Assembly: GCF_019670105.1 (NCBI RefSeq)
Contig: NZ_AP023032.1
Coordinates: forward strand, 1,544,972 to 1,608,971
DNA: 64,000 bases
From: Agarivorans albus
GTDB taxonomy: Bacteria; Pseudomonadota; Gammaproteobacteria; Enterobacterales; Celerinatantimonadaceae
Reading direction: 5' to 3'
Part shown: in pieces, positions 1-64,000 of the stretch
Numbering within the stretch: position 1 is the stretch's first letter
How the letters are laid out: the number at the start of each line of letters is the position of its first letter
The notes under the pieces: generated by a model
What the model was told of the DNA's origin: nothing
What the model saw: the letters and a program-made list of their open reading frames with translations, nothing else
The model's database searches: none
Translations under genes and position numbers: made by a program

Positions 1-104
1 ACGGGGTCTGTTGGGTCTAGTGGGGTGGCAGGGGAGTCGCTACTGCTATTACATCCAACAACTATTAAGCCAAGAACAACTGGCAGGTACTTCTTAAAGT
101 ACAT
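1..104 (-). CDS. Lipoprotein N-terminus, partial (runs off left edge)
   Basis: On the minus strand an ATG at 104-102 follows a GGAGA Shine-Dalgarno sequence at 109-113 and opens a frame to the window edge. The 34 visible residues are a classic lipoprotein leader: MYFKKYL, a hydrophobic stretch, then a lipobox ending VVGC with the lipidated cysteine at residue 18. A Ser/Asp/Pro/Thr-rich linker follows, as is usual just after the lipidation site. The function cannot be told because the mature domain lies outside the window. The gene diverges from the OLD-type nuclease gene at 572. Confidence 0.75.
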   Translation of the reverse strand, partial: MYFKKYLPVVLGLIVVGCNSSSDSPATPLDPTDP

Positions 105-571
105 GGGATCTCCTTTTCACTGTTTGTTAATGGTAAGCGGGTAAAGCAATAAGCGACATTTTACTCAATAGTTATCAATAAAAAGTGATCGTATTAATAT
201 ATTTTAATAATACATATAAAGATTTGGTGATTAAGGTCGAGTTATAAAGCCTTTAGATGAAAGCTTTGTTCATGCTTAGTGGCAAGCTTACTCAATTATC
301 TCTCTTTATAAGTAGTACAAAATAGATAGGATTGAGTTGAAACAATGAGGCTGGTGGGTGGTTATAAGCGCTTGAGACTCAAGTTACTTAGAGCCCTGTA
401 ATTCAATTCCTTCTTTTTGCAAGGTCTGCATCCTTTGATGCTGACTTTTTTGTCAATTTGTTGTTCTAGATTGCTGATTGGTCATATAAATGCTGTTAGG
501 CTGGCTTTATTCCTCTGAAGAAGCGGATAGTTAGCATAAATTTAGTAACCGGTAGATTTCGAGACGTATAG
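105..571. other. AT-rich intergenic region between divergent genes
   Basis: This 467-base gap holds the divergent promoters of the lipoprotein gene and the OLD-nuclease gene. It is strongly AT-rich, especially 170-240. A small hairpin (CTTGA, GAC, TCAAG) lies at 371-383. I see no coding frame with a ribosome site and no complete RNA gene. Confidence 0.5.
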
Positions 572-2248
572 ATGAAAATTGAAAATTTGAGGGTAAGAAA
601 CTTCAGAACCATTGGCCAAGAACAAACGGTCGATCTAACTAAAGGCTTAACAGTTGTTGGTCCCAATAGCAGTGGTAAAACAAATATTCTTAAAGCTATA
701 GAGATGATATTTACAGGTTTTGAGAATAAGTTAGGTTATGAAACAAAGAGCGACAAAACATTTGGAGTTACAACTGGTCAAACAACAATTACCGTGACGT
801 TTAGTGGTGATGTAGATGGTGTTGATAAGGACTTTTTTGAGCTTTATCAAGAACTCAATAATATGCTAGAAGAGCCAAAAAGCTCTATTGATAGATTTCA
901 GCTATACCTTTCCTTTCCAAACTCAGAAAAACCTAAATATGTTTTCTTTACTAATGAGAAACGAAAGCCAGATACAACAAAACCATTCTCTAGAATTCAA
1001 AGGCAAGCCGTGTCTTTATTGCTAGATAAATTTGTATGTCATTATGTTCCATCATCCAAGAGTATCGATGATTTGTACACTTCTTTATTACAACCGTTTA
1101 TAAAAAGGTCTGTTTCTCGAGTTTTAAACGATAAGTTACAAGAAATAAATGAGAGCTTGAGTGAGATATCTAGTCATTTAGATGAACAGCTAAAAGTGGC
1201 AGGGCTAGAGCATATAAGCTCTCATTTTACATTACCAAATAACTCACTGGAAGAGTTGATACATAAGTTTGAATTTCATCTATCCGACCCAAACAAAACT
1301 GCTATCGATCGCAAGGGTATGGGGATACAAGCTTCTGCTATATTGGCTTCATTTTTATGGATAACTAAAGAAGAAAAGAAACTAGATAAAAACCCTATCT
1401 GGTTAATTGAAGAACCCGAGTCGTATTTGCATCCAGAATTAGCAGACTCTTGTCACAAAATGCTGGAAGAAATCAATAATGAAGCATTATTAGTTACCAC
1501 AACGCATTCATTGGGTTTTGTTTCACAAGACCCACAAAGAGTTGTTGGTACAGTAAACAACGGTACAGAAACAAAAGTTATAAAATATGACAGTTATGTT
1601 GAGGCAACAACGTCAATAAGGAAAGCTCTAGGCGTTAGGTTTAGCGATTTTTACAATTTGGGAGTATCAAATATTTTTGTGGAAGGTAAATCAGATAGGG
1701 AAGTATTTAAATGGTTCTTGGAGAAAGTTCCCTCAGATAGTGAAGGAGGGCATGAATGGCCATTTGTTAGAAAGTCTGAAGTCTTAGACTTTACTGGTGT
1801 AGCTGGCATGGAAGGGTTTATGAAGGCTACATACGAATACATTTATAGCGAAAGGCCCGTAGTAACTGTGCTAGACGGAGATACAGCTGGTGATAAAACT
1901 AGACGTACACTACAACAATACTTTGGTAACAAAAGTATACCTTTTCAAACTAAAAAGGACTTTGTGACTTTACATGATGGTTTTTCACTAGAAGGTCTTT
2001 TCCCCCACGAATGGATAATTGAAGTCTATGATGAGCATCCGAATTGGTTTAGTGATTTTGATACCGATGTTGAAGGGAAGCTTAAACCTTTTACGGTTAA
2101 AACAAACAATAATAAACAGCAGCTTAGAAATTATTTAGTAACTAAAGCTGAAAATGAAGATGATTTTGTCTGGGCAGCTAGGTTTAAAACTGTCTTCGAT
2201 GCGGTAGAAAAAGCATTAGAAACAAAAAACAAAGCAGTCTACGGGTAG
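572..2248 (+). CDS. OLD-family ATP-dependent nuclease (AAA ATPase + TOPRIM)
   Basis: This 558-residue protein has the layout of OLD (overcoming lysogenization defect) nucleases. An SMC/ABC-like ATPase comes first, with Walker A GPNSSGKT at residues 30-37 and a Walker B/signature region WLIEEPESYLHPE near 278-290. A TOPRIM nuclease domain follows, with FVEGKSD near 369-375 as the acidic metal-binding start and LDGDTAGD near 434-441 as the DxD site. OLD proteins cut DNA and act in phage exclusion, either alone or with partners such as the UvrD-like helicase of Gabija. No helicase is present here; the next gene, 49 bases on, encodes a HEXXH protein. The ATG start has only a weak upstream purine run. 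Base composition is clearly more AT-rich than the put genes, suggesting transfer. The family call is firm; a defence role is inferred. Confidence 0.85.
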   Translation: MKIENLRVRNFRTIGQEQTVDLTKGLTVVGPNSSGKTNILKAIEMIFTGFENKLGYETKSDKTFGVTTGQTTITVTFSGDVDGVDKDFFELYQELNNMLEEPKSSIDRFQLYLSFPNSEKPKYVFFTNEKRKPDTTKPFSRIQRQAVSLLLDKFVCHYVPSSKSIDDLYTSLLQPFIKRSVSRVLNDKLQEINESLSEISSHLDEQLKVAGLEHISSHFTLPNNSLEELIHKFEFHLSDPNKTAIDRKGMGIQASAILASFLWITKEEKKLDKNPIWLIEEPESYLHPELADSCHKMLEEINNEALLVTTTHSLGFVSQDPQRVVGTVNNGTETKVIKYDSYVEATTSIRKALGVRFSDFYNLGVSNIFVEGKSDREVFKWFLEKVPSDSEGGHEWPFVRKSEVLDFTGVAGMEGFMKATYEYIYSERPVVTVLDGDTAGDKTRRTLQQYFGNKSIPFQTKKDFVTLHDGFSLEGLFPHEWIIEVYDEHPNWFSDFDTDVEGKLKPFTVKTNNNKQQLRNYLVTKAENEDDFVWAARFKTVFDAVEKALETKNKAVYG

Positions 2249-2297
2249 TTGATAAACTAAGAAGTTTTTAGTAGGCGTTATGCCTTAGGAGTATTAG

Positions 2298-2813
2298 TTG
2301 AGTCTAGATGATATTTTAAGTCTTGCTGTGAATGAACTAGAGAAGATGTTTGGTGCGCGTAATCATTCGAGGAATATACTTCCAGTAGAGGTTCATTCAA
2401 ATGTCCCCCAAGTCTTTTATCCTAATAAGAAAAACATTCGAGTAAAGATTGGAAACTCATGTTTAAACGAAAACCACAGAGCATACTATCAATTAGGTCA
2501 TGAAGCTGTACATTTGTTGTCTCCTGTAGATTTTGAAGTGACTACAGTTTTAGAGGAAGGTGTAGCGGTTTGGTTCTCACATGATTTTATGAAAAGGCAT
2601 TCAGGAGTTACTTGGGATAGCTCTGGTGATGATAGGTATGACCGAGCATGGCATTTGGTAGAACTTGTGCTTGATGAATCAGAGGCGGCTTTGAAAGACA
2701 TTCGTGATAAGTTCGGATGTTTTTCGCCGTTAACAGCAGATAATATTTTAGAGATTGTACCTAAATTAGACCGACAGGTAGCCATTAATCTGGCTGAGAG
2801 GTTCCATAATTAA
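2298..2813 (+). CDS. Small HEXXH putative metallopeptidase, partner of the OLD nuclease
   Basis: I do not recognise the family of this 171-residue protein. It has a zinc-peptidase signature: HEAVH at residues 68-72 and a Glu pair at 86-87 in LEEGVAVWF, resembling the HEXXH...EGxA pattern of gluzincins. There is no signal peptide or membrane segment, so it is probably cytosolic. The start is a TTG at 2298 with a GGAG Shine-Dalgarno sequence six bases upstream; the next in-frame Met (residue 19) would still keep the motif. It lies 49 bases after the OLD-type gene, on the same strand and with the same AT-rich composition, so the two are probably one transcription unit and one functional cassette. 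Peptidase activity is inferred from the motif only. Confidence 0.65.
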   Translation: MSLDDILSLAVNELEKMFGARNHSRNILPVEVHSNVPQVFYPNKKNIRVKIGNSCLNENHRAYYQLGHEAVHLLSPVDFEVTTVLEEGVAVWFSHDFMKRHSGVTWDSSGDDRYDRAWHLVELVLDESEAALKDIRDKFGCFSPLTADNILEIVPKLDRQVAINLAERFHN

Positions 2814-2920
2814 AAAGTCAGTTAATATGAAACTAAAACAGTTGGTAGATTTTGATAAGCTAAATCCGGCGCACTTAAATTGAAACTGTAGGCATTAACT
2901 GCTCAACGACATTAAGTATT

Positions 2921-2954
2921 AAAAAGCCGCTTACCCTTGGGTAAACGGCTTTTT
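2921..2954. terminator. Bidirectional rho-independent terminator
   Basis: AAAAAGCCG and CGGCTTTT arms flank an inner TTACC/GGTAA pairing around a short loop, with A-runs on the left and T-runs on the right. It lies between the converging OLD/HEXXH unit and putP, so it can end transcription from both sides. Confidence 0.8.
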
Positions 2955-2989
2955 GTTTAGCTGTATTTAACTGCCTTGCGGTTAACGGC

Positions 2990-4486
2990 TTAGTCTAATT
3001 CTACCAGCTGTTTTTCGTATTTAGCGTGAATGCTATGAATTGCTGGTGTTGCGCCACCTGTGGCTTTGCTCACTGCAATAATGGCAATGCTGGCGAAGAG
3101 GAAGCCGGGAACAATTTCATAAATGTCGAACAAGCCGCCACTTAGTTGTTTCCACACTACTACGGTTACGCCGCCTAACACTACGCCGGCTAGTGCGCCG
3201 TTGCGGTTCATGTCTTTCCAGAACAAGCTAAGTAGTAGTGCAGGGCCAAAGGCTGCGCCAAATCCTGCCCATGCGTAAGACACCAAACCTAGTACCGAGC
3301 TTTCTGGGTTCATGGCCAGAATTAAAGCCACTATCGACAATGCGACTACGGCGATACGGCCAACCTTAACAATCTCTTGTTGGCTGGCTTGCGGGCGAAA
3401 AACTTGTTTGTAGAAGTCTTCGGCTAAGGCAGATGACGATACTAATAATTGTGAGTCGGCAGTACTCATAATCGCGGCCAAAATAGCTGCTAATAGTATG
3501 CCGGCAATTACTGGGTGGAAAATTGCATTAACCAACAGCATAAAGATGGTTTCGCCATCTTTAATATCGCCACCTAGGTGAGAATCTACATACAAAATGC
3601 CCACTACACCAATGAGTAGTGCGCCAGCCATAGATAGAGCTGTCCAGCTTACTGCGATGCGACGGGCGGTGCCGATGTCTTTGTTGCTTCGAGTGGCCTG
3701 AAAACGCGCCAAAATATGTGGCTGACCAAAGTAACCTAAACCCCAAGCCACTAGCGAGATAATGGCAATGGCCGATAAAGGCTCGCCTTTTACGTCGGTC
3801 CAAAGGTTTAGTAGTTCTGGGTTTTTAAGAGTGAGGGCTTGGCTTAAGTCTCCAAAAGAGCCTTCCATTGCGGCAATTGGCACGATCATTAAGGCGGCGG
3901 CCATTAATAAACCTTGCACTAAGTCGGTCCAAGATACTGCTAAAAAGCCACCAAACAGGGTGTAAGACACCACACAAATGGTGCCGACAATAACTGCGGT
4001 GGTGTAGTCTAAACCAAATACTGTTTCAAACAGTTTGCCGCCAGCCACTAAGCCAGAGCTGGTATAGAACAAGAAAAACAGCAAGATAAAGAAGGCTGAG
4101 ATTGATTGCAGTAACTTAGATTTATCTTCAAAACGGCGCGCAAAAAACTCAGGAATGGTTAAGGCGTTATCCATCACGATGGAGTAGGTGCGTAGGCGTT
4201 TGGCGCAAATCAGCCAGTTTAACCAGGTGCCAACGAGTAAGCCGCCGGCCAACCAAATGGCCTCGATACCGGCTGCGTAAGCGTAGCCAGGTAAACCAAG
4301 CAGTAACCAACCACTCATATCGGATGCACCAGCCGATAAGGCTGCGGGCCATGGGCCTAGTGAGCGACCACCTAAGAAGTAATCTTCAGAGTTGGCGGTG
4401 CGTTTATAGGCGTAAATGCCAATTGATAGCATAACGATTAGATAGGCTATAAATGTAGCACTGATAGCAAAGCTATTTTCAATCAT
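2990..4486 (-). CDS. putP: Sodium/proline symporter PutP
   Basis: This 498-residue inner-membrane protein of the sodium:solute symporter family imports L-proline with Na+. It has about thirteen hydrophobic segments. The highly conserved N-terminal stretch EDYFLGGRSLGPW leads into ASDMSGW, where D56 and S58 correspond to the Na+-site residues D55 and S57 of E. coli PutP. Length matches the family (about 500). The ATG follows an AAGGA site. It is the last gene of the put cluster, 80 bases behind the small ALDH-like gene. An imperfect dyad (TGCTGA, GT, TCAGCA) lies at 4503-4516 just upstream of the start. The imported substrate feeds PutA encoded upstream. Confidence 0.95.
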   Translation of the reverse strand: MIENSFAISATFIAYLIVMLSIGIYAYKRTANSEDYFLGGRSLGPWPAALSAGASDMSGWLLLGLPGYAYAAGIEAIWLAGGLLVGTWLNWLICAKRLRTYSIVMDNALTIPEFFARRFEDKSKLLQSISAFFILLFFLFYTSSGLVAGGKLFETVFGLDYTTAVIVGTICVVSYTLFGGFLAVSWTDLVQGLLMAAALMIVPIAAMEGSFGDLSQALTLKNPELLNLWTDVKGEPLSAIAIISLVAWGLGYFGQPHILARFQATRSNKDIGTARRIAVSWTALSMAGALLIGVVGILYVDSHLGGDIKDGETIFMLLVNAIFHPVIAGILLAAILAAIMSTADSQLLVSSSALAEDFYKQVFRPQASQQEIVKVGRIAVVALSIVALILAMNPESSVLGLVSYAWAGFGAAFGPALLLSLFWKDMNRNGALAGVVLGGVTVVVWKQLSGGLFDIYEIVPGFLFASIAIIAVSKATGGATPAIHSIHAKYEKQLVELD

Positions 4487-4566
4487 TCCTTTTTCCTTTT
4501 ATTGCTGAGTTCAGCATGTTGGTTTATTTGGGTTGTCGCCGCTAATGGCTAACCAGGCCTTTAGGT

Positions 4567-5265
4567 TTATTCGCCGCTGCCTAGCTCAAGCAGGCTGGCG
4601 TTACCACCCACGGCGGTAATGTTTATGGTTCGTGTGCGCTCGGTAATAAAGCGCAAACAAAGTGTTGGTTCACTGAGTTGGCTAAGGTTGCGCATATCGG
4701 TTTCATATACGAACTGCGCAAGTTGGCCATCTCGCTCTGCCGCCAACTGGTTGTAGTGCATGCAGTTTTGCTTAGTGCCTGCTAATGCAATGCCCGCAAC
4801 TAGGCTGTTTTGTGCAAGTTGCGGTCCCAAGGTATAAGCCAAGGGCTGTGCCACTCTATCTGGGCAGCCTGCACGTAGTAGGTCGCTCAGTATTACGTCT
4901 ATCGGGCTATTTGCTGCACAACAAATAACGGTATTACCAGCCACTAACGCTGCGGCCATTAAACCTACTAGTGCTTCGTTGCTAGCAGTTTCATCGGCCA
5001 CCAACAAAAAACAGCCACGGCCAGCGGTATATAGCTGGTTGCTTTCGCCTGTAGGCCCTTGTAGCTCATGCTCGTTAGCAATAAGCGCTAGGGCTTGTTG
5101 GCATTGAAAACGGATCATTGCTGCACATTCGTGGTAGCTTTGGTCTCGTTGGCCAAGCTGTTGTGACCAAGCGAGCAGTAACTCGCTACGTTGAGCCACC
5201 GTTTGTTGCTGCCAAGCATCTTGCACCGCAAGACTTTGTTTTAATACTTTGTTAGTCGTGGTCAT
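4567..5265 (-). CDS. Stand-alone C-terminal ALDH-superfamily domain of PutA (P5C dehydrogenase-like)
   Basis: This 232-residue protein resembles the extra C-terminal aldehyde-dehydrogenase-superfamily domain of long PutA enzymes, not a full dehydrogenase. It keeps the Rossmann-like LVGLMAAALVAGNTVIC segment but shows no catalytic Cys or Glu motif. Its end, INITAVGGNASLLELGSG, is the conserved terminal motif that closes the tunnel in long PutAs. The ATG at 5265 starts one base after the putA stop, with AGGAG eight bases upstream. A Met 21 bases earlier would overlap putA and is less likely. Coupling to putA suggests the product docks on PutA in trans. I recall small P5C-dehydrogenase-like genes beside putA in Vibrio, which argues against a simple frameshift. 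Confidence 0.75.
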   Translation of the reverse strand: MTTTNKVLKQSLAVQDAWQQQTVAQRSELLLAWSQQLGQRDQSYHECAAMIRFQCQQALALIANEHELQGPTGESNQLYTAGRGCFLLVADETASNEALVGLMAAALVAGNTVICCAANSPIDVILSDLLRAGCPDRVAQPLAYTLGPQLAQNSLVAGIALAGTKQNCMHYNQLAAERDGQLAQFVYETDMRNLSQLSEPTLCLRFITERTRTINITAVGGNASLLELGSGE

Positions 5266-5266
5266 A

Positions 5267-8200
5267 TTAGTGCTCCTGCTGGGCAAGGGTAGTGCTTATG
5301 TTCGCCTTAGCAAAACGGTACAAATAGTGCGGGCCACCCGCTTTAGGACCAGTGCCAGAAAGACCCTGACCACCAAAAGGCTGTACCCCTACAACGGCAC
5401 CTACTTGATCTCGATTTACGTAGCAATTACCCACTCGAGCACGCTGCTCGATATGCCGATAGGTACTTTCATTACGACTATGCACGCCCAAGGTTAAACC
5501 AAATCCACTTTGATTTATTTGATCGATCACCCTATCAAGTTGATTTGATTGATATTTAATCACATGCAAAATAGGGCCAAAGTGTTCTTGAGTAAGTTGA
5601 GCAATGTCTTCAATTTGATAAGCGCACGGCGCAACAAAGCTGCCTTTGCTGCAATCTTCTGGAAGCGCTACTTGGTAAATGAGCTGAGCATTCTTTTCTA
5701 ACCAGCTAATATGAGCCTGCAGTTTTGTTTGAGCTTGTGGGTCTATCACTGGGCCCACATCGGTACATAGTTTTTCTGGATTACCAATGGCCAGTTCTTG
5801 CATAGCTCCAGCAATCAGCGAATAGACGCGTTCGGCTATATCCTCTTGAATAAACAATACCCGCAGCGCCGAGCAGCGCTGGCCTGCCGAGGCAAAGGCT
5901 GAGCGTAATACATCTCTTACTACTTGCTCGGGCAGGGCGGTGCTGTCTACTATCATGGCGTTTTGGCCACCGGTTTCGGCGATAAACGGCACTGGCAAGG
6001 CATCGCGTTTAGCCAGCTGTTTGTTAATGGCTTGCGCAGTTGGCGTTGAGCCGGTGAAGGCAACACCTGCGATTCGTTTATCGCTGCATAAGGTTTGCCC
6101 TAGCAACGCGCCATTGCCCAGTATGAGTTGGATAACTTGCTTAGGAATACCTGTTTCTAGTAGTAACTCGATACAGCGAGCAGCAATAAGGCTGGTTTGC
6201 TCGGCAGGCTTGGCGACGACGCAATTACCGGCAACCAAGGCGGCAGATATTTGGCCGATAAAAATGGCTAAGGGGAAATTCCAAGGGCTAATGCACACAA
6301 ATATGCCACGCCCTTGGTAACTGACATGCTGCGCTTCATCACGAAACGAGCGTTGCTGCATAGGTGAGCTAAAGTGTTGAATGGCTTGCTGCGGGTAGTA
6401 GCGTAAAAAATCTACTGCTTCGCGAATTTCGTCAATGCTATCTAAAACTGTTTTGCCCGCTTCGCGATGGCACAAGGCCACTAACTCTGGCATGTTTTGT
6501 TCTAGCTTATCGGCTAAGTGCAGCAAGTAGTTGGCACGTTGGCTTACTGGTGTTTGTTGCCATAGTTGGCAGCCTTGTTCTGCTACATTAATTGCCTGCA
6601 AGGCTTGTTCTGCATTGGCCCACTTTACTTCTCCAACCTGCTGAGTTCGTTGGTAAGGCGCTGTTATAAGATGGTGTTCGCCACTTTGAGTTTGCCCTTC
6701 AATAATTGAGCTGGCTTGCCATTGGTGATTGCCTAAAAACTGGCTGACTTGTTGCTCAAAGGGCTGCCATTCACTTTCTATGTCGGTGGCGATGCCTTGG
6801 GAGTTTTGCCGTTGCTCACCAAACAATTGTGGAGGCAGGGCTATTTTGGGGTTATGTAAGCAGCTGCGTGATTGCAATAAATCTACCGGATGCACGGTTA
6901 AATCGGTGACCGGACAACGGGCATCTACTAAGCGATGAACAAACGAGCTATTAGCGCCATTTTCCAATAAACGGCGCACCAAATAAGGCAGCAAATCTTT
7001 ATGGCTGCCCACCGGGGCGTAAATGCGTACTTCGCTATTTAGCAGTTGTTTGGCATGGCTATATAGCGCATCGCCCATGCCGTGTAAGCGCTGAAACTCA
7101 AAGTCTTGGTGAGTTGCCATCGCCGACACCGCTGCAATAGTTTGCGCGTTATGGCTGGCAAACTGCGGGTAAATAAGCCCACGAATATGCTCACTAAGTA
7201 ACAAACGCGCACAGGCCAAATAGCTCACGTCGGTGGCTTCTTTGCGTGTAAATACCGGGTAGCCGTGGTGGCCATGTTGTTGAGACAACTTTAACTCGCT
7301 GTCCCAATAGGCGCCTTTTACTAAGCGCATGGGAATGACATCGCCTTGCTGCTTGGCCAGTGTAGCTAACCAAGCAATTACTGCTAATGCTCGCTTTGAG
7401 TAGGCCTGCACCACTAAACCGAATTTGCCCCAGCCTTTAACTGCTTGGTGCTGGTAGAGTTTGGCAAATAGCTTTAAGGATATTTCTAGGCGGTCGGCTT
7501 CTTCGGCATCAATGGTAATGGCAACATCCTGTGCTCGGGCATGTTTTAGCAATGCTAAAACCGTATCAAACAACTCTTGTAGTACCTTTTCGTGGTTGGC
7601 TGCTTCGTAGCGAGGATGTAAGGCCGAGAGCTTGATTGATACCGAGGCCGCAGGGTGAGCTTCACTAGTACTTGAGCGTTGCTTAGCCACAACGCTAATA
7701 GCTTGGTGATAGTCATTAAAATACTTTTGAGCATCTTGGCGGGTAAGGGCCGATTCGCCCAGCATATCAAAAGAATAAGCAAAGCCTTGTTGTTGCAAAG
7801 GCTCGCCATTGTTTAAGGCTTCTTGAATATTGCGGCCTAGTACAAACTGATGCCCCATTATTTTCATGGCTTGATGCATGGCTTGGCGGATTACCGGCTC
7901 GGAGAATTTGTTTACTAGCTTGTTGAGCACCTTGCTGGCTTGGCCATCTTGTGGGGTATCTAAACTCACTACTTTACCGGTTAGCATTAAACCCCAGGTA
8001 GAAGCATTTACAAACAGTGAGTCTGAGTTTTTAAGGTGAGACTTCCAGTCTGCCACGCTCATTTTGTCACGAATTAGCGCGTCGGCGGTGGCACTATCGG
8101 GAATGCGCATTAGCGCTTCTGCCAAGCACATCAGCAGAATACCTTCGCGGGTATCTAGGCTGTATTCAAGCAGCAGGGCGTCGATCATTTGCACGGCATT

Positions 8201-8419
8201 TTTGTCGGCGCGAACTCGCTCGATAAGTTGAGTGGCCAACACTGTAGTTTGGGTTAATTCACTTGGGCTAGGTTTAGCGAGTGGGATAAGTTGGCTTAAC
8301 CAGCTTGATTCGTTTACAGCGTAAAGCGGCGAAATGCATTGCCAAACCTTGGTTAAGGGCTGCTCAATAAACGAAGCTTGGGTCATGGCCTTAGCATCGA
8401 GTTGCATAGTGTTGTGCAT
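5267..8419 (-). CDS. putA: Bifunctional proline dehydrogenase / P5C dehydrogenase PutA
   Basis: PutA oxidises proline to pyrroline-5-carboxylate with FAD, then to glutamate with NAD+, passing the intermediate inside the protein. The 1050-residue chain shows the proline-dehydrogenase barrel (RLVKGAYWDSE near residue 363) and a full aldehyde dehydrogenase domain (AFTGST, then AETGGQNA with the general-base Glu near 810, and AGQRCSALR with the catalytic Cys near 846). It lacks the N-terminal ribbon-helix-helix of E. coli PutA, so it should not repress its own operon; the AraC-type gene upstream fits that. It also lacks the extra C-terminal domain, which the next gene encodes. I chose the ATG at 8419, preceded by GAGGA; an in-frame ATG at 8440 has its purine run too close. 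Confidence 0.93.
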   Translation of the reverse strand: MHNTMQLDAKAMTQASFIEQPLTKVWQCISPLYAVNESSWLSQLIPLAKPSPSELTQTTVLATQLIERVRADKNAVQMIDALLLEYSLDTREGILLMCLAEALMRIPDSATADALIRDKMSVADWKSHLKNSDSLFVNASTWGLMLTGKVVSLDTPQDGQASKVLNKLVNKFSEPVIRQAMHQAMKIMGHQFVLGRNIQEALNNGEPLQQQGFAYSFDMLGESALTRQDAQKYFNDYHQAISVVAKQRSSTSEAHPAASVSIKLSALHPRYEAANHEKVLQELFDTVLALLKHARAQDVAITIDAEEADRLEISLKLFAKLYQHQAVKGWGKFGLVVQAYSKRALAVIAWLATLAKQQGDVIPMRLVKGAYWDSELKLSQQHGHHGYPVFTRKEATDVSYLACARLLLSEHIRGLIYPQFASHNAQTIAAVSAMATHQDFEFQRLHGMGDALYSHAKQLLNSEVRIYAPVGSHKDLLPYLVRRLLENGANSSFVHRLVDARCPVTDLTVHPVDLLQSRSCLHNPKIALPPQLFGEQRQNSQGIATDIESEWQPFEQQVSQFLGNHQWQASSIIEGQTQSGEHHLITAPYQRTQQVGEVKWANAEQALQAINVAEQGCQLWQQTPVSQRANYLLHLADKLEQNMPELVALCHREAGKTVLDSIDEIREAVDFLRYYPQQAIQHFSSPMQQRSFRDEAQHVSYQGRGIFVCISPWNFPLAIFIGQISAALVAGNCVVAKPAEQTSLIAARCIELLLETGIPKQVIQLILGNGALLGQTLCSDKRIAGVAFTGSTPTAQAINKQLAKRDALPVPFIAETGGQNAMIVDSTALPEQVVRDVLRSAFASAGQRCSALRVLFIQEDIAERVYSLIAGAMQELAIGNPEKLCTDVGPVIDPQAQTKLQAHISWLEKNAQLIYQVALPEDCSKGSFVAPCAYQIEDIAQLTQEHFGPILHVIKYQSNQLDRVIDQINQSGFGLTLGVHSRNESTYRHIEQRARVGNCYVNRDQVGAVVGVQPFGGQGLSGTGPKAGGPHYLYRFAKANISTTLAQQEH

Positions 8420-8852
8420 GCTGGGTCCTCGTGTTGCCATCCTCTGCGAGGGGACAGAGAATGTTACGGCTTTGTTATTTAGAGGCCGATTGTAGAGCGC
8501 TTTGGGCGTCGCGTATTTCGAAAAACTCCGCGTTTTTTTCGAAATTCTCTGTTGATGAACAAAAAGCGAAGCAAGCGTTTAACAATCTATTTAACCTGAA
8601 CTCGCGACAAGGGAGTGACATTAACTCTCCTACCCAGTGCTTAATCTAGCTTCATGTTTCTGGCGAGATAGTTTTACTTAGTTCTAGGCGAAACTGCGCG
8701 CCAATAGTTAGCTTATTGCAAGTGGCTTCAACACTGAAATAAGTAAAAATAGCCCTTAGAAATCGGTTTATTATCCCGAGCTCAGGTTATTCACGTTGCT
8801 TATTTATAGTGTAGTCAGCCTAGGTGGGGCGAGCGAAGGCGACGTGGATGTT
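8420..8852. other. put control region upstream of putA
   Basis: This 433-base gap separates putA from the end of the AraC-type gene; both are transcribed leftwards. It should contain the putA promoter and activator sites. The clearest structure is the inverted repeat at 8515-8545. I see no supported small gene. Confidence 0.45.
8515..8545. promoter_or_regulatory. 11-bp inverted repeat upstream of putA (candidate operator)
   Basis: Perfect arms ATTTCGAAAAA (8515-8525) and TTTTTCGAAAT (8535-8545) are separated by nine bases, about 95 bases upstream of the putA start. Each arm contains the self-complementary core TTCGAA. An AT-rich symmetric site upstream of a regulated catabolic operon fits a dimer-binding operator. 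The T-run could also make it a weak terminator for the AraC-type gene upstream. Confidence 0.4.
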
Positions 8853-9620
8853 TTAGCTGGCTTGTTTACGGTAGCGAGCCGGTGTGATGCCATAAAAAGT
8901 GCTAAATGCACTGGTAAAGCTACTTTGGCTAGCAAAACCACAACGATGCGATATTTGTTCAATGCTTAATTGCGGTGCAGCTAAAAGCTGTTTAGCCGCG
9001 TTAAAGCGTTTGCGTAGCAAATATTGGTGTGGGGTTAATCCGGTTTGCTGGCGAAACAATAAATGAAATTGGCTTTCGGCTAAAAACACGCAACCCGCAA
9101 GTTGCGCCACTGTAATTTTTTGCTGCAAGTGTTGTTGAATGTAGCGGTCGATATGCTCCATTTGCAGGCGGGTGACCTTAGCTTGATGTTGTTTGCTTTG
9201 AGCCAAGTGATTTTGCAATACACACAACAGGGTATTGGCGCAGGCCTCGGCTAGCATGGTGTCTTGCGGCTTAGTTAGCATTTCCTGACAAAGTGCATTG
9301 ACGAGAACTTGCGACTGGTTGGCTAGCTTGAAGTAGGATTGATGTTCGAACAATTGCTCGATTTTGGTCTGCAAACTAGCGTGTTGAGTATCGGCCAGAT
9401 TAATAACCAAGATTTGATTTCTGCCTACCCCGGTAAAAGCATGACCCGCAGAGGCTGGCACTAAACAACCTTGACCTGGCCCAACCAAATTAGCTTGACC
9501 TTGAATGTCAAACTCGGTTTGTCCTTGCAAGCCAATCACCACCTGAAAATACTGATGGCTATGGTGATGAGAGTGGCTGGGTAGTGCCAGCACTTGAGCT
9601 AAGTTGGCTGATTCATTCAT
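8853..9620 (-). CDS. AraC-family regulator, probable put operon activator (PutR-like)
   Basis: This 255-residue regulator has an N-terminal cupin-like sensor with a His-rich strand (HSHHHSHQYFQ, residues 15-25) and a C-terminal double helix-turn-helix from about 150. The final helices read QISHRCGFASQSSFTSAFSTFYGITPARYRK, the AraC/XylS signature, given here only to show the match: GFASQSSF then GITPARYR. It lies directly upstream of putA on the same strand. In Vibrio vulnificus an AraC-type protein called PutR activates putAP, so the same role is likely here, with proline or a product as inducer. The ATG start lies in an AT-rich leader and has no strong Shine-Dalgarno sequence. Confidence 0.85.
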   Translation of the reverse strand: MNESANLAQVLALPSHSHHHSHQYFQVVIGLQGQTEFDIQGQANLVGPGQGCLVPASAGHAFTGVGRNQILVINLADTQHASLQTKIEQLFEHQSYFKLANQSQVLVNALCQEMLTKPQDTMLAEACANTLLCVLQNHLAQSKQHQAKVTRLQMEHIDRYIQQHLQQKITVAQLAGCVFLAESQFHLLFRQQTGLTPHQYLLRKRFNAAKQLLAAPQLSIEQISHRCGFASQSSFTSAFSTFYGITPARYRKQAS

Positions 9621-9866
9621 ATCTGTTTGTTTAAAAAGTAATAAATAGATTTAAATGACAACATATACAGCAATGCTGAAATCATGAGCTAGATTAACGC
9701 TCACCGATAGTGAATTAGTTTTGTATTTGTGTCAATTTTGTTAATGAATGTGTTGAGGCTTATTTGCAGGCTAAATTAAAAACTCACCAAAAAAGAAAAA
9801 CTTCGATTATTTGCTAGGCTTATCAATAACTCATCGCAGTGTTTATTGAGAAAGGAAGCCAGCTAA

Positions 9867-11519
9867 ATGAGGTATGCGTTAAGCCTATTGTTTCGAAACC
9901 GGTCAGCAATCGATGTATTGCTCTCTTCTACATTTATAAACTTACTCTCGCTCGCTTTGCCTTTTGCCATGTTGCAGATTTACGACCGCATATTACCTAA
10001 CCAAGGCTACGGCACGGCTACGGTTCTTATGCTCGGTGTAGCGGTGGCTATTTTACTAGAACTAGTGTTGCGATATATACGTAGCTGGTTATTGGCTTCT
10101 GCAGCCGCTAACTTTGAGTTGCATACCACTATTGATGCGGTGAAAGCTCTACTCGCTAGCAGTTTTGAACCTATTGCGAAACTTGGCAGGGGCGGGGTAT
10201 TTAATGGCTTAAGTTCAATAGCAGGTATGCGAGACCTATATTCTGGTCAAGCGGCCTTAGCCCTGATTGATTTCCCATTTGTTGTTATTTTCTTAGCTTT
10301 AGTGGCTTACATTGGTGGGCCCTTAGTTTTTATCCCGATTGCCGTATGGGGATTAATTAGCCTACTTGTATTGTTGCTTGGCAAGCAGTTAGCCCAAGCC
10401 ACTAAAGATTTAGCGCTTAGCGAGGCTGAACGTTCACGATTGTTGATTAACGTATTGTCTGGGCTAACCACCACTAAAGCCTTAGCTCTAGAAAGTGGCA
10501 TTGCCGCAAATTACCGAAAAATTAACTATAAGCGTTTGCAACAACAACAGCGGGTTGATTGGTTATCAGCCAAGCTGCAAGAGTTTATTCAAGGCGCCTC
10601 TCAGGGAACTACCTTAGTATTGGTATTGTTGGGGTGTTTAATGGTGTTAGATGGACAGTTAACCACTGGTGGCTTAGCGGCTTGTTCTATATTAGCGGGT
10701 CGAGCGGTTGCTCCTTTAAGCGCCATTATTAGCCTGCGCTCTCGAATGGTTACCGCTAAGTCTGCGATGCAACAAGTAAAGCAGTTGACAAGTTTAGAGG
10801 GAGAACGCTTTAGCGCCGAACATTGCTATCAGCAAAAGTTACCAGCAGGGCCCATTGAATACAGCCATCTAAGTGCTAAAACTTCGGTGGCCTGTATTGA
10901 AAACGCGAGTTTTAGCTTGCCCGCTGGCAGCATGGTGGTAGTGCAATCTAATCCTCTTAGCCACGCCAGTTTAGTATTAAGTACGCTGGCTGGCTTTCAT
11001 CAGTTGCAACAAGGCAGCATTAATATTGCTGGTGTTGAACTTGGCCAGCATGACGCAAATGAGTATCGCCAATCCGTGGTGTATTTAGCGCCGTGGCCTA
11101 CCTTGTTTGCCGGCAGTTTGATGGAAAACATGACCTTGTTTCGGCCTGAATTAGAAGCTAATGCCATGGTGTTAGCAGAAGAGTTGGGTTTGAGTGCTGC
11201 CATTTCCTTGTTACCAGCCGGTTATCAAACCCGCGTGGGAGACAGCGGTAATCAAATGCTTAACAAAGGAGCGATTAAACTTATCGCTTTGGTGCGCGCG
11301 TTAGCGCAGCAACCGTCGATATTGCTGCTAGACGAGCCTATGTTGTCTCTAGATGCTGATGCTCAGCAGCGTTTACTGACCTTGCTAAGTAAGCAAGGCG
11401 ATGACATGACGGTGATGATCGCTTCGCATTTTGACGAAGTAAAAGCCCATTGCGACATACAACTGCAAATTGCAGAAGATGGCTTAGTCAAGCTGTTAAA
11501 ACAACAGAGGGGGGCTTAA
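9867..11519 (+). CDS. Type I secretion ABC subunit with degenerate ATPase domain
   Basis: This 550-residue ABC exporter half has six membrane helices in the first 300 residues (start RNRSAIDVLLSSTFINLLSLALP, shown in part: RNRSAIDVLL) and a C-terminal nucleotide-binding domain. That domain is eroded. Where Walker A should be, residues 360-368 read QSNPLSHAS, with no glycine loop and no lysine. The LSGGQ signature is LNKGA at 465-469. Walker B with the catalytic Glu (ILLLDEP) and the H-loop histidine (IASHF) remain. It has no N-terminal peptidase-like domain. The next ABC gene starts one base after its stop and has an intact Walker A, so the two most likely form a heterodimer in which this half cannot bind ATP normally. 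An AAAGGAAG site precedes the ATG. It is the first gene of the adhesin export operon. Confidence 0.88.
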   Translation: MRYALSLLFRNRSAIDVLLSSTFINLLSLALPFAMLQIYDRILPNQGYGTATVLMLGVAVAILLELVLRYIRSWLLASAAANFELHTTIDAVKALLASSFEPIAKLGRGGVFNGLSSIAGMRDLYSGQAALALIDFPFVVIFLALVAYIGGPLVFIPIAVWGLISLLVLLLGKQLAQATKDLALSEAERSRLLINVLSGLTTTKALALESGIAANYRKINYKRLQQQQRVDWLSAKLQEFIQGASQGTTLVLVLLGCLMVLDGQLTTGGLAACSILAGRAVAPLSAIISLRSRMVTAKSAMQQVKQLTSLEGERFSAEHCYQQKLPAGPIEYSHLSAKTSVACIENASFSLPAGSMVVVQSNPLSHASLVLSTLAGFHQLQQGSINIAGVELGQHDANEYRQSVVYLAPWPTLFAGSLMENMTLFRPELEANAMVLAEELGLSAAISLLPAGYQTRVGDSGNQMLNKGAIKLIALVRALAQQPSILLLDEPMLSLDADAQQRLLTLLSKQGDDMTVMIASHFDEVKAHCDIQLQIAEDGLVKLLKQQRGA

Positions 11520-11520
11520 C

Positions 11521-13572
11521 ATGGAGCAGCAAAATCCTGATTTAAAACCCACCTTAATTAGTTTGTTGCAGCAACTTGGTTTGTACTCTCAAGCAACCAA
11601 TATAGAACAAGACCAGCGCATAGATTCGCTAGATGTTATGGGTTTTGTGGGGCTGCTTAAAAAACACCATATTGCCTATTCGGTGCATCGTCACTTGCCT
11701 TCCTTAGTTTCTCAAGCGGCTCATCCTTTTGTACTGATATCTGATCATCATGCTCCTAAGTTGTTGCGTCGCCATGGTGAGCAACTGGAACAGTTTGAGC
11801 AGCAGTGGCAAGCCTGTGACCCCGCAACTATCGGTGAAGACGCGCATCTAATTATGATTGAGCGCTTGCCTCAGCAGGGATCTTCTGCGAAAGCTTTTGC
11901 CGAGCAAGTGAGCAAGCGAAGTAAATGGTATCGGCCGGTATTTTGGCTCAGTTTATTGTCTAGCTTGACGGGATTAGCCGTGCCGCTATTTACAATGGCA
12001 GTTTATGACCGTGTAATTGGCGGTCAAACACCTGAGGTATTGCCCAGTATTGCTTTAGGTGCGGCATTGGCCTTAAGCATTTTAGTTGCATCTCGCTTGA
12101 TTAGAGCAAGAGTGATGTCCTCAGCGAGTAATCGCATGGCGAGAGATTTGTCTGAACTTACCTTTCACCGTTTGCTGAACATGCCGTTAATGGTGTTATC
12201 GCGAGTGGGCATTGCCAATCATGTGGCGCGTATGCGTAATGCAGAAAAAGTTCGCACTGTGTTATCTGGTCCTGCTGCAGGTGGCTTAATCGATTTACCT
12301 TTTACCTTCATCGCCTTAGCGACCATTACTTTGTTAAGTGGTTGGTTGGTGCTGGTTCCACTGCTGATGTTACTGGTGTTTTACCTACTTATGCGACTAA
12401 TGCGCAGCTACATTCAAAGCGCTTCTCCTAAGGTATCTGGTGAGTATCAAAATGCGCTTAACGAGTTGGCTAAAAATCTCACCCAATTAAAAGCGGCCGG
12501 GCAAGTCGATGCTTGGACCACTAAGTTTGCCCGTTTATGCCGTGAGAATAGCCGGCAGAACTTTCGTTATGCGGCGCGCAATGGGCTAATGGCTGCCGTT
12601 GCTCATGCTTTAAGTCTATCCACTGCCTTGGTCACTGTTTTCTGTGGCATTTTCTTGGTGCTTAACCAGTCAATATCTGCTGGGGCGTTGATTGCCTGTG
12701 TCATGCTTATTTGGCGAATTACCGGCCCAGCGCAACTAGCGTTTAGCTCCACCCAAAAGTTCACCTTGCTAAAGGGGGCCGCTGAGCAGTTTGACCGATT
12801 TATGCAGGTGAAAACCGAAAATAGCGAACTGCGTTTAGATGTACCCGATATGAGCTGCGCACCTAGTGTGTCTTTTCAACATTTAACCTTGCGTTATGGA
12901 GCCGAAATGGAGCCGGCATTATCGGCCGTTAATGCTGAAATAGACGCTGGAGAAATAGTAGCAGTCATTGGTCCTAATGGCTGTGGTAAAACCTCATTGT
13001 TGCTATCAGCTTTAGGGGTAATTGAACCTCAAGCCGGTTATGTAGCAATAAACAACAAAAACATTCGCCAGTACGATCCGGAGCTATTGCGCTCATGGGC
13101 GGCTTATTGCCCGGCAGAGCCAGATTTATTTCCGGGCACTTTGGCTGAAAACCTACGAGTAGCAAATCCTGATGCCAGTGATGAACAATTAATTGATGCG
13201 TTGTTGGCTGCTGGTGGGCAAGCGTTATTTAGCGCGTTAAATGAACAGTTAGATGCGCCAATTGCAGGTGATGACAGTGCCATGCTATCGGCGGTAGAAG
13301 GTGGCTACATTTCTTTAGCAAGAGCACTACTAAAAGGGGCTCAGTACTTGCTGTTAGACGAGCCTTTAGCAAACCGAAACCCAGATGCTAAACGCCAATT
13401 TATTCGCACCTTAGAAAGCTTGCGAGGCAAAGCCACAATTATCTTCACCAGCCATGATCAAGAGCTAATTCAACTAGCCGACAAGGTAATAATTTTAGAC
13501 AAAGGTACAGCCGCTTATGTTGGACCTATTCCTTCACAGCAGCCTCAAACCAACAGTGATACGGAGCAGTAA
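11521..13572 (+). CDS. Type I secretion ABC subunit with degenerate C39-like domain
   Basis: This 683-residue inner-membrane exporter begins with about 130 residues resembling the inactive C39 peptidase-like domain of LapB/HlyB-type transporters, with no catalytic Cys-His pair visible. Six membrane helices follow (about 145-430), then an ATPase domain. Walker A is intact (GPNGCGKT, 484-491), as are Walker B (YLLLDEP) and the H-loop (FTSHDQE). The signature is LSAVE at 589-593 instead of LSGGQ. The gene is spaced one base from its partner upstream and two bases from the HlyD-type gene downstream, so the subunits should be made in balance. The likely substrate is the giant adhesin encoded at the operon end. 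Confidence 0.9.
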   Translation: MEQQNPDLKPTLISLLQQLGLYSQATNIEQDQRIDSLDVMGFVGLLKKHHIAYSVHRHLPSLVSQAAHPFVLISDHHAPKLLRRHGEQLEQFEQQWQACDPATIGEDAHLIMIERLPQQGSSAKAFAEQVSKRSKWYRPVFWLSLLSSLTGLAVPLFTMAVYDRVIGGQTPEVLPSIALGAALALSILVASRLIRARVMSSASNRMARDLSELTFHRLLNMPLMVLSRVGIANHVARMRNAEKVRTVLSGPAAGGLIDLPFTFIALATITLLSGWLVLVPLLMLLVFYLLMRLMRSYIQSASPKVSGEYQNALNELAKNLTQLKAAGQVDAWTTKFARLCRENSRQNFRYAARNGLMAAVAHALSLSTALVTVFCGIFLVLNQSISAGALIACVMLIWRITGPAQLAFSSTQKFTLLKGAAEQFDRFMQVKTENSELRLDVPDMSCAPSVSFQHLTLRYGAEMEPALSAVNAEIDAGEIVAVIGPNGCGKTSLLLSALGVIEPQAGYVAINNKNIRQYDPELLRSWAAYCPAEPDLFPGTLAENLRVANPDASDEQLIDALLAAGGQALFSALNEQLDAPIAGDDSAMLSAVEGGYISLARALLKGAQYLLLDEPLANRNPDAKRQFIRTLESLRGKATIIFTSHDQELIQLADKVIILDKGTAAYVGPIPSQQPQTNSDTEQ

Positions 13573-13574
13573 AT

Positions 13575-14900
13575 ATGGAACAGCGTCAATTGTCTAATCG
13601 TATTTGGCCAGAACATGAATTTACTGATGCCATTGAAGCCCCCGCGGAGAGAACGCTGATTAGGCGTATTGCGTGGTTTATTGCGTTGTCAGTATTGGGA
13701 ATGCTGTTGTGGTCAATTTTTACCACTGTGGAAGAAATTGCTAAAGCCAAAGGGCAGGTAGTGCCACTGGGTCACCGACAAGTTATTCAAAGCCAGCTAG
13801 GTGGAACTTTAGCCTCTGTGAGTGTAGAGGAAGGTGACGTGGTTAAGCAGGGCGATGTACTTGCAAATTTTGTGGCCATTGATAGCCAGTCTTTAGAGGA
13901 AGAATTAGCCAGCAAACAAGCCAACTTAGAATTACGTATTGAGCGTTATAACGCCTTTGTTGAGCAGCGCCAAGCTAACTTTTCGGCATTTGAAGCAGAG
14001 TATCCTAAATTGGTGGCGCAGCATGTTTCAGCGCTTAAAAGGATGAATGCTGAGTTAGCTGCAACTTCAGCATTAACAGAATCGGAGATAGCTAAAGCTA
14101 AGGCAGAATTAGCAGCAGTAGAGAATGAAGTGCCAGCATTAAGTGATCAAATAGCGGCTTCTCGTAAAACTATCAACATGATGAAATCACCAGGTGGCAT
14201 TCAGGTGGTTTCTAAATTACAGCTACTAGAAGCTCAACAAAAGCTCGACTCTTACATAAGAGAGCTAAAATCTTTAGAGGGTAAAGAACAAGTTTTAAGT
14301 AAAAGTCTAACTAACCTAAGTAAGCAACTAGATCAGAAAAATGCGGCTTTGTTCAATCAAGTAGGCGAAAAACGGGCTGAGGCTCAAGCCGAATTGTTAG
14401 GGGTTGAGGCGCGTTTAAAGTCTTCCGGTTCACAAGTTTCTCAAACTACTGTTTTGGCGCCGGTCGATGGGATTGTGCAATCTATTCCGACTACCTCCTC
14501 AGGCAGCGTAATTGCACCAGGCGGAACTGTCGCAGTAATTGTTCCCACTACCAAGGAAGCGCTAATCGAAGCCAAACTATCTCCACGTGATATTGGTTTT
14601 GTTACCGAAGGACAACCTGCAAGGGTGAAAATAGACGCCTTTGATTACAGCCGATATGGGGCATTAGATGGGATTGTGCAAAGGATTTCTCCTTCTACAG
14701 ATACCGATGAGAAAGGGGGCGTTTTTTACAAAGTTAAAATAAGCATAGATAAACCCTATTTTAACGATGACCCTGAGCGCTTTGGCCTTATTCCTGGGAT
14801 GACTGGTGAGGTGGATATTGTGACGGGGGATAAAACGGTATTTCAATACTTATGGAAGCCAGTATTTACCAACATAACCACTGCCTTTGGCGAACGTTAA
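13575..14900 (+). CDS. HlyD-family membrane fusion protein of the type I secretion system
   Basis: This 441-residue adaptor links the inner-membrane ABC pair to an outer-membrane TolC-type channel. It has a cytoplasmic N-terminus, one membrane helix near residues 30-47 (IAWFIALSVLGMLLW), and a lipoyl/barrel half-motif at GGTLASVSVEEGDVVKQGD. A long alpha-helical hairpin spans about 105-280, and the second half-motif is VLAPVDGIVQSIP. The C-terminal beta-barrel region ends with GLIPGMTGEVDIVTGDKTV, typical of HlyD/LapC proteins. The ATG follows GGAG inside the end of the upstream gene. No TolC gene lies in this operon, so an outer-membrane partner encoded elsewhere is needed. Confidence 0.92.
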   Translation: MEQRQLSNRIWPEHEFTDAIEAPAERTLIRRIAWFIALSVLGMLLWSIFTTVEEIAKAKGQVVPLGHRQVIQSQLGGTLASVSVEEGDVVKQGDVLANFVAIDSQSLEEELASKQANLELRIERYNAFVEQRQANFSAFEAEYPKLVAQHVSALKRMNAELAATSALTESEIAKAKAELAAVENEVPALSDQIAASRKTINMMKSPGGIQVVSKLQLLEAQQKLDSYIRELKSLEGKEQVLSKSLTNLSKQLDQKNAALFNQVGEKRAEAQAELLGVEARLKSSGSQVSQTTVLAPVDGIVQSIPTTSSGSVIAPGGTVAVIVPTTKEALIEAKLSPRDIGFVTEGQPARVKIDAFDYSRYGALDGIVQRISPSTDTDEKGGVFYKVKISIDKPYFNDDPERFGLIPGMTGEVDIVTGDKTVFQYLWKPVFTNITTAFGER

Positions 14901-14912
14901 GAGAGGTTTGTT

Positions 14913-17900
14913 ATGACTAAGCAGCAAGATAAATCAGCCTCAAATGCCAAAGGCAAACTCTCTCTAGGTAGTAACAGCAACAACAAAGGTAAGGAGCTAA
15001 AAAAAGCCAAGCGTATTGATGAAGATGTTGCGCGACTTAAAGCTAAAGAACTCCGGGATGGAAAAACCGTAGGTTTAAGCAATCAAGATTTGGTTGCTGA
15101 TAAATCTCATCAGCAACTGCTAAGTGAGCAGCAGGCTTTACCAGATGAGGGGTTATTGTCAGAAGCCACAAATCCGTTAGAGACAATTTCGAAAACCGGT
15201 AAAGGTGGGGAATCTGCTAATGCTAAATCCTCCGAATCCGATGACACTTCAAAAGCCGTTGCTGGCGCTGCCTTGGTGGAAGCTCCCTTAATTGATGGCA
15301 GCAAAGCGACAGCAAGAGTGGGTAAAGGAGGGGGTAGCAGTGCCAACTCTCATTGGTTTGCTGCACATTCATTTCTTAATCATGTTGGGGTTAAGGGTTT
15401 AACGAGCAACCAGTTGGCAAATGTTGAGGGTAATAATTATAAGCCCAGTGTGACAGTACAACAGCTTACTAAAGTTAATCACTCTCAAACTGACCAGCAG
15501 CAAGTACCTGTTATTCATGCTGAAGGGGCTCAGCAACAAAGCGGATCAGTAAAAGAAGATAAAGTGAGCGAGGTGAGCGGTCAGTTGCATGTTGCTGGTG
15601 TTGACGCTAACCAAGTAAGCTGGTCAGTTGAGTCAGGAAGTGGGGTTTATGGCCAGCTGGTTGTAGACTCTCATACTGGGCAGTGGCGTTATCAGTTGGA
15701 TAATGTACTAGCTACGACCAATGCTTTGGCTGAAGGAGAGCACCATAGTGAGCAATTTGTTGTTTTAGTTAAAGACAATCTGCAGCATCAAATCAAAATG
15801 GTGGTTTCAATAGAGGTGGAGGGCAGTAATGATAAACCCCAAATCTCTGGTTTGTACCATGCCAACGTTACTGAGATGGCTGCACTTTCTGAAGTTGATG
15901 GTCAGTTATTCGCTAAAGATCCAGACCACAATGAGCAACTACAATGGGCAGTTAGCCACTCTCAAGGTCAATATGGCCGATTAACTATTAACCCTGATAA
16001 TGGGCAGTGGCAATATCAGCTTGATAATAAGCAACCTGCAACCCTTGCGTTAATCGAAGGGCAAAAGGGGGTTGAGCACTTTGTTGTTAGTGTAACCGAC
16101 AGTGCTGGTGAAGTAGTTAAGCAAGACTTAACTATTCAAGTTCTCGGCACTAATGAACAGGCGATCATTGGCGGAGGGTATAGTGGCTTACTCAGCGAAG
16201 ATAAAGATGTTCATCAAGGGCAACTGCGCGCAGATGGTGTATTAACAGTTACGGATCTGGATAGCGGTCAAAACCAGTTCCAAGCCAATGTGCTACAAGG
16301 GCAGTTTGGTAGCTTATCTATTGACGAACTTGGCCATTGGACATACACAGCTGACAACTCACAAAGTTCAATTCAAGGCCTTAAAGCTGGTGAATCATTA
16401 ACGGATACGTTATTGGTTCACAGCGTCGATGGCACCGAACAGAAAATCACTGTCACGATTGATGGTACCGATGATAAAGCGGTGATTGCTGGCACAGCAA
16501 CGGCCTCGCTCACTGAAGATAAAGAGGTTCATAATGGCCTACTTCGCGTTGATGGGGCGCTGACTGTCACTGATGTTGATGCTGGAGAAAACCAATTCCA
16601 AGCAACATCTTTACAAGGGCAGTTTGGTACGCTGAGTATCAATAATCAGGGTCATTGGACTTACACTACTGACAATTCTCAGACTGCAATTCAAGGCCTT
16701 AAAAGCGGTGAGTCGCTTACCGATACCTTAGTCGTTCATTCAGTCGACGGCACTGAGCAAAAAATCACTGTCACGATTAACGGCACCGATGATAAAGCTA
16801 TTATTGGTGGTACATCAACAGCATCACTGACAGAAGATAAAGACGTTCATCAGGGTCTACTTCGTGTCGATGGTGCACTCATTATTACAGATAGTGACAA
16901 TGGCCAAGCCCAGTTCAGCGCGGAAACCCTGCAAGGTCAATTTGGCACACTGAGCATCAATAATCTCGGCCATTGGACCTACACGGCGGATAACTCACAA
17001 GCCACTATTCAAGGCCTGAAAACTGGTGAGTCAGTAACTGACACATTGCTGGTTCATTCTGTGGATGGCACTGAACAACAAGTCACCGTCACCATTAACG
17101 GCACCGATGACAAAGCCTTGATTGCTGGTATATCAACGGCCTCGCTCACTGAAGATAAAGACGTTCATGCTGGTCAGTTGCGCGTGGACGGTGCGTTAAC
17201 CATTACAGATAGTGACAATGGCCAAACCCAGTTCAGCGCGGAAACCCTGCAAGGTCAATTTGGCACACTGAGCATCAATAATCTCGGCCATTGGATTTAC
17301 ACCGCGGATAATTCACAAGCGACCATTCAAGGGCTAAAAACCGGTGAATCTGTTACCGATACACTATTTGTTCATTCGGTTGATGGCTCGTCACAACAAT
17401 TGACCGTTACGATTAATGGTACTGATGACAAAGCTATTATTGGTGGTACATCAACAGCATCACTGACAGAAGATAAAGACGTTCATCAGGGTCTACTTCG
17501 TGTCGATGGGGCGCTGACGGTAACGGATGCGGATAATGGTCAGGCACAATTTACCGCTACCTCATTACAAGGTCAGTTTGGTACTCTTTCTATCAATGAA
17601 TTAGGTCACTGGACCTACACCGCTGATAATTCTCAAACCGCGATTCAAGGTTTAAAAACTGGCGAATCACTAACTGATACATTGTTGGTTCACAGCGTCG
17701 ATGGCACTGAACAGAGAATTGCTGTCACCATTAACGGCACCGATGATAAAGCTCAAATCGCAGGCGCTTCAACTGCAAACCTGACTGAAGATAAAGACGT
17801 TCATGCGGGTCAATTGCGCGTGGATGGAGCCCTGACCATTACTGATAGCGATAACGGCCAAGCTCAGTTCAGCGCGGAAACTCTGCAAGGTCAGTTTGGT

Positions 17901-20900
17901 ACTTTATCAATCAATGAGTTAGGTCACTGGACTTACACTGCGGATAACTCTCAAGCGACTATTCAAGGTCTAAAAACCGGTGAAGCCTTAACTGATACAT
18001 TATTGGTGCATAGCGTTGACGGCACTGAACAAAAAATCACTGTCACGATTGATGGGACCGACGATAAAGCTCAAATCGCAGGCGCTTCTGCTGCAAACCT
18101 CACTGAAGATAAAGACGTTCATAGTGGTCAACTTCGAGTCGATGGTGCACTCACTGTTACCGATTTAGATAACGGCCAAAGCCAATTCGCTGCTACATCA
18201 CTGCAAGGCCAGTTCGGTATCCTGAGTATCAACAATTTAGGGCACTGGTTCTACACCGCCGATAACTCTCAGCCGAGTATTCAAGGGCTTAAAACAGGTG
18301 AATCAGTTACTGACACATTGCTGGTTCACTCTGTTGATGGCGCTGAACAACAAATCACTGTCACCATTAACGGCACCGATGACAAAGCCGTGATTGCTGG
18401 TACTGCAACGGCCTCACTTACCGAAGATAAAGATGTTTATCAAGGGCAGATTAGAGCAGATGGTAATTTAAGCATCACCGATTCCGATGCAGGGCAGAGC
18501 CAGTTTGCGGCTACCTCATTACAAGGACAGTTTGGTACTCTTTCAATCAATGAATTAGGTCACTGGACTTACACTGCGGATAATTCACAAGCGACCATTC
18601 AAGGGCTTAAAACCGGTGAATCTGTTACCGATACACTATTTGTTCATTCGGTTGATGGTACGTCACAACAATTGACCGTTACGATCAATGGTACTGATGA
18701 CAAAGCTATTATTGGTGGTACATCAACAGCATCACTGACAGAAGATAAAGAGGTTCATAGTGGGCAATTGCGTGTTGACGGTGCACTCACTGTTACCGAT
18801 CCCGATGCAGGGCAAAGCCAGTTTGCGGCCACAACACTACAAGGCCATCTTGGTACGCTGAGTATCAATAATCAGGGGCACTGGATCTACACCGCCGATA
18901 ATTCTCAGCCTACGATCCAAGGCCTTAAAAGCGGAGAGTCACTCACCGATACATTGCTGGTGAACTCCGTTGATGGCACTGAACAAAGAATCACAATAAC
19001 TATTAATGGCACTGACGATAAAGCTCAAATCGCTGGCACCTCAACAGTAAGTTTAACTGAAGATAAAGAGGTTCATAATGGACAGTTGCGTGTTGATGGT
19101 ATCTTTACGGTAACTGATCCCGATGCTGGACAAAGCCAATTTTCTGCCACCTCATTACAAGGTCAGTTTGGTACTCTTTCAATCAATGAGTTAGGCCACT
19201 GGACTTATACTGCTGATAATTCACAAGCGACCATTCAAGGGCTTAAAACCGGTGAATCTGTTACTGATACACTATTTGTTCATTCGGTTGATGGCACGTC
19301 ACAACAATTGACCGTTACGATCAATGGTACTGATGACAAAGCTATTATTGGTGGTACATCAACAGCATCACTGACAGAAGATAAAGACGTTCATCAGGGT
19401 CTACTTCGTGTCGATGGTGCACTCACTATTACAGATAGTGACAACGGTCAAACCCAGTTCAATGCTGAAAGCTTACAAGGCAAATTCGGTACGCTGGCTA
19501 TCAATAATTTGGGTCACTGGACTTACACTGCTGATAACGCGCAAGTGGCGATTCAAGGGCTCAAAACTGGCGAATCACTCACCGATACATTGCTTGTACA
19601 TTCGGTGGATGGCACTGAGCAACAAATTACCGTGACCATTAACGGCACAGAAGATAAAGCAACCGTCACCGATGCTCAAACGGACATGAATTTACGCGGC
19701 GTTACTGAAGATCGCGGCTACATAGATACCCATTACGACCTGCACTATGACGGTCAATTAAACATTCAAGATCCCGATAAAGGCGATAACAGTTTTGACC
19801 CTAATATAGGTCCACAAACTTACCAAGGTATTGGTTACGATACTAAACTCGGTGGGCATATCTTACTCATGCAAGATGGCCACTACACCTATACGCTGGA
19901 CAACCGTCATATTCAAGACCTTGCCGCCGGCGAAACAAAAACAGATTCGGCGATTATCCGCACCGCTGACGGCACTGAGCATACCATCAAACTTAGTGTA
20001 CACGGCACCAATGATACTCCCACAGTGAGTGCACAGTCACAGTCTGTCACTGAGGGTGGCGCCATCCTAAATGGGCAGATGATAGGCCATGATATTGATA
20101 CTGGTGCACAACTGCGTTATTCAGCACCACAGGTAGATGGACTCACATTAAACCCCGACGGCAGCTACAGCTTTGACCCTAGCCATGCAAGTTATCAATC
20201 ACTAGCCTCTGGGGTAACAAAAACACTTACGATTCCTGTCACCGTCACTGATGAACATAATGCCAGCGCCACACAAAACCTTTCTATTAGCGTAACCGGC
20301 ACCAATAATGCCGCCGTCATTGGTGGAGTTGATACTGGCGATGTCAGCGAGGGAACTGCTGGACAAGATATGTCGCCAGATTATGCTCAGCCAGGCATGG
20401 CTAAGTTAGGTCAAGCAGCACTAACAGCTGATGGCAAGTTAGATATTGTTGACCCCGATACAGGAGAGTCTCAGTTTGATCCTAAAGGCGGTGCCTGGAA
20501 TAACTCTTACCATGGACAATATGGACACTTACTATTAAATCCAGATGGAACGTGGCATTACGATGTTACCGTAGGGAGTGTTGATTGGGTCGGAAATAGT
20601 AAGACAACAATCGGCACTGCCATTGATAAATTAGGTGAGCATCAAACGTTAACGGATACCATTACTGTATACGCTAAAGATGGTACATCTCACGACATTA
20701 TTATTACCATTCATGGTGATAATGACCGCCCATATTGCTCTTCAGAAGTGCTGCTAGCTAGTGGCAAAGAAGATCTAGCTCAAACCATCTCTGTCGTTGA
20801 TCTTTTAGCAAACACCATAGACGTGGATGCCAATGATGCAGGCAAACTCACCATTGCCAATCTACATGCTGATCATGGGTCTATTCTCACTAACCAAGAT

Positions 20901-23900
20901 GGCACCTTTACCTTTACCCCAGACAAAGACTACAACGGTCAAGTCCATTTCAGTTATGACGTGAAAGATGCACATGGCGGCATCACCCACACCGGAGCGA
21001 CAACAACACTTAGCGCGGTGAGAGACAGTGCTGTCATCACAGAGGTCAGTAGTGGCAGTATTACTGAAGATGGGGCCCACAGTAGTAATGTTAATGGCAC
21101 CGTCACCGAGATTGCTAATGGTACCCTCAATGTCGTTGATCCCGATAGCGGTGAAAATGCATTTAGATATAGTCAATTTGGCGAAACAAAAATTCATGAC
21201 CCGTTTGGTGGTCAGCTACGCATTGACAGTGCTGGTAGCTGGGCCTATAGCGTTGATAACGCCAACCTGCAGCATCTAGCACAAGGTCAAACTGAAATCG
21301 TAGTATATCGCGTACATAGTAAAGATGGTACACCCTACGATCTTCATATTAATGTCACGGGGACTAATGATGCACCCACTGTAAACCAAGTGCATCTAAC
21401 CAATGGTACTGAAGATGTCAGTTACCAAATGCAAGCAAGCCAGTTTGGTTTTACTGACATAGATACTGGCGACACCTTACAGGCTATTACCTTAACTAAC
21501 TTGCCAAGCGCAGCAGAAGGCAAATTTGTACTTGATGGACATGATGTATCAGCAAATCAGATTATCGATGTTGGAAATATCAGTAAGCTTCAATTTGTTC
21601 CAGCGAAAGACTTTAATGGTGATGTTCATTTCCGTTATACCGTGAATGATGGCCATGCCGATTCCGCTCCCGCAAGTGCAACATTGTCTATTAACCCCGT
21701 TAACGATCCATTAGTTGATAGTGGCACTAGAACATTAGCAACTCTCAACGAAGACAGTAGCCGCCATATTTCCACGGCACAACTGCTTGAACATTTGTCG
21801 GACCCAGACGGGTCACTGCAGGTTGTTGGTACCCCAACTTCACCCCATGGAACCTTTAGTGGCGACGCAATTCACGGCTACACGTTTACGCCTACTGCCA
21901 ACTTTCATGGCGACAATGTCGATATTATTTATCAAGTTACCGATGGCACTAACCAAAGCACTGCCCATGCAAGTATTGATATTACCTCAGTGACCGATCC
22001 TGCTACGGTAAGTCTACATATTTCTGCAGAACAACAAGTCATGAGCTTTGGTTCTGGTGATAAAACAGCTTATGCCAAAGTAGATGGTATCGATGCCGGT
22101 GGCCCCATGCATGCAATGTCAGCCGAAATCACCTTCGTGCTCGACAATGGCCATCCGCCAAGCAATGCAGCGGTGCTATTGAACTACTCTGTACCCGGTG
22201 GCCATGATCAACAAAATACTATTACTTTTTGGAATGCCAGTAATCTGCAGTTTGCCTTTATGGGGCCGACAGTAGACACGGGAGTGAACTTACTTGATGG
22301 CAATACACATCGCTTAACGATGACATGGGATTCAGGTAGTGGTCATTTAGTGGTTTTTGATAACGGCCACATAATAAAACAACAAACGGTTAATCAAGGC
22401 GGTACATTCCCTAACGGCGGTACTTTTATCGCTGGCACACGAGACAATTCCGCGGGGGCTGATAATCCAACAGATTATACCGCTAGCCTTTCAGCAGGAG
22501 GCCGAGTGTTTTCCGCAACCATGGTCGATCATGCCGTGACGCCTGCATCTGTTGCTTTAGGTACCATAGCCCATGAGCCTAGTGGCGTTCTAACCAATAT
22601 TATGGCCGATGGTAAAGGTAATTTTATTGATACCACGGGCCATCATACTGTAACAAGTGGCCCAGGTGCTCATACCGTAGTTGTGCCTGTTGATAGTAAC
22701 GCAGGCACTGTCCCTAGAGGTGCGTTATTGCATCTACACCCTAACGTAGCTGTCAATGCTCCTGACGATGTTGTCACTAAACTCGAAATTAGCGGCTTAA
22801 TTAAAGGCACACTCTTATCGGATGGTCACGGGCATCAGCACACAATAGCCAGCCTCAATGATAAGGTGGATATCCATGGCTGGAATACCGCATCGTTAAC
22901 TGCGCAGTTGCCCCATGATGCCGCAACAAACATGAACGTAGCCCTTACTGCAACAACCCAAGCTCCTGATGGAAAAGAAGCAATTTCAATTGAACATGAA
23001 GGATTACAACTTGATCCTAGTAAGCCCATTCCAGATGCAACAATCACTGGCGATTCAACCGGTAATACCGATGAAGATCACTCAGTAAGCGGCCAGCTAA
23101 CTGTCACCGATACTGACACTAGCCAAGCACACGTTGCTGCCAACGATATTAGTGGCACCTATGGACACTTAGCTATTAATTCAGCTGGCCAGTGGACCTT
23201 TACTCCAAATGCCACCGCTAATGCGTTAACCAAAGATGATCAGGTACACGAAACCTATACCGTTTCTAGTATTGATGGTACCCAACACCAAATCACCATC
23301 AACATTGATGGCCGTGACGATAACCCAATCGTTACTGAACTCGCAGCACCTAAAACCGTTATTGAAGACGGCGGACACGACCACGTTCGCACTTCAGGCA
23401 TGCTAAGTATCAGCGATCCAGATACTGGAGACACCCATAGCATTACCGAACAAACCGATGTGTTGGGTACATATGGACACTTTACAATTGCAGCCAATGG
23501 CGGCTGGCATTACGAACTTGATAATGCTTTAGCTGCTACTCAAGCCTTAACCGAAGGGCAACACGTTACCGAAACATTTAATGTAGTCGTTACCGATAAT
23601 GAAGGTGGTCAAACAACTCACACCATGCACTTTGACGTACAAGGTAGCAATGAAGCACCAACGATTGCGACACAAGTCATCCATGCTATTGAAGATGTTA
23701 GTTATCACTTTACTGATGTTGACTTTGGTTTTACTGACAGCGATGGCGGCAGTTTAAGCAGTATCACCATTACGGAATTACCCGCTGCCAGTTTAGGTGT
23801 GCTGCATCTAAATGGTGCTGCCGTAACGGTTAACCAAGTCATTAGCCAAACGGATATTGCTAATCTGATATTTACCCCTGAACAAGACGTTAACGGTAGA

Positions 23901-26900
23901 GTTAACTTTAAGTACTCAGTTAATGATGGCCATGACAACTCATCGGTAGCAACGGCTGAAATTGATATTGCAGCAAGAAATGATGCACCGACCTCAGTTC
24001 ATCTAAGTGTTAGGGATATTGAAGACCATAGCCATACTTTCAGTAAAAATGAATTCAGTTTTGCTGATGTTGATACGGGCGATACATTGCAGCACATTAC
24101 CATCACTCACCTGCCAAATCCTGCACACGGTAGTTTGTTATTAGATGGCCGAGCAGTGATTGCTGGCCAGCAAATTGATGCTGATAACATCGATAAATTG
24201 GTCTTTACGCCGGTAACAGATTTTAATGGCGAGTCTGCGTTTAAGTACTCAGTAAGCGATGGCAGCCTAGACTCAAAAGAGTACACTGGCGCAATCCACA
24301 TTTCAGCAGATAACGATGCGCCAACTTTCTTAGCAGGTGGGCAATTTGCATCACTGCCCATCTCAGCGGCTTACGAATTTTCGGGTAATCAAGGCACCGA
24401 TCTATCAGGCCGAAGTAATCATGCCGTGCTAAGTGGCACCATCACAGCCACCACAGGTGCTGATGGCACGCCAGATTCAGCAGTGCAATTTCATGGTGAT
24501 AGCGGTGCCAAAATCGAGGTCCCGGATTTACAATATGGCCAAGGTATTACGGTATCCGCCACGGTAAAATTTGACTCAATAGCTGACAGTTATTCCAGAG
24601 TGTTTGATTTTGGTAATGGCCAAGCCAAAGACAACATTTTGCTCACCCATAGTGGCACCACCGATACACTGCAGCTCGAATTCATCGACGCTGCGGGTCA
24701 AAAGCATGACCTAATGGTGCCTCATGGGGTCACCTCGGGCCAATGGATGAAACTGACTGCGACCATTAGTCATGATGGTCATATGGCACTGTATAATAAT
24801 GGCCAGCTATTAGGGGAAACCGATAGCGGCGCAGAGCTTCCCGCTACCGCTAGAAGTCAAAATTTCATTGGCAAGAGCCACTGGTCACAAGATGGTAACC
24901 TGCATGGTGCTTTTGATAATTTTGCGGTGTTTGATCAGGTCATTTCTCCTGCACAAATTAAAGCACTTGCTTCAGCAAGTAACTTGAATGATCTGCTACA
25001 TAAGTACGATCAAATAGACCACGACCAATTTCACGCAACAGTTAACGTCAATCAAAGCTTTACCATCAATCAAGATGATATTTTAAACCAAGCCACTGAT
25101 ATTGATGGTGATACCTTATCGGTATCCCACGTATCCATTGCTGGGAATCACGGCACGATTCACGATAATGGTGATGGCACTTGGACCGTTACCCCTCAAT
25201 CCAACTATCGCGGTGAATTGAAAATCGAAGTCGACGTGACCGATGGGCAAGAAACTCTACCTGCGCACCTAACAGTTCAAGTGGGGAATGCCAGCATCAC
25301 CGGTGATAGCAAGTTAACTACCGACGAAACCCATGCCGTTTCGGGTCAACTTACAGTGACCGACCCCGATACCAACCAAGATCACTTCATCGCTCAAGTG
25401 CTGCCTAGCAGCCATGGGGAATTTAGTATTGATACCACTGGTCATTGGCAATATACGCCTAACAAAGCTGCACAAGCGCTGTCACAGGGCCAAAGTGCCA
25501 CCGATATCGTTACAGTTAAGACTGCCGATGGCACCCAACATCAAATCAGCGTCGACCTCACTGGTAGCGACACCGCGCCAACCACCGTCACCACCGATTT
25601 AGGCAAGGTTGAATCTGGCCACACACACGACTTTCAAGCAACTGATTTACTTGCGAATGTTACCGATGTTGATACCAGCACCGCGGGATTATCGATTGTG
25701 GCAGGTTCACTGCTCTCTCCCCATGGAACGGTAGTAACCAATCCTGACGGCAGCTATAGCTTTACTGCAACCCCAGGCTTTGTTGGTAACGATTTAGCCA
25801 TTAGTTTCAAAATCAGCGATGGTCATAACACTATTGATGCCAACGCAATAATTGATGTCACGCCGCCTCTGGCAATTACCAGATTAGAATATGATACCGG
25901 TGTCAGTGACAGTGACTTTGTTACTAGCGACGGCCACATAATCTTATACGGAACTGGCGAGCCCGGTAGCACTATCATGGGCAGTGGGATTCTCAGCGGT
26001 CCTAAAGCAATTGTCGATGCAAATGGTCATTGGAAAATGGATGTCAGCGCAACAGATCGCGCCGATGGTACCTATACGCTGACCGTATTTGAAGTAAAAG
26101 CTGATGGCAGCTATGCCCAAGCCCATCATAAAATCACTATAGATACTGCTAAACCAACGCTGTCTATCGACCCTATCTCCAATGACGATTGGGTAAATCA
26201 TCATGACCATCAGCAGGATTTAACTATTACAGGTGCCACAACCCATGTGGCTGATGGCAATTCGGTTGATGTGATTGTGGCTGGTACACACTATAGCGCC
26301 AGCGTTAACAATAACCATTGGCAATTGACCATTCCTGCCAACCAAGTTGCCAATATTGGCGACAACGCCTATCAAGTTCATGCTGAGGTTGTCGCTACAG
26401 CAACTGGCGATAGCGCTCATGAACAGAGGCAACTGGTGGTTTCAGCTGATCTCAGTACGCTGGTACAAACTCAAGCTGTCGAGGAGGACAGTAAGACTAC
26501 TGCGACAGGAACTTTATTTGCTGTTGGCGCTAGTGAAACCGTAACCACTACCGGAGTGCTACAAGGCAACTATGGCACCTTACACATGAACGCCGATGGT
26601 AGCTATCACTACACATTGGACAACCAAGCTGCCGCGATTCAGCAAATGGGGCAAACAGATACCCATGCAGATAACTTTTTCATCAGTTATACCAATAACC
26701 ATGGCGACACCAAGCATGCCGTGGTCAATATTGGTATTCATGGCACCAACGACGCGCCTCTGCTAACAGGAACCTTTGAAATATCCCGTTCAATTACCAC
26801 GGGCTCAATGACCAACACCCACTCTTACGGCTATATCAATATTGATGACATTGATAACGCTGACAACCTCAACGTCGAGTACATAGATAATCAAGGCGGC

Positions 26901-28571
26901 CACCATCAATTGGATTTCACTCCAGGCAACCGCAATATAATTGATGTACAGGGCATTGGTTACTTTAATATTGATGCCGACGGTCGCTGGGACTTTACCT
27001 TTAGCCACAGTGGTCCGGAGCGAGACAAACTCAATCAGGAGGTGGCTGCAGGTAAAATTCATACCGAAACCGTTACCCTCAAAGTTACCGATGGCAGCGG
27101 TGAGAGCCGAGAAGAACATCTAACAGTACACATTGGTGACGGTAAAACCGGGCCGCAAATTTTCGGCGCGTCCGAGTCTGTGGTTACCGAAGATAAAGTC
27201 ACACGCTCGCACGGTTTACTCGATTTATTAGTTGGTGATGTCAAAGTCGCCAGCGGTGTCACCTGGGCATTGCAAGCCGGAACACGTCCGCAATACGGTG
27301 ACCTAACCTTAAGTAGCGATGGCAGTTGGCAATATCAGGCCCACAACGATTCGGCTCGTGTGCAGGCCTTGGCTCAGGGTGAGCGACTTGAAGAAACAAT
27401 AATGGTGACCGCTACCGACTCTCTTGGTCACAGCGTAGACCAAGCCATGAAGTTAGTGATCATCGGTACCAATGATGTACCTGTTGTTGGTCATGCCCTT
27501 GCTAATACGGTTGTTGAAGATCATCTGCTCACTCTGAGTAAAGCTGATTTACTTGCTAACGTTCACGATACAGACGCTAAAGATGTGCTTGATGTAAGCC
27601 ATTTATCAATAGTCGGTGGTGGTACTATCACCCAACAAGGTGACCATTGGGTTATTAATCCAGGGGTAAATTATAATGGGGAATTACGCTTAAATTATAC
27701 GGTGACCGATGGTCATGTAGCGATAGATAACACTATGGCGATTCATGTGTCGCCTGATGCCGATACTCCTACCATGATATTTACTAAGCATGTCGGTGAT
27801 TTAGCTTCGCCACTCGATACTATGGCGATTTCAGGGAATGAAAATTCTGATTTAGCACTTAATATTAACGTATCCAGTCCAGATACAAATGAAACGCTCA
27901 CAGTTGAAATCACAGGCGTTCCACCAGGGGCTTCGCTATCTGCGGGGACTGAAATTAACGGCATATGGACACTACAACAAAGCGAATTAACTAACCTCAA
28001 AGTTATTCCTGAAGCTGACTTTCATGGCCATTTTGATTTAAATGTTTCAGCAATTAGTCATGATGGCAGTGAACAGGCTTCGGTTAGTCAAACTATTGGA
28101 GTTGATGTACTAGCGGCACCTGTACTGGCCGGAATAGGGCAATCAGATGCTCCACAAAGTGACACTGAAACAGATACGCTGACCTTTAGTTCAAATGTTG
28201 ATGCGGATTTATCCAACGTGGCAAGCACCGGAGTTCTCAATGATCCTATTGCTCCGGTAGACCACTACTTTCAAATGTTGGGAATGAGCAGAGATAATAC
28301 GCCGTTGGAGTCTTCCGATGGCGACCAAACAGATCTACTACCTGAATTTAACGTAGACAACCCTTTAGCTGATGCAGATGATTTAGCATTACAATCGGCG
28401 GATCCGTTTGACAATCCATTGGCTGAAGGTGAGGACCAACATCATCAACTTGATGATGCCCAAGGCAATAATCATAGCCATAGCCAACTTGTTGATGATA
28501 ATACGGCTGTGGATAGTCATGATGATGAGCTGTTGCATTCGGCGCTCAACAATATGCACAATCAATGGTAA
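14913..28571 (+). CDS. Giant VCBS-repeat surface adhesin, type I secretion substrate
   Basis: This is a 4552-residue repeat protein with no Sec signal peptide. Residues 1-160 are a Lys/Ser/Gly-rich N-terminal region. Two VCBS-like domains precede eleven exact 106-residue VCBS repeats at 417-1582. Divergent VCBS and cadherin-like domains follow, with two LamG/lectin-like modules (about 2363-2560 and 3148-3365) and an Ig-like domain near 3653-3746. The C-terminus contains VDHYFQMLG and then a very acidic, His-containing tail ending NNMHNQW. I see no RTX nonapeptides (GGxGxDxxx). I noticed only one cysteine (in DNDRPYCSSE), typical of large adhesins. Its position 12 bases after the HlyD-type gene marks it as the exporter's substrate. 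Likely roles are surface adhesion or biofilm formation. No LapG or LapD gene is nearby and no clear LapG cleavage site was seen. Confidence 0.9.
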   Translation: MTKQQDKSASNAKGKLSLGSNSNNKGKELKKAKRIDEDVARLKAKELRDGKTVGLSNQDLVADKSHQQLLSEQQALPDEGLLSEATNPLETISKTGKGGESANAKSSESDDTSKAVAGAALVEAPLIDGSKATARVGKGGGSSANSHWFAAHSFLNHVGVKGLTSNQLANVEGNNYKPSVTVQQLTKVNHSQTDQQQVPVIHAEGAQQQSGSVKEDKVSEVSGQLHVAGVDANQVSWSVESGSGVYGQLVVDSHTGQWRYQLDNVLATTNALAEGEHHSEQFVVLVKDNLQHQIKMVVSIEVEGSNDKPQISGLYHANVTEMAALSEVDGQLFAKDPDHNEQLQWAVSHSQGQYGRLTINPDNGQWQYQLDNKQPATLALIEGQKGVEHFVVSVTDSAGEVVKQDLTIQVLGTNEQAIIGGGYSGLLSEDKDVHQGQLRADGVLTVTDLDSGQNQFQANVLQGQFGSLSIDELGHWTYTADNSQSSIQGLKAGESLTDTLLVHSVDGTEQKITVTIDGTDDKAVIAGTATASLTEDKEVHNGLLRVDGALTVTDVDAGENQFQATSLQGQFGTLSINNQGHWTYTTDNSQTAIQGLKSGESLTDTLVVHSVDGTEQKITVTINGTDDKAIIGGTSTASLTEDKDVHQGLLRVDGALIITDSDNGQAQFSAETLQGQFGTLSINNLGHWTYTADNSQATIQGLKTGESVTDTLLVHSVDGTEQQVTVTINGTDDKALIAGISTASLTEDKDVHAGQLRVDGALTITDSDNGQTQFSAETLQGQFGTLSINNLGHWIYTADNSQATIQGLKTGESVTDTLFVHSVDGSSQQLTVTINGTDDKAIIGGTSTASLTEDKDVHQGLLRVDGALTVTDADNGQAQFTATSLQGQFGTLSINELGHWTYTADNSQTAIQGLKTGESLTDTLLVHSVDGTEQRIAVTINGTDDKAQIAGASTANLTEDKDVHAGQLRVDGALTITDSDNGQAQFSAETLQGQFGTLSINELGHWTYTADNSQATIQGLKTGEALTDTLLVHSVDGTEQKITVTIDGTDDKAQIAGASAANLTEDKDVHSGQLRVDGALTVTDLDNGQSQFAATSLQGQFGILSINNLGHWFYTADNSQPSIQGLKTGESVTDTLLVHSVDGAEQQITVTINGTDDKAVIAGTATASLTEDKDVYQGQIRADGNLSITDSDAGQSQFAATSLQGQFGTLSINELGHWTYTADNSQATIQGLKTGESVTDTLFVHSVDGTSQQLTVTINGTDDKAIIGGTSTASLTEDKEVHSGQLRVDGALTVTDPDAGQSQFAATTLQGHLGTLSINNQGHWIYTADNSQPTIQGLKSGESLTDTLLVNSVDGTEQRITITINGTDDKAQIAGTSTVSLTEDKEVHNGQLRVDGIFTVTDPDAGQSQFSATSLQGQFGTLSINELGHWTYTADNSQATIQGLKTGESVTDTLFVHSVDGTSQQLTVTINGTDDKAIIGGTSTASLTEDKDVHQGLLRVDGALTITDSDNGQTQFNAESLQGKFGTLAINNLGHWTYTADNAQVAIQGLKTGESLTDTLLVHSVDGTEQQITVTINGTEDKATVTDAQTDMNLRGVTEDRGYIDTHYDLHYDGQLNIQDPDKGDNSFDPNIGPQTYQGIGYDTKLGGHILLMQDGHYTYTLDNRHIQDLAAGETKTDSAIIRTADGTEHTIKLSVHGTNDTPTVSAQSQSVTEGGAILNGQMIGHDIDTGAQLRYSAPQVDGLTLNPDGSYSFDPSHASYQSLASGVTKTLTIPVTVTDEHNASATQNLSISVTGTNNAAVIGGVDTGDVSEGTAGQDMSPDYAQPGMAKLGQAALTADGKLDIVDPDTGESQFDPKGGAWNNSYHGQYGHLLLNPDGTWHYDVTVGSVDWVGNSKTTIGTAIDKLGEHQTLTDTITVYAKDGTSHDIIITIHGDNDRPYCSSEVLLASGKEDLAQTISVVDLLANTIDVDANDAGKLTIANLHADHGSILTNQDGTFTFTPDKDYNGQVHFSYDVKDAHGGITHTGATTTLSAVRDSAVITEVSSGSITEDGAHSSNVNGTVTEIANGTLNVVDPDSGENAFRYSQFGETKIHDPFGGQLRIDSAGSWAYSVDNANLQHLAQGQTEIVVYRVHSKDGTPYDLHINVTGTNDAPTVNQVHLTNGTEDVSYQMQASQFGFTDIDTGDTLQAITLTNLPSAAEGKFVLDGHDVSANQIIDVGNISKLQFVPAKDFNGDVHFRYTVNDGHADSAPASATLSINPVNDPLVDSGTRTLATLNEDSSRHISTAQLLEHLSDPDGSLQVVGTPTSPHGTFSGDAIHGYTFTPTANFHGDNVDIIYQVTDGTNQSTAHASIDITSVTDPATVSLHISAEQQVMSFGSGDKTAYAKVDGIDAGGPMHAMSAEITFVLDNGHPPSNAAVLLNYSVPGGHDQQNTITFWNASNLQFAFMGPTVDTGVNLLDGNTHRLTMTWDSGSGHLVVFDNGHIIKQQTVNQGGTFPNGGTFIAGTRDNSAGADNPTDYTASLSAGGRVFSATMVDHAVTPASVALGTIAHEPSGVLTNIMADGKGNFIDTTGHHTVTSGPGAHTVVVPVDSNAGTVPRGALLHLHPNVAVNAPDDVVTKLEISGLIKGTLLSDGHGHQHTIASLNDKVDIHGWNTASLTAQLPHDAATNMNVALTATTQAPDGKEAISIEHEGLQLDPSKPIPDATITGDSTGNTDEDHSVSGQLTVTDTDTSQAHVAANDISGTYGHLAINSAGQWTFTPNATANALTKDDQVHETYTVSSIDGTQHQITINIDGRDDNPIVTELAAPKTVIEDGGHDHVRTSGMLSISDPDTGDTHSITEQTDVLGTYGHFTIAANGGWHYELDNALAATQALTEGQHVTETFNVVVTDNEGGQTTHTMHFDVQGSNEAPTIATQVIHAIEDVSYHFTDVDFGFTDSDGGSLSSITITELPAASLGVLHLNGAAVTVNQVISQTDIANLIFTPEQDVNGRVNFKYSVNDGHDNSSVATAEIDIAARNDAPTSVHLSVRDIEDHSHTFSKNEFSFADVDTGDTLQHITITHLPNPAHGSLLLDGRAVIAGQQIDADNIDKLVFTPVTDFNGESAFKYSVSDGSLDSKEYTGAIHISADNDAPTFLAGGQFASLPISAAYEFSGNQGTDLSGRSNHAVLSGTITATTGADGTPDSAVQFHGDSGAKIEVPDLQYGQGITVSATVKFDSIADSYSRVFDFGNGQAKDNILLTHSGTTDTLQLEFIDAAGQKHDLMVPHGVTSGQWMKLTATISHDGHMALYNNGQLLGETDSGAELPATARSQNFIGKSHWSQDGNLHGAFDNFAVFDQVISPAQIKALASASNLNDLLHKYDQIDHDQFHATVNVNQSFTINQDDILNQATDIDGDTLSVSHVSIAGNHGTIHDNGDGTWTVTPQSNYRGELKIEVDVTDGQETLPAHLTVQVGNASITGDSKLTTDETHAVSGQLTVTDPDTNQDHFIAQVLPSSHGEFSIDTTGHWQYTPNKAAQALSQGQSATDIVTVKTADGTQHQISVDLTGSDTAPTTVTTDLGKVESGHTHDFQATDLLANVTDVDTSTAGLSIVAGSLLSPHGTVVTNPDGSYSFTATPGFVGNDLAISFKISDGHNTIDANAIIDVTPPLAITRLEYDTGVSDSDFVTSDGHIILYGTGEPGSTIMGSGILSGPKAIVDANGHWKMDVSATDRADGTYTLTVFEVKADGSYAQAHHKITIDTAKPTLSIDPISNDDWVNHHDHQQDLTITGATTHVADGNSVDVIVAGTHYSASVNNNHWQLTIPANQVANIGDNAYQVHAEVVATATGDSAHEQRQLVVSADLSTLVQTQAVEEDSKTTATGTLFAVGASETVTTTGVLQGNYGTLHMNADGSYHYTLDNQAAAIQQMGQTDTHADNFFISYTNNHGDTKHAVVNIGIHGTNDAPLLTGTFEISRSITTGSMTNTHSYGYINIDDIDNADNLNVEYIDNQGGHHQLDFTPGNRNIIDVQGIGYFNIDADGRWDFTFSHSGPERDKLNQEVAAGKIHTETVTLKVTDGSGESREEHLTVHIGDGKTGPQIFGASESVVTEDKVTRSHGLLDLLVGDVKVASGVTWALQAGTRPQYGDLTLSSDGSWQYQAHNDSARVQALAQGERLEETIMVTATDSLGHSVDQAMKLVIIGTNDVPVVGHALANTVVEDHLLTLSKADLLANVHDTDAKDVLDVSHLSIVGGGTITQQGDHWVINPGVNYNGELRLNYTVTDGHVAIDNTMAIHVSPDADTPTMIFTKHVGDLASPLDTMAISGNENSDLALNINVSSPDTNETLTVEITGVPPGASLSAGTEINGIWTLQQSELTNLKVIPEADFHGHFDLNVSAISHDGSEQASVSQTIGVDVLAAPVLAGIGQSDAPQSDTETDTLTFSSNVDADLSNVASTGVLNDPIAPVDHYFQMLGMSRDNTPLESSDGDQTDLLPEFNVDNPLADADDLALQSADPFDNPLAEGEDQHHQLDDAQGNNHSHSQLVDDNTAVDSHDDELLHSALNNMHNQW
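16161..19658 (+). repeat. Eleven tandem 318-bp units encoding VCBS repeats
   Basis: The array has exactly 11 x 318 bp with no length change. Units start at 16161, 16479, 16797, 17115, 17433, 17751, 18069, 18387, 18705, 19023 and 19341. Each encodes 106 residues starting A[IVLQ]I[GA]G and ending GTDDK (GTEDK in the last). Units 3, 5, 9 and 11 share nearly identical first thirds. A longer block that crosses the unit boundary is shared by junctions 4/5, 8/9 and 10/11. Confidence 0.95.
22000..22590 (+). other. First LamG/pentraxin-like module in the adhesin (approximate limits)
   Basis: Residues about 2363-2560 break the VCBS pattern. They contain MSAEITFVLDNG, NTITFWNASNLQFAF, HRLTMTWDSGSGHLVVFDNG and GTFIAGTRDN, in the order expected of a concanavalin-like LamG/pentraxin fold (test strand, TxTWDS strand, then an 'insert number' strand). 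Such folds bind glycans or proteins. The limits are approximate. Confidence 0.55.
24350..25005 (+). other. Second LamG-like module in the adhesin (approximate limits)
   Basis: Residues about 3147-3364 read as a LamG domain: AAYEFSGNQGTDLSGRSNHA, AVQFHGDSGAKIEVP, GITVSATVKFDS, WMKLTATISHDGHMALYNNG and HGAFDNFAVFDQVISPAQI. The closing AVFDQVIS...QI pattern is very typical of LamG/concanavalin-like domains in secreted marine proteins. Carbohydrate binding is inferred. Confidence 0.7.
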
Positions 28572-28758
28572 ATATATCGAATGTTGTTTGAGCTAAATGT
28601 AATATCAAATATTGCACTAAAATAAGGCGATATGTTAATTCTTAGCAAAATAAACTAAAAGGGGATGGTGAGGTAGTTTTTTCTCTTGGTGTTCACTAAG
28701 TGGCGTGGCAAAATGCCGCCTTACCCTCATATGAAGTTGTTTAGTTAAAGGACTCAAC

Positions 28759-29370
28759 ATGAAATTACGCCTCGCTGTTGTTGGCGCTGCTATGTTCGCT
28801 GCTCTTCCTGCTCAAGCCGATCTACTAGGTTTAACACTGGCTAGTCATATCGCTCAAACCAATACTGACCCAAAAGCCTCGTCGGCTTGGCAGGGTGATT
28901 TAGAGCTGCGTTTTAAGCATCCTATTCCGCTTATTCCAAATGTGGCAGTAGGTGCTAACAAACGTAAGCAAGGTGATGCGGCAGATGGTTCTAGCTACCA
29001 AGGTGAGTTGTATTACAACTTGTTTGATACAGCAGGCCTTTATCTAGATGTGGGTGCGGGTTACGAGCGTTGGGACAGTGCCAACACTGCCTTAGCTGGC
29101 TCTGATGACGGTGAGCAAGTATACGCTGTAGGGCGTGTGGCTTGGCGTTTCCCTGGTTCTGGCTTAGGTTTGGAAAGTGATTTAAAACTGTCGCTTACCG
29201 ATGAAGATTACAAAGCGAACCGTTTCCGCGCGGGTGTTAACTACGAACTGTTTGATTTAGTGGCTAGCACCATTGATATCTCTGCGGGTTACCAGTACGA
29301 AGATATTGCAACACGTAGCTACAGCACCAGTAATAGCGGCGCTTACTTAGGTTTAGCTGTTAACTTCTGA
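28759..29370 (+). CDS. Small outer-membrane beta-barrel protein (TIGR04219-like)
   Basis: This 203-residue protein has a Sec signal peptide (MKLRLAVVGAAMFAALPAQA, cleavage before DLLG) and alternating amphipathic strands ending in a C-terminal Phe (LGLAVNF), the mark of an outer-membrane barrel. The pattern resembles the TIGR04219 family of small barrels in Vibrio and Alteromonadales, whose function is unknown. The ATG follows an AAAGGA site. It lies 187 bases after the adhesin but has its own leader, and it is far too small to be the missing TolC channel. Its last 28 bases overlap the end of the converging MFS gene. Confidence 0.82.
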   Translation: MKLRLAVVGAAMFAALPAQADLLGLTLASHIAQTNTDPKASSAWQGDLELRFKHPIPLIPNVAVGANKRKQGDAADGSSYQGELYYNLFDTAGLYLDVGAGYERWDSANTALAGSDDGEQVYAVGRVAWRFPGSGLGLESDLKLSLTDEDYKANRFRAGVNYELFDLVASTIDISAGYQYEDIATRSYSTSNSGAYLGLAVNF

Positions 29371-30587
29371 TAGCGAGTTGCTATGGCAGTTTGTTGCAAA
29401 CAACAGGCTGCCATTGCTACAAACCCTAGGCCTGCACTAAGGCTGACTAAACCAAAAATACCCTGCTGCTGATTTAACTGCCAAGCAAAAGCACCAAGAA
29501 ATGGGGCACTTGCGCTGGCGAGTAAATAGGGCACGGCCAACATTCCCGATATCGCTCCAAAGCCTTGTTCACCGAGTAATTGTTTGGTTAACACTGGCCG
29601 CAAAATACTGGTCACGCCATAAGCACTCCCTTGTAATACGACAAACAGCCAAATAAGGTGCTGGAGATGTTCGAGCTGCCACAGCAAAAAGGCGGCAACG
29701 AGCAAACTGCCAAAACACAGCATGGTTATAAGGGTATTCGATAGCCGTTTATCTACACTGATCATTGCGATGCGCCCAAGTACTTGCATTGGACCAATCA
29801 TCGCCATGACTAACACGGCATTATCTGCGCTAAAGTTGAGAGCGTGCATGCTTGGTAGTAAAAAGTTGACCAGTACCGTGTGGTTAAGTGCGCTAAGGGA
29901 AAAGGCTAAGGCAATAAACCAGAACACTGCGTTTTTGAGCTGAGTATTTGGTGAGCTCGATTGTTTAATGTTTGCGATGGTTTGCGTTTTGCCAAGCGCT
30001 GAGCTTTGGGCCCCTTGAATTAACTTGGCGCTAATAAATAGCAATGGAGTAGCGATGAGCAAAACAATCAAGGCCAAACTCACGGACGTTATTCGCCAGC
30101 CTAAGAGGTCGATAAGGTAATGGCAAAGTGGAAAGCTTAGGGTACCTGCAAAGCCAGCATATAAGGTGACTTTAGTGATCGCCGATTTAGCGTTGTCCCC
30201 GCGATAACGGGTAAGAAAAGCAAAACAAGGTTCGTATAAACACCCTGCGCTAGCGCAGCCTAGCACTAACCAAGCAGCATAAAACTGCCATAAGTTCTGC
30301 ACTTGGCTAACGGCCAGCAAAGCTATTCCCCCCAGCAGAGCGCTGCTGCTTAAAACCTGTGGGCCAAACCCTTTGTCGATTAAACGGCCAATAAATGGCG
30401 AGCAAAGTGCAGAGGCGACTAAGCAAATCGTGAATGCTAACGAGACATCGGCAATCGACCAAGCAAGCTGCTGATGCCAAGTGAGCAGCGTGGCAGGAAA
30501 GCTATAGTAGAGGCATGCCCAAAGCAGTGTTTGGGCAATGGCCATTCCATGAGTGGCTAAGCGAACCTTAGTTGAGGCTAGTGCCAC
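29343..30587 (-). CDS. MFS permease at the end of the phosphonate operon
   Basis: This 414-residue major facilitator protein has about twelve membrane helices and an MFS loop motif (GRLIDKGFGPQV) between helices 2 and 3. It starts with a GTG that shares its G with the TAG stop of the acetyltransferase gene upstream, so it is translationally coupled to the phn operon. A downstream ATG at residue 15 is a weaker alternative. The substrate is unknown; position suggests export or import of a phosphonate or a breakdown product. It runs convergent with the outer-membrane protein gene and overlaps it by 28 bases. Confidence 0.85.
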   Translation of the reverse strand: MALASTKVRLATHGMAIAQTLLWACLYYSFPATLLTWHQQLAWSIADVSLAFTICLVASALCSPFIGRLIDKGFGPQVLSSSALLGGIALLAVSQVQNLWQFYAAWLVLGCASAGCLYEPCFAFLTRYRGDNAKSAITKVTLYAGFAGTLSFPLCHYLIDLLGWRITSVSLALIVLLIATPLLFISAKLIQGAQSSALGKTQTIANIKQSSSPNTQLKNAVFWFIALAFSLSALNHTVLVNFLLPSMHALNFSADNAVLVMAMIGPMQVLGRIAMISVDKRLSNTLITMLCFGSLLVAAFLLWQLEHLQHLIWLFVVLQGSAYGVTSILRPVLTKQLLGEQGFGAISGMLAVPYLLASASAPFLGAFAWQLNQQQGIFGLVSLSAGLGFVAMAACCLQQTAIATRYQKLTAKPK

Positions 30588-31240
30588 TAAACGCTTTCGC
30601 TTAGCAGTTGTTTCTCATAGTGTTCCAGAAAGCTTAAGCAGTCTTCTTGGAACAATGGCAGGGCCTCGGCAAGTTTTTCATGCGACCAATCCCACCAGGC
30701 AAGTTTTTCTAGGCGCTCGCCAGTGCTTGGTTCATCAAAGCGCGGTCTTAATACCTTGGCAGGATTACCCACCACGATGTGCCAAGCGGGTACATCTTTA
30801 GTGACAATACTGCCAGAGCCAACAATGGCGCCATTACCAATGTTTACACCCGGCATAATAATCGCGCCGTGGCCAATCCATACATCGTGACCAATCTGCA
30901 CTTTGTTATCTGCACGCCAATCAAATACCTGATTGTCTACCTTTGCTGCCATTCCATACTTTTGCGGGCGGTAGCTAAAGTGGTGCAGGCTTGGCCGCCA
31001 CCACGGGTGGTTGCTGGGATTTACCCTTACGCTTGAAGCAATAGAGACAAATTTTCCTACTTCGCATAAAGCAATATCTACGTCGTTTTGGGCGTAGCTG
31101 TAATCACCAAATTGCACGTTGTCTAATAGGCAGCGTTCGCCGATTTCAGTCCAGCTACCTAGTTCAGAGCTGGTTACCTTACTGCTATTAGCTACGCTGG
31201 GCTGGCTGTTTAAATTTGCGCCGGGGTCTACTATCGCCAT
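30587..31240 (-). CDS. Left-handed beta-helix acetyltransferase of phosphonate operons
   Basis: This 217-residue hexapeptide-repeat transferase is of the type found in phn operons (annotated as a DapH/DapD/GlmU-related phosphonate metabolism protein). Hexapeptide turns run through [17 protein letters not shown] and [20 protein letters not shown], with [11 protein letters not shown] near the end, as in CatB/LbH enzymes. It probably acetylates an aminophosphonate intermediate, as PhnO does in other operons, but the substrate is not proven. The ATG has AAAGGAA just upstream, 16 bases behind phnP, and its stop overlaps the MFS start. Confidence 0.85.
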
Positions 31241-31256
31241 GGTTATTCCTTTGAAG

Positions 31257-32009
31257 TTATAGGCTTAGGCATAATTCGTCATGCCCAACCAGCACATTAC
31301 TGGGTAAGCAGTTGGGGTGTTGCATGAGGTATTCGTCTAAATCGTGGCCAATGTGGGTGAGCACCCAAATGCTGTCGGGCAGTGCATGTGCTAACTCAAG
31401 CACGTCGCTAAGATTATTGTGATTGCCTGAACGATGCAGAGGAGAGTTACTGCAATCAATCACTACATACTTTGGCGGCTGGCGCAGCAATTGTTGCCAG
31501 CTTTGGTCTGGGATCCCTAGGGTATCGGTTAAGTAGGCAATCCGGCCATTTTCACTGGCAAACAAGTAGCCTAGAGTTGGTTTTGAGTGATTTAACGCTA
31601 GCGGAGTTATGTTGATACCGGCTAACGAAAAGCTATGCATGGCTTGCCTCGCGGGCTGAAAATCTAGTAAACCAGGGTGCTTAAATAGGTCATCACACCC
31701 TAAGGGATCATCTGGGTGATAAACCGGAATTGGCTCTGCTACTCCCCAGCGTAATTCAAATAAAGCTTGTACATGATCCATGTGAAAGTGGGTGAGTAAC
31801 ATGGCATCAATAGACCCAGCCGGAAAGCGGGTTTGTAACTGCGGGTGGTTGGCGTCGATAAGTATTCGTTGGTCGTTTACCTCTAGCTCCGCTGAGCAAA
31901 GTAATCTTGCTTTGCTGGGGTCTAAGCCCGCTCGCTGGCAGGCGAGGCAATCGCAGCCGTACACTGGGCAGCCTGTGACATTACCGGTGCCAAGTAGGGT
32001 TAGTTTCAT
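31257..32009 (-). CDS. phnP: Phosphoribosyl 1,2-cyclic phosphate phosphodiesterase PhnP
   Basis: This 250-residue metallo-beta-lactamase-fold enzyme opens the cyclic phosphate released by C-P lyase, giving ribose 1,5-bisphosphate. Metal ligands are clear: THFHMDH near residues 73-79, LTDTLG and a distal THIGHD. An N-terminal Cys cluster ([13 protein letters not shown]) corresponds to the structural zinc site of PhnP. Length matches the family (about 252). Its ATG overlaps the phnN stop by four bases, and its product is the substrate of PhnN. Confidence 0.93.
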
Positions 32010-32608
32010 TGGATATATAACTCGGTAGTTTCTGTTTCAATGTATTTGAGCAGTTTGCTCACTGTGCTGTCTAGATTGCGGTTGTTGTCTAAGCGCCAAC
32101 ACTCTTCTGGTAGAGAAGCCTGATATTGTTCGCTGCGGCGCAGCCGTGCAGAGATATCGTGTTCAGATTCACGACCGCGCTTGCGCAGGCGTTCGGCCAA
32201 TATGCTGGGGTCTACCTCTAAGGCGATTATTCGCAAGCGTTCCCCAAATAACTCTTCAGCTAAGGGGATCTGTTGGCGAGAACCGTTGAAAAGCACCGAG
32301 AACCCCATGCTCAACCAAGTATTTACTTCGTTACCCACTGCGTAATTGCAGCCATTGGCCTGCCAGTCCATCGCAAATAAGCCGCTGTGTTTACGATGGG
32401 TGAACTCTGGCACGCTTAAGGCAATGTGATTTTCACCGCTATCATCTACCGCGCGGGTGATGTAGCGATGAGCAATCAGCAGGTTGCTGTCCGCTCGCAA
32501 CTGGCTACGTAAGCCATTAATTATGCTGTCTTTACCTGAGCCAGAAGGCCCCACCAAGTAAAACAACTTGGCTTCGCCGTTTAGTTCACTGGCAGTTAGC
32601 GAAGTCAT
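32006..32608 (-). CDS. phnN: Ribose 1,5-bisphosphate phosphokinase PhnN
   Basis: This 200-residue P-loop kinase converts ribose 1,5-bisphosphate to PRPP, the last step of the C-P lyase route. The Walker A motif is VGPSGSGKDS near residues 18-27, followed by a guanylate-kinase-like fold (AHRYITRAVDDSGENH). I use the ATG at 32608, whose A is the last base of the phnM stop (TGATG). A TTG one codon earlier is possible but unneeded. Confidence 0.92.
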   Translation of the reverse strand: MTSLTASELNGEAKLFYLVGPSGSGKDSIINGLRSQLRADSNLLIAHRYITRAVDDSGENHIALSVPEFTHRKHSGLFAMDWQANGCNYAVGNEVNTWLSMGFSVLFNGSRQQIPLAEELFGERLRIIALEVDPSILAERLRKRGRESEHDISARLRRSEQYQASLPEECWRLDNNRNLDSTVSKLLKYIETETTELYIQ

Positions 32609-33744
32609 CAAAATACTCGCTCTCCTTCACGCCATACTTGCAGTACTTGCAAGCGCTCATCATTGGGTTTGGCTAATACCAAGTCGGCCCGCTTACCCTC
32701 ACAAATACTGCCTCGGTCGTCCATGCCTAAGGTATGTGCAGGAGTTAGGCTAACCATTTGAATGGCCTGACAAAGATCGTAGTTGTTATCTTGCATGTTA
32801 GCCACCATGTATGCGGCATCGAGTAAACTGGCTGGGTAGTAATCAGACGACAAAATATCCAGCACACCTTCACGAGCCAGCTCTGCCGCGGCTACATTGC
32901 CAGAGTGGGAGCCGCCACGCACAATATTTGGCCCGCCCATCATTACCTGCAAACCCGCGTCGTGTGAGGCTTTAGCCGCAGCAACAGTGGTAGGGAATTC
33001 GGCAACGGCACAACCTAATGATGCAGACTCTAAGGCGTGTTCAAGTGTGGCGTCGTCATGGCTGGCCAAGGCAATGCCTCGCTCGCGAGCAGAGGCTGCA
33101 ATGTGTTTACGATTTGCGTCTGACCACTGCTCGGACGCGGCAGTTTGCTCGGCTTCAAAAGCTGCCATTTCTTTATCGTTTAAGCCGTATTTGCCCATGT
33201 AGTAAGTGCGATACTTTTCGCTGTCTACAAACTGGCGTTGGCCTGGTGTGTGATCCATTAACGACACCATGGCTACTGGCCCTTGCTCAACCAAGGTTTC
33301 AAATATGTTGGCGGTATCGGCATTCGGCAGTTCGCAGCGCAAGTGCAGCATGTGCTCGGCGCGATTAACGCCGCGTTGCTGGCTATTCACAATGGTGTGT
33401 AGCATCCGCTCAAGGTTGGCAAGGCGAGTGCCGTGGTCGTTAATGTAACCTAGTGCAATGGCATCAAGCACGGTGGTGATACCGCTGGAAATCATTAAGG
33501 CATCGTGGCTGGCCATGGCCGACCCACTGGGCCAGCTAACCTTAGGCCGTGGGGTGAAAAACTTCTCTAAGTTGTCGGTATGCAATTCAATAAGGCCTGG
33601 CAGCAGGTAAGCACCGTCGCCATTTATGGCACTGCTGTGCTGGCTTTGAGTATCACTAAGCGCCACGATGCGGCCTTCACGAACTTCTAGTGACCCTGTT
33701 ACTACTTCATGTTCCAGAACCATATTTACATTGGTAATAATCAT
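32608..33744 (-). CDS. phnM: Ribose 1-methylphosphonate 5-triphosphate diphosphatase PhnM
   Basis: This 378-residue amidohydrolase-family enzyme removes pyrophosphate from the 5-triphosphate intermediate of the C-P lyase pathway. Metal-binding motifs are present: ELHTDNLEKF near residue 57, a central LRCELPN region, ALASHDD and the late SSDYYPASLL. Length is as in E. coli (378). The ATG at 33744 has AGGA seven bases upstream; a GTG one codon earlier is less likely. The gene follows phnL almost directly. Confidence 0.94.
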   Translation of the reverse strand: MIITNVNMVLEHEVVTGSLEVREGRIVALSDTQSQHSSAINGDGAYLLPGLIELHTDNLEKFFTPRPKVSWPSGSAMASHDALMISSGITTVLDAIALGYINDHGTRLANLERMLHTIVNSQQRGVNRAEHMLHLRCELPNADTANIFETLVEQGPVAMVSLMDHTPGQRQFVDSEKYRTYYMGKYGLNDKEMAAFEAEQTAASEQWSDANRKHIAASARERGIALASHDDATLEHALESASLGCAVAEFPTTVAAAKASHDAGLQVMMGGPNIVRGGSHSGNVAAAELAREGVLDILSSDYYPASLLDAAYMVANMQDNNYDLCQAIQMVSLTPAHTLGMDDRGSICEGKRADLVLAKPNDERLQVLQVWREGERVF

Positions 33745-33748
33745 CACA

Positions 33749-34450
33749 CTATCCTGCTAATTGTGCTGGTTGTTGCATGTTGTGTAAGCGGTCTGCGACT
33801 AAATCGCGCACCCAAACATCGTGAAATATGCCAACAATGGCTGCGCCGCGTTGTTTGGCGGCCAAAATTAATTCAACTACTTGCTGGGCATTGTGTTTGT
33901 CTAATGAGGCGGTTGGTTCGTCTAGCAACAATATTGGGTAATCGAGGGCGAAACCGCGGGCAATGTTGACCCGTTGTTGTTCGCCACCAGAGAAGGTAGC
34001 GGGTGCTAGGCTCCATAAGCGCTCTGGCACGTTTAGGTGGCTTAATAAGGTTTCGGCTTTAGTTTTAGCTTGGCTATCGCTAATGCCATTTTCTAACATC
34101 GGCTGCATTACGATATCTAAGGCCGATAAACGTGGAATAACCCTTAGAAACTGGCTTACCCAACCAATGGTATTGCGGCGTAAAGCAATAATTTCTCTTG
34201 CTTGAGCGGTAGCTAAATCAAGCCACTGCTCACCTTGGCTAATCAGCAATTCACCTTCATCAACTTGATAGTTGCCGTAAAGGGAACGTAATAGGCTAGA
34301 TTTACCAGAGCCAGAGCTGCCGTTAAGCACCACACACTCTCCGGCAAAAATCTCTAGATTTTGCTGGCGTAAAACCGGTAAATGCGCAGCCCCTTGATTG
34401 TGTAATATAAAGGTTTTGTTGATGTTTTTAGCGATCATGACGGGTTTCAT
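33749..34450 (-). CDS. phnL: C-P lyase complex ABC-type ATPase PhnL
   Basis: This 233-residue stand-alone ABC ATPase is tied to the C-P lyase core. Walker A ([11 protein letters not shown] near 42-52), signature ([14 protein letters not shown]) and Walker B ([13 protein letters not shown]) are intact. There is no membrane partner for it, as expected for PhnL. The ATG follows AAGGA. It lies 24 bases after phnK. Confidence 0.93.
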
Positions 34451-34474
34451 GATGAATCCTTGTAAGCTAGGCGT

Positions 34475-35299
34475 TTATTGTTGAAGAACCGATGAAACCA
34501 ACAATTGCGTGTAGGGGTGACTAGGGTCATCCAATACTCGATCGGTAAGGCCACTTTCTACCACTTGGCCTTGCTTCATCACCATGATTCGGTGCGCCAA
34601 CAACCTTGCTACCGCTAGGTCGTGAGTAACAATAACCACTGCGAGTTGCAGTTCGGTGACGAGATTACGAATTAAATCTAATAATCGCGCTTGCACCGAT
34701 ACATCTAAGCCGCCTGTGGGTTCGTCCATAAATACTAAACGCGGATGAGTAACCAAATTGCGCGCGATTTGCAGGCGTTGCTGCATGCCGCCGGAGAAGG
34801 TGAGGGGCATGTCGTCAATTCGGCTTTGATCTATTTCTACCGCTTTTAGCCAAGTGAGTGCTTGCTGGCGGATCTCGGCGTAATTGCGCCAACCGTTCTC
34901 CATTAAACGCTCGCCAATATTGCCGCCCGCCGACACCCTTGGGCGCAGCCCATCTAGCGGGTGCTGATGCACAATGCCAAAGTGTTGCCTGACTAAGCTG
35001 CGACGTTCCGCTTCACTAATTTTGTATAGCTCTGCGGTGTTGCTATCGCTTTGAAAACTAATGCTACCGGTTTGTGGAGCAAGGCGACCCGATAAGGTTT
35101 TGAGCAAAGTAGTTTTACCAGAGCCCGATTCACCCACAATGGCCAATACTTCACCGGGATAAAGGCTTAAGTTAACGTCTTCAAAGCCTTTGCCTGGCGC
35201 GTACAGCATGCTCAATTTTTGGGCTTGGAGTAGGGCTGGCTCGGCTTGGTTCGCGGCGTTTGCGCGAGGTTCTTCAAGTTGCTTAGCTAACTGAGTCAT
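34475..35299 (-). CDS. phnK: C-P lyase complex ABC-type ATPase PhnK
   Basis: This 274-residue ABC protein docks on the PhnGHIJ core in E. coli. Walker A is VGESGSGKTTLL, the signature is FSGGMQQRLQIARN and Walker B is PRLVFMDEPTGGLD. It resembles oligopeptide-type ATPases, including the C-terminal DDPSHPYTQLL. About 20 residues at the N-terminus (EEPRANAANQAEP) extend beyond the usual PhnK start. The start overlaps phnJ by 17 bases. Confidence 0.93.
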   Translation of the reverse strand: MTQLAKQLEEPRANAANQAEPALLQAQKLSMLYAPGKGFEDVNLSLYPGEVLAIVGESGSGKTTLLKTLSGRLAPQTGSISFQSDSNTAELYKISEAERRSLVRQHFGIVHQHPLDGLRPRVSAGGNIGERLMENGWRNYAEIRQQALTWLKAVEIDQSRIDDMPLTFSGGMQQRLQIARNLVTHPRLVFMDEPTGGLDVSVQARLLDLIRNLVTELQLAVVIVTHDLAVARLLAHRIMVMKQGQVVESGLTDRVLDDPSHPYTQLLVSSVLQQ

Positions 35300-36182
35300 G
35301 TTCAGCTCCTAGTTGCGCGGCTTGTTGCTTTTGGCAGTAGTCGGTGTCTGAGCAAATGAACATGCGTTGCCCTTGGTCATCGATCAGCACTTCATCGAGA
35401 AAGGTGTCGTGACTACCACATAGGCTGCAAGGCTCATCCCACTGCTGAATGCTAAAGGGGTGGTCGTCGAAATCGAGGCTGTGCACATCGGTGTAGGGAG
35501 GAATGCAGTAAATGCGTTTTTCTCGCCCAGCACCAAAAATCATTAAGGCTTCCGATTGATGTAGCTTTGGATTGTCGAATTTAGGAATTGGCGATGGGTC
35601 CATAAGGTAGCGCCCATGCACCGTTACCGGATAAGCGTAGCTGGTGGCGATGTAGCCATACTTCACAATGTCTTCGTACAGTTTTACCTGCATCGAACCG
35701 TACTCTTCCAAAGCGTGCATTTTTTTGGTCTCGGTTTCACGCGGTTCAATAAAGCGCAGCGGCTCGGGAATAGGCACCTGAAAAACCAGAATTTGGTTAT
35801 TGCTTAGGGCATGCTCTGGAATGCGGTGGCGGGTTTGAATAACACTGGCTTGTTCGGTTTTTTCGGTAGTGGCAATGTCGCAAACTTTGCTGAAAAAGTG
35901 ACGAATAGATACCGCATTGGTCGTGTCGTCGGCGCCTTGGTCAATCACTTTAAGTACATCATCTTGACCAAGAATAGAGGCACTAAGCATAATGCCGCCG
36001 GTTCCCCAGCCGTAAGGCATTGGCATTTCGCGTCCACCAAAGGGAACTTGATAACCAGGAATGGCAACACCTTTTAAGATGGCGCGGCGGATCATCCGTT
36101 TGGTTTGCTCGTCTAAGTAAGCAAAATTGTATTGCAGGCTACTATCATCTAGTGCAGTAGCCTGTTGGCTAAAGCTGGTCAT
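35283..36182 (-). CDS. phnJ: Carbon-phosphorus lyase catalytic subunit PhnJ
   Basis: PhnJ is the radical SAM enzyme that splits the C-P bond of ribose-1-phosphonate 5-phosphate. The 299-residue protein holds four cysteines with the exact spacing of E. coli PhnJ: C-x2-C (PCSLCGSHD), then x21-C (FICSDTD), then x5-C (YCQKQ). They bind the iron-sulfur cluster and include the catalytic thiyl site. The N-terminal part (FAYLDEQTKRMIRRAILKG, then PFGGREMPMPYGWGTGG) is highly conserved in the family. It overlaps phnI by 14 bases and phnK by 17, indicating tight coupling. Confidence 0.96.
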   Translation of the reverse strand: MTSFSQQATALDDSSLQYNFAYLDEQTKRMIRRAILKGVAIPGYQVPFGGREMPMPYGWGTGGIMLSASILGQDDVLKVIDQGADDTTNAVSIRHFFSKVCDIATTEKTEQASVIQTRHRIPEHALSNNQILVFQVPIPEPLRFIEPRETETKKMHALEEYGSMQVKLYEDIVKYGYIATSYAYPVTVHGRYLMDPSPIPKFDNPKLHQSEALMIFGAGREKRIYCIPPYTDVHSLDFDDHPFSIQQWDEPCSLCGSHDTFLDEVLIDDQGQRMFICSDTDYCQKQQAAQLGAEHDSVS

Positions 36183-37290
36183 GGCTGGCTCCTTGCTGGC
36201 GCATTTTTCGTAGCAGTTCTAGTTCCGATTGGAAGTCGACGTAATGAGGCAATTTAAGGTGAGAAACAAAGCCGGCGGCTTCTACGTTGTCGGCATGGGC
36301 TAGCACAAACTCTTCATCCTGTGCTGGGCTGCTTACTGGCTCGTTATAGCGCTCGGTTTGCAAAGAGCGGTCGAGTAGGGCAACCGCCATAGCTTTGCGT
36401 TCGCTAAAGCCAAAGGCTAAGCCATAACCTCGGGTGAAGTGAGCGTCTTTATCTTGTGGGCTAACAAAGCCATTTACCATTTCACATTCGGTGAGGGTAA
36501 TGCTGCCTATCTCAACCTCAAACCCCAACTCTTCTGGGCAGATTGCGATGGCTACTTCGCCGCTACGAATCTCGCCAGCAAAGGGGTGGTTACGCCCATA
36601 TCCACGTTGGGTGGAGTAGGCCATTGATAGTAAAAATCCTTCGTCGCCGCGGCTTAGCTGCTGTAAACGTGCAGCCCGTGAGCAAGGGTAACTAATCGCT
36701 TGCTGGGTTATGTCGGCGGGCTCTGCGCCACTGTCTGATTCAGGCTCGGCTAAACCTTGTTGTTCTAGTAACGAAAACACCTTGCTAAACGCTTGCTGCT
36801 TGTTGCTTGTTAAGGCTTCATCTTCGTTTGGTGTTGGTTGCGAGATTGAGTGTTGGTTTGGTTGACTGTGCTCCGCTTGTTGCTCGGCCAATAAGCTGAA
36901 ATCTAATAGGCGGTGGCTATAGTCGTAGGTTGGGCCTAACTGTTGCCCGCCCGGTAAATCTTTATAGGTGGCCGAAATTCGCCGTTGTACCTGCATGTTG
37001 CCGGTGTTTAAAGGGAGACAAGTGGCTAACAGCGGCAGCGTAGTGCGATAGGCGCGAAGTAAAAAAATGGCTTCTATTTGGTCACCGCTGGCTTGTTTGA
37101 TTGCCAGGGCCGCCAACTCACGATCAAAAATGCCGCCTTCGGTCATAACTCGCTCTACCGCTAAGCTAAGTTGTTGGCTAATTTGCTCAACGCTAAGCTC
37201 GGCAACATTGGTGTCGCCGCGGCGACGTTTAGCTTGCAGTTTATGTGCTGCGGCAATGGCTTTTTCGCCACCTTTTACTGCTACATACAT
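36169..37290 (-). CDS. phnI: C-P lyase core subunit PhnI
   Basis: This 373-residue subunit of the nucleosidase/C-P lyase core, with PhnG, H and L, swaps the adenine of ATP for the phosphonate. The start MYVAVKGGEKAI and the region QRGYGRNHPFAGEIRSGEVA are hallmarks of PhnI. Length is close to E. coli (354) with a Gln/Ser-rich insertion near 140-185. It begins on the last base of phnH. Confidence 0.94.
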   Translation of the reverse strand: MYVAVKGGEKAIAAAHKLQAKRRRGDTNVAELSVEQISQQLSLAVERVMTEGGIFDRELAALAIKQASGDQIEAIFLLRAYRTTLPLLATCLPLNTGNMQVQRRISATYKDLPGGQQLGPTYDYSHRLLDFSLLAEQQAEHSQPNQHSISQPTPNEDEALTSNKQQAFSKVFSLLEQQGLAEPESDSGAEPADITQQAISYPCSRAARLQQLSRGDEGFLLSMAYSTQRGYGRNHPFAGEIRSGEVAIAICPEELGFEVEIGSITLTECEMVNGFVSPQDKDAHFTRGYGLAFGFSERKAMAVALLDRSLQTERYNEPVSSPAQDEEFVLAHADNVEAAGFVSHLKLPHYVDFQSELELLRKMRQQGASHDQL

Positions 37291-37889
37291 TAGCGTAACT
37301 CCAGCTTGGTGGTGCGACTAATCGCCACCAGTGATTGTTGATGACAAAACATAAAATCGAGACCCAATGGAAAGCGGTGGCTCGGCTTTAGCAGGTAATC
37401 AACGATACTGGTGCTTAGGTCGCCTAACTGCAGGTCAAGCTTATGTTTTATGCCCGGCCCAGATAGTTGAAAGACTGGCCCGGTGCGCAAACTGTTGGTT
37501 TGAATTAACACGGTTGCACTTTGTTCTGGGCTGGAGTCTGTACCGGCTTTTAGCTGGCTTAAATCCAGCTCTTCTTGGGCGTCTACTACAACAAAATCGG
37601 CTTGATTAATGGGCGCCGAGCTAAGACCGTTATGAAAGGCTAAGTTGTGTAAGGCTTGTTCGATTGGCTGCTCTGAGTTTTTTGCTAAAGCTGGGCTAAG
37701 GTAAAGCGCAGTTTGTTGGTCACATAAACTCATAATAACTTGGCTAGCTGCGGCATTTAGCGGCGCAAAACCTAAGTGGTGTTCAAGTGTTACTTGGCTG
37801 CCTGGTTCACTTAGTGCTTTGAGTATTTGTCTAAAACACTGTTGAGCGTTGTGTACGCTGTTAGGAAAGCCCGCTTCAATTGTTTGCAT
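37290..37889 (-). CDS. phnH: C-P lyase core subunit PhnH
   Basis: This 199-residue PhnH homologue forms part of the PhnGHIJ core. The start (EAGFPNSVHNAQQCFRQILKALSEPG) and the central GPVFQLSGPGIK match the family, whose E. coli member has 194 residues. Its ATG shares a base with the phnG stop, and its stop shares a base with the phnI start. Confidence 0.92.
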   Translation of the reverse strand: MQTIEAGFPNSVHNAQQCFRQILKALSEPGSQVTLEHHLGFAPLNAAASQVIMSLCDQQTALYLSPALAKNSEQPIEQALHNLAFHNGLSSAPINQADFVVVDAQEELDLSQLKAGTDSSPEQSATVLIQTNSLRTGPVFQLSGPGIKHKLDLQLGDLSTSIVDYLLKPSHRFPLGLDFMFCHQQSLVAISRTTKLELR

Positions 37890-38359
37890 TAGTCTTCTCC
37901 TCGAACCACAGTGAAGAAATCTACTTTTGATTCTGCTGCTTGAGCGGCAGTTTTTGCTTGTTCCGCTTGTTGTTGCTCAGCCAAAGGTTGAATTACAGCC
38001 TCGTGTAAGCTGGGTGCATGCTCGCCGTTTTGCATCAAGGCATCAATTAAGGCTGAAAGTAGGGCGTGTTGTTTGGCCCGTCCACGTAAATAGCCGTAAC
38101 CTAAAGTGCCATCGCTTAAGCGCACAGCAGCGCGTGTGATAGTGGTATCACCTAAGTTAAAGCGTTCGCCCTTGCCACCGACCCGGCCTTGCAATTTGGC
38201 TAAACCGATCTCTGGTTGGCGAATAATTTCACATTCTGGATCTAGCTTTAGCTGTTGCCAGCGACTAGATAAGTCTTGATAAGAAGCCTTGGCTAATACT
38301 GCCATCCAGTGTTGGCGCGCGGCTATATCTGCCGCTTGGGTAGATTGTTGGGTAGTCAT
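37889..38359 (-). CDS. phnG: C-P lyase core subunit PhnG
   Basis: This 156-residue PhnG is a core subunit of C-P lyase. Recognisable parts are RQHWMAVLAKA at the start, EIGLAKLQGRVGGKGERFNLGDTTITRAAVRL (in part: RVGGKGERFNLGD) and TLGYGYLRGRAKQHAL. The E. coli protein has 150 residues. It overlaps the end of phnF by four bases (ATGA-type coupling). Confidence 0.92.
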   Translation of the reverse strand: MTTQQSTQAADIAARQHWMAVLAKASYQDLSSRWQQLKLDPECEIIRQPEIGLAKLQGRVGGKGERFNLGDTTITRAAVRLSDGTLGYGYLRGRAKQHALLSALIDALMQNGEHAPSLHEAVIQPLAEQQQAEQAKTAAQAAESKVDFFTVVRGED

Positions 38360-39054
38360 TGGGGGTGCTCCAAGCTTAGCTCTACGAGCTCGGCTCTAAT
38401 ATGGGAGATTGAAAATTCGAAAGGCTGTTGCTGCTGGTCTACGTTAACCGTTTGTAGGGTTAACAAGGGCGTGCTGCCATCAATTTGCAAACAGGCACAG
38501 TCTTCTCGATTAGCCATTTGCGCACCCACTACCGTGTGGTGTCGGCGTAATTCAAGCTGGCAATGCTGTTGTAAAAAACCGTGCAGTGAGCCCTGCTGAT
38601 ATTGGCTTAAGTGATTTTCATGCTCGCCCATGCGCAAGTGGTGAAAAACAATGCTAATGGGCATTTTGTCGATAAAACGCAATGTTTTGAGCTGCAAAAT
38701 GGGGCTGGCTAATTCAATGTTTAACCCTTTAGCCACCTGATGATTGGCGTTGGCTCGGCCAAAGCTTAATACTCGGCTAATCGGTTTTGCCCCGGCATTT
38801 AGCAAGTTGTCGGTGAACTTGGACCCGGCATGAAGTGGGTAGCGAACCGGTTTGCTTAATACCATTACCCCTTTACCTTGCTGGCGCAATAACCAACCTT
38901 TAAGCACGAGTTCGTCGATGGCGCGACGCAAGGTGTGGCGATTTACTTGGTAGCGTTCTGCCAAGCGTTGCTCGGGCGGCAAGTATTGGCCTGCTTGGTA
39001 AGCGTGGCTAATTTCTTTTTCTAGGCTTAGCGCGATTTCTTGGTAACGGGGCAT
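38356..39054 (-). CDS. phnF: GntR/HutC-family phosphonate operon regulator PhnF
   Basis: This 232-residue regulator has an N-terminal winged helix (LPPEQRLAERYQVNRHTLRRAIDEL, residues about 25-50) and a C-terminal UTRA ligand-binding domain. It lies inside the operon between phnE and phnG, the usual place of phnF. HutC-type proteins bind short dyads with a TCTAGA-like core; two candidate sites sit upstream of phnC and upstream of phnE. It probably represses the operon until a phosphonate pathway ligand is present. Confidence 0.92.
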   Translation of the reverse strand: MPRYQEIALSLEKEISHAYQAGQYLPPEQRLAERYQVNRHTLRRAIDELVLKGWLLRQQGKGVMVLSKPVRYPLHAGSKFTDNLLNAGAKPISRVLSFGRANANHQVAKGLNIELASPILQLKTLRFIDKMPISIVFHHLRMGEHENHLSQYQQGSLHGFLQQHCQLELRRHHTVVGAQMANREDCACLQIDGSTPLLTLQTVNVDQQQQPFEFSISHIRAELVELSLEHPQ

Positions 39055-39065
39055 CTTAAGCTCGC

Positions 39066-39854
39066 TTAGATAAACAGTTTTCTAACGCGTTGAGAGATAA
39101 AGTCGAGCAGACTTACGGTGACTACAATGATGATCATCACTGCGCAGGTTTGTGGAAACATAAAGCCGCGAATGCTTTCCCATAGAATTACCCCAATGCC
39201 GCCAGCGCCTACCATGCCTACAACGGTGGCTGAGCGAACATTTGATTCGAAGCGGTATAAGGAGAATGAAATCCACAGTGGCAGTACTTGCGGAATGACC
39301 CCATAAACAATTTCTTCCAGCTTGTTTGCGCCAGTAGCTCTTACCCCTTCTACTTGGCCGGGATCGATGGCTTCTACTGCTTCGGAAAACAATTTAGCCA
39401 GCACGCCGGTGGTATGGATAAACAAAGCCATTACACCTGCAAACGGGCCTAAGCCAACGGTAACCACAAACAGCATGGCAAATACCATTTCGTTAATTGC
39501 TCTGGCTGCATCCATCAGTCGACGCATAGGCTGATACACCCAAGCTGGAACCATGTTTTCGGCACACATCAAACCAAAAGGAACTGATAAAAAAATTGAG
39601 AAAATGGTGCCCCAAATGGCGATGTGCAGGGTCACTAACATTTCTTCGAGGTAGTAATTGATGTCGGTAAAATCTGGTGGAAAGAAGTCACTGGCTAACT
39701 CGGCCATGTTGCCGGCATCGTTATAGATCTTCATCGGGGCAATTTCGGCGCCTTGCCAGCTCCAAGTTAAACCGGCGATGGCGATGGCCCAAAAAAGTAG
39801 GCTTAACCAAGATGGCTTGGAGTTTTGGTTAAGAATTGCGGCTTCGGTAGTCAT
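39066..39854 (-). CDS. phnE: Phosphonate ABC transporter permease PhnE
   Basis: This 262-residue inner-membrane permease moves phosphonates with PhnC and PhnD. It has about six hydrophobic segments. The cytoplasmic EAA-type loop reads [25 protein letters not shown], of which VEGVRATGA is the conserved core that contacts PhnC. One phnE gene is present, and its length is normal. It is separated from phnD by 69 bases carrying a hairpin and a PhnF-like site. Confidence 0.93.
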
Positions 39855-39866
39855 TTAAGGTTCTCA

Positions 39867-39881
39867 ACATGTCTAGATAAG
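39867..39881 (-). promoter_or_regulatory. PhnF-type operator candidate in the phnD-phnE gap
   Basis: The plus strand reads ACATGTCTAGATAAG. This is the exact reverse complement of the 15-mer at 41839-41853 upstream of phnC. The near-palindromic TCTAGA core fits HutC/PhnF operators. It lies 12 bases upstream of phnE. Confidence 0.55.
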
Positions 39882-39893
39882 TTGCCTAAAGAA

Positions 39894-39915
39894 AAGCTGG
39901 GTTTGCACCCAGCTT
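39894..39915 (-). terminator. Hairpin after phnD, attenuator-like
   Basis: Perfect 9-bp arms AAGCTGGGT (39894-39902) and ACCCAGCTT (39907-39915) enclose four bases. On the minus strand the hairpin is followed by a T-rich run (TTTTCTTT). It sits eight bases after the phnD stop, so it may partly end transcripts or protect the phnD mRNA end, allowing more binding protein than permease. Confidence 0.6.
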
Positions 39916-39923
39916 GTCGTTCG

Positions 39924-40931
39924 CTATTGGGCCATTGCGGTAATGGCGCTTTGCTGGCGATTTAAATCAGCAAGTTGGGCGTCAATTACTGCTAGCTCAG
40001 CGGCTTTTTCGGCTTTCGACAACTTGGTGTCGTTTTCTGTAACAATGCGGTTTTTGAACAATACCAATTGACGAATAGGTAGTAGTTGAAGGTCGCTAGA
40101 GGCTTTGAACGGGGCCCACTGTAGCGCTTCTAATACTGCTAGCTCTTGAGCATCACCAGTGGTGCCGTATTCCATGAAGAAGTCATACACTTCGCCTTTC
40201 ACACTTTCTGGTAGGTTTTTACGCCATACAATTGGGTCTGAAGGAATAAGTGGTGACTTCCAAATAACTTTTAACTGCTCAAACTTTTTAGGTGCAGTAA
40301 TTTTTAAGCGATCCATGTTTTCGGTGTTGCCAGTTGCTACATCTACTTGTTTCGCTGCAGCGGCTAGGGCGTTGGCTTCGTGGCCAGAGTTCATGCTGCG
40401 TTTGAAGTCAGACACTGAAATGTTGTTTTGTGCAAATACGTAGTACGAAGGTACTAAGAAGCCAGAGGTTGAATTTGGATCGCCGTTACCAAAAGTAAGG
40501 TCACCACGCTTGGCGATAACATCTTCAAGGCTGTTTAGCGGGCTATCTTTGTGAGTAACCAATACGCTCCAGTAACCAGGGTTACCTGTAGCATCAACGG
40601 TTTGTGCGAAGATTTCGCCACCGGCGCGGTCTACTGCTTCCATGGCTGATTTGTTGCCATACCAAGCTACGTCTACTTTATCGAAACGCATGCCTTGAAT
40701 GATGCCTGCGTAATCTGGAGCAAAAAATGCTTTTACCTTGTAACCGGTTTTCTCTTCCATCGCTTTTAAAAACGGTGTCCAAGTGGTTTTTAAGTTTTGC
40801 TGAGACTCAGTAGAAATAATCCCAAAGTTGATGGTGTCCATCGCTTTTTCAGCAGCTGAAACCATGGTTGAACTTAACGCTGTCGCAACAACTGCGGTTG
40901 CAAAGGCTGTCTGCTTGATTAGCTTTAACAT
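39924..40931 (-). CDS. phnD: Periplasmic phosphonate-binding protein PhnD
   Basis: This 335-residue periplasmic protein delivers phosphonates to PhnE/PhnC. It begins with a Sec signal peptide (MLKLIKQTAFATAVVATALS, cleaved after VSA). The family motifs INFGIISTES, FAPDYAGIIQGMR and AWYGNKSAMEAVDRAGGE are clear; the Tyr/Trp-containing pocket residues are typical of PhnD. I chose the ATG at 40931 with AGGAG upstream; a Met 45 bases earlier lacks a signal-peptide context. Confidence 0.94.
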   Translation of the reverse strand: MLKLIKQTAFATAVVATALSSTMVSAAEKAMDTINFGIISTESQQNLKTTWTPFLKAMEEKTGYKVKAFFAPDYAGIIQGMRFDKVDVAWYGNKSAMEAVDRAGGEIFAQTVDATGNPGYWSVLVTHKDSPLNSLEDVIAKRGDLTFGNGDPNSTSGFLVPSYYVFAQNNISVSDFKRSMNSGHEANALAAAAKQVDVATGNTENMDRLKITAPKKFEQLKVIWKSPLIPSDPIVWRKNLPESVKGEVYDFFMEYGTTGDAQELAVLEALQWAPFKASSDLQLLPIRQLVLFKNRIVTENDTKLSKAEKAAELAVIDAQLADLNRQQSAITAMAQ

Positions 40932-40957
40932 GCCATCTATCTCCTTATTAATTGGGT

Positions 40958-41782
40958 TTAGGCCATCTGTGGCCAAAGTTGTGGTACTGCTTGGTCTTGG
41001 TTTTCGGTGGTTGTTAGTTGAGCTTGCGAGCCGTATAACGCGGCAAGTTTGGCTTCGTTTAATTGCTCGCTAGGTCCGTCGTAAAATACTTCGCCAAGTT
41101 TTAGCGCCACAACACGTGGGCAATAACGTTTGGCGTAGTCAACTTGGTGTAAGGTCACCACTACTGCGATGCCTTCTTGTTTATTGATGTCGGTGAGTAT
41201 TTCCATCACGATGCGCGACGACTCTGGATCTAGGGAAGCAATCGGCTCATCGGCTAAAATGATCTTGGCGCGTTGCATTAAGGCGCGAGCAATCGCTACA
41301 CGTTGTTGTTGTCCACCCGATAGGGTTGAAACGCGCTGTAAAGCAAATTGCTCAAGGCCTACTCGTTTTAAAGCTGCTAAAGCTTGGCGCTTTTGCTCAA
41401 AGGTGAAACGGCCAGTAAGGCTACGCCAGCTAGGAGTAGCGCTTAGTGCGCCAATCAAAACATTTTGCAAAACGCTAAGGCGTGAAACCAAATTAAACTG
41501 CTGGAAGATATAACCTGTTTGGCTGCGGCTTTTGCGTACGGTGTTACAAAACTTGCCGTCACGTTGCACTGGCATGCCAAGAACTTCGATGTAGCCTTTG
41601 CTGTTTTTGTCACTGCTAACCAAGCCATTTAAGTGGCGCAATAGGGTTGATTTTCCTGAGCCTGACGGCCCAAGTAATGCCACCATTTCACTTTGCTGAA
41701 CACTTAAATCTACGCTTTTAAGGGCGTGGTTGTTTTCAAAGTGTTTGTTCAGCTGCTTGACTGTGATTACTTGATTGTTCAT
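40958..41782 (-). CDS. phnC: Phosphonate ABC transporter ATPase PhnC
   Basis: This 274-residue ATPase is the first gene of the operon. Walker A is [17 protein letters not shown], the signature is [15 protein letters not shown] and Walker B is [17 protein letters not shown]. The ending extends slightly beyond the usual PhnC length. The ATG follows AGGA eight bases upstream. PhoB-type repeats and a PhnF-type site lie 46-107 bases upstream. Confidence 0.94.
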
Positions 41783-41827
41783 TACAGGATCCTGCCGTTG
41801 TTTTGAACAATAACTTAGGCTTGTAAT

Positions 41828-41889
41828 GTGACAGTTAGCTTATCTAGACATGTCAGTTGGGTGACTTATTTGTGGCGATTTGGTTACAA
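41828..41889 (-). promoter_or_regulatory. Phased PhoB-type boxes upstream of phnC
   Basis: Read on the minus strand, heptamers recur every 11 bases: TTGTAAC (41889-41883), TCGCCAC, AAGTCAC, CTGACAT (41856-41850), then, after one weak unit (AGATAAG), CTGTCAC (41834-41828). PhoB binds tandem 11-bp units with a heptamer like CTGTCAT. The phase is exact over 62 bases and the array ends 45 bases before the phnC start. Confidence 0.7.
41839..41853. promoter_or_regulatory. PhnF-type operator candidate overlapping the PhoB boxes
   Basis: The 15-mer CTTATCTAGACATGT sits between the fourth and last good PhoB heptamers. Its reverse complement recurs in the phnD-phnE gap. The TCTAGA core with partly symmetric flanks fits a HutC-family dimer site. 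Confidence 0.55.
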
Positions 41890-42100
41890 AGTGTTCAGGA
41901 TTTAGTTGGCTAAGTAGGCTGGAAGATTTTTCTTAGAACTTGCTTATGAGCAATAAAAAGCCGTTTTTTGGTGTTATACCAATGAGGAAGTTGCAGCTTT
42001 AGGGTTAAACAATGACGGGTTAGTTCCTAAATGCTTCTACTAAATATCGCGGGCTTGTTTATAAGCACCAATAGAAAGGTCTTTTTTAAATTTATTGAAT

Positions 42101-42128
42101 AATCCGAGCGGGCTTAGTCACTCGGATT
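42101..42128 (-). terminator. Terminator behind the small membrane-protein gene
   Basis: Arms AATCCGAG (42101-42108) and CTCGGATT (42121-42128) enclose a 12-base loop, with an AT-rich flank on either side. It lies about 70 bases after the stop of the minus-strand gene at 42197. Confidence 0.6.
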
Positions 42129-42196
42129 TGTTATTGAGTTTACTAAATCGAATGCTCTCTAGATAAATGGAATTAAGTGAGCATTGTTGATTTAAA

Positions 42197-42487
42197 TTAA
42201 GCTGCTTTGGTGTTTTCTTCAGTGGCGGTTTTTAGCATGTAAACACCACCTACAATGGCAGCAATACCAAATACAATAAACCCATAAGCTTTGTTTTTTT
42301 GTGCTTCTAATGCTGCATCTAAACCTAGCCCGCCCAGTAAATCATTCCCAGCACCACCAAATAAACCGCCTAAGGCTTGCGCTTGTTGCTCAGCGACTGC
42401 GATGTCATTAAGGCTAAAGCCACCAATGGCAATTAGAATTACACCAATTACTGCCACAACGATACCTACGGTTTTCTTAGTGCTCAT
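42197..42487 (-). CDS. Small two-helix membrane protein (DUF3185-like)
   Basis: This 96-residue protein has two membrane helices (residues about 6-26 and 68-87) around a Gly/Leu-rich loop (GGLFGGAGNDLLGGLGL). The start MSTKKTVGIVVAVIGVILIAIG resembles DUF3185 proteins of marine gammaproteobacteria; the function is unknown. The ATG has AAGGAA nearby. It is flanked by its own terminator and stands alone. Confidence 0.7.
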   Translation of the reverse strand: MSTKKTVGIVVAVIGVILIAIGGFSLNDIAVAEQQAQALGGLFGGAGNDLLGGLGLDAALEAQKNKAYGFIVFGIAAIVGGVYMLKTATEENTKAA

Positions 42488-42819
42488 TTTAGAATTTCCT
42501 TATTAATCAGTTATCTGAGCGCGAAATATAGCATCGGTAAATCTAATGACAATATGCCGAGAATCGGATGCTTGTTTGCTGTTCGTATAACTAAAATAGC
42601 TAAAAAAATTCGTTGGATTTTGTAAGGGGTGTGACTTATTTGTCTTGTGTGATGGTGTTTATTTGTTGTTGTTTTTATAAAGCTTATAAATTAATCAAGC
42701 TGATTTTAAATGGAAGGTTTAGGACTTGTTTTTGCTAGGAATGAGAACGGTACTTAATAGATAAAGGCGAAGCTAAGGGTTTTAGCTTCGCCTTTATTAC
42801 TGTTTACTTACCGTTTAGC
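42488..42819. other. AT-rich intergenic region
   Basis: This 332-base AT-rich gap holds the promoter side of the small membrane-protein gene and, at 42761-42797, a strong terminator for the HAD phosphatase gene. Nothing else is supported. Confidence 0.45.
42761..42797. terminator. Strong rho-independent terminator of the HAD phosphatase gene
   Basis: Perfect 16-bp arms (42761-42776 and 42782-42797) pair ATAAAGGCGAAGCTAA with TTAGCTTCGCCTTTAT around a five-base loop. The A/T-rich ends make it usable from both sides; it lies 23 bases after the minus-strand stop. Confidence 0.85.
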
Positions 42820-43644
42820 TTAACTGGTTGGGCAAAGCGTACTTAGTACATTTTCTTCAATGGCTACAGCAACTCCATCTTCTTTATTGCTTGGGGCTAT
42901 GTAGTTAGCCATTGCTTTAATTTCAGGATCAGCGTTTGCCATCGCAACCGCTAAACCCGCGTATTGCAGCATGTGGCGGTCGTTGTCGGCGTCACCAGCA
43001 CACATTACCTGAGACGCATTTAAACCCAAGATATTGGCTAGCTGTTCTACACCCACACCTTTGTTGCTGTCACGGTGCAAAAACTCTAAGAAAAACGGCG
43101 CACTGCGCACTACTGTGTATTGTTTGCGTAACTCAGCAGGCAAGTTGGCAATAGCTTTGTCGAGTATGCTTTCCTCAGCTACAAACATAATTTTGGTAAG
43201 TGCATCGTTTGCTTGCAGTGAGGCAAAGTTAACTTCACTTACATCCATGCCGTTAATAGAAGATTCTATATCGGTCCAAGGGTTGTGCTGTTGAGTAATA
43301 AGGCCATGCTCTGCAGAGAAGGCGTGGATAAAAACACCTAATTGCTCCGCTACTTTGGCTAGCTGTGTACCATCGCTGCCATTGAGCGTGGTTTTATGAA
43401 TGATTTCTCCACTGCCTACACGCTGTACTAAAGAGCCGTTATAGGAAATAACAAAATCTCGGTCGCTGGTTAACTCGAGTTGCTCTAAATAAGGACGTAA
43501 ACCTTCTAGTGGACGACCCGATGCAAGTACTACTTTTACACCCGCTTGCTTAGCTTGTTGAATGGCTTGATAAGTGCGCGGAGTGATTTTTTTCTCGTCA
43601 TTGAGAAGTGTGCCGTCCATATCTAGGGCGATAAGTTTAATCAT
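42820..43644 (-). CDS. Cof-type HAD phosphatase (YidA-like)
   Basis: This 274-residue haloacid-dehalogenase-type hydrolase belongs to the Cof subfamily, which dephosphorylates sugar phosphates and similar small substrates. Motif I is DMDGTLL (residues 8-14), motif II is VLASGRP, a Lys (GVGVEQL region preceded by SNKG) supplies motif III, and motif IV is CAGDADND. Length is that of E. coli YidA (270). The exact substrate cannot be told. It stands alone and ends in a strong hairpin. Confidence 0.88.
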   Translation of the reverse strand: MIKLIALDMDGTLLNDEKKITPRTYQAIQQAKQAGVKVVLASGRPLEGLRPYLEQLELTSDRDFVISYNGSLVQRVGSGEIIHKTTLNGSDGTQLAKVAEQLGVFIHAFSAEHGLITQQHNPWTDIESSINGMDVSEVNFASLQANDALTKIMFVAEESILDKAIANLPAELRKQYTVVRSAPFFLEFLHRDSNKGVGVEQLANILGLNASQVMCAGDADNDRHMLQYAGLAVAMANADPEIKAMANYIAPSNKEDGVAVAIEENVLSTLCPTS

Positions 43645-43879
43645 ATATGGGCAAACCTTTAGTGAGTGCTAAACAAGCCGAAGTAGGCTAACAGCTAACG
43701 TTGTATAAATGAGCGGCGATTCTACCTTAAAACTGTGACATTGGTGCAATTTAGATCAATCTATCCTTAGCTTTGTGTGTTTGCTGCTGCTTGGTAGGCC
43801 TTGGTTCTCATGCTAGGGTGCGCTTAGGATAATTGAGTGCGGTTAATCGTAGCTATATTTGTTGAAAAAAGGAGGTACG

Positions 43880-44368
43880 GTGTTTTATCAGGTAAGTAAT
43901 CAACATGATATTCAACAGCTTACAGAGTTGGCCAGAGAGATATGGCTAGAGCATTATACGCCGATTATTGGTGTTGAGCAGGTGGAATACATGCTTAGTA
44001 CTTTTCACTCGGCTACCCGCGTAGCTGAGCAAATTGAGACCGAGCAGTATTATTACTATCTGTTGCAGAGTGAAGGTGAAAACCTAGGTTACCTAGGGGT
44101 TCAGCGACAGGAACAGCAGCTATTTTTAAGTAAGATTTACGTACATTCTCGTTTTCGAGGTCGAGGTTATGCTAAACAAGCAATGAACTTTGCCAAACAA
44201 CTTGCCAATGAATTTGGTTTGCAGCAAATAACGCTGACAGTAAACCGACATAATCATGACTCTATAGCTGCATATCAAAAAATGGGTTTTGTTAAAGTAG
44301 CTGAGCAATGCACCGATATTGGCCAAGGTTATGTTATGGACGATTGGGTAATGGCATTGGCGTTGTAG
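43880..44368 (+). CDS. GNAT-family N-acetyltransferase
   Basis: This GNAT protein has about 162 residues. The acetyl-CoA loop reads VHSRFRGRGYAKQAM, and the C-terminal strand (LTVNRHNHDSIAAYQKMGF) is a typical motif B. The substrate is unknown. An AGGAGGT site at 43870-43876 sits just before a GTG at 43880, which I use; a TTG at 43859 would add seven residues but would bury the ribosome site in the coding frame. The gene is followed 42 bases later by a GNAT-methyltransferase fusion on the same strand. Confidence 0.78.
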   Translation: MFYQVSNQHDIQQLTELAREIWLEHYTPIIGVEQVEYMLSTFHSATRVAEQIETEQYYYYLLQSEGENLGYLGVQRQEQQLFLSKIYVHSRFRGRGYAKQAMNFAKQLANEFGLQQITLTVNRHNHDSIAAYQKMGFVKVAEQCTDIGQGYVMDDWVMALAL

Positions 44369-44410
44369 CTAGAAAGCTTATTAGGTGGGTATTGTTTTAG
44401 GAATCGGGTT

Positions 44411-45751
44411 ATGGAAAAAGCTCAGTTTACAGTTCAACAAGGCTGGCCAGAACATCACAGGAAGACGGTGGCAGCCTTGTACGAACAAGCTTTTGGACAA
44501 AAGTTTCGCTTGGCTGTTCCCAATCAACGGCAGCGTATCGCGCTGTTGGCCCAGTCTTTTAAGCCTGAATATGCGCTGTCGGTAATCGATCAAGGACGTT
44601 TAGTTGCGGTGGCAGGTTTTCAAACCCCTAAAGCAGGGTTTACCAGCGGAATTGGCTGGCAAGGTTTGGTTGATTTGTTGGGCTACGTAAAAGGCGCTTG
44701 GGCAGCTTTAGTATTTAGCTTGTTTGAACGTAAACCAAGTCAGCACACTATGGTGATGGATGGCATCGCGGTGGCAGAAGAATACCGGGGTAAGGGTTTA
44801 GGCTCCATGCTGTTAGATGGCATTATTCAGCAAGCGCAAGTGCAGGGGTTTTCTAAGGTGCGCTTAGATGTCATCGACAGTAATCCAAGAGCCAAAAAGC
44901 TTTACCTTGCTAAAGGTTTTAAACAAGTAAAACGAGAGTATTATCCCTATCTAAACTGGTTGTTGGGCTTTAGTGGCTCAAGCACTTTAGAGTATTCAAT
45001 TCACCCTCAACTTTCTCAGCAGCAAGGCGCTAACTTAAAGGCTAAATCTATGCCTCAAAAACCTGCTATGTATTCCACTTATGCCAAAGAATACGATGTG
45101 GCTATTCAAGACAACATTTACAACGCGCATTACGAGCGCCCTTCATTGCAAGCCATGTTAGGTGAACTCGCAGGTAAAACAGTGCTCGATTTAGGCTGTG
45201 GCTCAGGCGTGTATGCAGAGTATTTGTTAACTAAGGGCGCTAAAGTAACGGCGATTGACAGTTCAAGTGAAATGGTGGCCTTGGTAAAGCAAAAATTGGC
45301 TACTCAGTTAACGGTGTATCAGCAAGATTTAGCCTCGGGATTGCCAGAGGAAGCGGATGCCAGTTATGACTTAGTGATCTGCCCTTTAATGCTGCATTAT
45401 CTGCAAGACCTAAATCCGCTATTTGTCGATGTGAAGCGCGTACTAAAGGTTGGTGGTAGTTTTGTATTTTCTACTCATCACCCGATGGTAGATATTGAAG
45501 CGAGCCCCAGTGGTAACTACTTTGCAACCGAGCAAGTAACCGAAATGTGGGATACGGTTGGCAAACCGGTTGAGGTGAGTTTTTACCGCAGGCCGCTCTC
45601 TGCTTTGATAACTGCGCTTACCGATCATGAAATGGTGATTACCGAGTTAAGCGAAGGTAAACCTAGTGAGGCACTAAAAACAATCTCGCCGGAGCATTAC
45701 CAACGTTTAAGTGAGCACCCCCAATTTTTGTTTATTAAGGCGCTTGCTTAA
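44411..45751 (+). CDS. GNAT acetyltransferase-SAM methyltransferase fusion
   Basis: This 446-residue protein has two enzyme domains. Residues 1-195 are a GNAT acetyltransferase with the acetyl-CoA loop AEEYRGKGLGSMLL near 122-135 and the motif DVIDSNPRAKKLYLAKGF. After a short linker (about 196-215), residues 216-446 are a class I SAM methyltransferase with motif I VLDLGCGSGVYAEYL near 257, AIDSSSEM as the acidic loop, and a distal DLVICPLMLHYL. There is no signal peptide. The substrate is unknown; the fusion suggests both modifications hit one molecule. ATG start, weak ribosome site. Confidence 0.82.
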   Translation: MEKAQFTVQQGWPEHHRKTVAALYEQAFGQKFRLAVPNQRQRIALLAQSFKPEYALSVIDQGRLVAVAGFQTPKAGFTSGIGWQGLVDLLGYVKGAWAALVFSLFERKPSQHTMVMDGIAVAEEYRGKGLGSMLLDGIIQQAQVQGFSKVRLDVIDSNPRAKKLYLAKGFKQVKREYYPYLNWLLGFSGSSTLEYSIHPQLSQQQGANLKAKSMPQKPAMYSTYAKEYDVAIQDNIYNAHYERPSLQAMLGELAGKTVLDLGCGSGVYAEYLLTKGAKVTAIDSSSEMVALVKQKLATQLTVYQQDLASGLPEEADASYDLVICPLMLHYLQDLNPLFVDVKRVLKVGGSFVFSTHHPMVDIEASPSGNYFATEQVTEMWDTVGKPVEVSFYRRPLSALITALTDHEMVITELSEGKPSEALKTISPEHYQRLSEHPQFLFIKALA

Positions 45752-45868
45752 TTACACCGAACACAATAGTTAATTTTTAGGCTTTCCATTCTGCTGGTTT
45801 AAATCTATTACTTTTATAGTTTGAGTACATAACAAAACTTATAAAGCGATAACAGCAAGGGAAAGACC

Positions 45869-46051
45869 ATGAGATACAACCTACTCAGCATAGTGCTCGT
45901 TGCCACCGTGGCGGCCTGCACATCTGTTAGCCAGCCAGAGCCAGATCCTGTTGTGGAAATAGTGGCATTAGCTCAAACGAACACGTTGCTAACCAAGAGC
46001 TCGAGCTCACCATTCCAGCTTATAGCATCAAGGTTTTCTCTTTATCACTAA
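45869..46051 (+). pseudogene. Lipoprotein leader joined to a frameshifted remnant
   Basis: A good ATG with GGGAAAG upstream opens a lipoprotein leader (MRYNLLSIVLVATVAAC, lipobox VAAC), but the frame runs only 60 residues and its second half looks random. In the frame shifted by two, the same bases read ANQELELTIPAYSIKVFSLS then LN and a stop, which resembles the last beta-strand of glycoside hydrolases such as arabinofuranosidases. I read this as a gene with a large internal deletion and a frameshift. It could instead be a genuine small lipoprotein. Confidence 0.45.
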
Positions 46052-46081
46052 ATTAGCCAAGTGGTTAAGTGATTAAGTTTG

Positions 46082-46119
46082 GGAGCTAGCTCCAGGCCAT
46101 TTAGCTAAGTAAATGGCCT
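46082..46119. repeat. Two adjoining inverted repeats behind ycjF
   Basis: A perfect 12-bp palindrome GGAGCTAGCTCC (46082-46093) directly abuts a hairpin with perfect 10-bp arms AGGCCATTTA (46094-46103) and TAAATGGCCT (46110-46119). They lie between the broken lipoprotein gene and the end of ycjF. No T-run follows on either strand, so a simple terminator is not certain. Confidence 0.6.
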
Positions 46120-46135
46120 ATTGAAGACAGCGTTC

Positions 46136-47170
46136 TTAGCCTTTTAGCTTCTGTTTTACTTTGTCTAACAGTATGCCTTTTAGCTGTTGAGTCTTGGGTT
46201 TGTTGTTGAGTGTCCAAGGTATCGGCCTAACTTGCTCCATGGTTTTGAAACCAAGGCGGGCAGTAAGTAAACCTGCACCAATACCCTGTGCTGCTTTAGC
46301 AGATAACTTGGCAGTAAGTTCTGCGCCTAATAGGTCACTGCCTACATCGGCTACAACTTCGCTCGCTGCTGCGTAAATCATGTTAGCAAATACTTGTTTG
46401 ATAAGCCGAATTCGGCTTAAGTAACCCAGTTCTATGCCATAAATTTTGGCAACGGCTTCAATCATTTTGATATTGCGCCAAAAGATAATCAGCATATCGA
46501 CTAGCGCTAAAGGACTTATTGCAACCAATACTGCCGCTTCGCTAGACCATTTGCTAATCACTTGTTTGGCGCGATTATCTAAAGGACTTAATACCGTTTC
46601 GCTGTATAAGCTTACGATCTCTTTGCTGGTATGGCTGTCACTTAGCCAATTCTTCCAGCTCAAGTATTCTTGGCTGTCGGTTAAGCCTTGTAGTTTGGCC
46701 AGCTTTTCACAGTAGGCTTTAGCTTTTGAACCATCACAGCTCTCTTGGTCAAGCAAGGCAGCGCCTAATAGGTGTTCTTTTTGATAGTGTTTTAGGCGGC
46801 GTAGTTTGGCTAGTTCTCTAAAGCTTATTGCTCCTAAACCCATCACAATGCTGGCTAATACTGCGCTATATATTGCTGCGCGAGTTGGCGAGCTTTGCCA
46901 AAGTTCACTAAGGCTTAGCGCCATTTCTCCAAAGGCGATAATTAAGGCGGCGCTAAAGCCGTATTTTAACCAAGGGCTGGCTTTTTTCGGATGCAGTTCA
47001 ATGTCTAGAGGTTCTAATTGCTCCAGAGTGTCGTCTTCTTGCCAATTTAGCTCTTCATCGAGCACTTGTTTACTGGCCAATGGGGCAGGCTTGCCTTGTG
47101 TCTCTTCAGCTTGTTCATTTGGGATTTCATCGGTATGCAGCACTTGGCGCTGCTTTATAGGGGGATTCAT
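46136..47170 (-). CDS. ycjF: YcjF/TIGR01620 membrane protein
   Basis: This 344-residue inner-membrane protein is of the YcjF family (DUF697). A charged N-terminal part with no signal peptide (QRQVLHTDEIPNEQAEE) is followed by two membrane helices near 90-130 (LKYGFSAALIIAFGEMALSL is the first), and by a C-terminal DUF697 domain with VAISPLALVDMLIIFWRNIKM. It overlaps ycjX by four bases, the arrangement kept across gammaproteobacteria. The pair is linked to phage-shock and stress responses in E. coli; the biochemical role is unknown. Confidence 0.9.
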   Translation of the reverse strand: MNPPIKQRQVLHTDEIPNEQAEETQGKPAPLASKQVLDEELNWQEDDTLEQLEPLDIELHPKKASPWLKYGFSAALIIAFGEMALSLSELWQSSPTRAAIYSAVLASIVMGLGAISFRELAKLRRLKHYQKEHLLGAALLDQESCDGSKAKAYCEKLAKLQGLTDSQEYLSWKNWLSDSHTSKEIVSLYSETVLSPLDNRAKQVISKWSSEAAVLVAISPLALVDMLIIFWRNIKMIEAVAKIYGIELGYLSRIRLIKQVFANMIYAAASEVVADVGSDLLGAELTAKLSAKAAQGIGAGLLTARLGFKTMEQVRPIPWTLNNKPKTQQLKGILLDKVKQKLKG

Positions 47171-48594
47171 TTAAATTTATCTCCTAGCAAAAACTCAATC
47201 GCTTGGTCGATACGGTGATGAGGGAGAGCCTGATAAGGGCTGGTGATTGGCGCTTGAAAAGGACTAAACTCGAAGCCTTGTTGCTGCCAAAAATCTTGCT
47301 GGGGTAACTGGCTAGGCACTTCACCAGGAAACAAAGTGGTTTGTTGCTGACTTTCTACATCACTTTGCAATATACCTTTAATAGCAGAAATGCTTTCTCC
47401 ATTCAGCTGGGCTTTACCGCTTTGTGTGGCTTTAATAGACGCTAAGGCCATTGTATCGGTAGTAATGCCTTCAAATTTCACATGGCGTTTGCCTTCAGCG
47501 ACGACTTCACTTAGCAGTTGCACCAAGTTGCTGTGTTGATCGATGCTCACATGGTCGGCTTTAGTGGCGGCAAAAAGCAGTTTGTCGATTTTGGGAGCAA
47601 ACAAGCGGCGCAGTAAACTGGTTTTCCCATAGTTAAAGCTGTGAAGTATTTGGTTTACTGCTAACTGCATATCGCAAAAACTATCGTGGCCGCTATTGAG
47701 AGGGCTTAAGCAATCCACCAACACGGTTTGTCGATCAAACTTGATAAAGTGCTGCTGGTAAAACTGCTTTACTACATGCTCTTTATAGTATTCAAAACGT
47801 TGTTCTAACAAGCCTAGATATGATTGTTTATGTTGTTTTTTATCTTTGCTAGGACTATTTGCTAGCGCTGCTGGTAGCGGGAAAAATGCCAGCACTGGCG
47901 CACCCGCCAACTCACCAGGTAGTACAAATCGACCCGGTTGAATGTGGTGCATACCTAGTTGTTGTTTGCATTGGTGCAAGTAGTCGGTGTAAGTATTAGC
48001 AATGTCGGCCATGCGATTTTCGTCGGCAATGCTATGAATATCTAAGTCCTGCACCATAGCTTGCCAAACGCTGGCGAGTTCGGTTTTGCGTGAGTCCTGC
48101 AAACTGCTTTCTATATGTTCGCACCATTGAGCATAACTTTGCTCAAGTAAGGGCAGATCAAGTAGCCACTCGCCAGGGTAGTCAACAATGTCTAGGTTGA
48201 GTGTGGCAGTGTTGTTGAGCTTTCTCCACAGCATTGATTGTGGGGTATATCGCAACTTGAGGCGTATTTCACTTACCCCATGAGTGGGCGAAGGCCAGCT
48301 TGGCGGCTGGCTGTGTAGCGCATCCATTCCACCTTGGTAATCAAAACTGGCTACATGTAAGTGCGGCTGCTGGGTGCGTTTAGCCCCTAAAAAGCGGTGT
48401 TCACGGGCTAACTTCCATAAGGGCAGTTGGTGGTTCTCTGCACCCAATAGCAACTGATTGACTAGGGAGGTGATAAAGGCGGTTTTACCTGCGCCACTTA
48501 AGCCTGTTACCGCTAAACGCATGTGTTTATCCATAGTTAGCTTAGCTAGGTCATCGGCTTTCGTTTTAACGCTAGATAGTCGAGAAAAATTCAT
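47167..48594 (-). CDS. ycjX: YcjX-family P-loop NTPase
   Basis: This 475-residue GTPase-like protein is of the YcjX family (DUF463). The P-loop is GLSGAGKTAF near residues 32-41, the DxxG-like segment is LDIVDYPGEWLLDLPLL, and FAATKADHVS supplies the base-specificity region. The order and length match E. coli YcjX (465). It is cotranscribed with ycjF, whose start overlaps its stop. Regulation by sigma-54/PspF, as in E. coli, could not be confirmed from the leader here. Confidence 0.92.
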   Translation of the reverse strand: MNFSRLSSVKTKADDLAKLTMDKHMRLAVTGLSGAGKTAFITSLVNQLLLGAENHQLPLWKLAREHRFLGAKRTQQPHLHVASFDYQGGMDALHSQPPSWPSPTHGVSEIRLKLRYTPQSMLWRKLNNTATLNLDIVDYPGEWLLDLPLLEQSYAQWCEHIESSLQDSRKTELASVWQAMVQDLDIHSIADENRMADIANTYTDYLHQCKQQLGMHHIQPGRFVLPGELAGAPVLAFFPLPAALANSPSKDKKQHKQSYLGLLEQRFEYYKEHVVKQFYQQHFIKFDRQTVLVDCLSPLNSGHDSFCDMQLAVNQILHSFNYGKTSLLRRLFAPKIDKLLFAATKADHVSIDQHSNLVQLLSEVVAEGKRHVKFEGITTDTMALASIKATQSGKAQLNGESISAIKGILQSDVESQQQTTLFPGEVPSQLPQQDFWQQQGFEFSPFQAPITSPYQALPHHRIDQAIEFLLGDKFK

Positions 48595-49569
48595 GAATAC
48601 AGCTGCAACCTTTTATGGGTGATTACTAGGGTCTATTGACCGTTCGTGGCAAAATTGAGTTCGAGACAGCATCATTTTCAGCGCACTTCTAATCTGTTAC
48701 TGGCTTCTTATTTAGGCTAACCGTACGTCAAGCCTCTGCTTTGGATAAATAACTCTGCTTACTGCCGCAAATAACAGCTCGAATGATCAACAAGCTCTAA
48801 TTAATATCAGGGCTTATCACCCAAGATTCAAGTTAGGGGGCTAACCTCAGCTGGTTTTCGCCTAGGCCCTAATGTACCAAAGTTTGGCTGGTGCCAAGAT
48901 TAAACTTTGTTCATCTAAGGGCTGGCTAGCTGCAAGTGTTGTTTCCTTGCAAGCTTTTCACTACATCCCATTGAGGTAATTTGATAGTAACGATAAATAA
49001 AGAAGGGAATAATATTTTTAAGTGGAAAAAATAAATGTAATTAAAAATTTCAATATTTATAGATGTTTTAAATATTGTATGGTGAGCTCGCTTTTATTAG
49101 CAGTAAAAGCTTTGCTTTAATTGTTTGATTACTTTCTTCTTAGGTAATATTAAATAATTTCTCGCTGTAATAGGCACTTGCTTCACACTTTAGAGTATCT
49201 CCTTTGCTCTTCGTTGACACACACCGATATGTCAGTAAATTACCTGAAGTTGATGTTTTGTTGATGTTATCGGCGTCGATAAGGCAGTAAACGAAAGAGT
49301 TATAAACTCTCAATTAGCCACAAGGACCAGTGATGCAGCGTTAAAATAGTGGAGATCTCCACAATGCAGATATTATGTCTTAGCTTGCAAGCAAGATTAC
49401 AGAGCAGTTTTTTACAGCTCACTTAAAGTAAAAGAAAACAATAGCACTAAGATGTAATGTATTGAATGCTTCTGCTGTTTTAAACGTTGTCGTAACAATA
49501 TAATTTAATTCTATAAATTGGTCTTTGTGTTCATTAAATATAGTAATCATGGGAAAGGATTTACTAATA
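48595..49569. other. Long AT-rich leader between ycjX and the amylase gene
   Basis: This 975-base gap is very AT-rich between 48960 and 49170. It must hold the divergent promoters of ycjX and the amylase gene. Apart from the palindrome at 49349-49362 I see no gene, repeat or RNA that I can support. Its length leaves room for a long regulated leader or an unrecognised small RNA. Confidence 0.4.
49349..49362. promoter_or_regulatory. Perfect 14-bp palindrome upstream of the amylase gene
   Basis: GTGGAGATCTCCAC is fully self-complementary and lies 208 bases upstream of the amylase ATG. A GC-rich symmetric site in AT-rich surroundings fits an operator for a dimeric regulator, possibly one sensing maltodextrins. 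Function is inferred. Confidence 0.35.
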
Positions 49570-51288
49570 ATGAAATACAAAACTAAAGCGAATGCTATAA
49601 ATACGTGTCTATTGGGTACTTCATTGGCTGTGTTTTCACAGCTGGCCAGTGCTGATGTTATTTTACATGCCTTTGATTGGCGATATTCAGAGGTAGCCGA
49701 AAAAGCAGCTGAAATCGCAGATATTGGTTACAAGAATGTCTTAGTCGCGCCGCCACTGAAGTCGGATAGTAGCAACACCCAATGGTGGGCACGCTATCAG
49801 CCACAAGATTATCGAGTCATCGATAACAACCGCGGTAACAAAGAAGATTTCCAAAACATGATTAATGCCTTGAAAGCGCACGGAGTAAATACCTATGCTG
49901 ACATCGTGATTAATCAGATGGCCAATGAGCGTGGAAACTCTACCTACTTCCCAGGCAGCGATACCCTTAATAACTATGCTAGTAACAGTGATTACTGGAA
50001 TAGACAAAAACTGTTTGGTGATTTAAATAATAACCTGTTTTCTCCTGGTGATTTCCACGCCGGCTTCTGTATCACCAACTGGACAGATGTTTGGGAATCA
50101 ATGAACGGCCGTATTTGTGGTGGTAATGGCGACCCTGGTTTACCCGATTTAGATCCTAATGACTGGGTTCGTGCACAGCAAAAGAGCTATGTTCAAGCAA
50201 TTAAAAATATGGGCGTTACTGGTTTTCGTATTGATGCTGCCAAACACATGACTACTTGGCATATCAACCAAGTGTTCGACGCTAACATCAAACAAGACAT
50301 GTATTTATTTGGTGAAATTATCACTGGTGCTGGTGCAGGTAACCCTGATTACGATACCTTCTTAGAACCTTACTTACGTGAAACCTCGCACAGTGCTTAC
50401 GACTTCCCACTATTAAAAACATTACGTGATGCTTTTGATGTTAACGGTAGCTTAGAAGCCTTAGCTAATCCTAAATCTTGGGGCGGAGCGATTGATGGTA
50501 TTCGAGCTCTTACCTTTACCATTACCCACGACATCCCAAGTAATGACGGCTTCCGCTACCAGATTATGAGCGAAGCTAATGAACACCTTGCTTACGCTTA
50601 TATTATGGGTCGCCAAGAAGGTGTGCCAATGGTATTTAGTGATGCGACCGGTGTTGATAATGGCCGTTGGGTAAATGATTACAAACAAGACAACCTTAAA
50701 GCCATGGTTAAATTCCACAATGGCGTTCAAGGTGCTGACGAAGAAGTATTGTATACCGATCAATGTGCCATTGTTTTACGCCGTGGCGATGCTGGCGTAA
50801 TGGGTATTAACAAATGTGGCTATGCGAAAGACATTAGCATTAACGCGAGTAATTTAAACAGCGCTAAAAACTATGTTGATGTATTCAGTGGCTCGAGCTT
50901 TAAGGTTAACAGTTCTTACCACACCGTGAATGTTCCAGCTGGCTCAGCAAGAATGTGGCTGGCAGAAACCGGTGGCGTTATTGATCCAACAGATGAAGTA
51001 GACGTTAGCTTCACTTGTAACAACGGCAATACCAACATGGGCGATAGCGTTTATGCGGCGGGTAACAATGCTGCACTGGGTAACTGGCAAGCTGCTAGCG
51101 CAGTGTTATTAAGCCCAACAAGCTACCCAACTTGGACTGGCACCATCAAGCTTCCTAAAGCGACGGATATCGAATGGAAATGTATTATTCGTAACGAAAC
51201 TGACCCTAGCAATGTTATTCAGTGGCAATCGGGTGCTAACAACGCGGTGAATACCGGTAATGGCGCTTCAACTGCAGGTAGCTTTTAA
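49570..51288 (+). CDS. Secreted GH13 alpha-amylase with C-terminal CBM20
   Basis: This 572-residue exported enzyme hydrolyses starch-type alpha-1,4-glucans. The Sec signal peptide (MKYKTKANAINTCLLGTSLA...ASA) precedes a GH13 barrel. Catalytic residues are visible: the nucleophile Asp in GFRIDAAKH, the acid Glu in LFGEIITGA and the transition-state Asp in TITHDIPSND. The C-terminal 100 residues (DVSFTCNNGNTNMGDSVYAAG, then LGNWQAASAVLL, WTGTIKLP, EWKCIIRN) form a CBM20 starch-binding domain. The overall form resembles maltotetraose/maltohexaose-forming amylases. I chose the ATG at 49570 with AAAGGA upstream; a Met 45 bases earlier would spoil the signal peptide. Confidence 0.93.
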   Translation: MKYKTKANAINTCLLGTSLAVFSQLASADVILHAFDWRYSEVAEKAAEIADIGYKNVLVAPPLKSDSSNTQWWARYQPQDYRVIDNNRGNKEDFQNMINALKAHGVNTYADIVINQMANERGNSTYFPGSDTLNNYASNSDYWNRQKLFGDLNNNLFSPGDFHAGFCITNWTDVWESMNGRICGGNGDPGLPDLDPNDWVRAQQKSYVQAIKNMGVTGFRIDAAKHMTTWHINQVFDANIKQDMYLFGEIITGAGAGNPDYDTFLEPYLRETSHSAYDFPLLKTLRDAFDVNGSLEALANPKSWGGAIDGIRALTFTITHDIPSNDGFRYQIMSEANEHLAYAYIMGRQEGVPMVFSDATGVDNGRWVNDYKQDNLKAMVKFHNGVQGADEEVLYTDQCAIVLRRGDAGVMGINKCGYAKDISINASNLNSAKNYVDVFSGSSFKVNSSYHTVNVPAGSARMWLAETGGVIDPTDEVDVSFTCNNGNTNMGDSVYAAGNNAALGNWQAASAVLLSPTSYPTWTGTIKLPKATDIEWKCIIRNETDPSNVIQWQSGANNAVNTGNGASTAGSF

Positions 51289-51356
51289 ACCAAGGCTTGC
51301 TTTGTAGAGCTACTGTACCGCTAGTCAGAGCTATGGCTAGGCAATAGCTAAAAAAT

Positions 51357-51392
51357 AAATCCGAGTGTAAATCATTACACTCGGATTTTTTA
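51357..51392. terminator. Bidirectional terminator between amylase and MFS genes
   Basis: Perfect 14-bp arms AAATCCGAGTGTAA (51357-51370) and TTACACTCGGATTT (51375-51388) enclose a four-base loop, with A-runs before and T-runs after. It serves both converging genes. Confidence 0.88.
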
Positions 51393-51427
51393 TTACTCAG
51401 CATTGCTATTTTGTCGCTGGTGCTTAA

Positions 51428-52624
51428 TCACGAGTTGCTTGCTTTAGCTGACTTTGCATTTAGCAACAATAGCGGAATTGCCAGCGCAGACAAGCCGCCC
51501 ATGATTAGAAAAATCCCCGAACCTATTGGTTCATATAAGGCGCTACTGAGGAAGGTGAGTAGGGCGGTTCCCATATTTAGCGCGATAGCCGAGTACAATG
51601 CCTGCAGCGGGATAGCTTGAGAGCTTGGTGCTTCTGATGCGATGTACTTGATCGCAGCGAGTTGAGTAAGTGCAAACGTTAAGGCATGCAAGCCTTGCGA
51701 TAGCATCATCAGTGGCAATACTTCGGTGCTACCAAAAATACCCCAGCGGATAACTCCGCCCACTGCCGCGAGTAAAAACATTTTGTTGGCATTCCAGCTT
51801 TTAAACCATTTACTGCCAAAGATTAGAATGCTCATTTCTAATGCCACACCGATAGACCATAGGTAACCGATGGTTGATTCTGCATAGCCAATGCTTTTCC
51901 AGTAAAGCGTGCTGTAGGCATAGTAAGCAGCGTGTGAGCCTTGAATTAACGCTGTTACTGCCACAAATTTAAGCGCGTGTGTTTGTTTAAGTACCGGCCA
52001 TAGTTTGCTGCTTACCGGTTCACCGTCACTTTCATCATCGACTAACGGGCTGGCGGGCGTTAGCAAGCTTAAGCCCCACATCACAACCAAAGAAGCAAGC
52101 GTTGCATATAAGATTAACGAGTGAGAAAAATAGGTGAGGCCAAGCCCTAAAAGGGTAGAAGAGACAATAAATGCAATAGAGCCAAATACCCGAACGCGGC
52201 CGTAGTCTAGTTGGAGCTGGCTTACCCACTTAGTGGCAACAGCATCACCAAGGGGAATTAAGGTGGCAATAAAAAAGTTTGCTGCAAGCGTGAGTACTGT
52301 TAGCCAAAAGTAGCCGTTTAACCAGCATAGGCTAGCCACTACCAATATACTGGCAAAGCTCACCCAGCGAACGCCTGGCAAAAGGTGTTTAGCGGATTTA
52401 ATTCGCGGCATAAGTAGCACATTGCCAAGAAAACGCGCCAGCATGCTAAAGCCGAGCAACATACCAATTTGGCTAGGATCTAAGCCTTCGCTTTCGAGCC
52501 ACAGCGCCCAAAACGGCAAAAAGATCCCCCAGGCAAAGAACAATCCTGAAAAATATAAACTTATCCAACTGGCTGCTTTAGGTTTAAACACACTACCGAA
52601 CCTTGTACTGCAATATGGCGGCAT
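51428..52624 (-). CDS. MFS transporter (HcaT-like)
   Basis: This 398-residue protein has twelve hydrophobic segments and resembles the MFS_1-like/HcaT group, which includes 3-phenylpropionate and nucleoside-type permeases. Typical pieces are FAWGIFLPFWALWLESEGLDPSQIG at the first helices (FWALWLESEGL is the core) and YGRVRVFGSIAFI in the fourth to fifth. The substrate is not known. I start at the ATG at 52624, which has AAAGG five bases upstream; an earlier in-frame ATG would contain that site. It stands alone, convergent to the amylase gene. Confidence 0.85.
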   Translation of the reverse strand: MPPYCSTRFGSVFKPKAASWISLYFSGLFFAWGIFLPFWALWLESEGLDPSQIGMLLGFSMLARFLGNVLLMPRIKSAKHLLPGVRWVSFASILVVASLCWLNGYFWLTVLTLAANFFIATLIPLGDAVATKWVSQLQLDYGRVRVFGSIAFIVSSTLLGLGLTYFSHSLILYATLASLVVMWGLSLLTPASPLVDDESDGEPVSSKLWPVLKQTHALKFVAVTALIQGSHAAYYAYSTLYWKSIGYAESTIGYLWSIGVALEMSILIFGSKWFKSWNANKMFLLAAVGGVIRWGIFGSTEVLPLMMLSQGLHALTFALTQLAAIKYIASEAPSSQAIPLQALYSAIALNMGTALLTFLSSALYEPIGSGIFLIMGGLSALAIPLLLLNAKSAKASNS

Positions 52625-52752
52625 TATAGCCTTTATCTCCAAATAACAAAGCGAATACTAAAGTGAAATTTGTCTTAGGGCGGATTTGCAGAGTGATAAT
52701 TATTTGATGCTTTTGTGTGGTCTGCTCAGTGTAGGCTAGGCGTGCTTTGCAA

Positions 52753-52775
52753 GCTAGTTCGTAACGCTAACTAGC
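52753..52775. repeat. Inverted repeat in the phosphodiesterase leader
   Basis: Perfect arms GCTAGTT (52753-52759) and AACTAGC (52769-52775) with nine bases between lie about 115 bases upstream of the start at 52890. A candidate operator; no family match. Confidence 0.35.
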
Positions 52776-52847
52776 CAATAAATGTAAAACAATCATGCTA
52801 AAAATACTTTATTTATCAATTAATAAAACTGAAACCTGCGGTCTCTA

Positions 52848-52870
52848 TGGTGTAGTCGATTTTTACACCA
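52848..52870 (+). repeat. Inverted repeat just upstream of the phosphodiesterase start
   Basis: Perfect arms TGGTGTA (52848-52854) and TACACCA (52864-52870) with nine bases between end 19 bases before the ATG. In RNA it would fold next to the ribosome site; in DNA it could be a dimer site. Confidence 0.4.
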
Positions 52871-52889
52871 CCTTAACTTAGAGATTGAA

Positions 52890-55061
52890 ATGGATAATCA
52901 TTTTCCGCTGAATAAACTGCTACTTGCATCAGCCATTACCGTGAGCTTGACTGCATGTTGGGACAACTCCAGCAACAATTCTTACAATGAATTGGAGATG
53001 GAGCTTCGTTTGATGGAAACCACCGATTTGCACTCAAACATGAAGCCTTATAATTACTTCGCTTCTCCAAAAGACAATGCCTTGAGCCCTCAAGATTATG
53101 GCTTAGCTCGTACAGCGGTATTGATTAAGGAAGCGCGAGCAGAAGCGCTAAACAGCATGTTGTTTGACAACGGTGACTTGATTCAAGGTAGCCCGATGGG
53201 TGATTACGTTGCCAACTTAGGAGTCGCTTATCTCGAGCGAAACGTTCACCCGGTTTATAAGGCCATGAACTATCTAGGCTACGATGTGGGTAACATTGGT
53301 AATCATGAATTTAACTATGGGCTAGATTACTTAGCCGCAGCAACTTCAGGCGCTAATTTTCCTTACATTAACGCTAACGTTTATCAGTTTGAAGGCAAAC
53401 AACCAACCAATAATGTTGCTGTCGATGAAGAGACTTGTGCGGTAGATATCGATAAACACTTTGCGGGTAACTACGCTGCATTTTTCGACCAATTTGAACC
53501 TTACTTTACGCCTTATGAAATTCTTGAGCGTGACTTTACTGCTACAGATGGCGGCACTTACACGGTCAAAGTTGGGGTTATTGGTTTCACTCCGCCTAAT
53601 ATTTTGAATTGGGATAAGCGCTACCTTGAATGTAAAGTAATGCTTGCTGATATTAAGATGACTGCTGAGCACTATGTACCAAAAATGAAAGCTGAAGGCG
53701 CTGATATCATTGTTGCTATTCCGCATTCTGGTTTGTCTGGCGGCGATCGAGATGAAGACTTTATGGACAACGCTTCTTGGCAGTTAGCGCAAGTAGATGG
53801 TATTGATGCCTTAATGTTTGGCCATGACCACAACAACTTCCCAACAACCAGCAATACCTACGACGGTATGGAAGGTGTTGATGCGCCTAATGGCAAGATT
53901 TTTGGTAAACCCGCCGTAATGCCAGGCTTTTGGGGGAATCACCTTGGGGTGATTGATTTAACCTTAAGAAGTTCTGACAGAGGGGAAACTTGGGCCGTTA
54001 AGTCGAGCAGCGCCAGTTTACGTTCATTAAAAGAGGACCCTTATCTGCAAGATGAAATGGTCAACTATTTAGTGAGTTCAGACCATGAAGGAACCATGGA
54101 CTTCATGGCTGAAGAAATAGGCAATATTGATGAGCCAATTAACAGTTACTTTTCGGCCGTTGAGTCAGACATTTCTGTGCAAATCGTGAACGAAGCGCAA
54201 TATTCTCAAGGCTTGTCTTGGCAAGATGATGGCGTGTTAGATTCAAGTATTACTATGTTGTCGGTATCTGCTCCTTTTAAAGGTGGTCGCGGAGGTCGCG
54301 AAGACTATACCAACATCGATGGTGATGCGTTAACTCGCGCGAGTGTGGCAGATCTTTACGTATTTGATAACAATACCCCTGCTGTACTTGAGTTGACAGT
54401 GGCCGATCTTATCGAGTGGATGGAAGTGATTGTTGCTCAGCAATACCAAACCGTTGCTGAAGAGGGTGATCGCTTATTGCACCAACAGTTCCGTAGCTAC
54501 AACTTTGATGTGTTCTTTGGCGGCTTTGACACCGATGGCGAGAGTCTTCTCACTTATAGCATTGATGTTAGCCAAGCTCCTCGCTACCAAGTTAACGAAA
54601 TAGGCGAGTTAGTCTACGATGCAAATGGTAACTTAATTCAAACGAACAGCCGCAGAATTAGTAACATTATGTATGCCGGTGAAGCGTTAGAAAATGACTT
54701 AACTAAAAAGCTTTATGTTGTAACAAACAACTACCGCGCATCGCAAAGTTGGATGCCTGGTGTGGCCAACGCGCGCATTGCTCATGAAGATGAAGTGGAT
54801 TCTAACCGTGATTTAGTGAACAACTACTTGAACGCAAAATCTGATGATCTTGCCGATCCTAATGACATATTAGAGTTTCCCAATGCGCATAACTTTACGC
54901 TGGTAGGTCCAAGTGGCGTTACCGTTGAGTTTCTGTCTTCGCACCTAGAAGCGGCAGAGAGTTTTGCAAATACCTATTTGCCTCGGGTTACGCCGACTCA
55001 AGAGTTTGACAATGTGGCAGACAATGAAGGCTTTAGGGTATTTACCTACACCTTCGATTAA
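52890..55061 (+). CDS. 2',3'-cyclic-nucleotide phosphodiesterase / 3'-nucleotidase-type lipoprotein
   Basis: This 723-residue lipoprotein (lipobox LTAC, Cys23) is a metallophosphatase of the CpdB/5'-nucleotidase family. Metal-site motifs appear in order: METTDLHSNMKPYN (residues about 42-55), FDNGDLIQGSP, NIGNHEFNYGLDYL, AIPHSGLSG and FGHDHNNFP. The C-terminal 5'-nucleotidase domain starts near 400 and contains DLYVFDNNTPAVLELTVADL, the substrate-binding aromatic region. It should release nucleosides and phosphate from cyclic nucleotides outside the inner membrane. It stands alone with a terminator downstream; nearby hairpins suggest regulation but no PhoB boxes were seen. Confidence 0.9.
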   Translation: MDNHFPLNKLLLASAITVSLTACWDNSSNNSYNELEMELRLMETTDLHSNMKPYNYFASPKDNALSPQDYGLARTAVLIKEARAEALNSMLFDNGDLIQGSPMGDYVANLGVAYLERNVHPVYKAMNYLGYDVGNIGNHEFNYGLDYLAAATSGANFPYINANVYQFEGKQPTNNVAVDEETCAVDIDKHFAGNYAAFFDQFEPYFTPYEILERDFTATDGGTYTVKVGVIGFTPPNILNWDKRYLECKVMLADIKMTAEHYVPKMKAEGADIIVAIPHSGLSGGDRDEDFMDNASWQLAQVDGIDALMFGHDHNNFPTTSNTYDGMEGVDAPNGKIFGKPAVMPGFWGNHLGVIDLTLRSSDRGETWAVKSSSASLRSLKEDPYLQDEMVNYLVSSDHEGTMDFMAEEIGNIDEPINSYFSAVESDISVQIVNEAQYSQGLSWQDDGVLDSSITMLSVSAPFKGGRGGREDYTNIDGDALTRASVADLYVFDNNTPAVLELTVADLIEWMEVIVAQQYQTVAEEGDRLLHQQFRSYNFDVFFGGFDTDGESLLTYSIDVSQAPRYQVNEIGELVYDANGNLIQTNSRRISNIMYAGEALENDLTKKLYVVTNNYRASQSWMPGVANARIAHEDEVDSNRDLVNNYLNAKSDDLADPNDILEFPNAHNFTLVGPSGVTVEFLSSHLEAAESFANTYLPRVTPTQEFDNVADNEGFRVFTYTFD

Positions 55062-55104
55062 GTTGATGTAAGCACTCAAAAGCTTGCTTGCAGTAATGAC
55101 ACAA

Positions 55105-55129
55105 GGCGCACAACGGTGCGTCTTTTTTT
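55105..55129 (+). terminator. Terminator after the phosphodiesterase gene
   Basis: GGCGCAC and GGTGCGTC pair around a short loop and are followed by seven T residues at 55122-55128. It lies about 45 bases after the stop at 55061. Confidence 0.75.
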
Positions 55130-55174
55130 GTCGGTCGGTTAACCAAGCCTAGTCTAATATTAGTGGAGAACTTA

Positions 55175-55930
55175 TTGGGTAATCTTGATAAGTTCGCTAA
55201 TCATAAGGAGTGGGGTATTCGTCAAATTGCGCTTGTTTTCTGTTTTCTATTTTGTTCTTCGGTCTTTGCCGAAGGCCCTTATAAGTACGCCGCTATTGAG
55301 CACCTATTTGAGCAAAAAGTTGGGGTTGTTGTATTAACCTCGGTCTACAAAAAATTGGGTTTAAGCATAGAGGTGAACCCTTTGCCGGCTAAACGAGCCC
55401 AGTTAGAAGCATCAAATGGCATGCTCGATGGTGAAGTGATGCGAATATGGAGTTATGGGGAGCAGAACCCGCAATTGGTTCGTGTGCCAACACCTTATTA
55501 TTCACTGAACACCACCGCGTTTTACTTAAGCGAACGAGCGCTAGCAATATCTACCTTGTCTGACTTAGAGCGATATAAATTGGTAGTAGTGAGAGGGGTT
55601 AAACATACTGCCGATGTTACTGCTAATCACAAGTATGTTGAGCAATTAAGTAGTACTGACAAACTCATAAGCTTTGTTCACCGAGGACGAGCTGATGTGG
55701 CACTCACGAATAAAGTTGATGGTTTAGTCGCTTCGAAGCGATTAAAACTTAACGAACACATCGCTTATTCAGCGCCATTGGCGGTGTTCCCACTATATCA
55801 TTATATTCATGAACGAGAGCGTCACTTAGTCGCGAAAGTGGATGAGGTGATTCAAGCGATGCTTAGGTCTGGCGAGTTAGCCCAAGTTATCGAACAAGCT
55901 GAACAACAGGTGCTGAATTCTGGCTACTAA
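55175..55930 (+). CDS. Periplasmic solute-binding protein (family 3-like)
   Basis: This protein of about 250 residues resembles family 3 periplasmic binding proteins that work with ABC transporters or as sensors. The mature part starts EGPYKYAAIEHLFEQK; EVNPLPAKRAQLEASNGMLDGEVMR and VVVRGVKHTADV are typical strands. No transporter genes adjoin it, so it may be an orphan sensor-type protein. The start is uncertain. A GTG at 55163 lacks a ribosome site, a TTG at 55175 has GGAG six bases upstream, and an ATT at 55217 has AGGAG six bases upstream and would give a perfect signal peptide. I report the TTG. Confidence 0.72.
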   Translation: MGNLDKFANHKEWGIRQIALVFCFLFCSSVFAEGPYKYAAIEHLFEQKVGVVVLTSVYKKLGLSIEVNPLPAKRAQLEASNGMLDGEVMRIWSYGEQNPQLVRVPTPYYSLNTTAFYLSERALAISTLSDLERYKLVVVRGVKHTADVTANHKYVEQLSSTDKLISFVHRGRADVALTNKVDGLVASKRLKLNEHIAYSAPLAVFPLYHYIHERERHLVAKVDEVIQAMLRSGELAQVIEQAEQQVLNSGY

Positions 55931-56051
55931 CCAAAAGGTGCTTTCTAATTTTACTGCTCAACATTTCCTAATCTCTTATTTTGCAATTATCGGGTCGAGC
56001 CTATGATTCAATTAGGTTAAAGTTGCGATTAAAGGCTAGTGAGGAAACCTT

Positions 56052-56930
56052 ATGGAGCAAAGTCCATTGCAATCGCATCGAGAGTATCAGCAAATAAGCC
56101 AAGCAATGGCCTATTTAGTTGACCACCAACAGCAGCAACCAGAACTTAAAGAATTGGCCGAAGACATAGGGTTGAGCGAGTCTCACTTGCAGCGTTTATT
56201 TAGCCAATGGGCAGGGGTATCGCCAAAGCGCTTTTTACAGTATCTCACTTTGCAAAAAGCGCGCGAGCAGTTGTTTGAATCACGCTCGGTATTAGAGCTT
56301 GCTTACGATGTTGGTTTATCAAGTGGTGCCCGTTTATACGACTTATTTGTAAATATTGAAGCGGTAACACCTGGTGAGGCTAAGGCTCAAGGTGACGGTT
56401 TAACTATTCATTATGGCTGGGGAATTACGCCCTTTGGTTGTGCATTTATCGCGACGACACATAGAGGTATTTGCCAGTTAAGCTTCTGTGAAGCAGAGCA
56501 GCAGCAAATACCATTGGAAGAGCTCACCAAGGCGTGGCCTAAAGCCAAATGTATTCATGATGATGATGCGATAAGGCCCTTGTTGACTCAAATATTTAGC
56601 CAAAAAGCGCCTCCTAAACAAGCTTTATCGTTATGGCTAAAAGGAACAAACTTTCAGTTACAAGTGTGGCAAGCTTTGTTAAAAGTGCCTAGCGGCAATT
56701 TGTGTTCTTATCAGTTTTTGGCACAGCAGGTGAGCTCGGCCAATGCGACTCGCGCAGTTGCCAGCGCCGTCGCGAAAAATCCCATCGCATTTATTATCCC
56801 TTGTCACCGAGTGATTCGCAGTAGTGGTGCTTTGGGCGGCTATCGCTGGGGGCTAGATAGAAAACAACTAATGATGGGCCGCGAAGCGGTATTGGCTGAG
56901 CAAAACAATCAATATGGGGAGAGTGCATGA
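56052..56930 (+). CDS. AraC-type HTH + O6-alkylguanine alkyltransferase (Ada-like, short)
   Basis: This 292-residue protein joins an AraC-type double HTH (residues about 18-115: LAEDIGLSESHLQRLFSQWAG, then AYDVGLSSGARLYDLF) to a methylated-DNA-protein cysteine methyltransferase domain. The active site is PCHRVI with the acceptor Cys at 251, and the C-terminal LGGYRWGLDRK is conserved. It lacks the N-terminal zinc Cys domain of E. coli Ada that senses phosphotriesters. It repairs O6-alkylguanine and may control its own gene. ATG with GAGGAAA upstream. It overlaps the next GNAT gene by four bases. Confidence 0.9.
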   Translation: MEQSPLQSHREYQQISQAMAYLVDHQQQQPELKELAEDIGLSESHLQRLFSQWAGVSPKRFLQYLTLQKAREQLFESRSVLELAYDVGLSSGARLYDLFVNIEAVTPGEAKAQGDGLTIHYGWGITPFGCAFIATTHRGICQLSFCEAEQQQIPLEELTKAWPKAKCIHDDDAIRPLLTQIFSQKAPPKQALSLWLKGTNFQLQVWQALLKVPSGNLCSYQFLAQQVSSANATRAVASAVAKNPIAFIIPCHRVIRSSGALGGYRWGLDRKQLMMGREAVLAEQNNQYGESA

Positions 56931-57406
56931 GGCCAGAGATGAATTTGCAGCCTTTGGCAGAACAGAATTTAGCGAAGGTTTTGGCGCTACAAGTTGCTCT
57001 GGAGCAGCAAAGTTACGTAAAAAACATCGCAGATATTTTACAACAACTGAGTGAGCAACAATCAGCACATGTGATGACGGTAGATAAACAATTAGTCGGA
57101 TTTTTTGTGATTGATCAGCATTATCCGTATCACCAAACTTTGCCACTGAACAAGGCTGTATTGTTGAGGTCATTTTTTGTCGACCATGGTCACCAAGGAA
57201 AAGGTTATGGGTATCTAGCGGGTTTGCTGCTTAAGGATTATGTCTCTCGGTTACATTCAGGTTTTGAATTTTTATGCTTAACGGTAAATTGCCGCAATCA
57301 CGCTGCGCAGGCTTTATATAAAAAGTGTGGATTTAAAGACAGTGAAATATTGTATCGGGGAGGGCCAGCAGGGCCACAGCATATTTATACAATGAAGCTA
57401 AAGTAG
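56927..57406 (+). CDS. GNAT-family N-acetyltransferase coupled to the Ada-like gene
   Basis: This 159-residue GNAT protein has the acetyl-CoA loop VDHGHQGKGYGYLAGLL (GHQGKGYG core, about residues 87-94) and motif B (LTVNCRNHAAQALYKKCGF). Its ATG overlaps the stop of the Ada-like gene, with GGAGAG upstream, so the two are cotranslated. The substrate is unknown; coupling to a DNA-repair gene may be fortuitous or point to stress response. Confidence 0.85.
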   Translation: MRPEMNLQPLAEQNLAKVLALQVALEQQSYVKNIADILQQLSEQQSAHVMTVDKQLVGFFVIDQHYPYHQTLPLNKAVLLRSFFVDHGHQGKGYGYLAGLLLKDYVSRLHSGFEFLCLTVNCRNHAAQALYKKCGFKDSEILYRGGPAGPQHIYTMKLK

Positions 57407-57422
57407 GGTAGTAAAGAAATAG

Positions 57423-57453
57423 GAAGCATAACCTAATCCCAAGGTTATGCTTC
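57423..57453. terminator. Hairpin between GNAT and cold-shock genes
   Basis: Perfect 12-bp arms GAAGCATAACCT (57423-57434) and AGGTTATGCTTC (57442-57453) enclose seven bases, between two converging genes. The T-run is weak on both sides, yet position and stem strength fit a shared terminator. Confidence 0.65.
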
Positions 57454-57463
57454 TAGAAGTTGT

Positions 57464-57670
57464 TTATACAACCTCAACGTTGGCCGCTTGTGGGCCTTTT
57501 TGACCGTCTTCAACGTCAAATGCTACTTTCTGGCCTTCTTCAAGTGATTTAAAGCCATCTCCTAAAATTGCACGGAAGTGTACAAACACATCTGCGCCAG
57601 ATTGTTGAGAAATGAAACCAAAACCTTTCTTTTCGTTAAACCACTTAACGGTACCAGTGCTCTTAGACAT
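57464..57670 (-). CDS. CspA-family cold-shock RNA chaperone
   Basis: This 68-residue single cold-shock domain melts RNA structure in the cytosol. RNP1 is KGFGFI (residues 15-20) and RNP2 is VFVHF (28-32). The start ([17 protein letters not shown]) and end ([10 protein letters not shown]) are typical. The ATG follows AGGAGA. A leader of up to 400 bases upstream resembles the long leaders of csp genes, though I cannot place the promoter. Confidence 0.95.
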
Positions 57671-58082
57671 TATGTCTCCTGAAACAATTGAAATAATACT
57701 CTATATTTTTAAGTTTGCTTGCTCTGCAGGGCTTAGTAATTTTGTTCAAATTATGCGCTGTCTTATCAAGCGACAACATCATAACAACAACTAAAGGCCT
57801 AGGCATAGTGACAAAACGTGGCAAAAGCACTTTTGCTTGATAACGTTTTCAATGCGTGATGTATCTCACGAAAGTAGTAGTTTAATTCGCTGTTAAATTG
57901 AGTAAAAACTGGTGGTTAACACTAGGGGGCGTTTACCCTTGGCGGTTAAGTTTTGTTCGAGGTGAAGTTGTTTTAGGCATAGCAAGGAGTGTGTAGTCTA
58001 GCTAGCCATCAAAGCTGCGATCTTGTATTAAATACCCGACAAACTGCTGGATAAATCAGCTTAGAAGATCAAGCAACTCGAG
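57671..58082. other. Leader/intergenic region upstream of the cold-shock gene
   Basis: This 412-base gap should hold the csp promoter and 5' leader (minus strand). A near-palindrome GCAAAAGCACTTTTGC lies at 57821-57836. No gene is supported. The region is moderately AT-rich and shows no cold-box sequence I could recognise. Confidence 0.4.
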
Positions 58083-58769
58083 TTAGCAGTTTCTACCTGC
58101 GAGAGTTTGCTGAGTAAATTGACTAAAACGCTGCGCAAGTTGTTTGCCATTACTTTCTTCACCGCTCATTGCTAACAACTGAGCAGCCACTTCAGCGGTG
58201 GCCCATTGACCCTTTATTGGCCGAGAACGTAGCCCATAGCGGGAAGCTTGTTCAGGGTTAATTGAAATCACAGGAAACGTGTCTAACCAAGGACTTTGGT
58301 GAAACATTTTTCTGGCCTCGCGCCAGCTGCCATCGAGCATAATGAATAGCGGCTTTTGGCCTGCTTTAAGCTCTACCTTGTAATGAACTCTCTCTGGTTG
58401 GCTAAACGCGGCAGGGAATACCACATAGGGTTGCCATTGTTGTTGCTGGCAAAGTGCTAATAAAGCTTCACAAGGTTCGGTTCGTTGCCAGATAAATGCG
58501 TAGGTGTCTGGGATTAGGTCAGCAATAAATCGGCCGGTATTACTGGGACGCAAAACCTCCATGTTGTGCATGAGTAGCACAAAACCACAATCACTATCTT
58601 GCAAAATAGCTTGCTCACAAAAGCAGTGCTGCTGAGGCATTTGACAGGTTTGGCAACGCACTCGGCGTGCCCCTCGGCCTTTAAATTGGGTAGTGGCAGC
58701 AGCTTTGCGCTGAGCGTAGAGTTCTAGAAAGCGATTCACAAGCGATAGGGCGTAAGTAAAAGGAATCAA
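58083..58769 (-). CDS. DTW-domain protein (tRNA acp3U transferase-like)
   Basis: This 228-residue protein belongs to the DTW family, whose members TapT/TuaA add an aminocarboxypropyl group to uridine in tRNA using SAM. A zinc-type cluster RCQTCQMPQQHCFC is near residues 38-51, HNMEVLRPSNTGRFIADLIPD follows, and the signature reads DGSWREARKM (near 145), a DxSW variant of DTW. The start is weak: TTG at 58769 has no clear ribosome site, and a GTG 30 bases downstream would give the N-terminal length usual in the family. Confidence 0.83.
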   Translation of the reverse strand: MIPFTYALSLVNRFLELYAQRKAAATTQFKGRGARRVRCQTCQMPQQHCFCEQAILQDSDCGFVLLMHNMEVLRPSNTGRFIADLIPDTYAFIWQRTEPCEALLALCQQQQWQPYVVFPAAFSQPERVHYKVELKAGQKPLFIMLDGSWREARKMFHQSPWLDTFPVISINPEQASRYGLRSRPIKGQWATAEVAAQLLAMSGEESNGKQLAQRFSQFTQQTLAGRNC

Positions 58770-59007
58770 GTATACGCTAAGCCTTAGCTCAACACGAACA
58801 AGCTAGTGGTTGTTGCCTGTTGTTTGCATTGGCAAATTAGCTGTACCTCCAAATATTCCTGTTAAATGAATAGTTTTGATAGCGCTTTCATTCACATCCT
58901 TAATATTCATCTTGTATGATTATCAACGTTTAATCATGGGCTTATTGGCTTTGTTGAGCTTTTTGTTAAGGTTGCTTGGTTTAGTTTTGTTGTACAAGGA
59001 AGTAACT

Positions 59008-60120
59008 ATGATTAAATCTCCCAGTTTGTTTTGGTGGGGAATTCTTACCGGGGTGATAGGCATGTTGTTTTATGCAAATTTTAGGGAGCCTCAAATACTG
59101 TTTGATGCGCTTCCGGCCTATCAATGGATAAAGTTTTCTGCAAATCCCATTATGCTCCCTCGCTATGCCTCAGAGTGGTTCCCTAGTTTTCTGCACGTAG
59201 TGGGCATGAGCTTGTTCACCGCTGGTTTATTAGGCACTGAAGGAAAACGTTGGTTAGCAATACCTATATGTTGGTTGGGTGTTGATCTCGCTTTTGAGTT
59301 TGGCCAAGCTACTGAAACCTTAGGGGTTCTAAGTTATGGCAATTTTGAATGGATGGACGTAACAGCGCTTATTATGGCGACTATTTTCTCTACCATTTGG
59401 CTTTTTCAGCATAATCAAAAAGCAATTGCTAAGTCGAAGAAAAGCCAATTTGCTATCCCTGTTGCGGTAGTTGTTGGCAGTGCAATGATGCTAGGTAGCT
59501 ATCAATCACCAACTGTTGATCAAAAGGCTAGATACATTTGTACTTACCCAGATCAAAGTGAAGCTATTTGCGCCATTGAGCCAATATACTTGGACTGGGA
59601 AAGTTTTAGAGGCGAGAAGCAAGTTAGCTTTAGCGCTGAAAATAGCAATGCCTTAACACAAGCTTATATCGATGCTGGCTCAAGGGTTGAAGAGTTTATC
59701 GGCTTAGAGAACTCCGGAAAAATCTATCTCTATCAGCACTACATGTTTATTATTTCTGAGCTGCGTGGTGTCTACATTTTCGATAACACCAATCGTGAAA
59801 CGCCAGTATATTTAGGCTTTGTTCATGTGCATGGTGCTTCTGATGTGCTAATTCACCAAGGCATGCTGGTTGTTGCTGCTTTAACGGATTTAGTTCTGAT
59901 TGATTTTAATAATTTGAACAGCATTACTACTCAAGAGCTCGCCTTAAATTACCCCAACTATGATCGCTTGTCTCCTCAAGCCACCATATTTGCAAAGTTT
60001 AGTGACAGTTCTGAAGAGTATGAATCTGTATACTTGGATTACGAGATTGGTTTGGTGATTGGTTATAAAAATGCCGATGGTAAATCCTTCTACTTTTGGC
60101 CATTAGAGGAGCTGCTATGA
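59008..60120 (+). CDS. VanZ-like membrane protein with LVIVD beta-propeller-like domain
   Basis: This protein of about 370 residues begins with five membrane helices, in which FLHVVGMSLFTAGLLG and VDLAFEFGQ...WMDVTALIMATI resemble VanZ-like domains. The second part (residues about 170-370) looks periplasmic: it has two Cys (YICTYPDQSEAICAIE) fit for a disulfide, then strands like KIYLYQHYMFIISELRGVYIFD and QGMLVVAALTDLVLIDF, the pattern of LVIVD beta-propeller repeats. The ATG at 59008 has AAGGAAG upstream; a TTG at 58876 would add a hydrophobic stretch. Its stop overlaps the next gene (ATGA). Function unknown. Confidence 0.7.
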   Translation: MIKSPSLFWWGILTGVIGMLFYANFREPQILFDALPAYQWIKFSANPIMLPRYASEWFPSFLHVVGMSLFTAGLLGTEGKRWLAIPICWLGVDLAFEFGQATETLGVLSYGNFEWMDVTALIMATIFSTIWLFQHNQKAIAKSKKSQFAIPVAVVVGSAMMLGSYQSPTVDQKARYICTYPDQSEAICAIEPIYLDWESFRGEKQVSFSAENSNALTQAYIDAGSRVEEFIGLENSGKIYLYQHYMFIISELRGVYIFDNTNRETPVYLGFVHVHGASDVLIHQGMLVVAALTDLVLIDFNNLNSITTQELALNYPNYDRLSPQATIFAKFSDSSEEYESVYLDYEIGLVIGYKNADGKSFYFWPLEELL

Positions 60121-60962
60121 AAACGCTTATTAAAAGACTTAGTGTACAGATTGCAATAGTACTAATGGCTGCTTGTGATTCAGACTCAAGCTCAAGTGGT
60201 GGCACCATAGTATATAGCGGAACAGGGCAGGTTGGCTCTCTTGCAGCTTTAGTTGAATTTCAAGGCGATCTTCATGCGATAAATACGAACCAAAAAGTTT
60301 CGATACTTCGCTCAGAAGAGTTTTTATCTGCTGATTATGTTGATAGTTATTCTTGGATAGCTGAAACCTTACACGTGTATGATGATAGCCATGTGATGGT
60401 CGGCCATTCAAGTGGTGTAGACATTTATCGCTCGACTGGTGACCTAGATAATCCCGTTGAGTTTATCGCACAGCTTCGTCATTTAGTTGCCTATGATCCA
60501 GTCATCGCTCACGACGGAGTGGCTTATTACACCACCAGAGATGGTAGTAACGAAATCACCTTTATGGATGGAATATTTGTTGAAAATATTAGCGATATCC
60601 TAGCTTATGTTCCGCCAACTCAAGAAGAAATTGATGAAGGCGCCTCTAATGTAAGACCTAACAGTACATCAATGGCAGAGTACCGAGAGTTAGCCGAGCC
60701 CATTGGCTTAGCACTTCGAGAGGGGACGCTCTATGTTTGTGATGCTGCCGAAGGACTGGTTCCTTTATTACTCGAGGCAAACCCTGAAGAATCAGCTGAA
60801 TTTAGCCACGTACTTACTAGGCAAGCACTTAATGATGTATTTCCTTGTAAGGACGTGATAGCCACTGAGCAGGGATTAATGCTGGTAGGTGAGTCTGGAG
60901 TTATTCAACTCGATGTTAGCGATACCGGCCTGAGCTTAGTGAGTCAAATACCTACGATATAA
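60117..60962 (+). CDS. Lipoprotein with LVIVD-like repeats, partner of the VanZ-like protein
   Basis: This 281-residue protein has a lipoprotein leader (MKTLIKRLSVQIAIVLMAAC, Cys20) and a Ser/Asp-rich linker. Repeated strands follow, such as VMVGHSSGVDIYRST, GVAYYTTRDGS, EGTLYVCDAAEGL and GLMLVGESGVIQLDV, which resemble LVIVD beta-propeller repeats. The ATG overlaps the previous stop by four bases with GAGGAG upstream, so the pair is cotranslated and both products probably meet at the periplasmic side. I do not know the family's function. Confidence 0.75.
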   Translation: MKTLIKRLSVQIAIVLMAACDSDSSSSGGTIVYSGTGQVGSLAALVEFQGDLHAINTNQKVSILRSEEFLSADYVDSYSWIAETLHVYDDSHVMVGHSSGVDIYRSTGDLDNPVEFIAQLRHLVAYDPVIAHDGVAYYTTRDGSNEITFMDGIFVENISDILAYVPPTQEEIDEGASNVRPNSTSMAEYRELAEPIGLALREGTLYVCDAAEGLVPLLLEANPEESAEFSHVLTRQALNDVFPCKDVIATEQGLMLVGESGVIQLDVSDTGLSLVSQIPTI

Positions 60963-60969
60963 AACGAAC

Positions 60970-61000
60970 AGGCAAACAAAGCGCATAACTTTGCTTGCCT
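60970..61000 (+). terminator. Possible terminator of the VanZ-like/lipoprotein operon
   Basis: Arms AGGCAA-a-CAAAG and CTTTG-c-TTGCCT pair around a seven-base loop with one internal mismatch, eight bases after the stop at 60962. No clear T-run follows. Confidence 0.5.
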
Positions 61001-61199
61001 AATGACATCGAATAGTAGTCAGAAGCAGAATGTTTCAGGGTTAATCTCTGCGGGGATGAGTGAATCGATATTTGGTTCACTTTTCTAAGCGACTGCCATT
61101 GGGTTGTAAGATTGTTGATGTTGGCTCAATCGGTAGAGGCAATAAGAAGTAGATTAACCTTTAGTTGCCGCTCTATATCTAGTATCAAAGCCAATCCTG

Positions 61200-61565
61200 T
61201 TAGCGAAACAAGAACTGCCTGGGGTAACCAAAGTAGCGGCGAATTTTGTAATGCTGAAATAACAAGGCAGTGGCGAGGTGCAACAAAGAAACAGCACCTA
61301 GTATCAATGCCATGCGTAACCAAGGTTGGTCATAGGCGCTGCGAACAACGTAGATTTCTGCGATGGTATTAATCCATTCGGCAGTGAGTAGCAACATGGC
61401 ACATTGGTTTAGTCGTAAGCAAATTGGGTGGCGAATCAAAATACTACACAGTCCCATAATACATAGCGCTACGTAAATTTGCTGGTGAGCGTGGTAGAAG
61501 TGGGCAGCACTAAGCAGAAAACAGATACAACAAGGGGCGAGAAACCAACGAATTGAAGATTGCAT
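61200..61565 (-). CDS. Small four-helix membrane protein, unknown function
   Basis: This 121-residue protein has about four membrane helices (near 6-20, 29-44, 56-72 and 84-103) with a short basic tail (KIRRYFGYPRQFLFR). I do not recognise a family. The ATG has no strong ribosome site. It stands alone between the lipoprotein gene and the xylosidase gene. Confidence 0.6.
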   Translation of the reverse strand: MQSSIRWFLAPCCICFLLSAAHFYHAHQQIYVALCIMGLCSILIRHPICLRLNQCAMLLLTAEWINTIAEIYVVRSAYDQPWLRMALILGAVSLLHLATALLFQHYKIRRYFGYPRQFLFR

Positions 61566-61681
61566 ACTGTGCTGCTTAGTGGTTAAAAATGATGCAGCGA
61601 GTGTGGCAAGCTCTATATAGCAAGATACTGATTTAAATCAAAATAATCGTTTTATACTTAGTTCAATGGTTGAAACTAAGA

Positions 61682-61723
61682 GTTAGATCGCACTAGCTAG
61701 TACTCTAAATAGCGCAATCTAAC
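61682..61723. repeat. Imperfect inverted repeat behind the xylosidase gene
   Basis: GTTAGAT (61682-61688) and ATCTAAC (61717-61723) form the outer arms, with further GC and CTA/TAG pairing inside. It lies 15 bases after the minus-strand xylosidase stop. No T-run follows, so its role as terminator is uncertain. Confidence 0.45.
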
Positions 61724-61738
61724 TGGGGGATTTTCAGA

Positions 61739-63349
61739 CTAACTTAATGTTTGATAGTCAAAGTAATCAAAGTCAGCTGCAATTTGCTTACCTGTTAGGT
61801 CACAAGCAAATAAACCGACAAATGAGCCGGTGAAGCGAAACACATCGTTGCTGCCTTCATCTGATAAGTGAGTTGCATTTAAAGGTTCACCAATGGTTTG
61901 CCAAACTTTACCGTCTAAAGAATAGCTAAATTGATACCACTGAGTACGTTGCTCTAGGCGCATGTAAACCCGTTTACTGCGGCCAATAATTATTTCGTCG
62001 GTGTATTCTTGGTACTTATCATCAATGTCGCCCACAACTTGAATGATTTGTTCGCCAGCATCGTTAGCTGAGGTTTTTAAAAAGTAGTGTCCGCCACGTG
62101 AGTAGTAAGCTACCAAACCTGCCATTTGCCGTGGTGAGCAGGGATCAAACTCTACAGCGGTTTCGCTGATGCAGTTAAATGCGGTAACTCGCTGCGCCAA
62201 CATGCTTTGGTTGTAGCGTGAGTATAAGTAGTCACGGCCAGCTAGGCGCAGATAACCCGGTCGCTTGCTTAAAGATATCCATGATTCTTCAAATGGGTCT
62301 TTTAGTGATTGGTATTTTACCGCTAAGGTGTTGCCATCAAAGTCATCACGGCTCGCTTCAACCGGCCAAGGTTGAGCCGCTAGTTTTGGCGCTTGGATCT
62401 CCAGTCTTGGGGTTGTACCGCCTACAACATATGGCCAGTTATCACGCCACTCTACGTTTTGCAGGGCGGTTTCTCGACCTAAGGTACAGCGACCTTGGGC
62501 ATATTTTGAAGTCTCTTTAGGATTTTCTGGGTCGCTGATTGGGCGGCCACAAAGGTGCGATAAATACCATTCGCCATTTTGGGTTTCTACTAAGAAGCCA
62601 TGCCCCGCACGTTGCAATTCGGCATCATCTTGGTGGCGAGACGTTAGAATTGGGTTTTCTGGGTGCAGCTCATAGGGGCCCCAAACATTTTTGGCGCGGC
62701 AGACAGTGACTGCGTGGTCGTATGATGTACCGCCTTCTGCAGTGATAAGGTAATACCAGCCATCTTTTTTAAGAATTTGTGGCCCTTCAGTACAGCCCAG
62801 CTTGGTACCGTTAAATACTATTTTTTCTTCGCCAACTAGCTGACCTAACTCGGCATCAAACTCTTGTAGAACAATGCCACCAAAAAAGTCAGTTTTTTTG
62901 CGGCCATCCCACACCATGTTTACCATGTATTTTTTGCCATCGTCATCATGAAACAGTGATGGGTCGAAGCCATAATTGCCTATAGATACAGGTTTACTCC
63001 ATGGGCCGCGAATGTCTTCGGCGCTTACCACATAGCTGGGAGTAGACATCCAAGTGCCGCCACGACAAGAATGCACGTTAGAAAAACAGCACCAAAACTT
63101 GCCATCGGCATAACTTAAGGCTGGCGCATACACACCTTCGGAGTTATCCATGCCTCGCATATCTAGGTGGTCAACGGTGTTAAGTACATGGCCGATAATT
63201 CGCCAGTTCACTAGATCTTTAGAGTGGTGGAGCATGATGCCCGGAAACCATTCGAAAGTAGAGGTAGCAATGTAGTAATCGTCTTCTACGCGGATAATCG
63301 ATGGATCGGGACGAAAACCAGTAAGAATAGGGTTAGTAATAGTAGCCAT
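61739..63349 (-). CDS. GH43 beta-xylosidase
   Basis: This 536-residue cytosolic glycosidase (no signal peptide) resembles GH43 beta-xylosidases of the XynB type. The five-bladed propeller keeps its acidic residues: Asp15 in GFRPDPS (general base), Asp in YGFDPSLFHDD, and Glu in GCTEGPQ (general acid). The last 200 residues form the beta-sandwich domain (SLSKRPGYLRLAGRD is its typical start). It should release xylose from imported xylo-oligosaccharides. ATG with AGGAG upstream. It diverges from an AraC-type regulator gene, its likely controller. Confidence 0.93.
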   Translation of the reverse strand: MATITNPILTGFRPDPSIIRVEDDYYIATSTFEWFPGIMLHHSKDLVNWRIIGHVLNTVDHLDMRGMDNSEGVYAPALSYADGKFWCCFSNVHSCRGGTWMSTPSYVVSAEDIRGPWSKPVSIGNYGFDPSLFHDDDGKKYMVNMVWDGRKKTDFFGGIVLQEFDAELGQLVGEEKIVFNGTKLGCTEGPQILKKDGWYYLITAEGGTSYDHAVTVCRAKNVWGPYELHPENPILTSRHQDDAELQRAGHGFLVETQNGEWYLSHLCGRPISDPENPKETSKYAQGRCTLGRETALQNVEWRDNWPYVVGGTTPRLEIQAPKLAAQPWPVEASRDDFDGNTLAVKYQSLKDPFEESWISLSKRPGYLRLAGRDYLYSRYNQSMLAQRVTAFNCISETAVEFDPCSPRQMAGLVAYYSRGGHYFLKTSANDAGEQIIQVVGDIDDKYQEYTDEIIIGRSKRVYMRLEQRTQWYQFSYSLDGKVWQTIGEPLNATHLSDEGSNDVFRFTGSFVGLFACDLTGKQIAADFDYFDYQTLS

Positions 63350-63382
63350 AGTTACTCCTAAAGTTTGTACTGGTAATTTATT

Positions 63383-63421
63383 GCTTTAAATTGTGCTTAT
63401 ATGTAAGTTATAGGCTTTAAA
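63383..63421. promoter_or_regulatory. Direct repeats between xylosidase and regulator genes
   Basis: GCTTTAAA occurs at 63383-63390 and at 63414-63421, 31 bases apart, about three helical turns, inside the 91-base divergent promoter. Direct repeats in phase fit AraC-type half-sites, but the motif is AT-rich and could arise by chance. Confidence 0.25.
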
Positions 63422-63440
63422 GTATAAAAATATTGCTATT

Positions 63441-64000
63441 ATGGCTGCGCATCCTCTCAGTTTTGAAAACATCCACCTTCCTCAGGGAAAATCCTACTAT
63501 TTGCGCCGCTTTCACTTCATTGATGAACCTAGTTTAGAGATCCCAACTCACTTTCACATGCTATGCGAGGTTATGCTGTTTAAAAAGATCAAAGGGCAGG
63601 TGGGGATCGACGGGCAATCAATAGAGTTAAACGATAATTCACTGGTATTTGTTCCTTCATTGGCGATGCACGAAATGGAGATGCAAGGTGAGGAGCGAGA
63701 GTTTAGTCTGCTGCAGTTTCAGCGATATTTATATAGCGAGTTAGCCTTATTGGATGTGGCCTCTCAATTAGAGAAGCCTTTAGTGTTGCAACTTAATGAC
63801 CAGCAAGCAGGGTACTTACATAGCCAATTTGCTTGGTTAGAGAACGTAGATAACAACAATGATGGACGGAATTTGGCACATAGCTTATTGCGCACATTAT
63901 TTTTGTTTTTGGCCGGCCAGCAATCTCGTTGCCAATTTAGTACCGAAAAAAATGCTACCGTATTAAAAGAAAACAAAGGCTTAGCAAAAATTATCCCTTT
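63441..64000 (+). CDS. AraC-type transcriptional regulator, N-terminal part (cut by right edge)
   Basis: An ATG at 63441 opens a frame to the window end (186 codons, no stop). The visible part is a cupin-like sensor domain: PTHFHMLCEVMLF holds the typical His-containing strand, ELNDNSLVFVPSLAMHEME follows the 'storage of effector' pattern of AraC N-domains, and a helical linker starts near 150. The HTH domain should lie just beyond the edge. It diverges from the xylosidase gene at 63349 and probably senses xylose or xylo-oligosaccharides. No clear Shine-Dalgarno sequence is seen. Confidence 0.75.
   Translation, partial: MAAHPLSFENIHLPQGKSYYLRRFHFIDEPSLEIPTHFHMLCEVMLFKKIKGQVGIDGQSIELNDNSLVFVPSLAMHEMEMQGEEREFSLLQFQRYLYSELALLDVASQLEKPLVLQLNDQQAGYLHSQFAWLENVDNNNDGRNLAHSLLRTLFLFLAGQQSRCQFSTEKNATVLKENKGLAKIIP

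What the first reader, a model, noticed from the sequence alone, without database searches (positions are those of the whole stretch)
9867..13572. Adhesin exporter built from two ABC halves whose ATPase motifs are both eroded
Directly seen: the first half has QSNPLSHAS in place of Walker A and LNKGA for LSGGQ; the second has an intact Walker A but LSAVE as signature. Both keep Walker B Glu and the H-loop. Most adhesin exporters (LapB type) are homodimers with two full sites. Here one composite site has no P-loop, and the only site with a P-loop faces a poor signature. The pair is separated by one base. I infer an obligate heterodimer with slow or gated ATP use, perhaps suited to a 4552-residue substrate.
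Basis: partly seen in the sequence, partly recalled or inferred. Interest (0 to 1): 0.72.

Follow-up and report, generated by a model that had tools for sequence, protein, structure and literature searches.

The report
Adhesin exporter with eroded ATP sites
This marine bacterium probably exports a giant surface adhesin through a pump made of two different halves that keep, between them, parts of only one ATP-binding site, and relatives in many proteobacteria show the same trend, which makes the pump a natural test of whether ATP drives protein export or only opens the gate.

Summary
A (9867-11519) and B (11521-13572) are half-exporters encoded with HlyD and a VCBS/cadherin adhesin. Among 85 A/B pairs none has LSGGQ in either half. 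The Walker A lysine is kept in 85/85 B but 7/85 A; the second signature Gly and the D-loop Asp are kept in A (80/85, 85/85) and mostly lost in B (0/85, 7/85). The survivors match one composite site: B's P-loop, A-loop and H-loop plus A's signature and D-loop. Alphaproteobacterial and deeper relatives, some A-B fusions, keep most P-loops and Q-loops yet also lack LSGGQ (0/47 A; 0/42 readable B), so erosion is old and stepwise. In 34 Vibrio/Aliivibrio/Ferrimonas pairs neither half has a catalytic carboxylate. Purifying selection is strong (median omega 0.025-0.126), and membrane domains are better conserved than ATPase domains, far more than in a LapB control. I infer an obligate heterodimer with one ATP-binding site, used as a slow gate rather than a fast motor; ATP use was not tested. 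My searches found no description in print.

The parts
9867..11519 (+). ABC half A (550 aa), TMD + NBD, no N-terminal C39-like domain; A half of the inferred heterodimer
   Evidence: (TIGR03375 327.7 bits, cut-off 693.1)
10944..10970 (+). A: QSNPLSHAS where Walker A should be (residues 360-368)
11259..11273 (+). A: signature LNKGA (residues 465-469); second Gly kept
11319..11354 (+). A: Walker B and D-loop ILLLDEPMLSLD (residues 485-496)
11427..11429 (+). A: H-loop His521
11521..13572 (+). ABC half B (683 aa), N-terminal C39-like domain about residues 1-125, then TMD + NBD
   Evidence: TIGR03375 336.3 bits; aligned to HlyB 8dck_A over 6..676
12970..12996 (+). B: intact Walker A GPNGCGKTS (residues 484-492)
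13114..13116 (+). B: Q-loop position, Ala532 instead of Gln
13285..13299 (+). B: signature LSAVE (residues 589-593)
13345..13386 (+). B: Walker B YLLLDEP kept, D-loop replaced by LANRNPD (residues 609-622)
13453..13455 (+). B: H-loop His645
13575..14900 (+). HlyD-type adaptor (441 aa)
   Evidence: TIGR01843 413.8 bits, cut-off 208.65
14913..28571 (+). giant adhesin (4552 aa): 26 Cadherin_4 stretches, Big_9 and Cadherin_5 domains, no GGxGxD RTX repeat; presumed substrate

Best explanation
A and B form an obligate heterodimeric ABC exporter of a type I secretion system that sends the neighbouring VCBS/cadherin adhesin out through HlyD and a TolC-type channel encoded elsewhere. Only one composite nucleotide site is kept: P-loop, A-loop, Walker B and H-loop of B against the signature and D-loop of A. 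The other site has lost its P-loop. The kept site is itself non-canonical (LNKGA signature, no Q-loop Gln). I think ATP binding at this single site closes the NBDs and opens the translocation path, and slow hydrolysis (or, in the Vibrio branch without a catalytic carboxylate, very slow hydrolysis or nucleotide release) resets it. The machine would then act more as an ATP-operated gate than as a stepwise motor, with the push for thousands of residues coming largely from folding of the Ig-like domains outside and from the membrane potential. Shown here: the motif pattern, its conservation, the gene pairing, natural fusions, purifying selection and the TMD-over-NBD conservation. Inferred: dimer formation, substrate identity, ATP binding, slow turnover, the gate role and the driving force.
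For: Pairing: A, second ABC half and HlyD in tandem in 77 of 78 genome-contig loci (71 of 78 with A, B, HlyD as best BLAST matches); A and B are two clades apart from LapB; single-chain A-B fusions exist. One kept site, 85 pairs: Walker A Lys B 85, A 7; A-loop aromatic B 85, A 1; D-loop Asp A 85, B 7; second signature Gly A 80, B 0; H-loop His B 80, A 37. The same lean shows in 47 deeper pairs: His B 38 of 41, A 19 of 47; second signature Gly A 45 of 47, B 12 of 42. Site composition after the review PMC7756269 (passages); that A's D-loop faces B's site is recalled. No LSGGQ in 85 A or 85 B nor in 47 A and 42 readable B of deeper relatives, against 19 of 20 LapB controls. Constraint: median omega 0.025-0.056 in TMDs and 0.039-0.126 in NBDs. 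TMD identity exceeds NBD identity in 944 of 946 A pairs and 928 of 946 B pairs of the Agarivorans/Shewanella group, by 13.5 and 10.6 points at 55-70% identity; LapB controls 121 of 190 pairs, 0.4 points (14 pairs) at 55-70% and 1.2 (117 pairs) at 40-55%. Precedent: in TmrAB one ATP-binding stroke moves the substrate and hydrolysis resets (PMC7205462, abstract and Discussion).
Against: No biochemistry. The window's B keeps Walker A, Glu614 and His645, so this site may hydrolyse ATP at a useful rate despite LNKGA. Deeper members keep Walker A Lys, Q-loop Gln and Glu in most of both halves and may be ordinary ATPases with an unusual signature. Glu is also kept in A of 39 of 44 Agarivorans/Shewanella-group pairs, which a dead site would not need. 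In 10 of 44 B of that group a Gln lies one residue after the Q-loop column, so the loss of that Gln is less sure there. In B of the Vibrio group compared with the window, NBD is better conserved than TMD (-5.4 points, 34 pairs). The 85 pairs are related and not independent. Expression, assembly and secretion were not tested, and the heterodimer could not be modelled.
Confidence: 0.6

Rival explanations
1. Ordinary ATPase with an odd signature: the family simply uses LPxG/LNKG and LSxS signatures and hydrolyses ATP at normal rates, perhaps at two sites in deeper members and at one site in the gammaproteobacteria, as known asymmetric exporters do.
For: Deeper members keep Walker A Lys (A 44 of 47, B 43 of 44 readable), Q-loop Gln (A 43 of 47, B 41 of 44) and Glu (A 41 of 47, B 38 of 41). 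The second signature Gly is kept in 80 of 85 A. Asymmetric exporters with one degenerate site are common (PMC7756269, passages and section 7).
Against: Even deeper members keep the H-loop His of A in only 19 of 47. In the Agarivorans/Shewanella and Vibrio groups the Q-loop column holds no Gln (0 of 78 in A and 0 of 78 in B; 11 B and 2 A have one a residue later), and in 34 of 34 pairs of the Vibrio branch no catalytic carboxylate remains. NBDs drift faster than TMDs.
Confidence: 0.27
2. The A/B pair borrows power from a canonical exporter in the same cell, forming mixed dimers or a larger complex with a LapB/LssB-type protein.
For: 30 of 32 A/B-bearing genomes also have a LssB-type match over the TIGR03375 cut-off (in one of the 30, G111, that match holds a stop codon).
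Against: 2 of the 32 (G030, 100% complete, and G294, 93% complete) have none over the cut-off. A and B form paired clades and fuse with each other.
Confidence: 0.05
3. Decay: A (and later B) is a pseudogene or a gene under relaxed selection.
For: Catalytic motifs are lost. One locus (L079, Vibrio halioticoli) has a broken A frame.
Against: Omega far below 1 in both halves and both domains. A is open in 77 of 78 loci (in L068 it is cut by the contig end). The residues that replaced the P-loop are themselves conserved (0.83 mean majority-residue frequency against 0.67 over the NBD).
Confidence: 0.02
4. The exporter serves a substrate other than the neighbouring adhesin.
For: Substrate use is inferred from position only. 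My VCBS model found no match in 22 of 78 loci and in 19 of the 20 deeper loci; deeper members may carry other substrates.
Against: A VCBS frame lies in the flank of 56 of 78 loci. Of the 22 without one, 15 end within 1.2 kb after HlyD; the other 7 (6 Thalassospira, Vibrio pacinii) have long frames downstream that the model does not match. Adhesin N-termini share an NxDLVADKSW-like motif in the Agarivorans/Shewanella group.
Confidence: 0.06

Closest known systems
LapB/LssB-type T1SS exporters (TIGR03375), for example LapB for LapA
   Same: Best NCBIfam match of both halves; HlyD partner; giant adhesin substrate; C39-like N-terminal domain in B
   Different: Scores 327.7 and 336.3 against a cut-off of 693.1; separate clades; two different halves; no canonical signature; A lacks the C39-like domain
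MARTX-type four-component T1SS with two ABC proteins, RtxB and RtxE (PMC3034196, passages)
   Same: Two different ABC halves both needed for one giant substrate
   Different: Gene order ABC-HlyD-ABC. A triad of that order in another Agarivorans (L223) has P-loop, LSGGQ, DEATSALD and an H-loop His in both halves and branches apart; that L223 is MARTX-like is my inference from gene order
Asymmetric heterodimeric exporters: TM287/288, TmrAB, TAP, BmrCD, CFTR (PMC7756269)
   Same: Fold; one kept and one degenerate composite site
   Different: In the human degenerate sites the review describes, the Walker A change it singles out is Lys to Arg in ABCG5/G8. Here, in the window's clade, the degenerate site has no P-loop at all and the kept site is non-canonical too
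Yeast Pdr5 (PMC7756269, passage)
   Same: All motifs of one site changed, including the Walker A Lys (to Cys), with an LNVEQ signature
   Different: The review calls Pdr5's other site (NBS2) canonical; here no site is canonical

Membership tests
LapB/LssB-type exporter (TIGR03375) | score over the curated cut-off (693.1 bits) | tested here: not met
   327.7 (A) and 336.3 (B)
LapB/LssB-type exporter (TIGR03375) | falls within the LapB clade | tested here: not met
   A, B and LapB are three separate clades
LapB/LssB-type exporter (TIGR03375) | canonical P-loop and LSGGQ | tested here: not met
   (B alone keeps the P-loop)
Type I secretion system (ABC + HlyD + outer-membrane channel) | ABC exporter and HlyD-family adaptor together | tested here: met
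Type I secretion system (ABC + HlyD + outer-membrane channel) | TolC-type channel available | tested here: met
   12 OEP matches in the genome, none in this operon; which one is used is unknown
Type I secretion system (ABC + HlyD + outer-membrane channel) | secretes the neighbouring protein | not testable with these tools
   needs a knock-out
Asymmetric heterodimeric ABC exporter | two different half-transporters with the type I exporter fold | tested here: met
Asymmetric heterodimeric ABC exporter | halves assemble with each other | not testable with these tools
   inferred from pairing, paired clades and natural fusions
Asymmetric heterodimeric ABC exporter | one consensus site is kept | tested here: not met
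   the kept site has LNKGA and no Q-loop Gln
MARTX RtxB/RtxE pair | rtxBDE gene order and membership of that clade | tested here: not met
   order is ABC-ABC-HlyD; separate clade from the ABC-HlyD-ABC triad L223, itself named by gene order only

The most novel reading that the evidence does not exclude
The family is an ATP-gated protein-conducting channel rather than an ATPase motor. One ATP-binding event opens it for a whole giant adhesin, and in the Vibrio/Aliivibrio/Ferrimonas branch, where neither half has a catalytic carboxylate, export proceeds with little or no ATP hydrolysis, driven by folding outside and by the membrane potential.
Probability: 0.25. Interest if true: 0.88.

Novelty: new variant of a known kind. 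Interest (0 to 1): 0.68.

Why it matters
Whether ABC exporters push polypeptides by ATP hydrolysis or only open a path on ATP binding is debated (PMC7205462, reports binding as the stroke for a peptide transporter). Here evolution has run the motif-removal experiment across many species: a wide, strongly selected protein-export family in which I found no canonical signature, graded from mostly intact otherwise (Alphaproteobacteria and deeper members) through one kept site (Agarivorans, Shewanella, Colwellia) to no catalytic carboxylate (Vibrio, Aliivibrio). Comparing the three grades would separate binding from hydrolysis in the export of very large proteins.

Tried and rejected
Pseudogene or relaxed selection: contradicted. 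Misread motif alignment: the signature stretch of A (LNKGAIKLIALVRAL) aligns without gaps inside it to LSGGQRQAVALARAL of LapB types. Same family as RtxB/RtxE: rejected for the L223 comparator. Need for a LapB partner: weakened. RTX substrate: no GGxGxD in the window adhesin. Fold-list absences were not used as evidence.

The library lacks most subscription papers. What I saw of papers: PMC7756269 (outline with abstract, passages, section 7), PMC3034196 (passages), PMC8277102 (passages), PMC7205462 (outline with abstract, Discussion); all others only as search listings. LapB homodimers, the D-loop assignment, energy from folding or membrane potential, and CFTR as an ATP-gated channel are recalled.

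Rows dropped: from the 85-pair tally I left out L079 (broken A) and L021, L026, L032 and L034, judged copies or near-copies of loci already counted. One of the 47 deeper pairs, L159, is the same locus as L108 of the 85. One search used 72 of 104 pairs to thin near-copies; 28 of 29 loci gave A and B (L222 did not); 19 of 20 (in L160 only the start of B is present); 5 of 47 B signatures were unreadable. One search used only pairs with dS 0.05-1.5 (6-32 per class, of 15 or 45) and cut TMD from NBD at a fixed number of columns. Searches used chosen subsets. The genome search scored only three candidates per genome, so genome counts are lower bounds.
Full report

The motif reading is right. Against LapB-type exporters, A has no P-loop, no Q-loop Gln, LNKGA as signature, intact Walker B, an SLD D-loop and a His. 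B has an intact P-loop, a Tyr A-loop, Walker B Glu and H-loop His, no Q-loop Gln, LSAVE as signature and no D-loop. [quoted passage not shown] So the only P-loop, B's, faces A's LNKGA.

The family. One genome scan gave 78 named loci, in Agarivorans, Shewanella, Colwellia, Psychromonas, Vibrio, Aliivibrio, Ferrimonas and Thalassospira. In 77 of 78 A is open and followed by a second ABC half and HlyD, usually with short overlaps; L079 has a broken A frame. By best BLAST match against the window proteins and five LapB types the order is A, B, HlyD in 71 of 78; in six Thalassospira loci the second half is pairwise closer to a LapB type, while trees place it with B. A VCBS frame lies in the flank in 56 of 78; of the other 22, 15 end within 1.2 kb after HlyD and 7 have long frames that my model does not match. 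Among 20 deeper loci only one (L149) had a VCBS match. Three Vibrio plasmids carry A, B, HlyD and a VCBS gene. An Azospirillum plasmid encodes A and B as one 1363-aa chain, and 5 of 20 deeper loci hold fusions of 1295-1386 aa. Within the window's order at least 32 of 394 genomes carry A (640 bits or more; the next matches score 337 or less; my count). In the phylum sample at least 57 of 398 reach E 1e-110 (my count).

Three grades of erosion. (1) Alphaproteobacteria, 7 pairs: Walker A Lys and Glu in both halves, Q-loop Gln in 6 A and 7 B; signatures LPRG in A and FSAS, FSTS or LSPS in B. (2) Agarivorans, Shewanella, Colwellia, Psychromonas and a few Vibrio, 44 pairs: no P-loop in A, Glu in B in 43 of 44. 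(3) Most Vibrio, Aliivibrio and Ferrimonas, 34 pairs: no P-loop in A, Asn in B in 32 of 34, and no Glu or Asp at the catalytic position of either half in 34 of 34. Over all 85: Walker A Lys B 85, A 7; A-loop aromatic B 85, A 1; D-loop Asp A 85, B 7; second signature Gly A 80, B 0; Q-loop Gln A 6, B 7; His B 80, A 37; Glu A 46, B 50. In 11 B and 2 A of grades 2 and 3 a Gln lies one residue after the Q-loop column. LSGGQ: 0 of 85 and 0 of 85. Deeper relatives, 47 pairs, one of them a repeat of L108: LSGGQ in 0 of 47 A and 0 of 42 readable B. They keep Walker A Lys (A 44 of 47, B 43 of 44), Q-loop Gln (43 of 47, 41 of 44) and Glu (41 of 47, 38 of 41), but the H-loop His of A in only 19 of 47 against 38 of 41 in B. 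L149 and L154 lack the P-loop Lys in A, and L161 has lost it in both halves. LapB controls: P-loop 20 of 20, LSGGQ 19 of 20.

History. On a tree from membrane-domain columns only (72 of 104 pairs, quick method, SH-aLRT) grades 2 and 3 are each one clade (99, 100) and sit together with L149 (100), so loss of A's P-loop in these is most simply one event. A, B and LapB form three clades with the same main split inside A and B. An ABC-HlyD-ABC triad from another Agarivorans (L223), which resembles the RtxB/RtxE arrangement (PMC3034196, passages), has P-loop, LSGGQ, DEATSALD and His in both halves and lies apart from A and B.

Not decay. Median omega in close pairs is 0.025-0.056 for TMDs and 0.039-0.126 for NBDs across Vibrio, Aliivibrio and Shewanella sets (6-32 usable pairs of 15 or 45). 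Window against L023: A NBD 0.119, B NBD 0.055. The stretch that replaced the P-loop is better conserved than the NBD average in grade 2 (0.83 against 0.67; TMD 0.78). But membrane domains are held more tightly than NBDs: in grade 2 TMD identity exceeds NBD identity by 13.5 points in A and 10.6 in B at 55-70% identity. LapB controls show 0.4 there (14 pairs), 1.2 at 40-55% (117 pairs) and 8.3 at 25-40% (3 pairs). In grade 3 the A difference is larger (22.8 at 40-55%). One bin runs the other way: B of grade 3 at 25-40%, 34 pairs, -5.4 (the window was added to that set).

Reading. The kept motifs describe one composite ATP site, and the rest of the machinery is held by selection. TmrAB shows that ATP binding can move a substrate and that hydrolysis resets the pump (PMC7205462). 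I therefore favour a gate: ATP binding at B's site opens the path, reset is slow, and the energy for a very long chain comes mostly from outside folding and the membrane potential (recalled general knowledge, not tested). The main rival is an ordinary single-site ATPase with an odd signature; only biochemistry decides. Use of a LapB partner is unlikely, since 2 of 32 A/B genomes lack a LssB-type match over the cut-off and in a third (G111) the match holds a stop codon. The channel is not encoded in the operon; the genome has 12 OEP matches elsewhere.

Verdict. Observation confirmed; interpretation partly supported and widened from one locus to an old, graded family. No description was found in nine searches of an open-licence library that lacks most subscription journals.

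Noticed in passing
window 14913-15150 and adhesin starts in L037-L074: Adhesin N-termini in the Agarivorans/Shewanella/Colwellia group share a Lys-rich stretch followed by a motif like NxDLVADKSW; Vibrio adhesins instead end in YLDALGI...DLDIVLA-like stretches plus an Asp/His-rich tail. Few or no RTX repeats: a possible separate T1SS signal class.
   Followed up: partly
L035:9872-13960; L150, L151, L152, L153, L157: A and B occur as one fused polypeptide of 1295-1386 aa in Azospirillum and several unnamed Pseudomonadota genomes.
   Followed up: yes
L032, L033, L034: The whole A-B-HlyD-adhesin unit sits on Vibrio plasmids, one typed as conjugative (V. navarrensis); in V. fortis an HD-domain phosphohydrolase gene lies just upstream.
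   Followed up: no
window 12826-13572 against L020: Between the window and the closely related L020, B's membrane part is nearly identical (dS 0.02) but its NBD is far apart (dS 1.36): a sign of recombination inside B.
   Followed up: no
L161 (G718) and L158 (G436): Two deep relatives have eroded in their own ways: L161 lacks the Walker A Lys in both halves; in L158 B has Ser for Glu and Asn for His.
   Followed up: no
L079: Vibrio halioticoli draft: A frame broken in two (306 and 262 aa) with B and HlyD open; draft error or real loss not decided.
   Followed up: no
L075 and L076: Vibrio breoganii and V. superstes have a long VCBS frame upstream of A (2903 and 2886 aa frames), and L075 a second one downstream.
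   Followed up: no
L223 (G005:C1:117500-124000): Another Agarivorans has an ABC-HlyD-ABC triad with canonical motifs in both ABC halves, like the RtxB/RtxE arrangement.
   Followed up: partly
window 572-2813: Old/AriA/GajA-like AAA ATPase (558 aa) followed by a 171-aa ORF with no Pfam or PADLOC match: possible defence pair.
   Followed up: partly
window 29343-41782, - strand: Phosphonate (C-P lyase type) gene cluster next to the adhesin: PhnI, phosphonate-binding protein, ABC parts, metallo-hydrolases (8 of its ORFs scanned).
   Followed up: no
window 28759-29370: Outer-membrane beta-barrel protein (TIGR04219-like, 71.3 bits, under the cut-off of 105) directly after the adhesin; link to the system unknown.
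   Followed up: no
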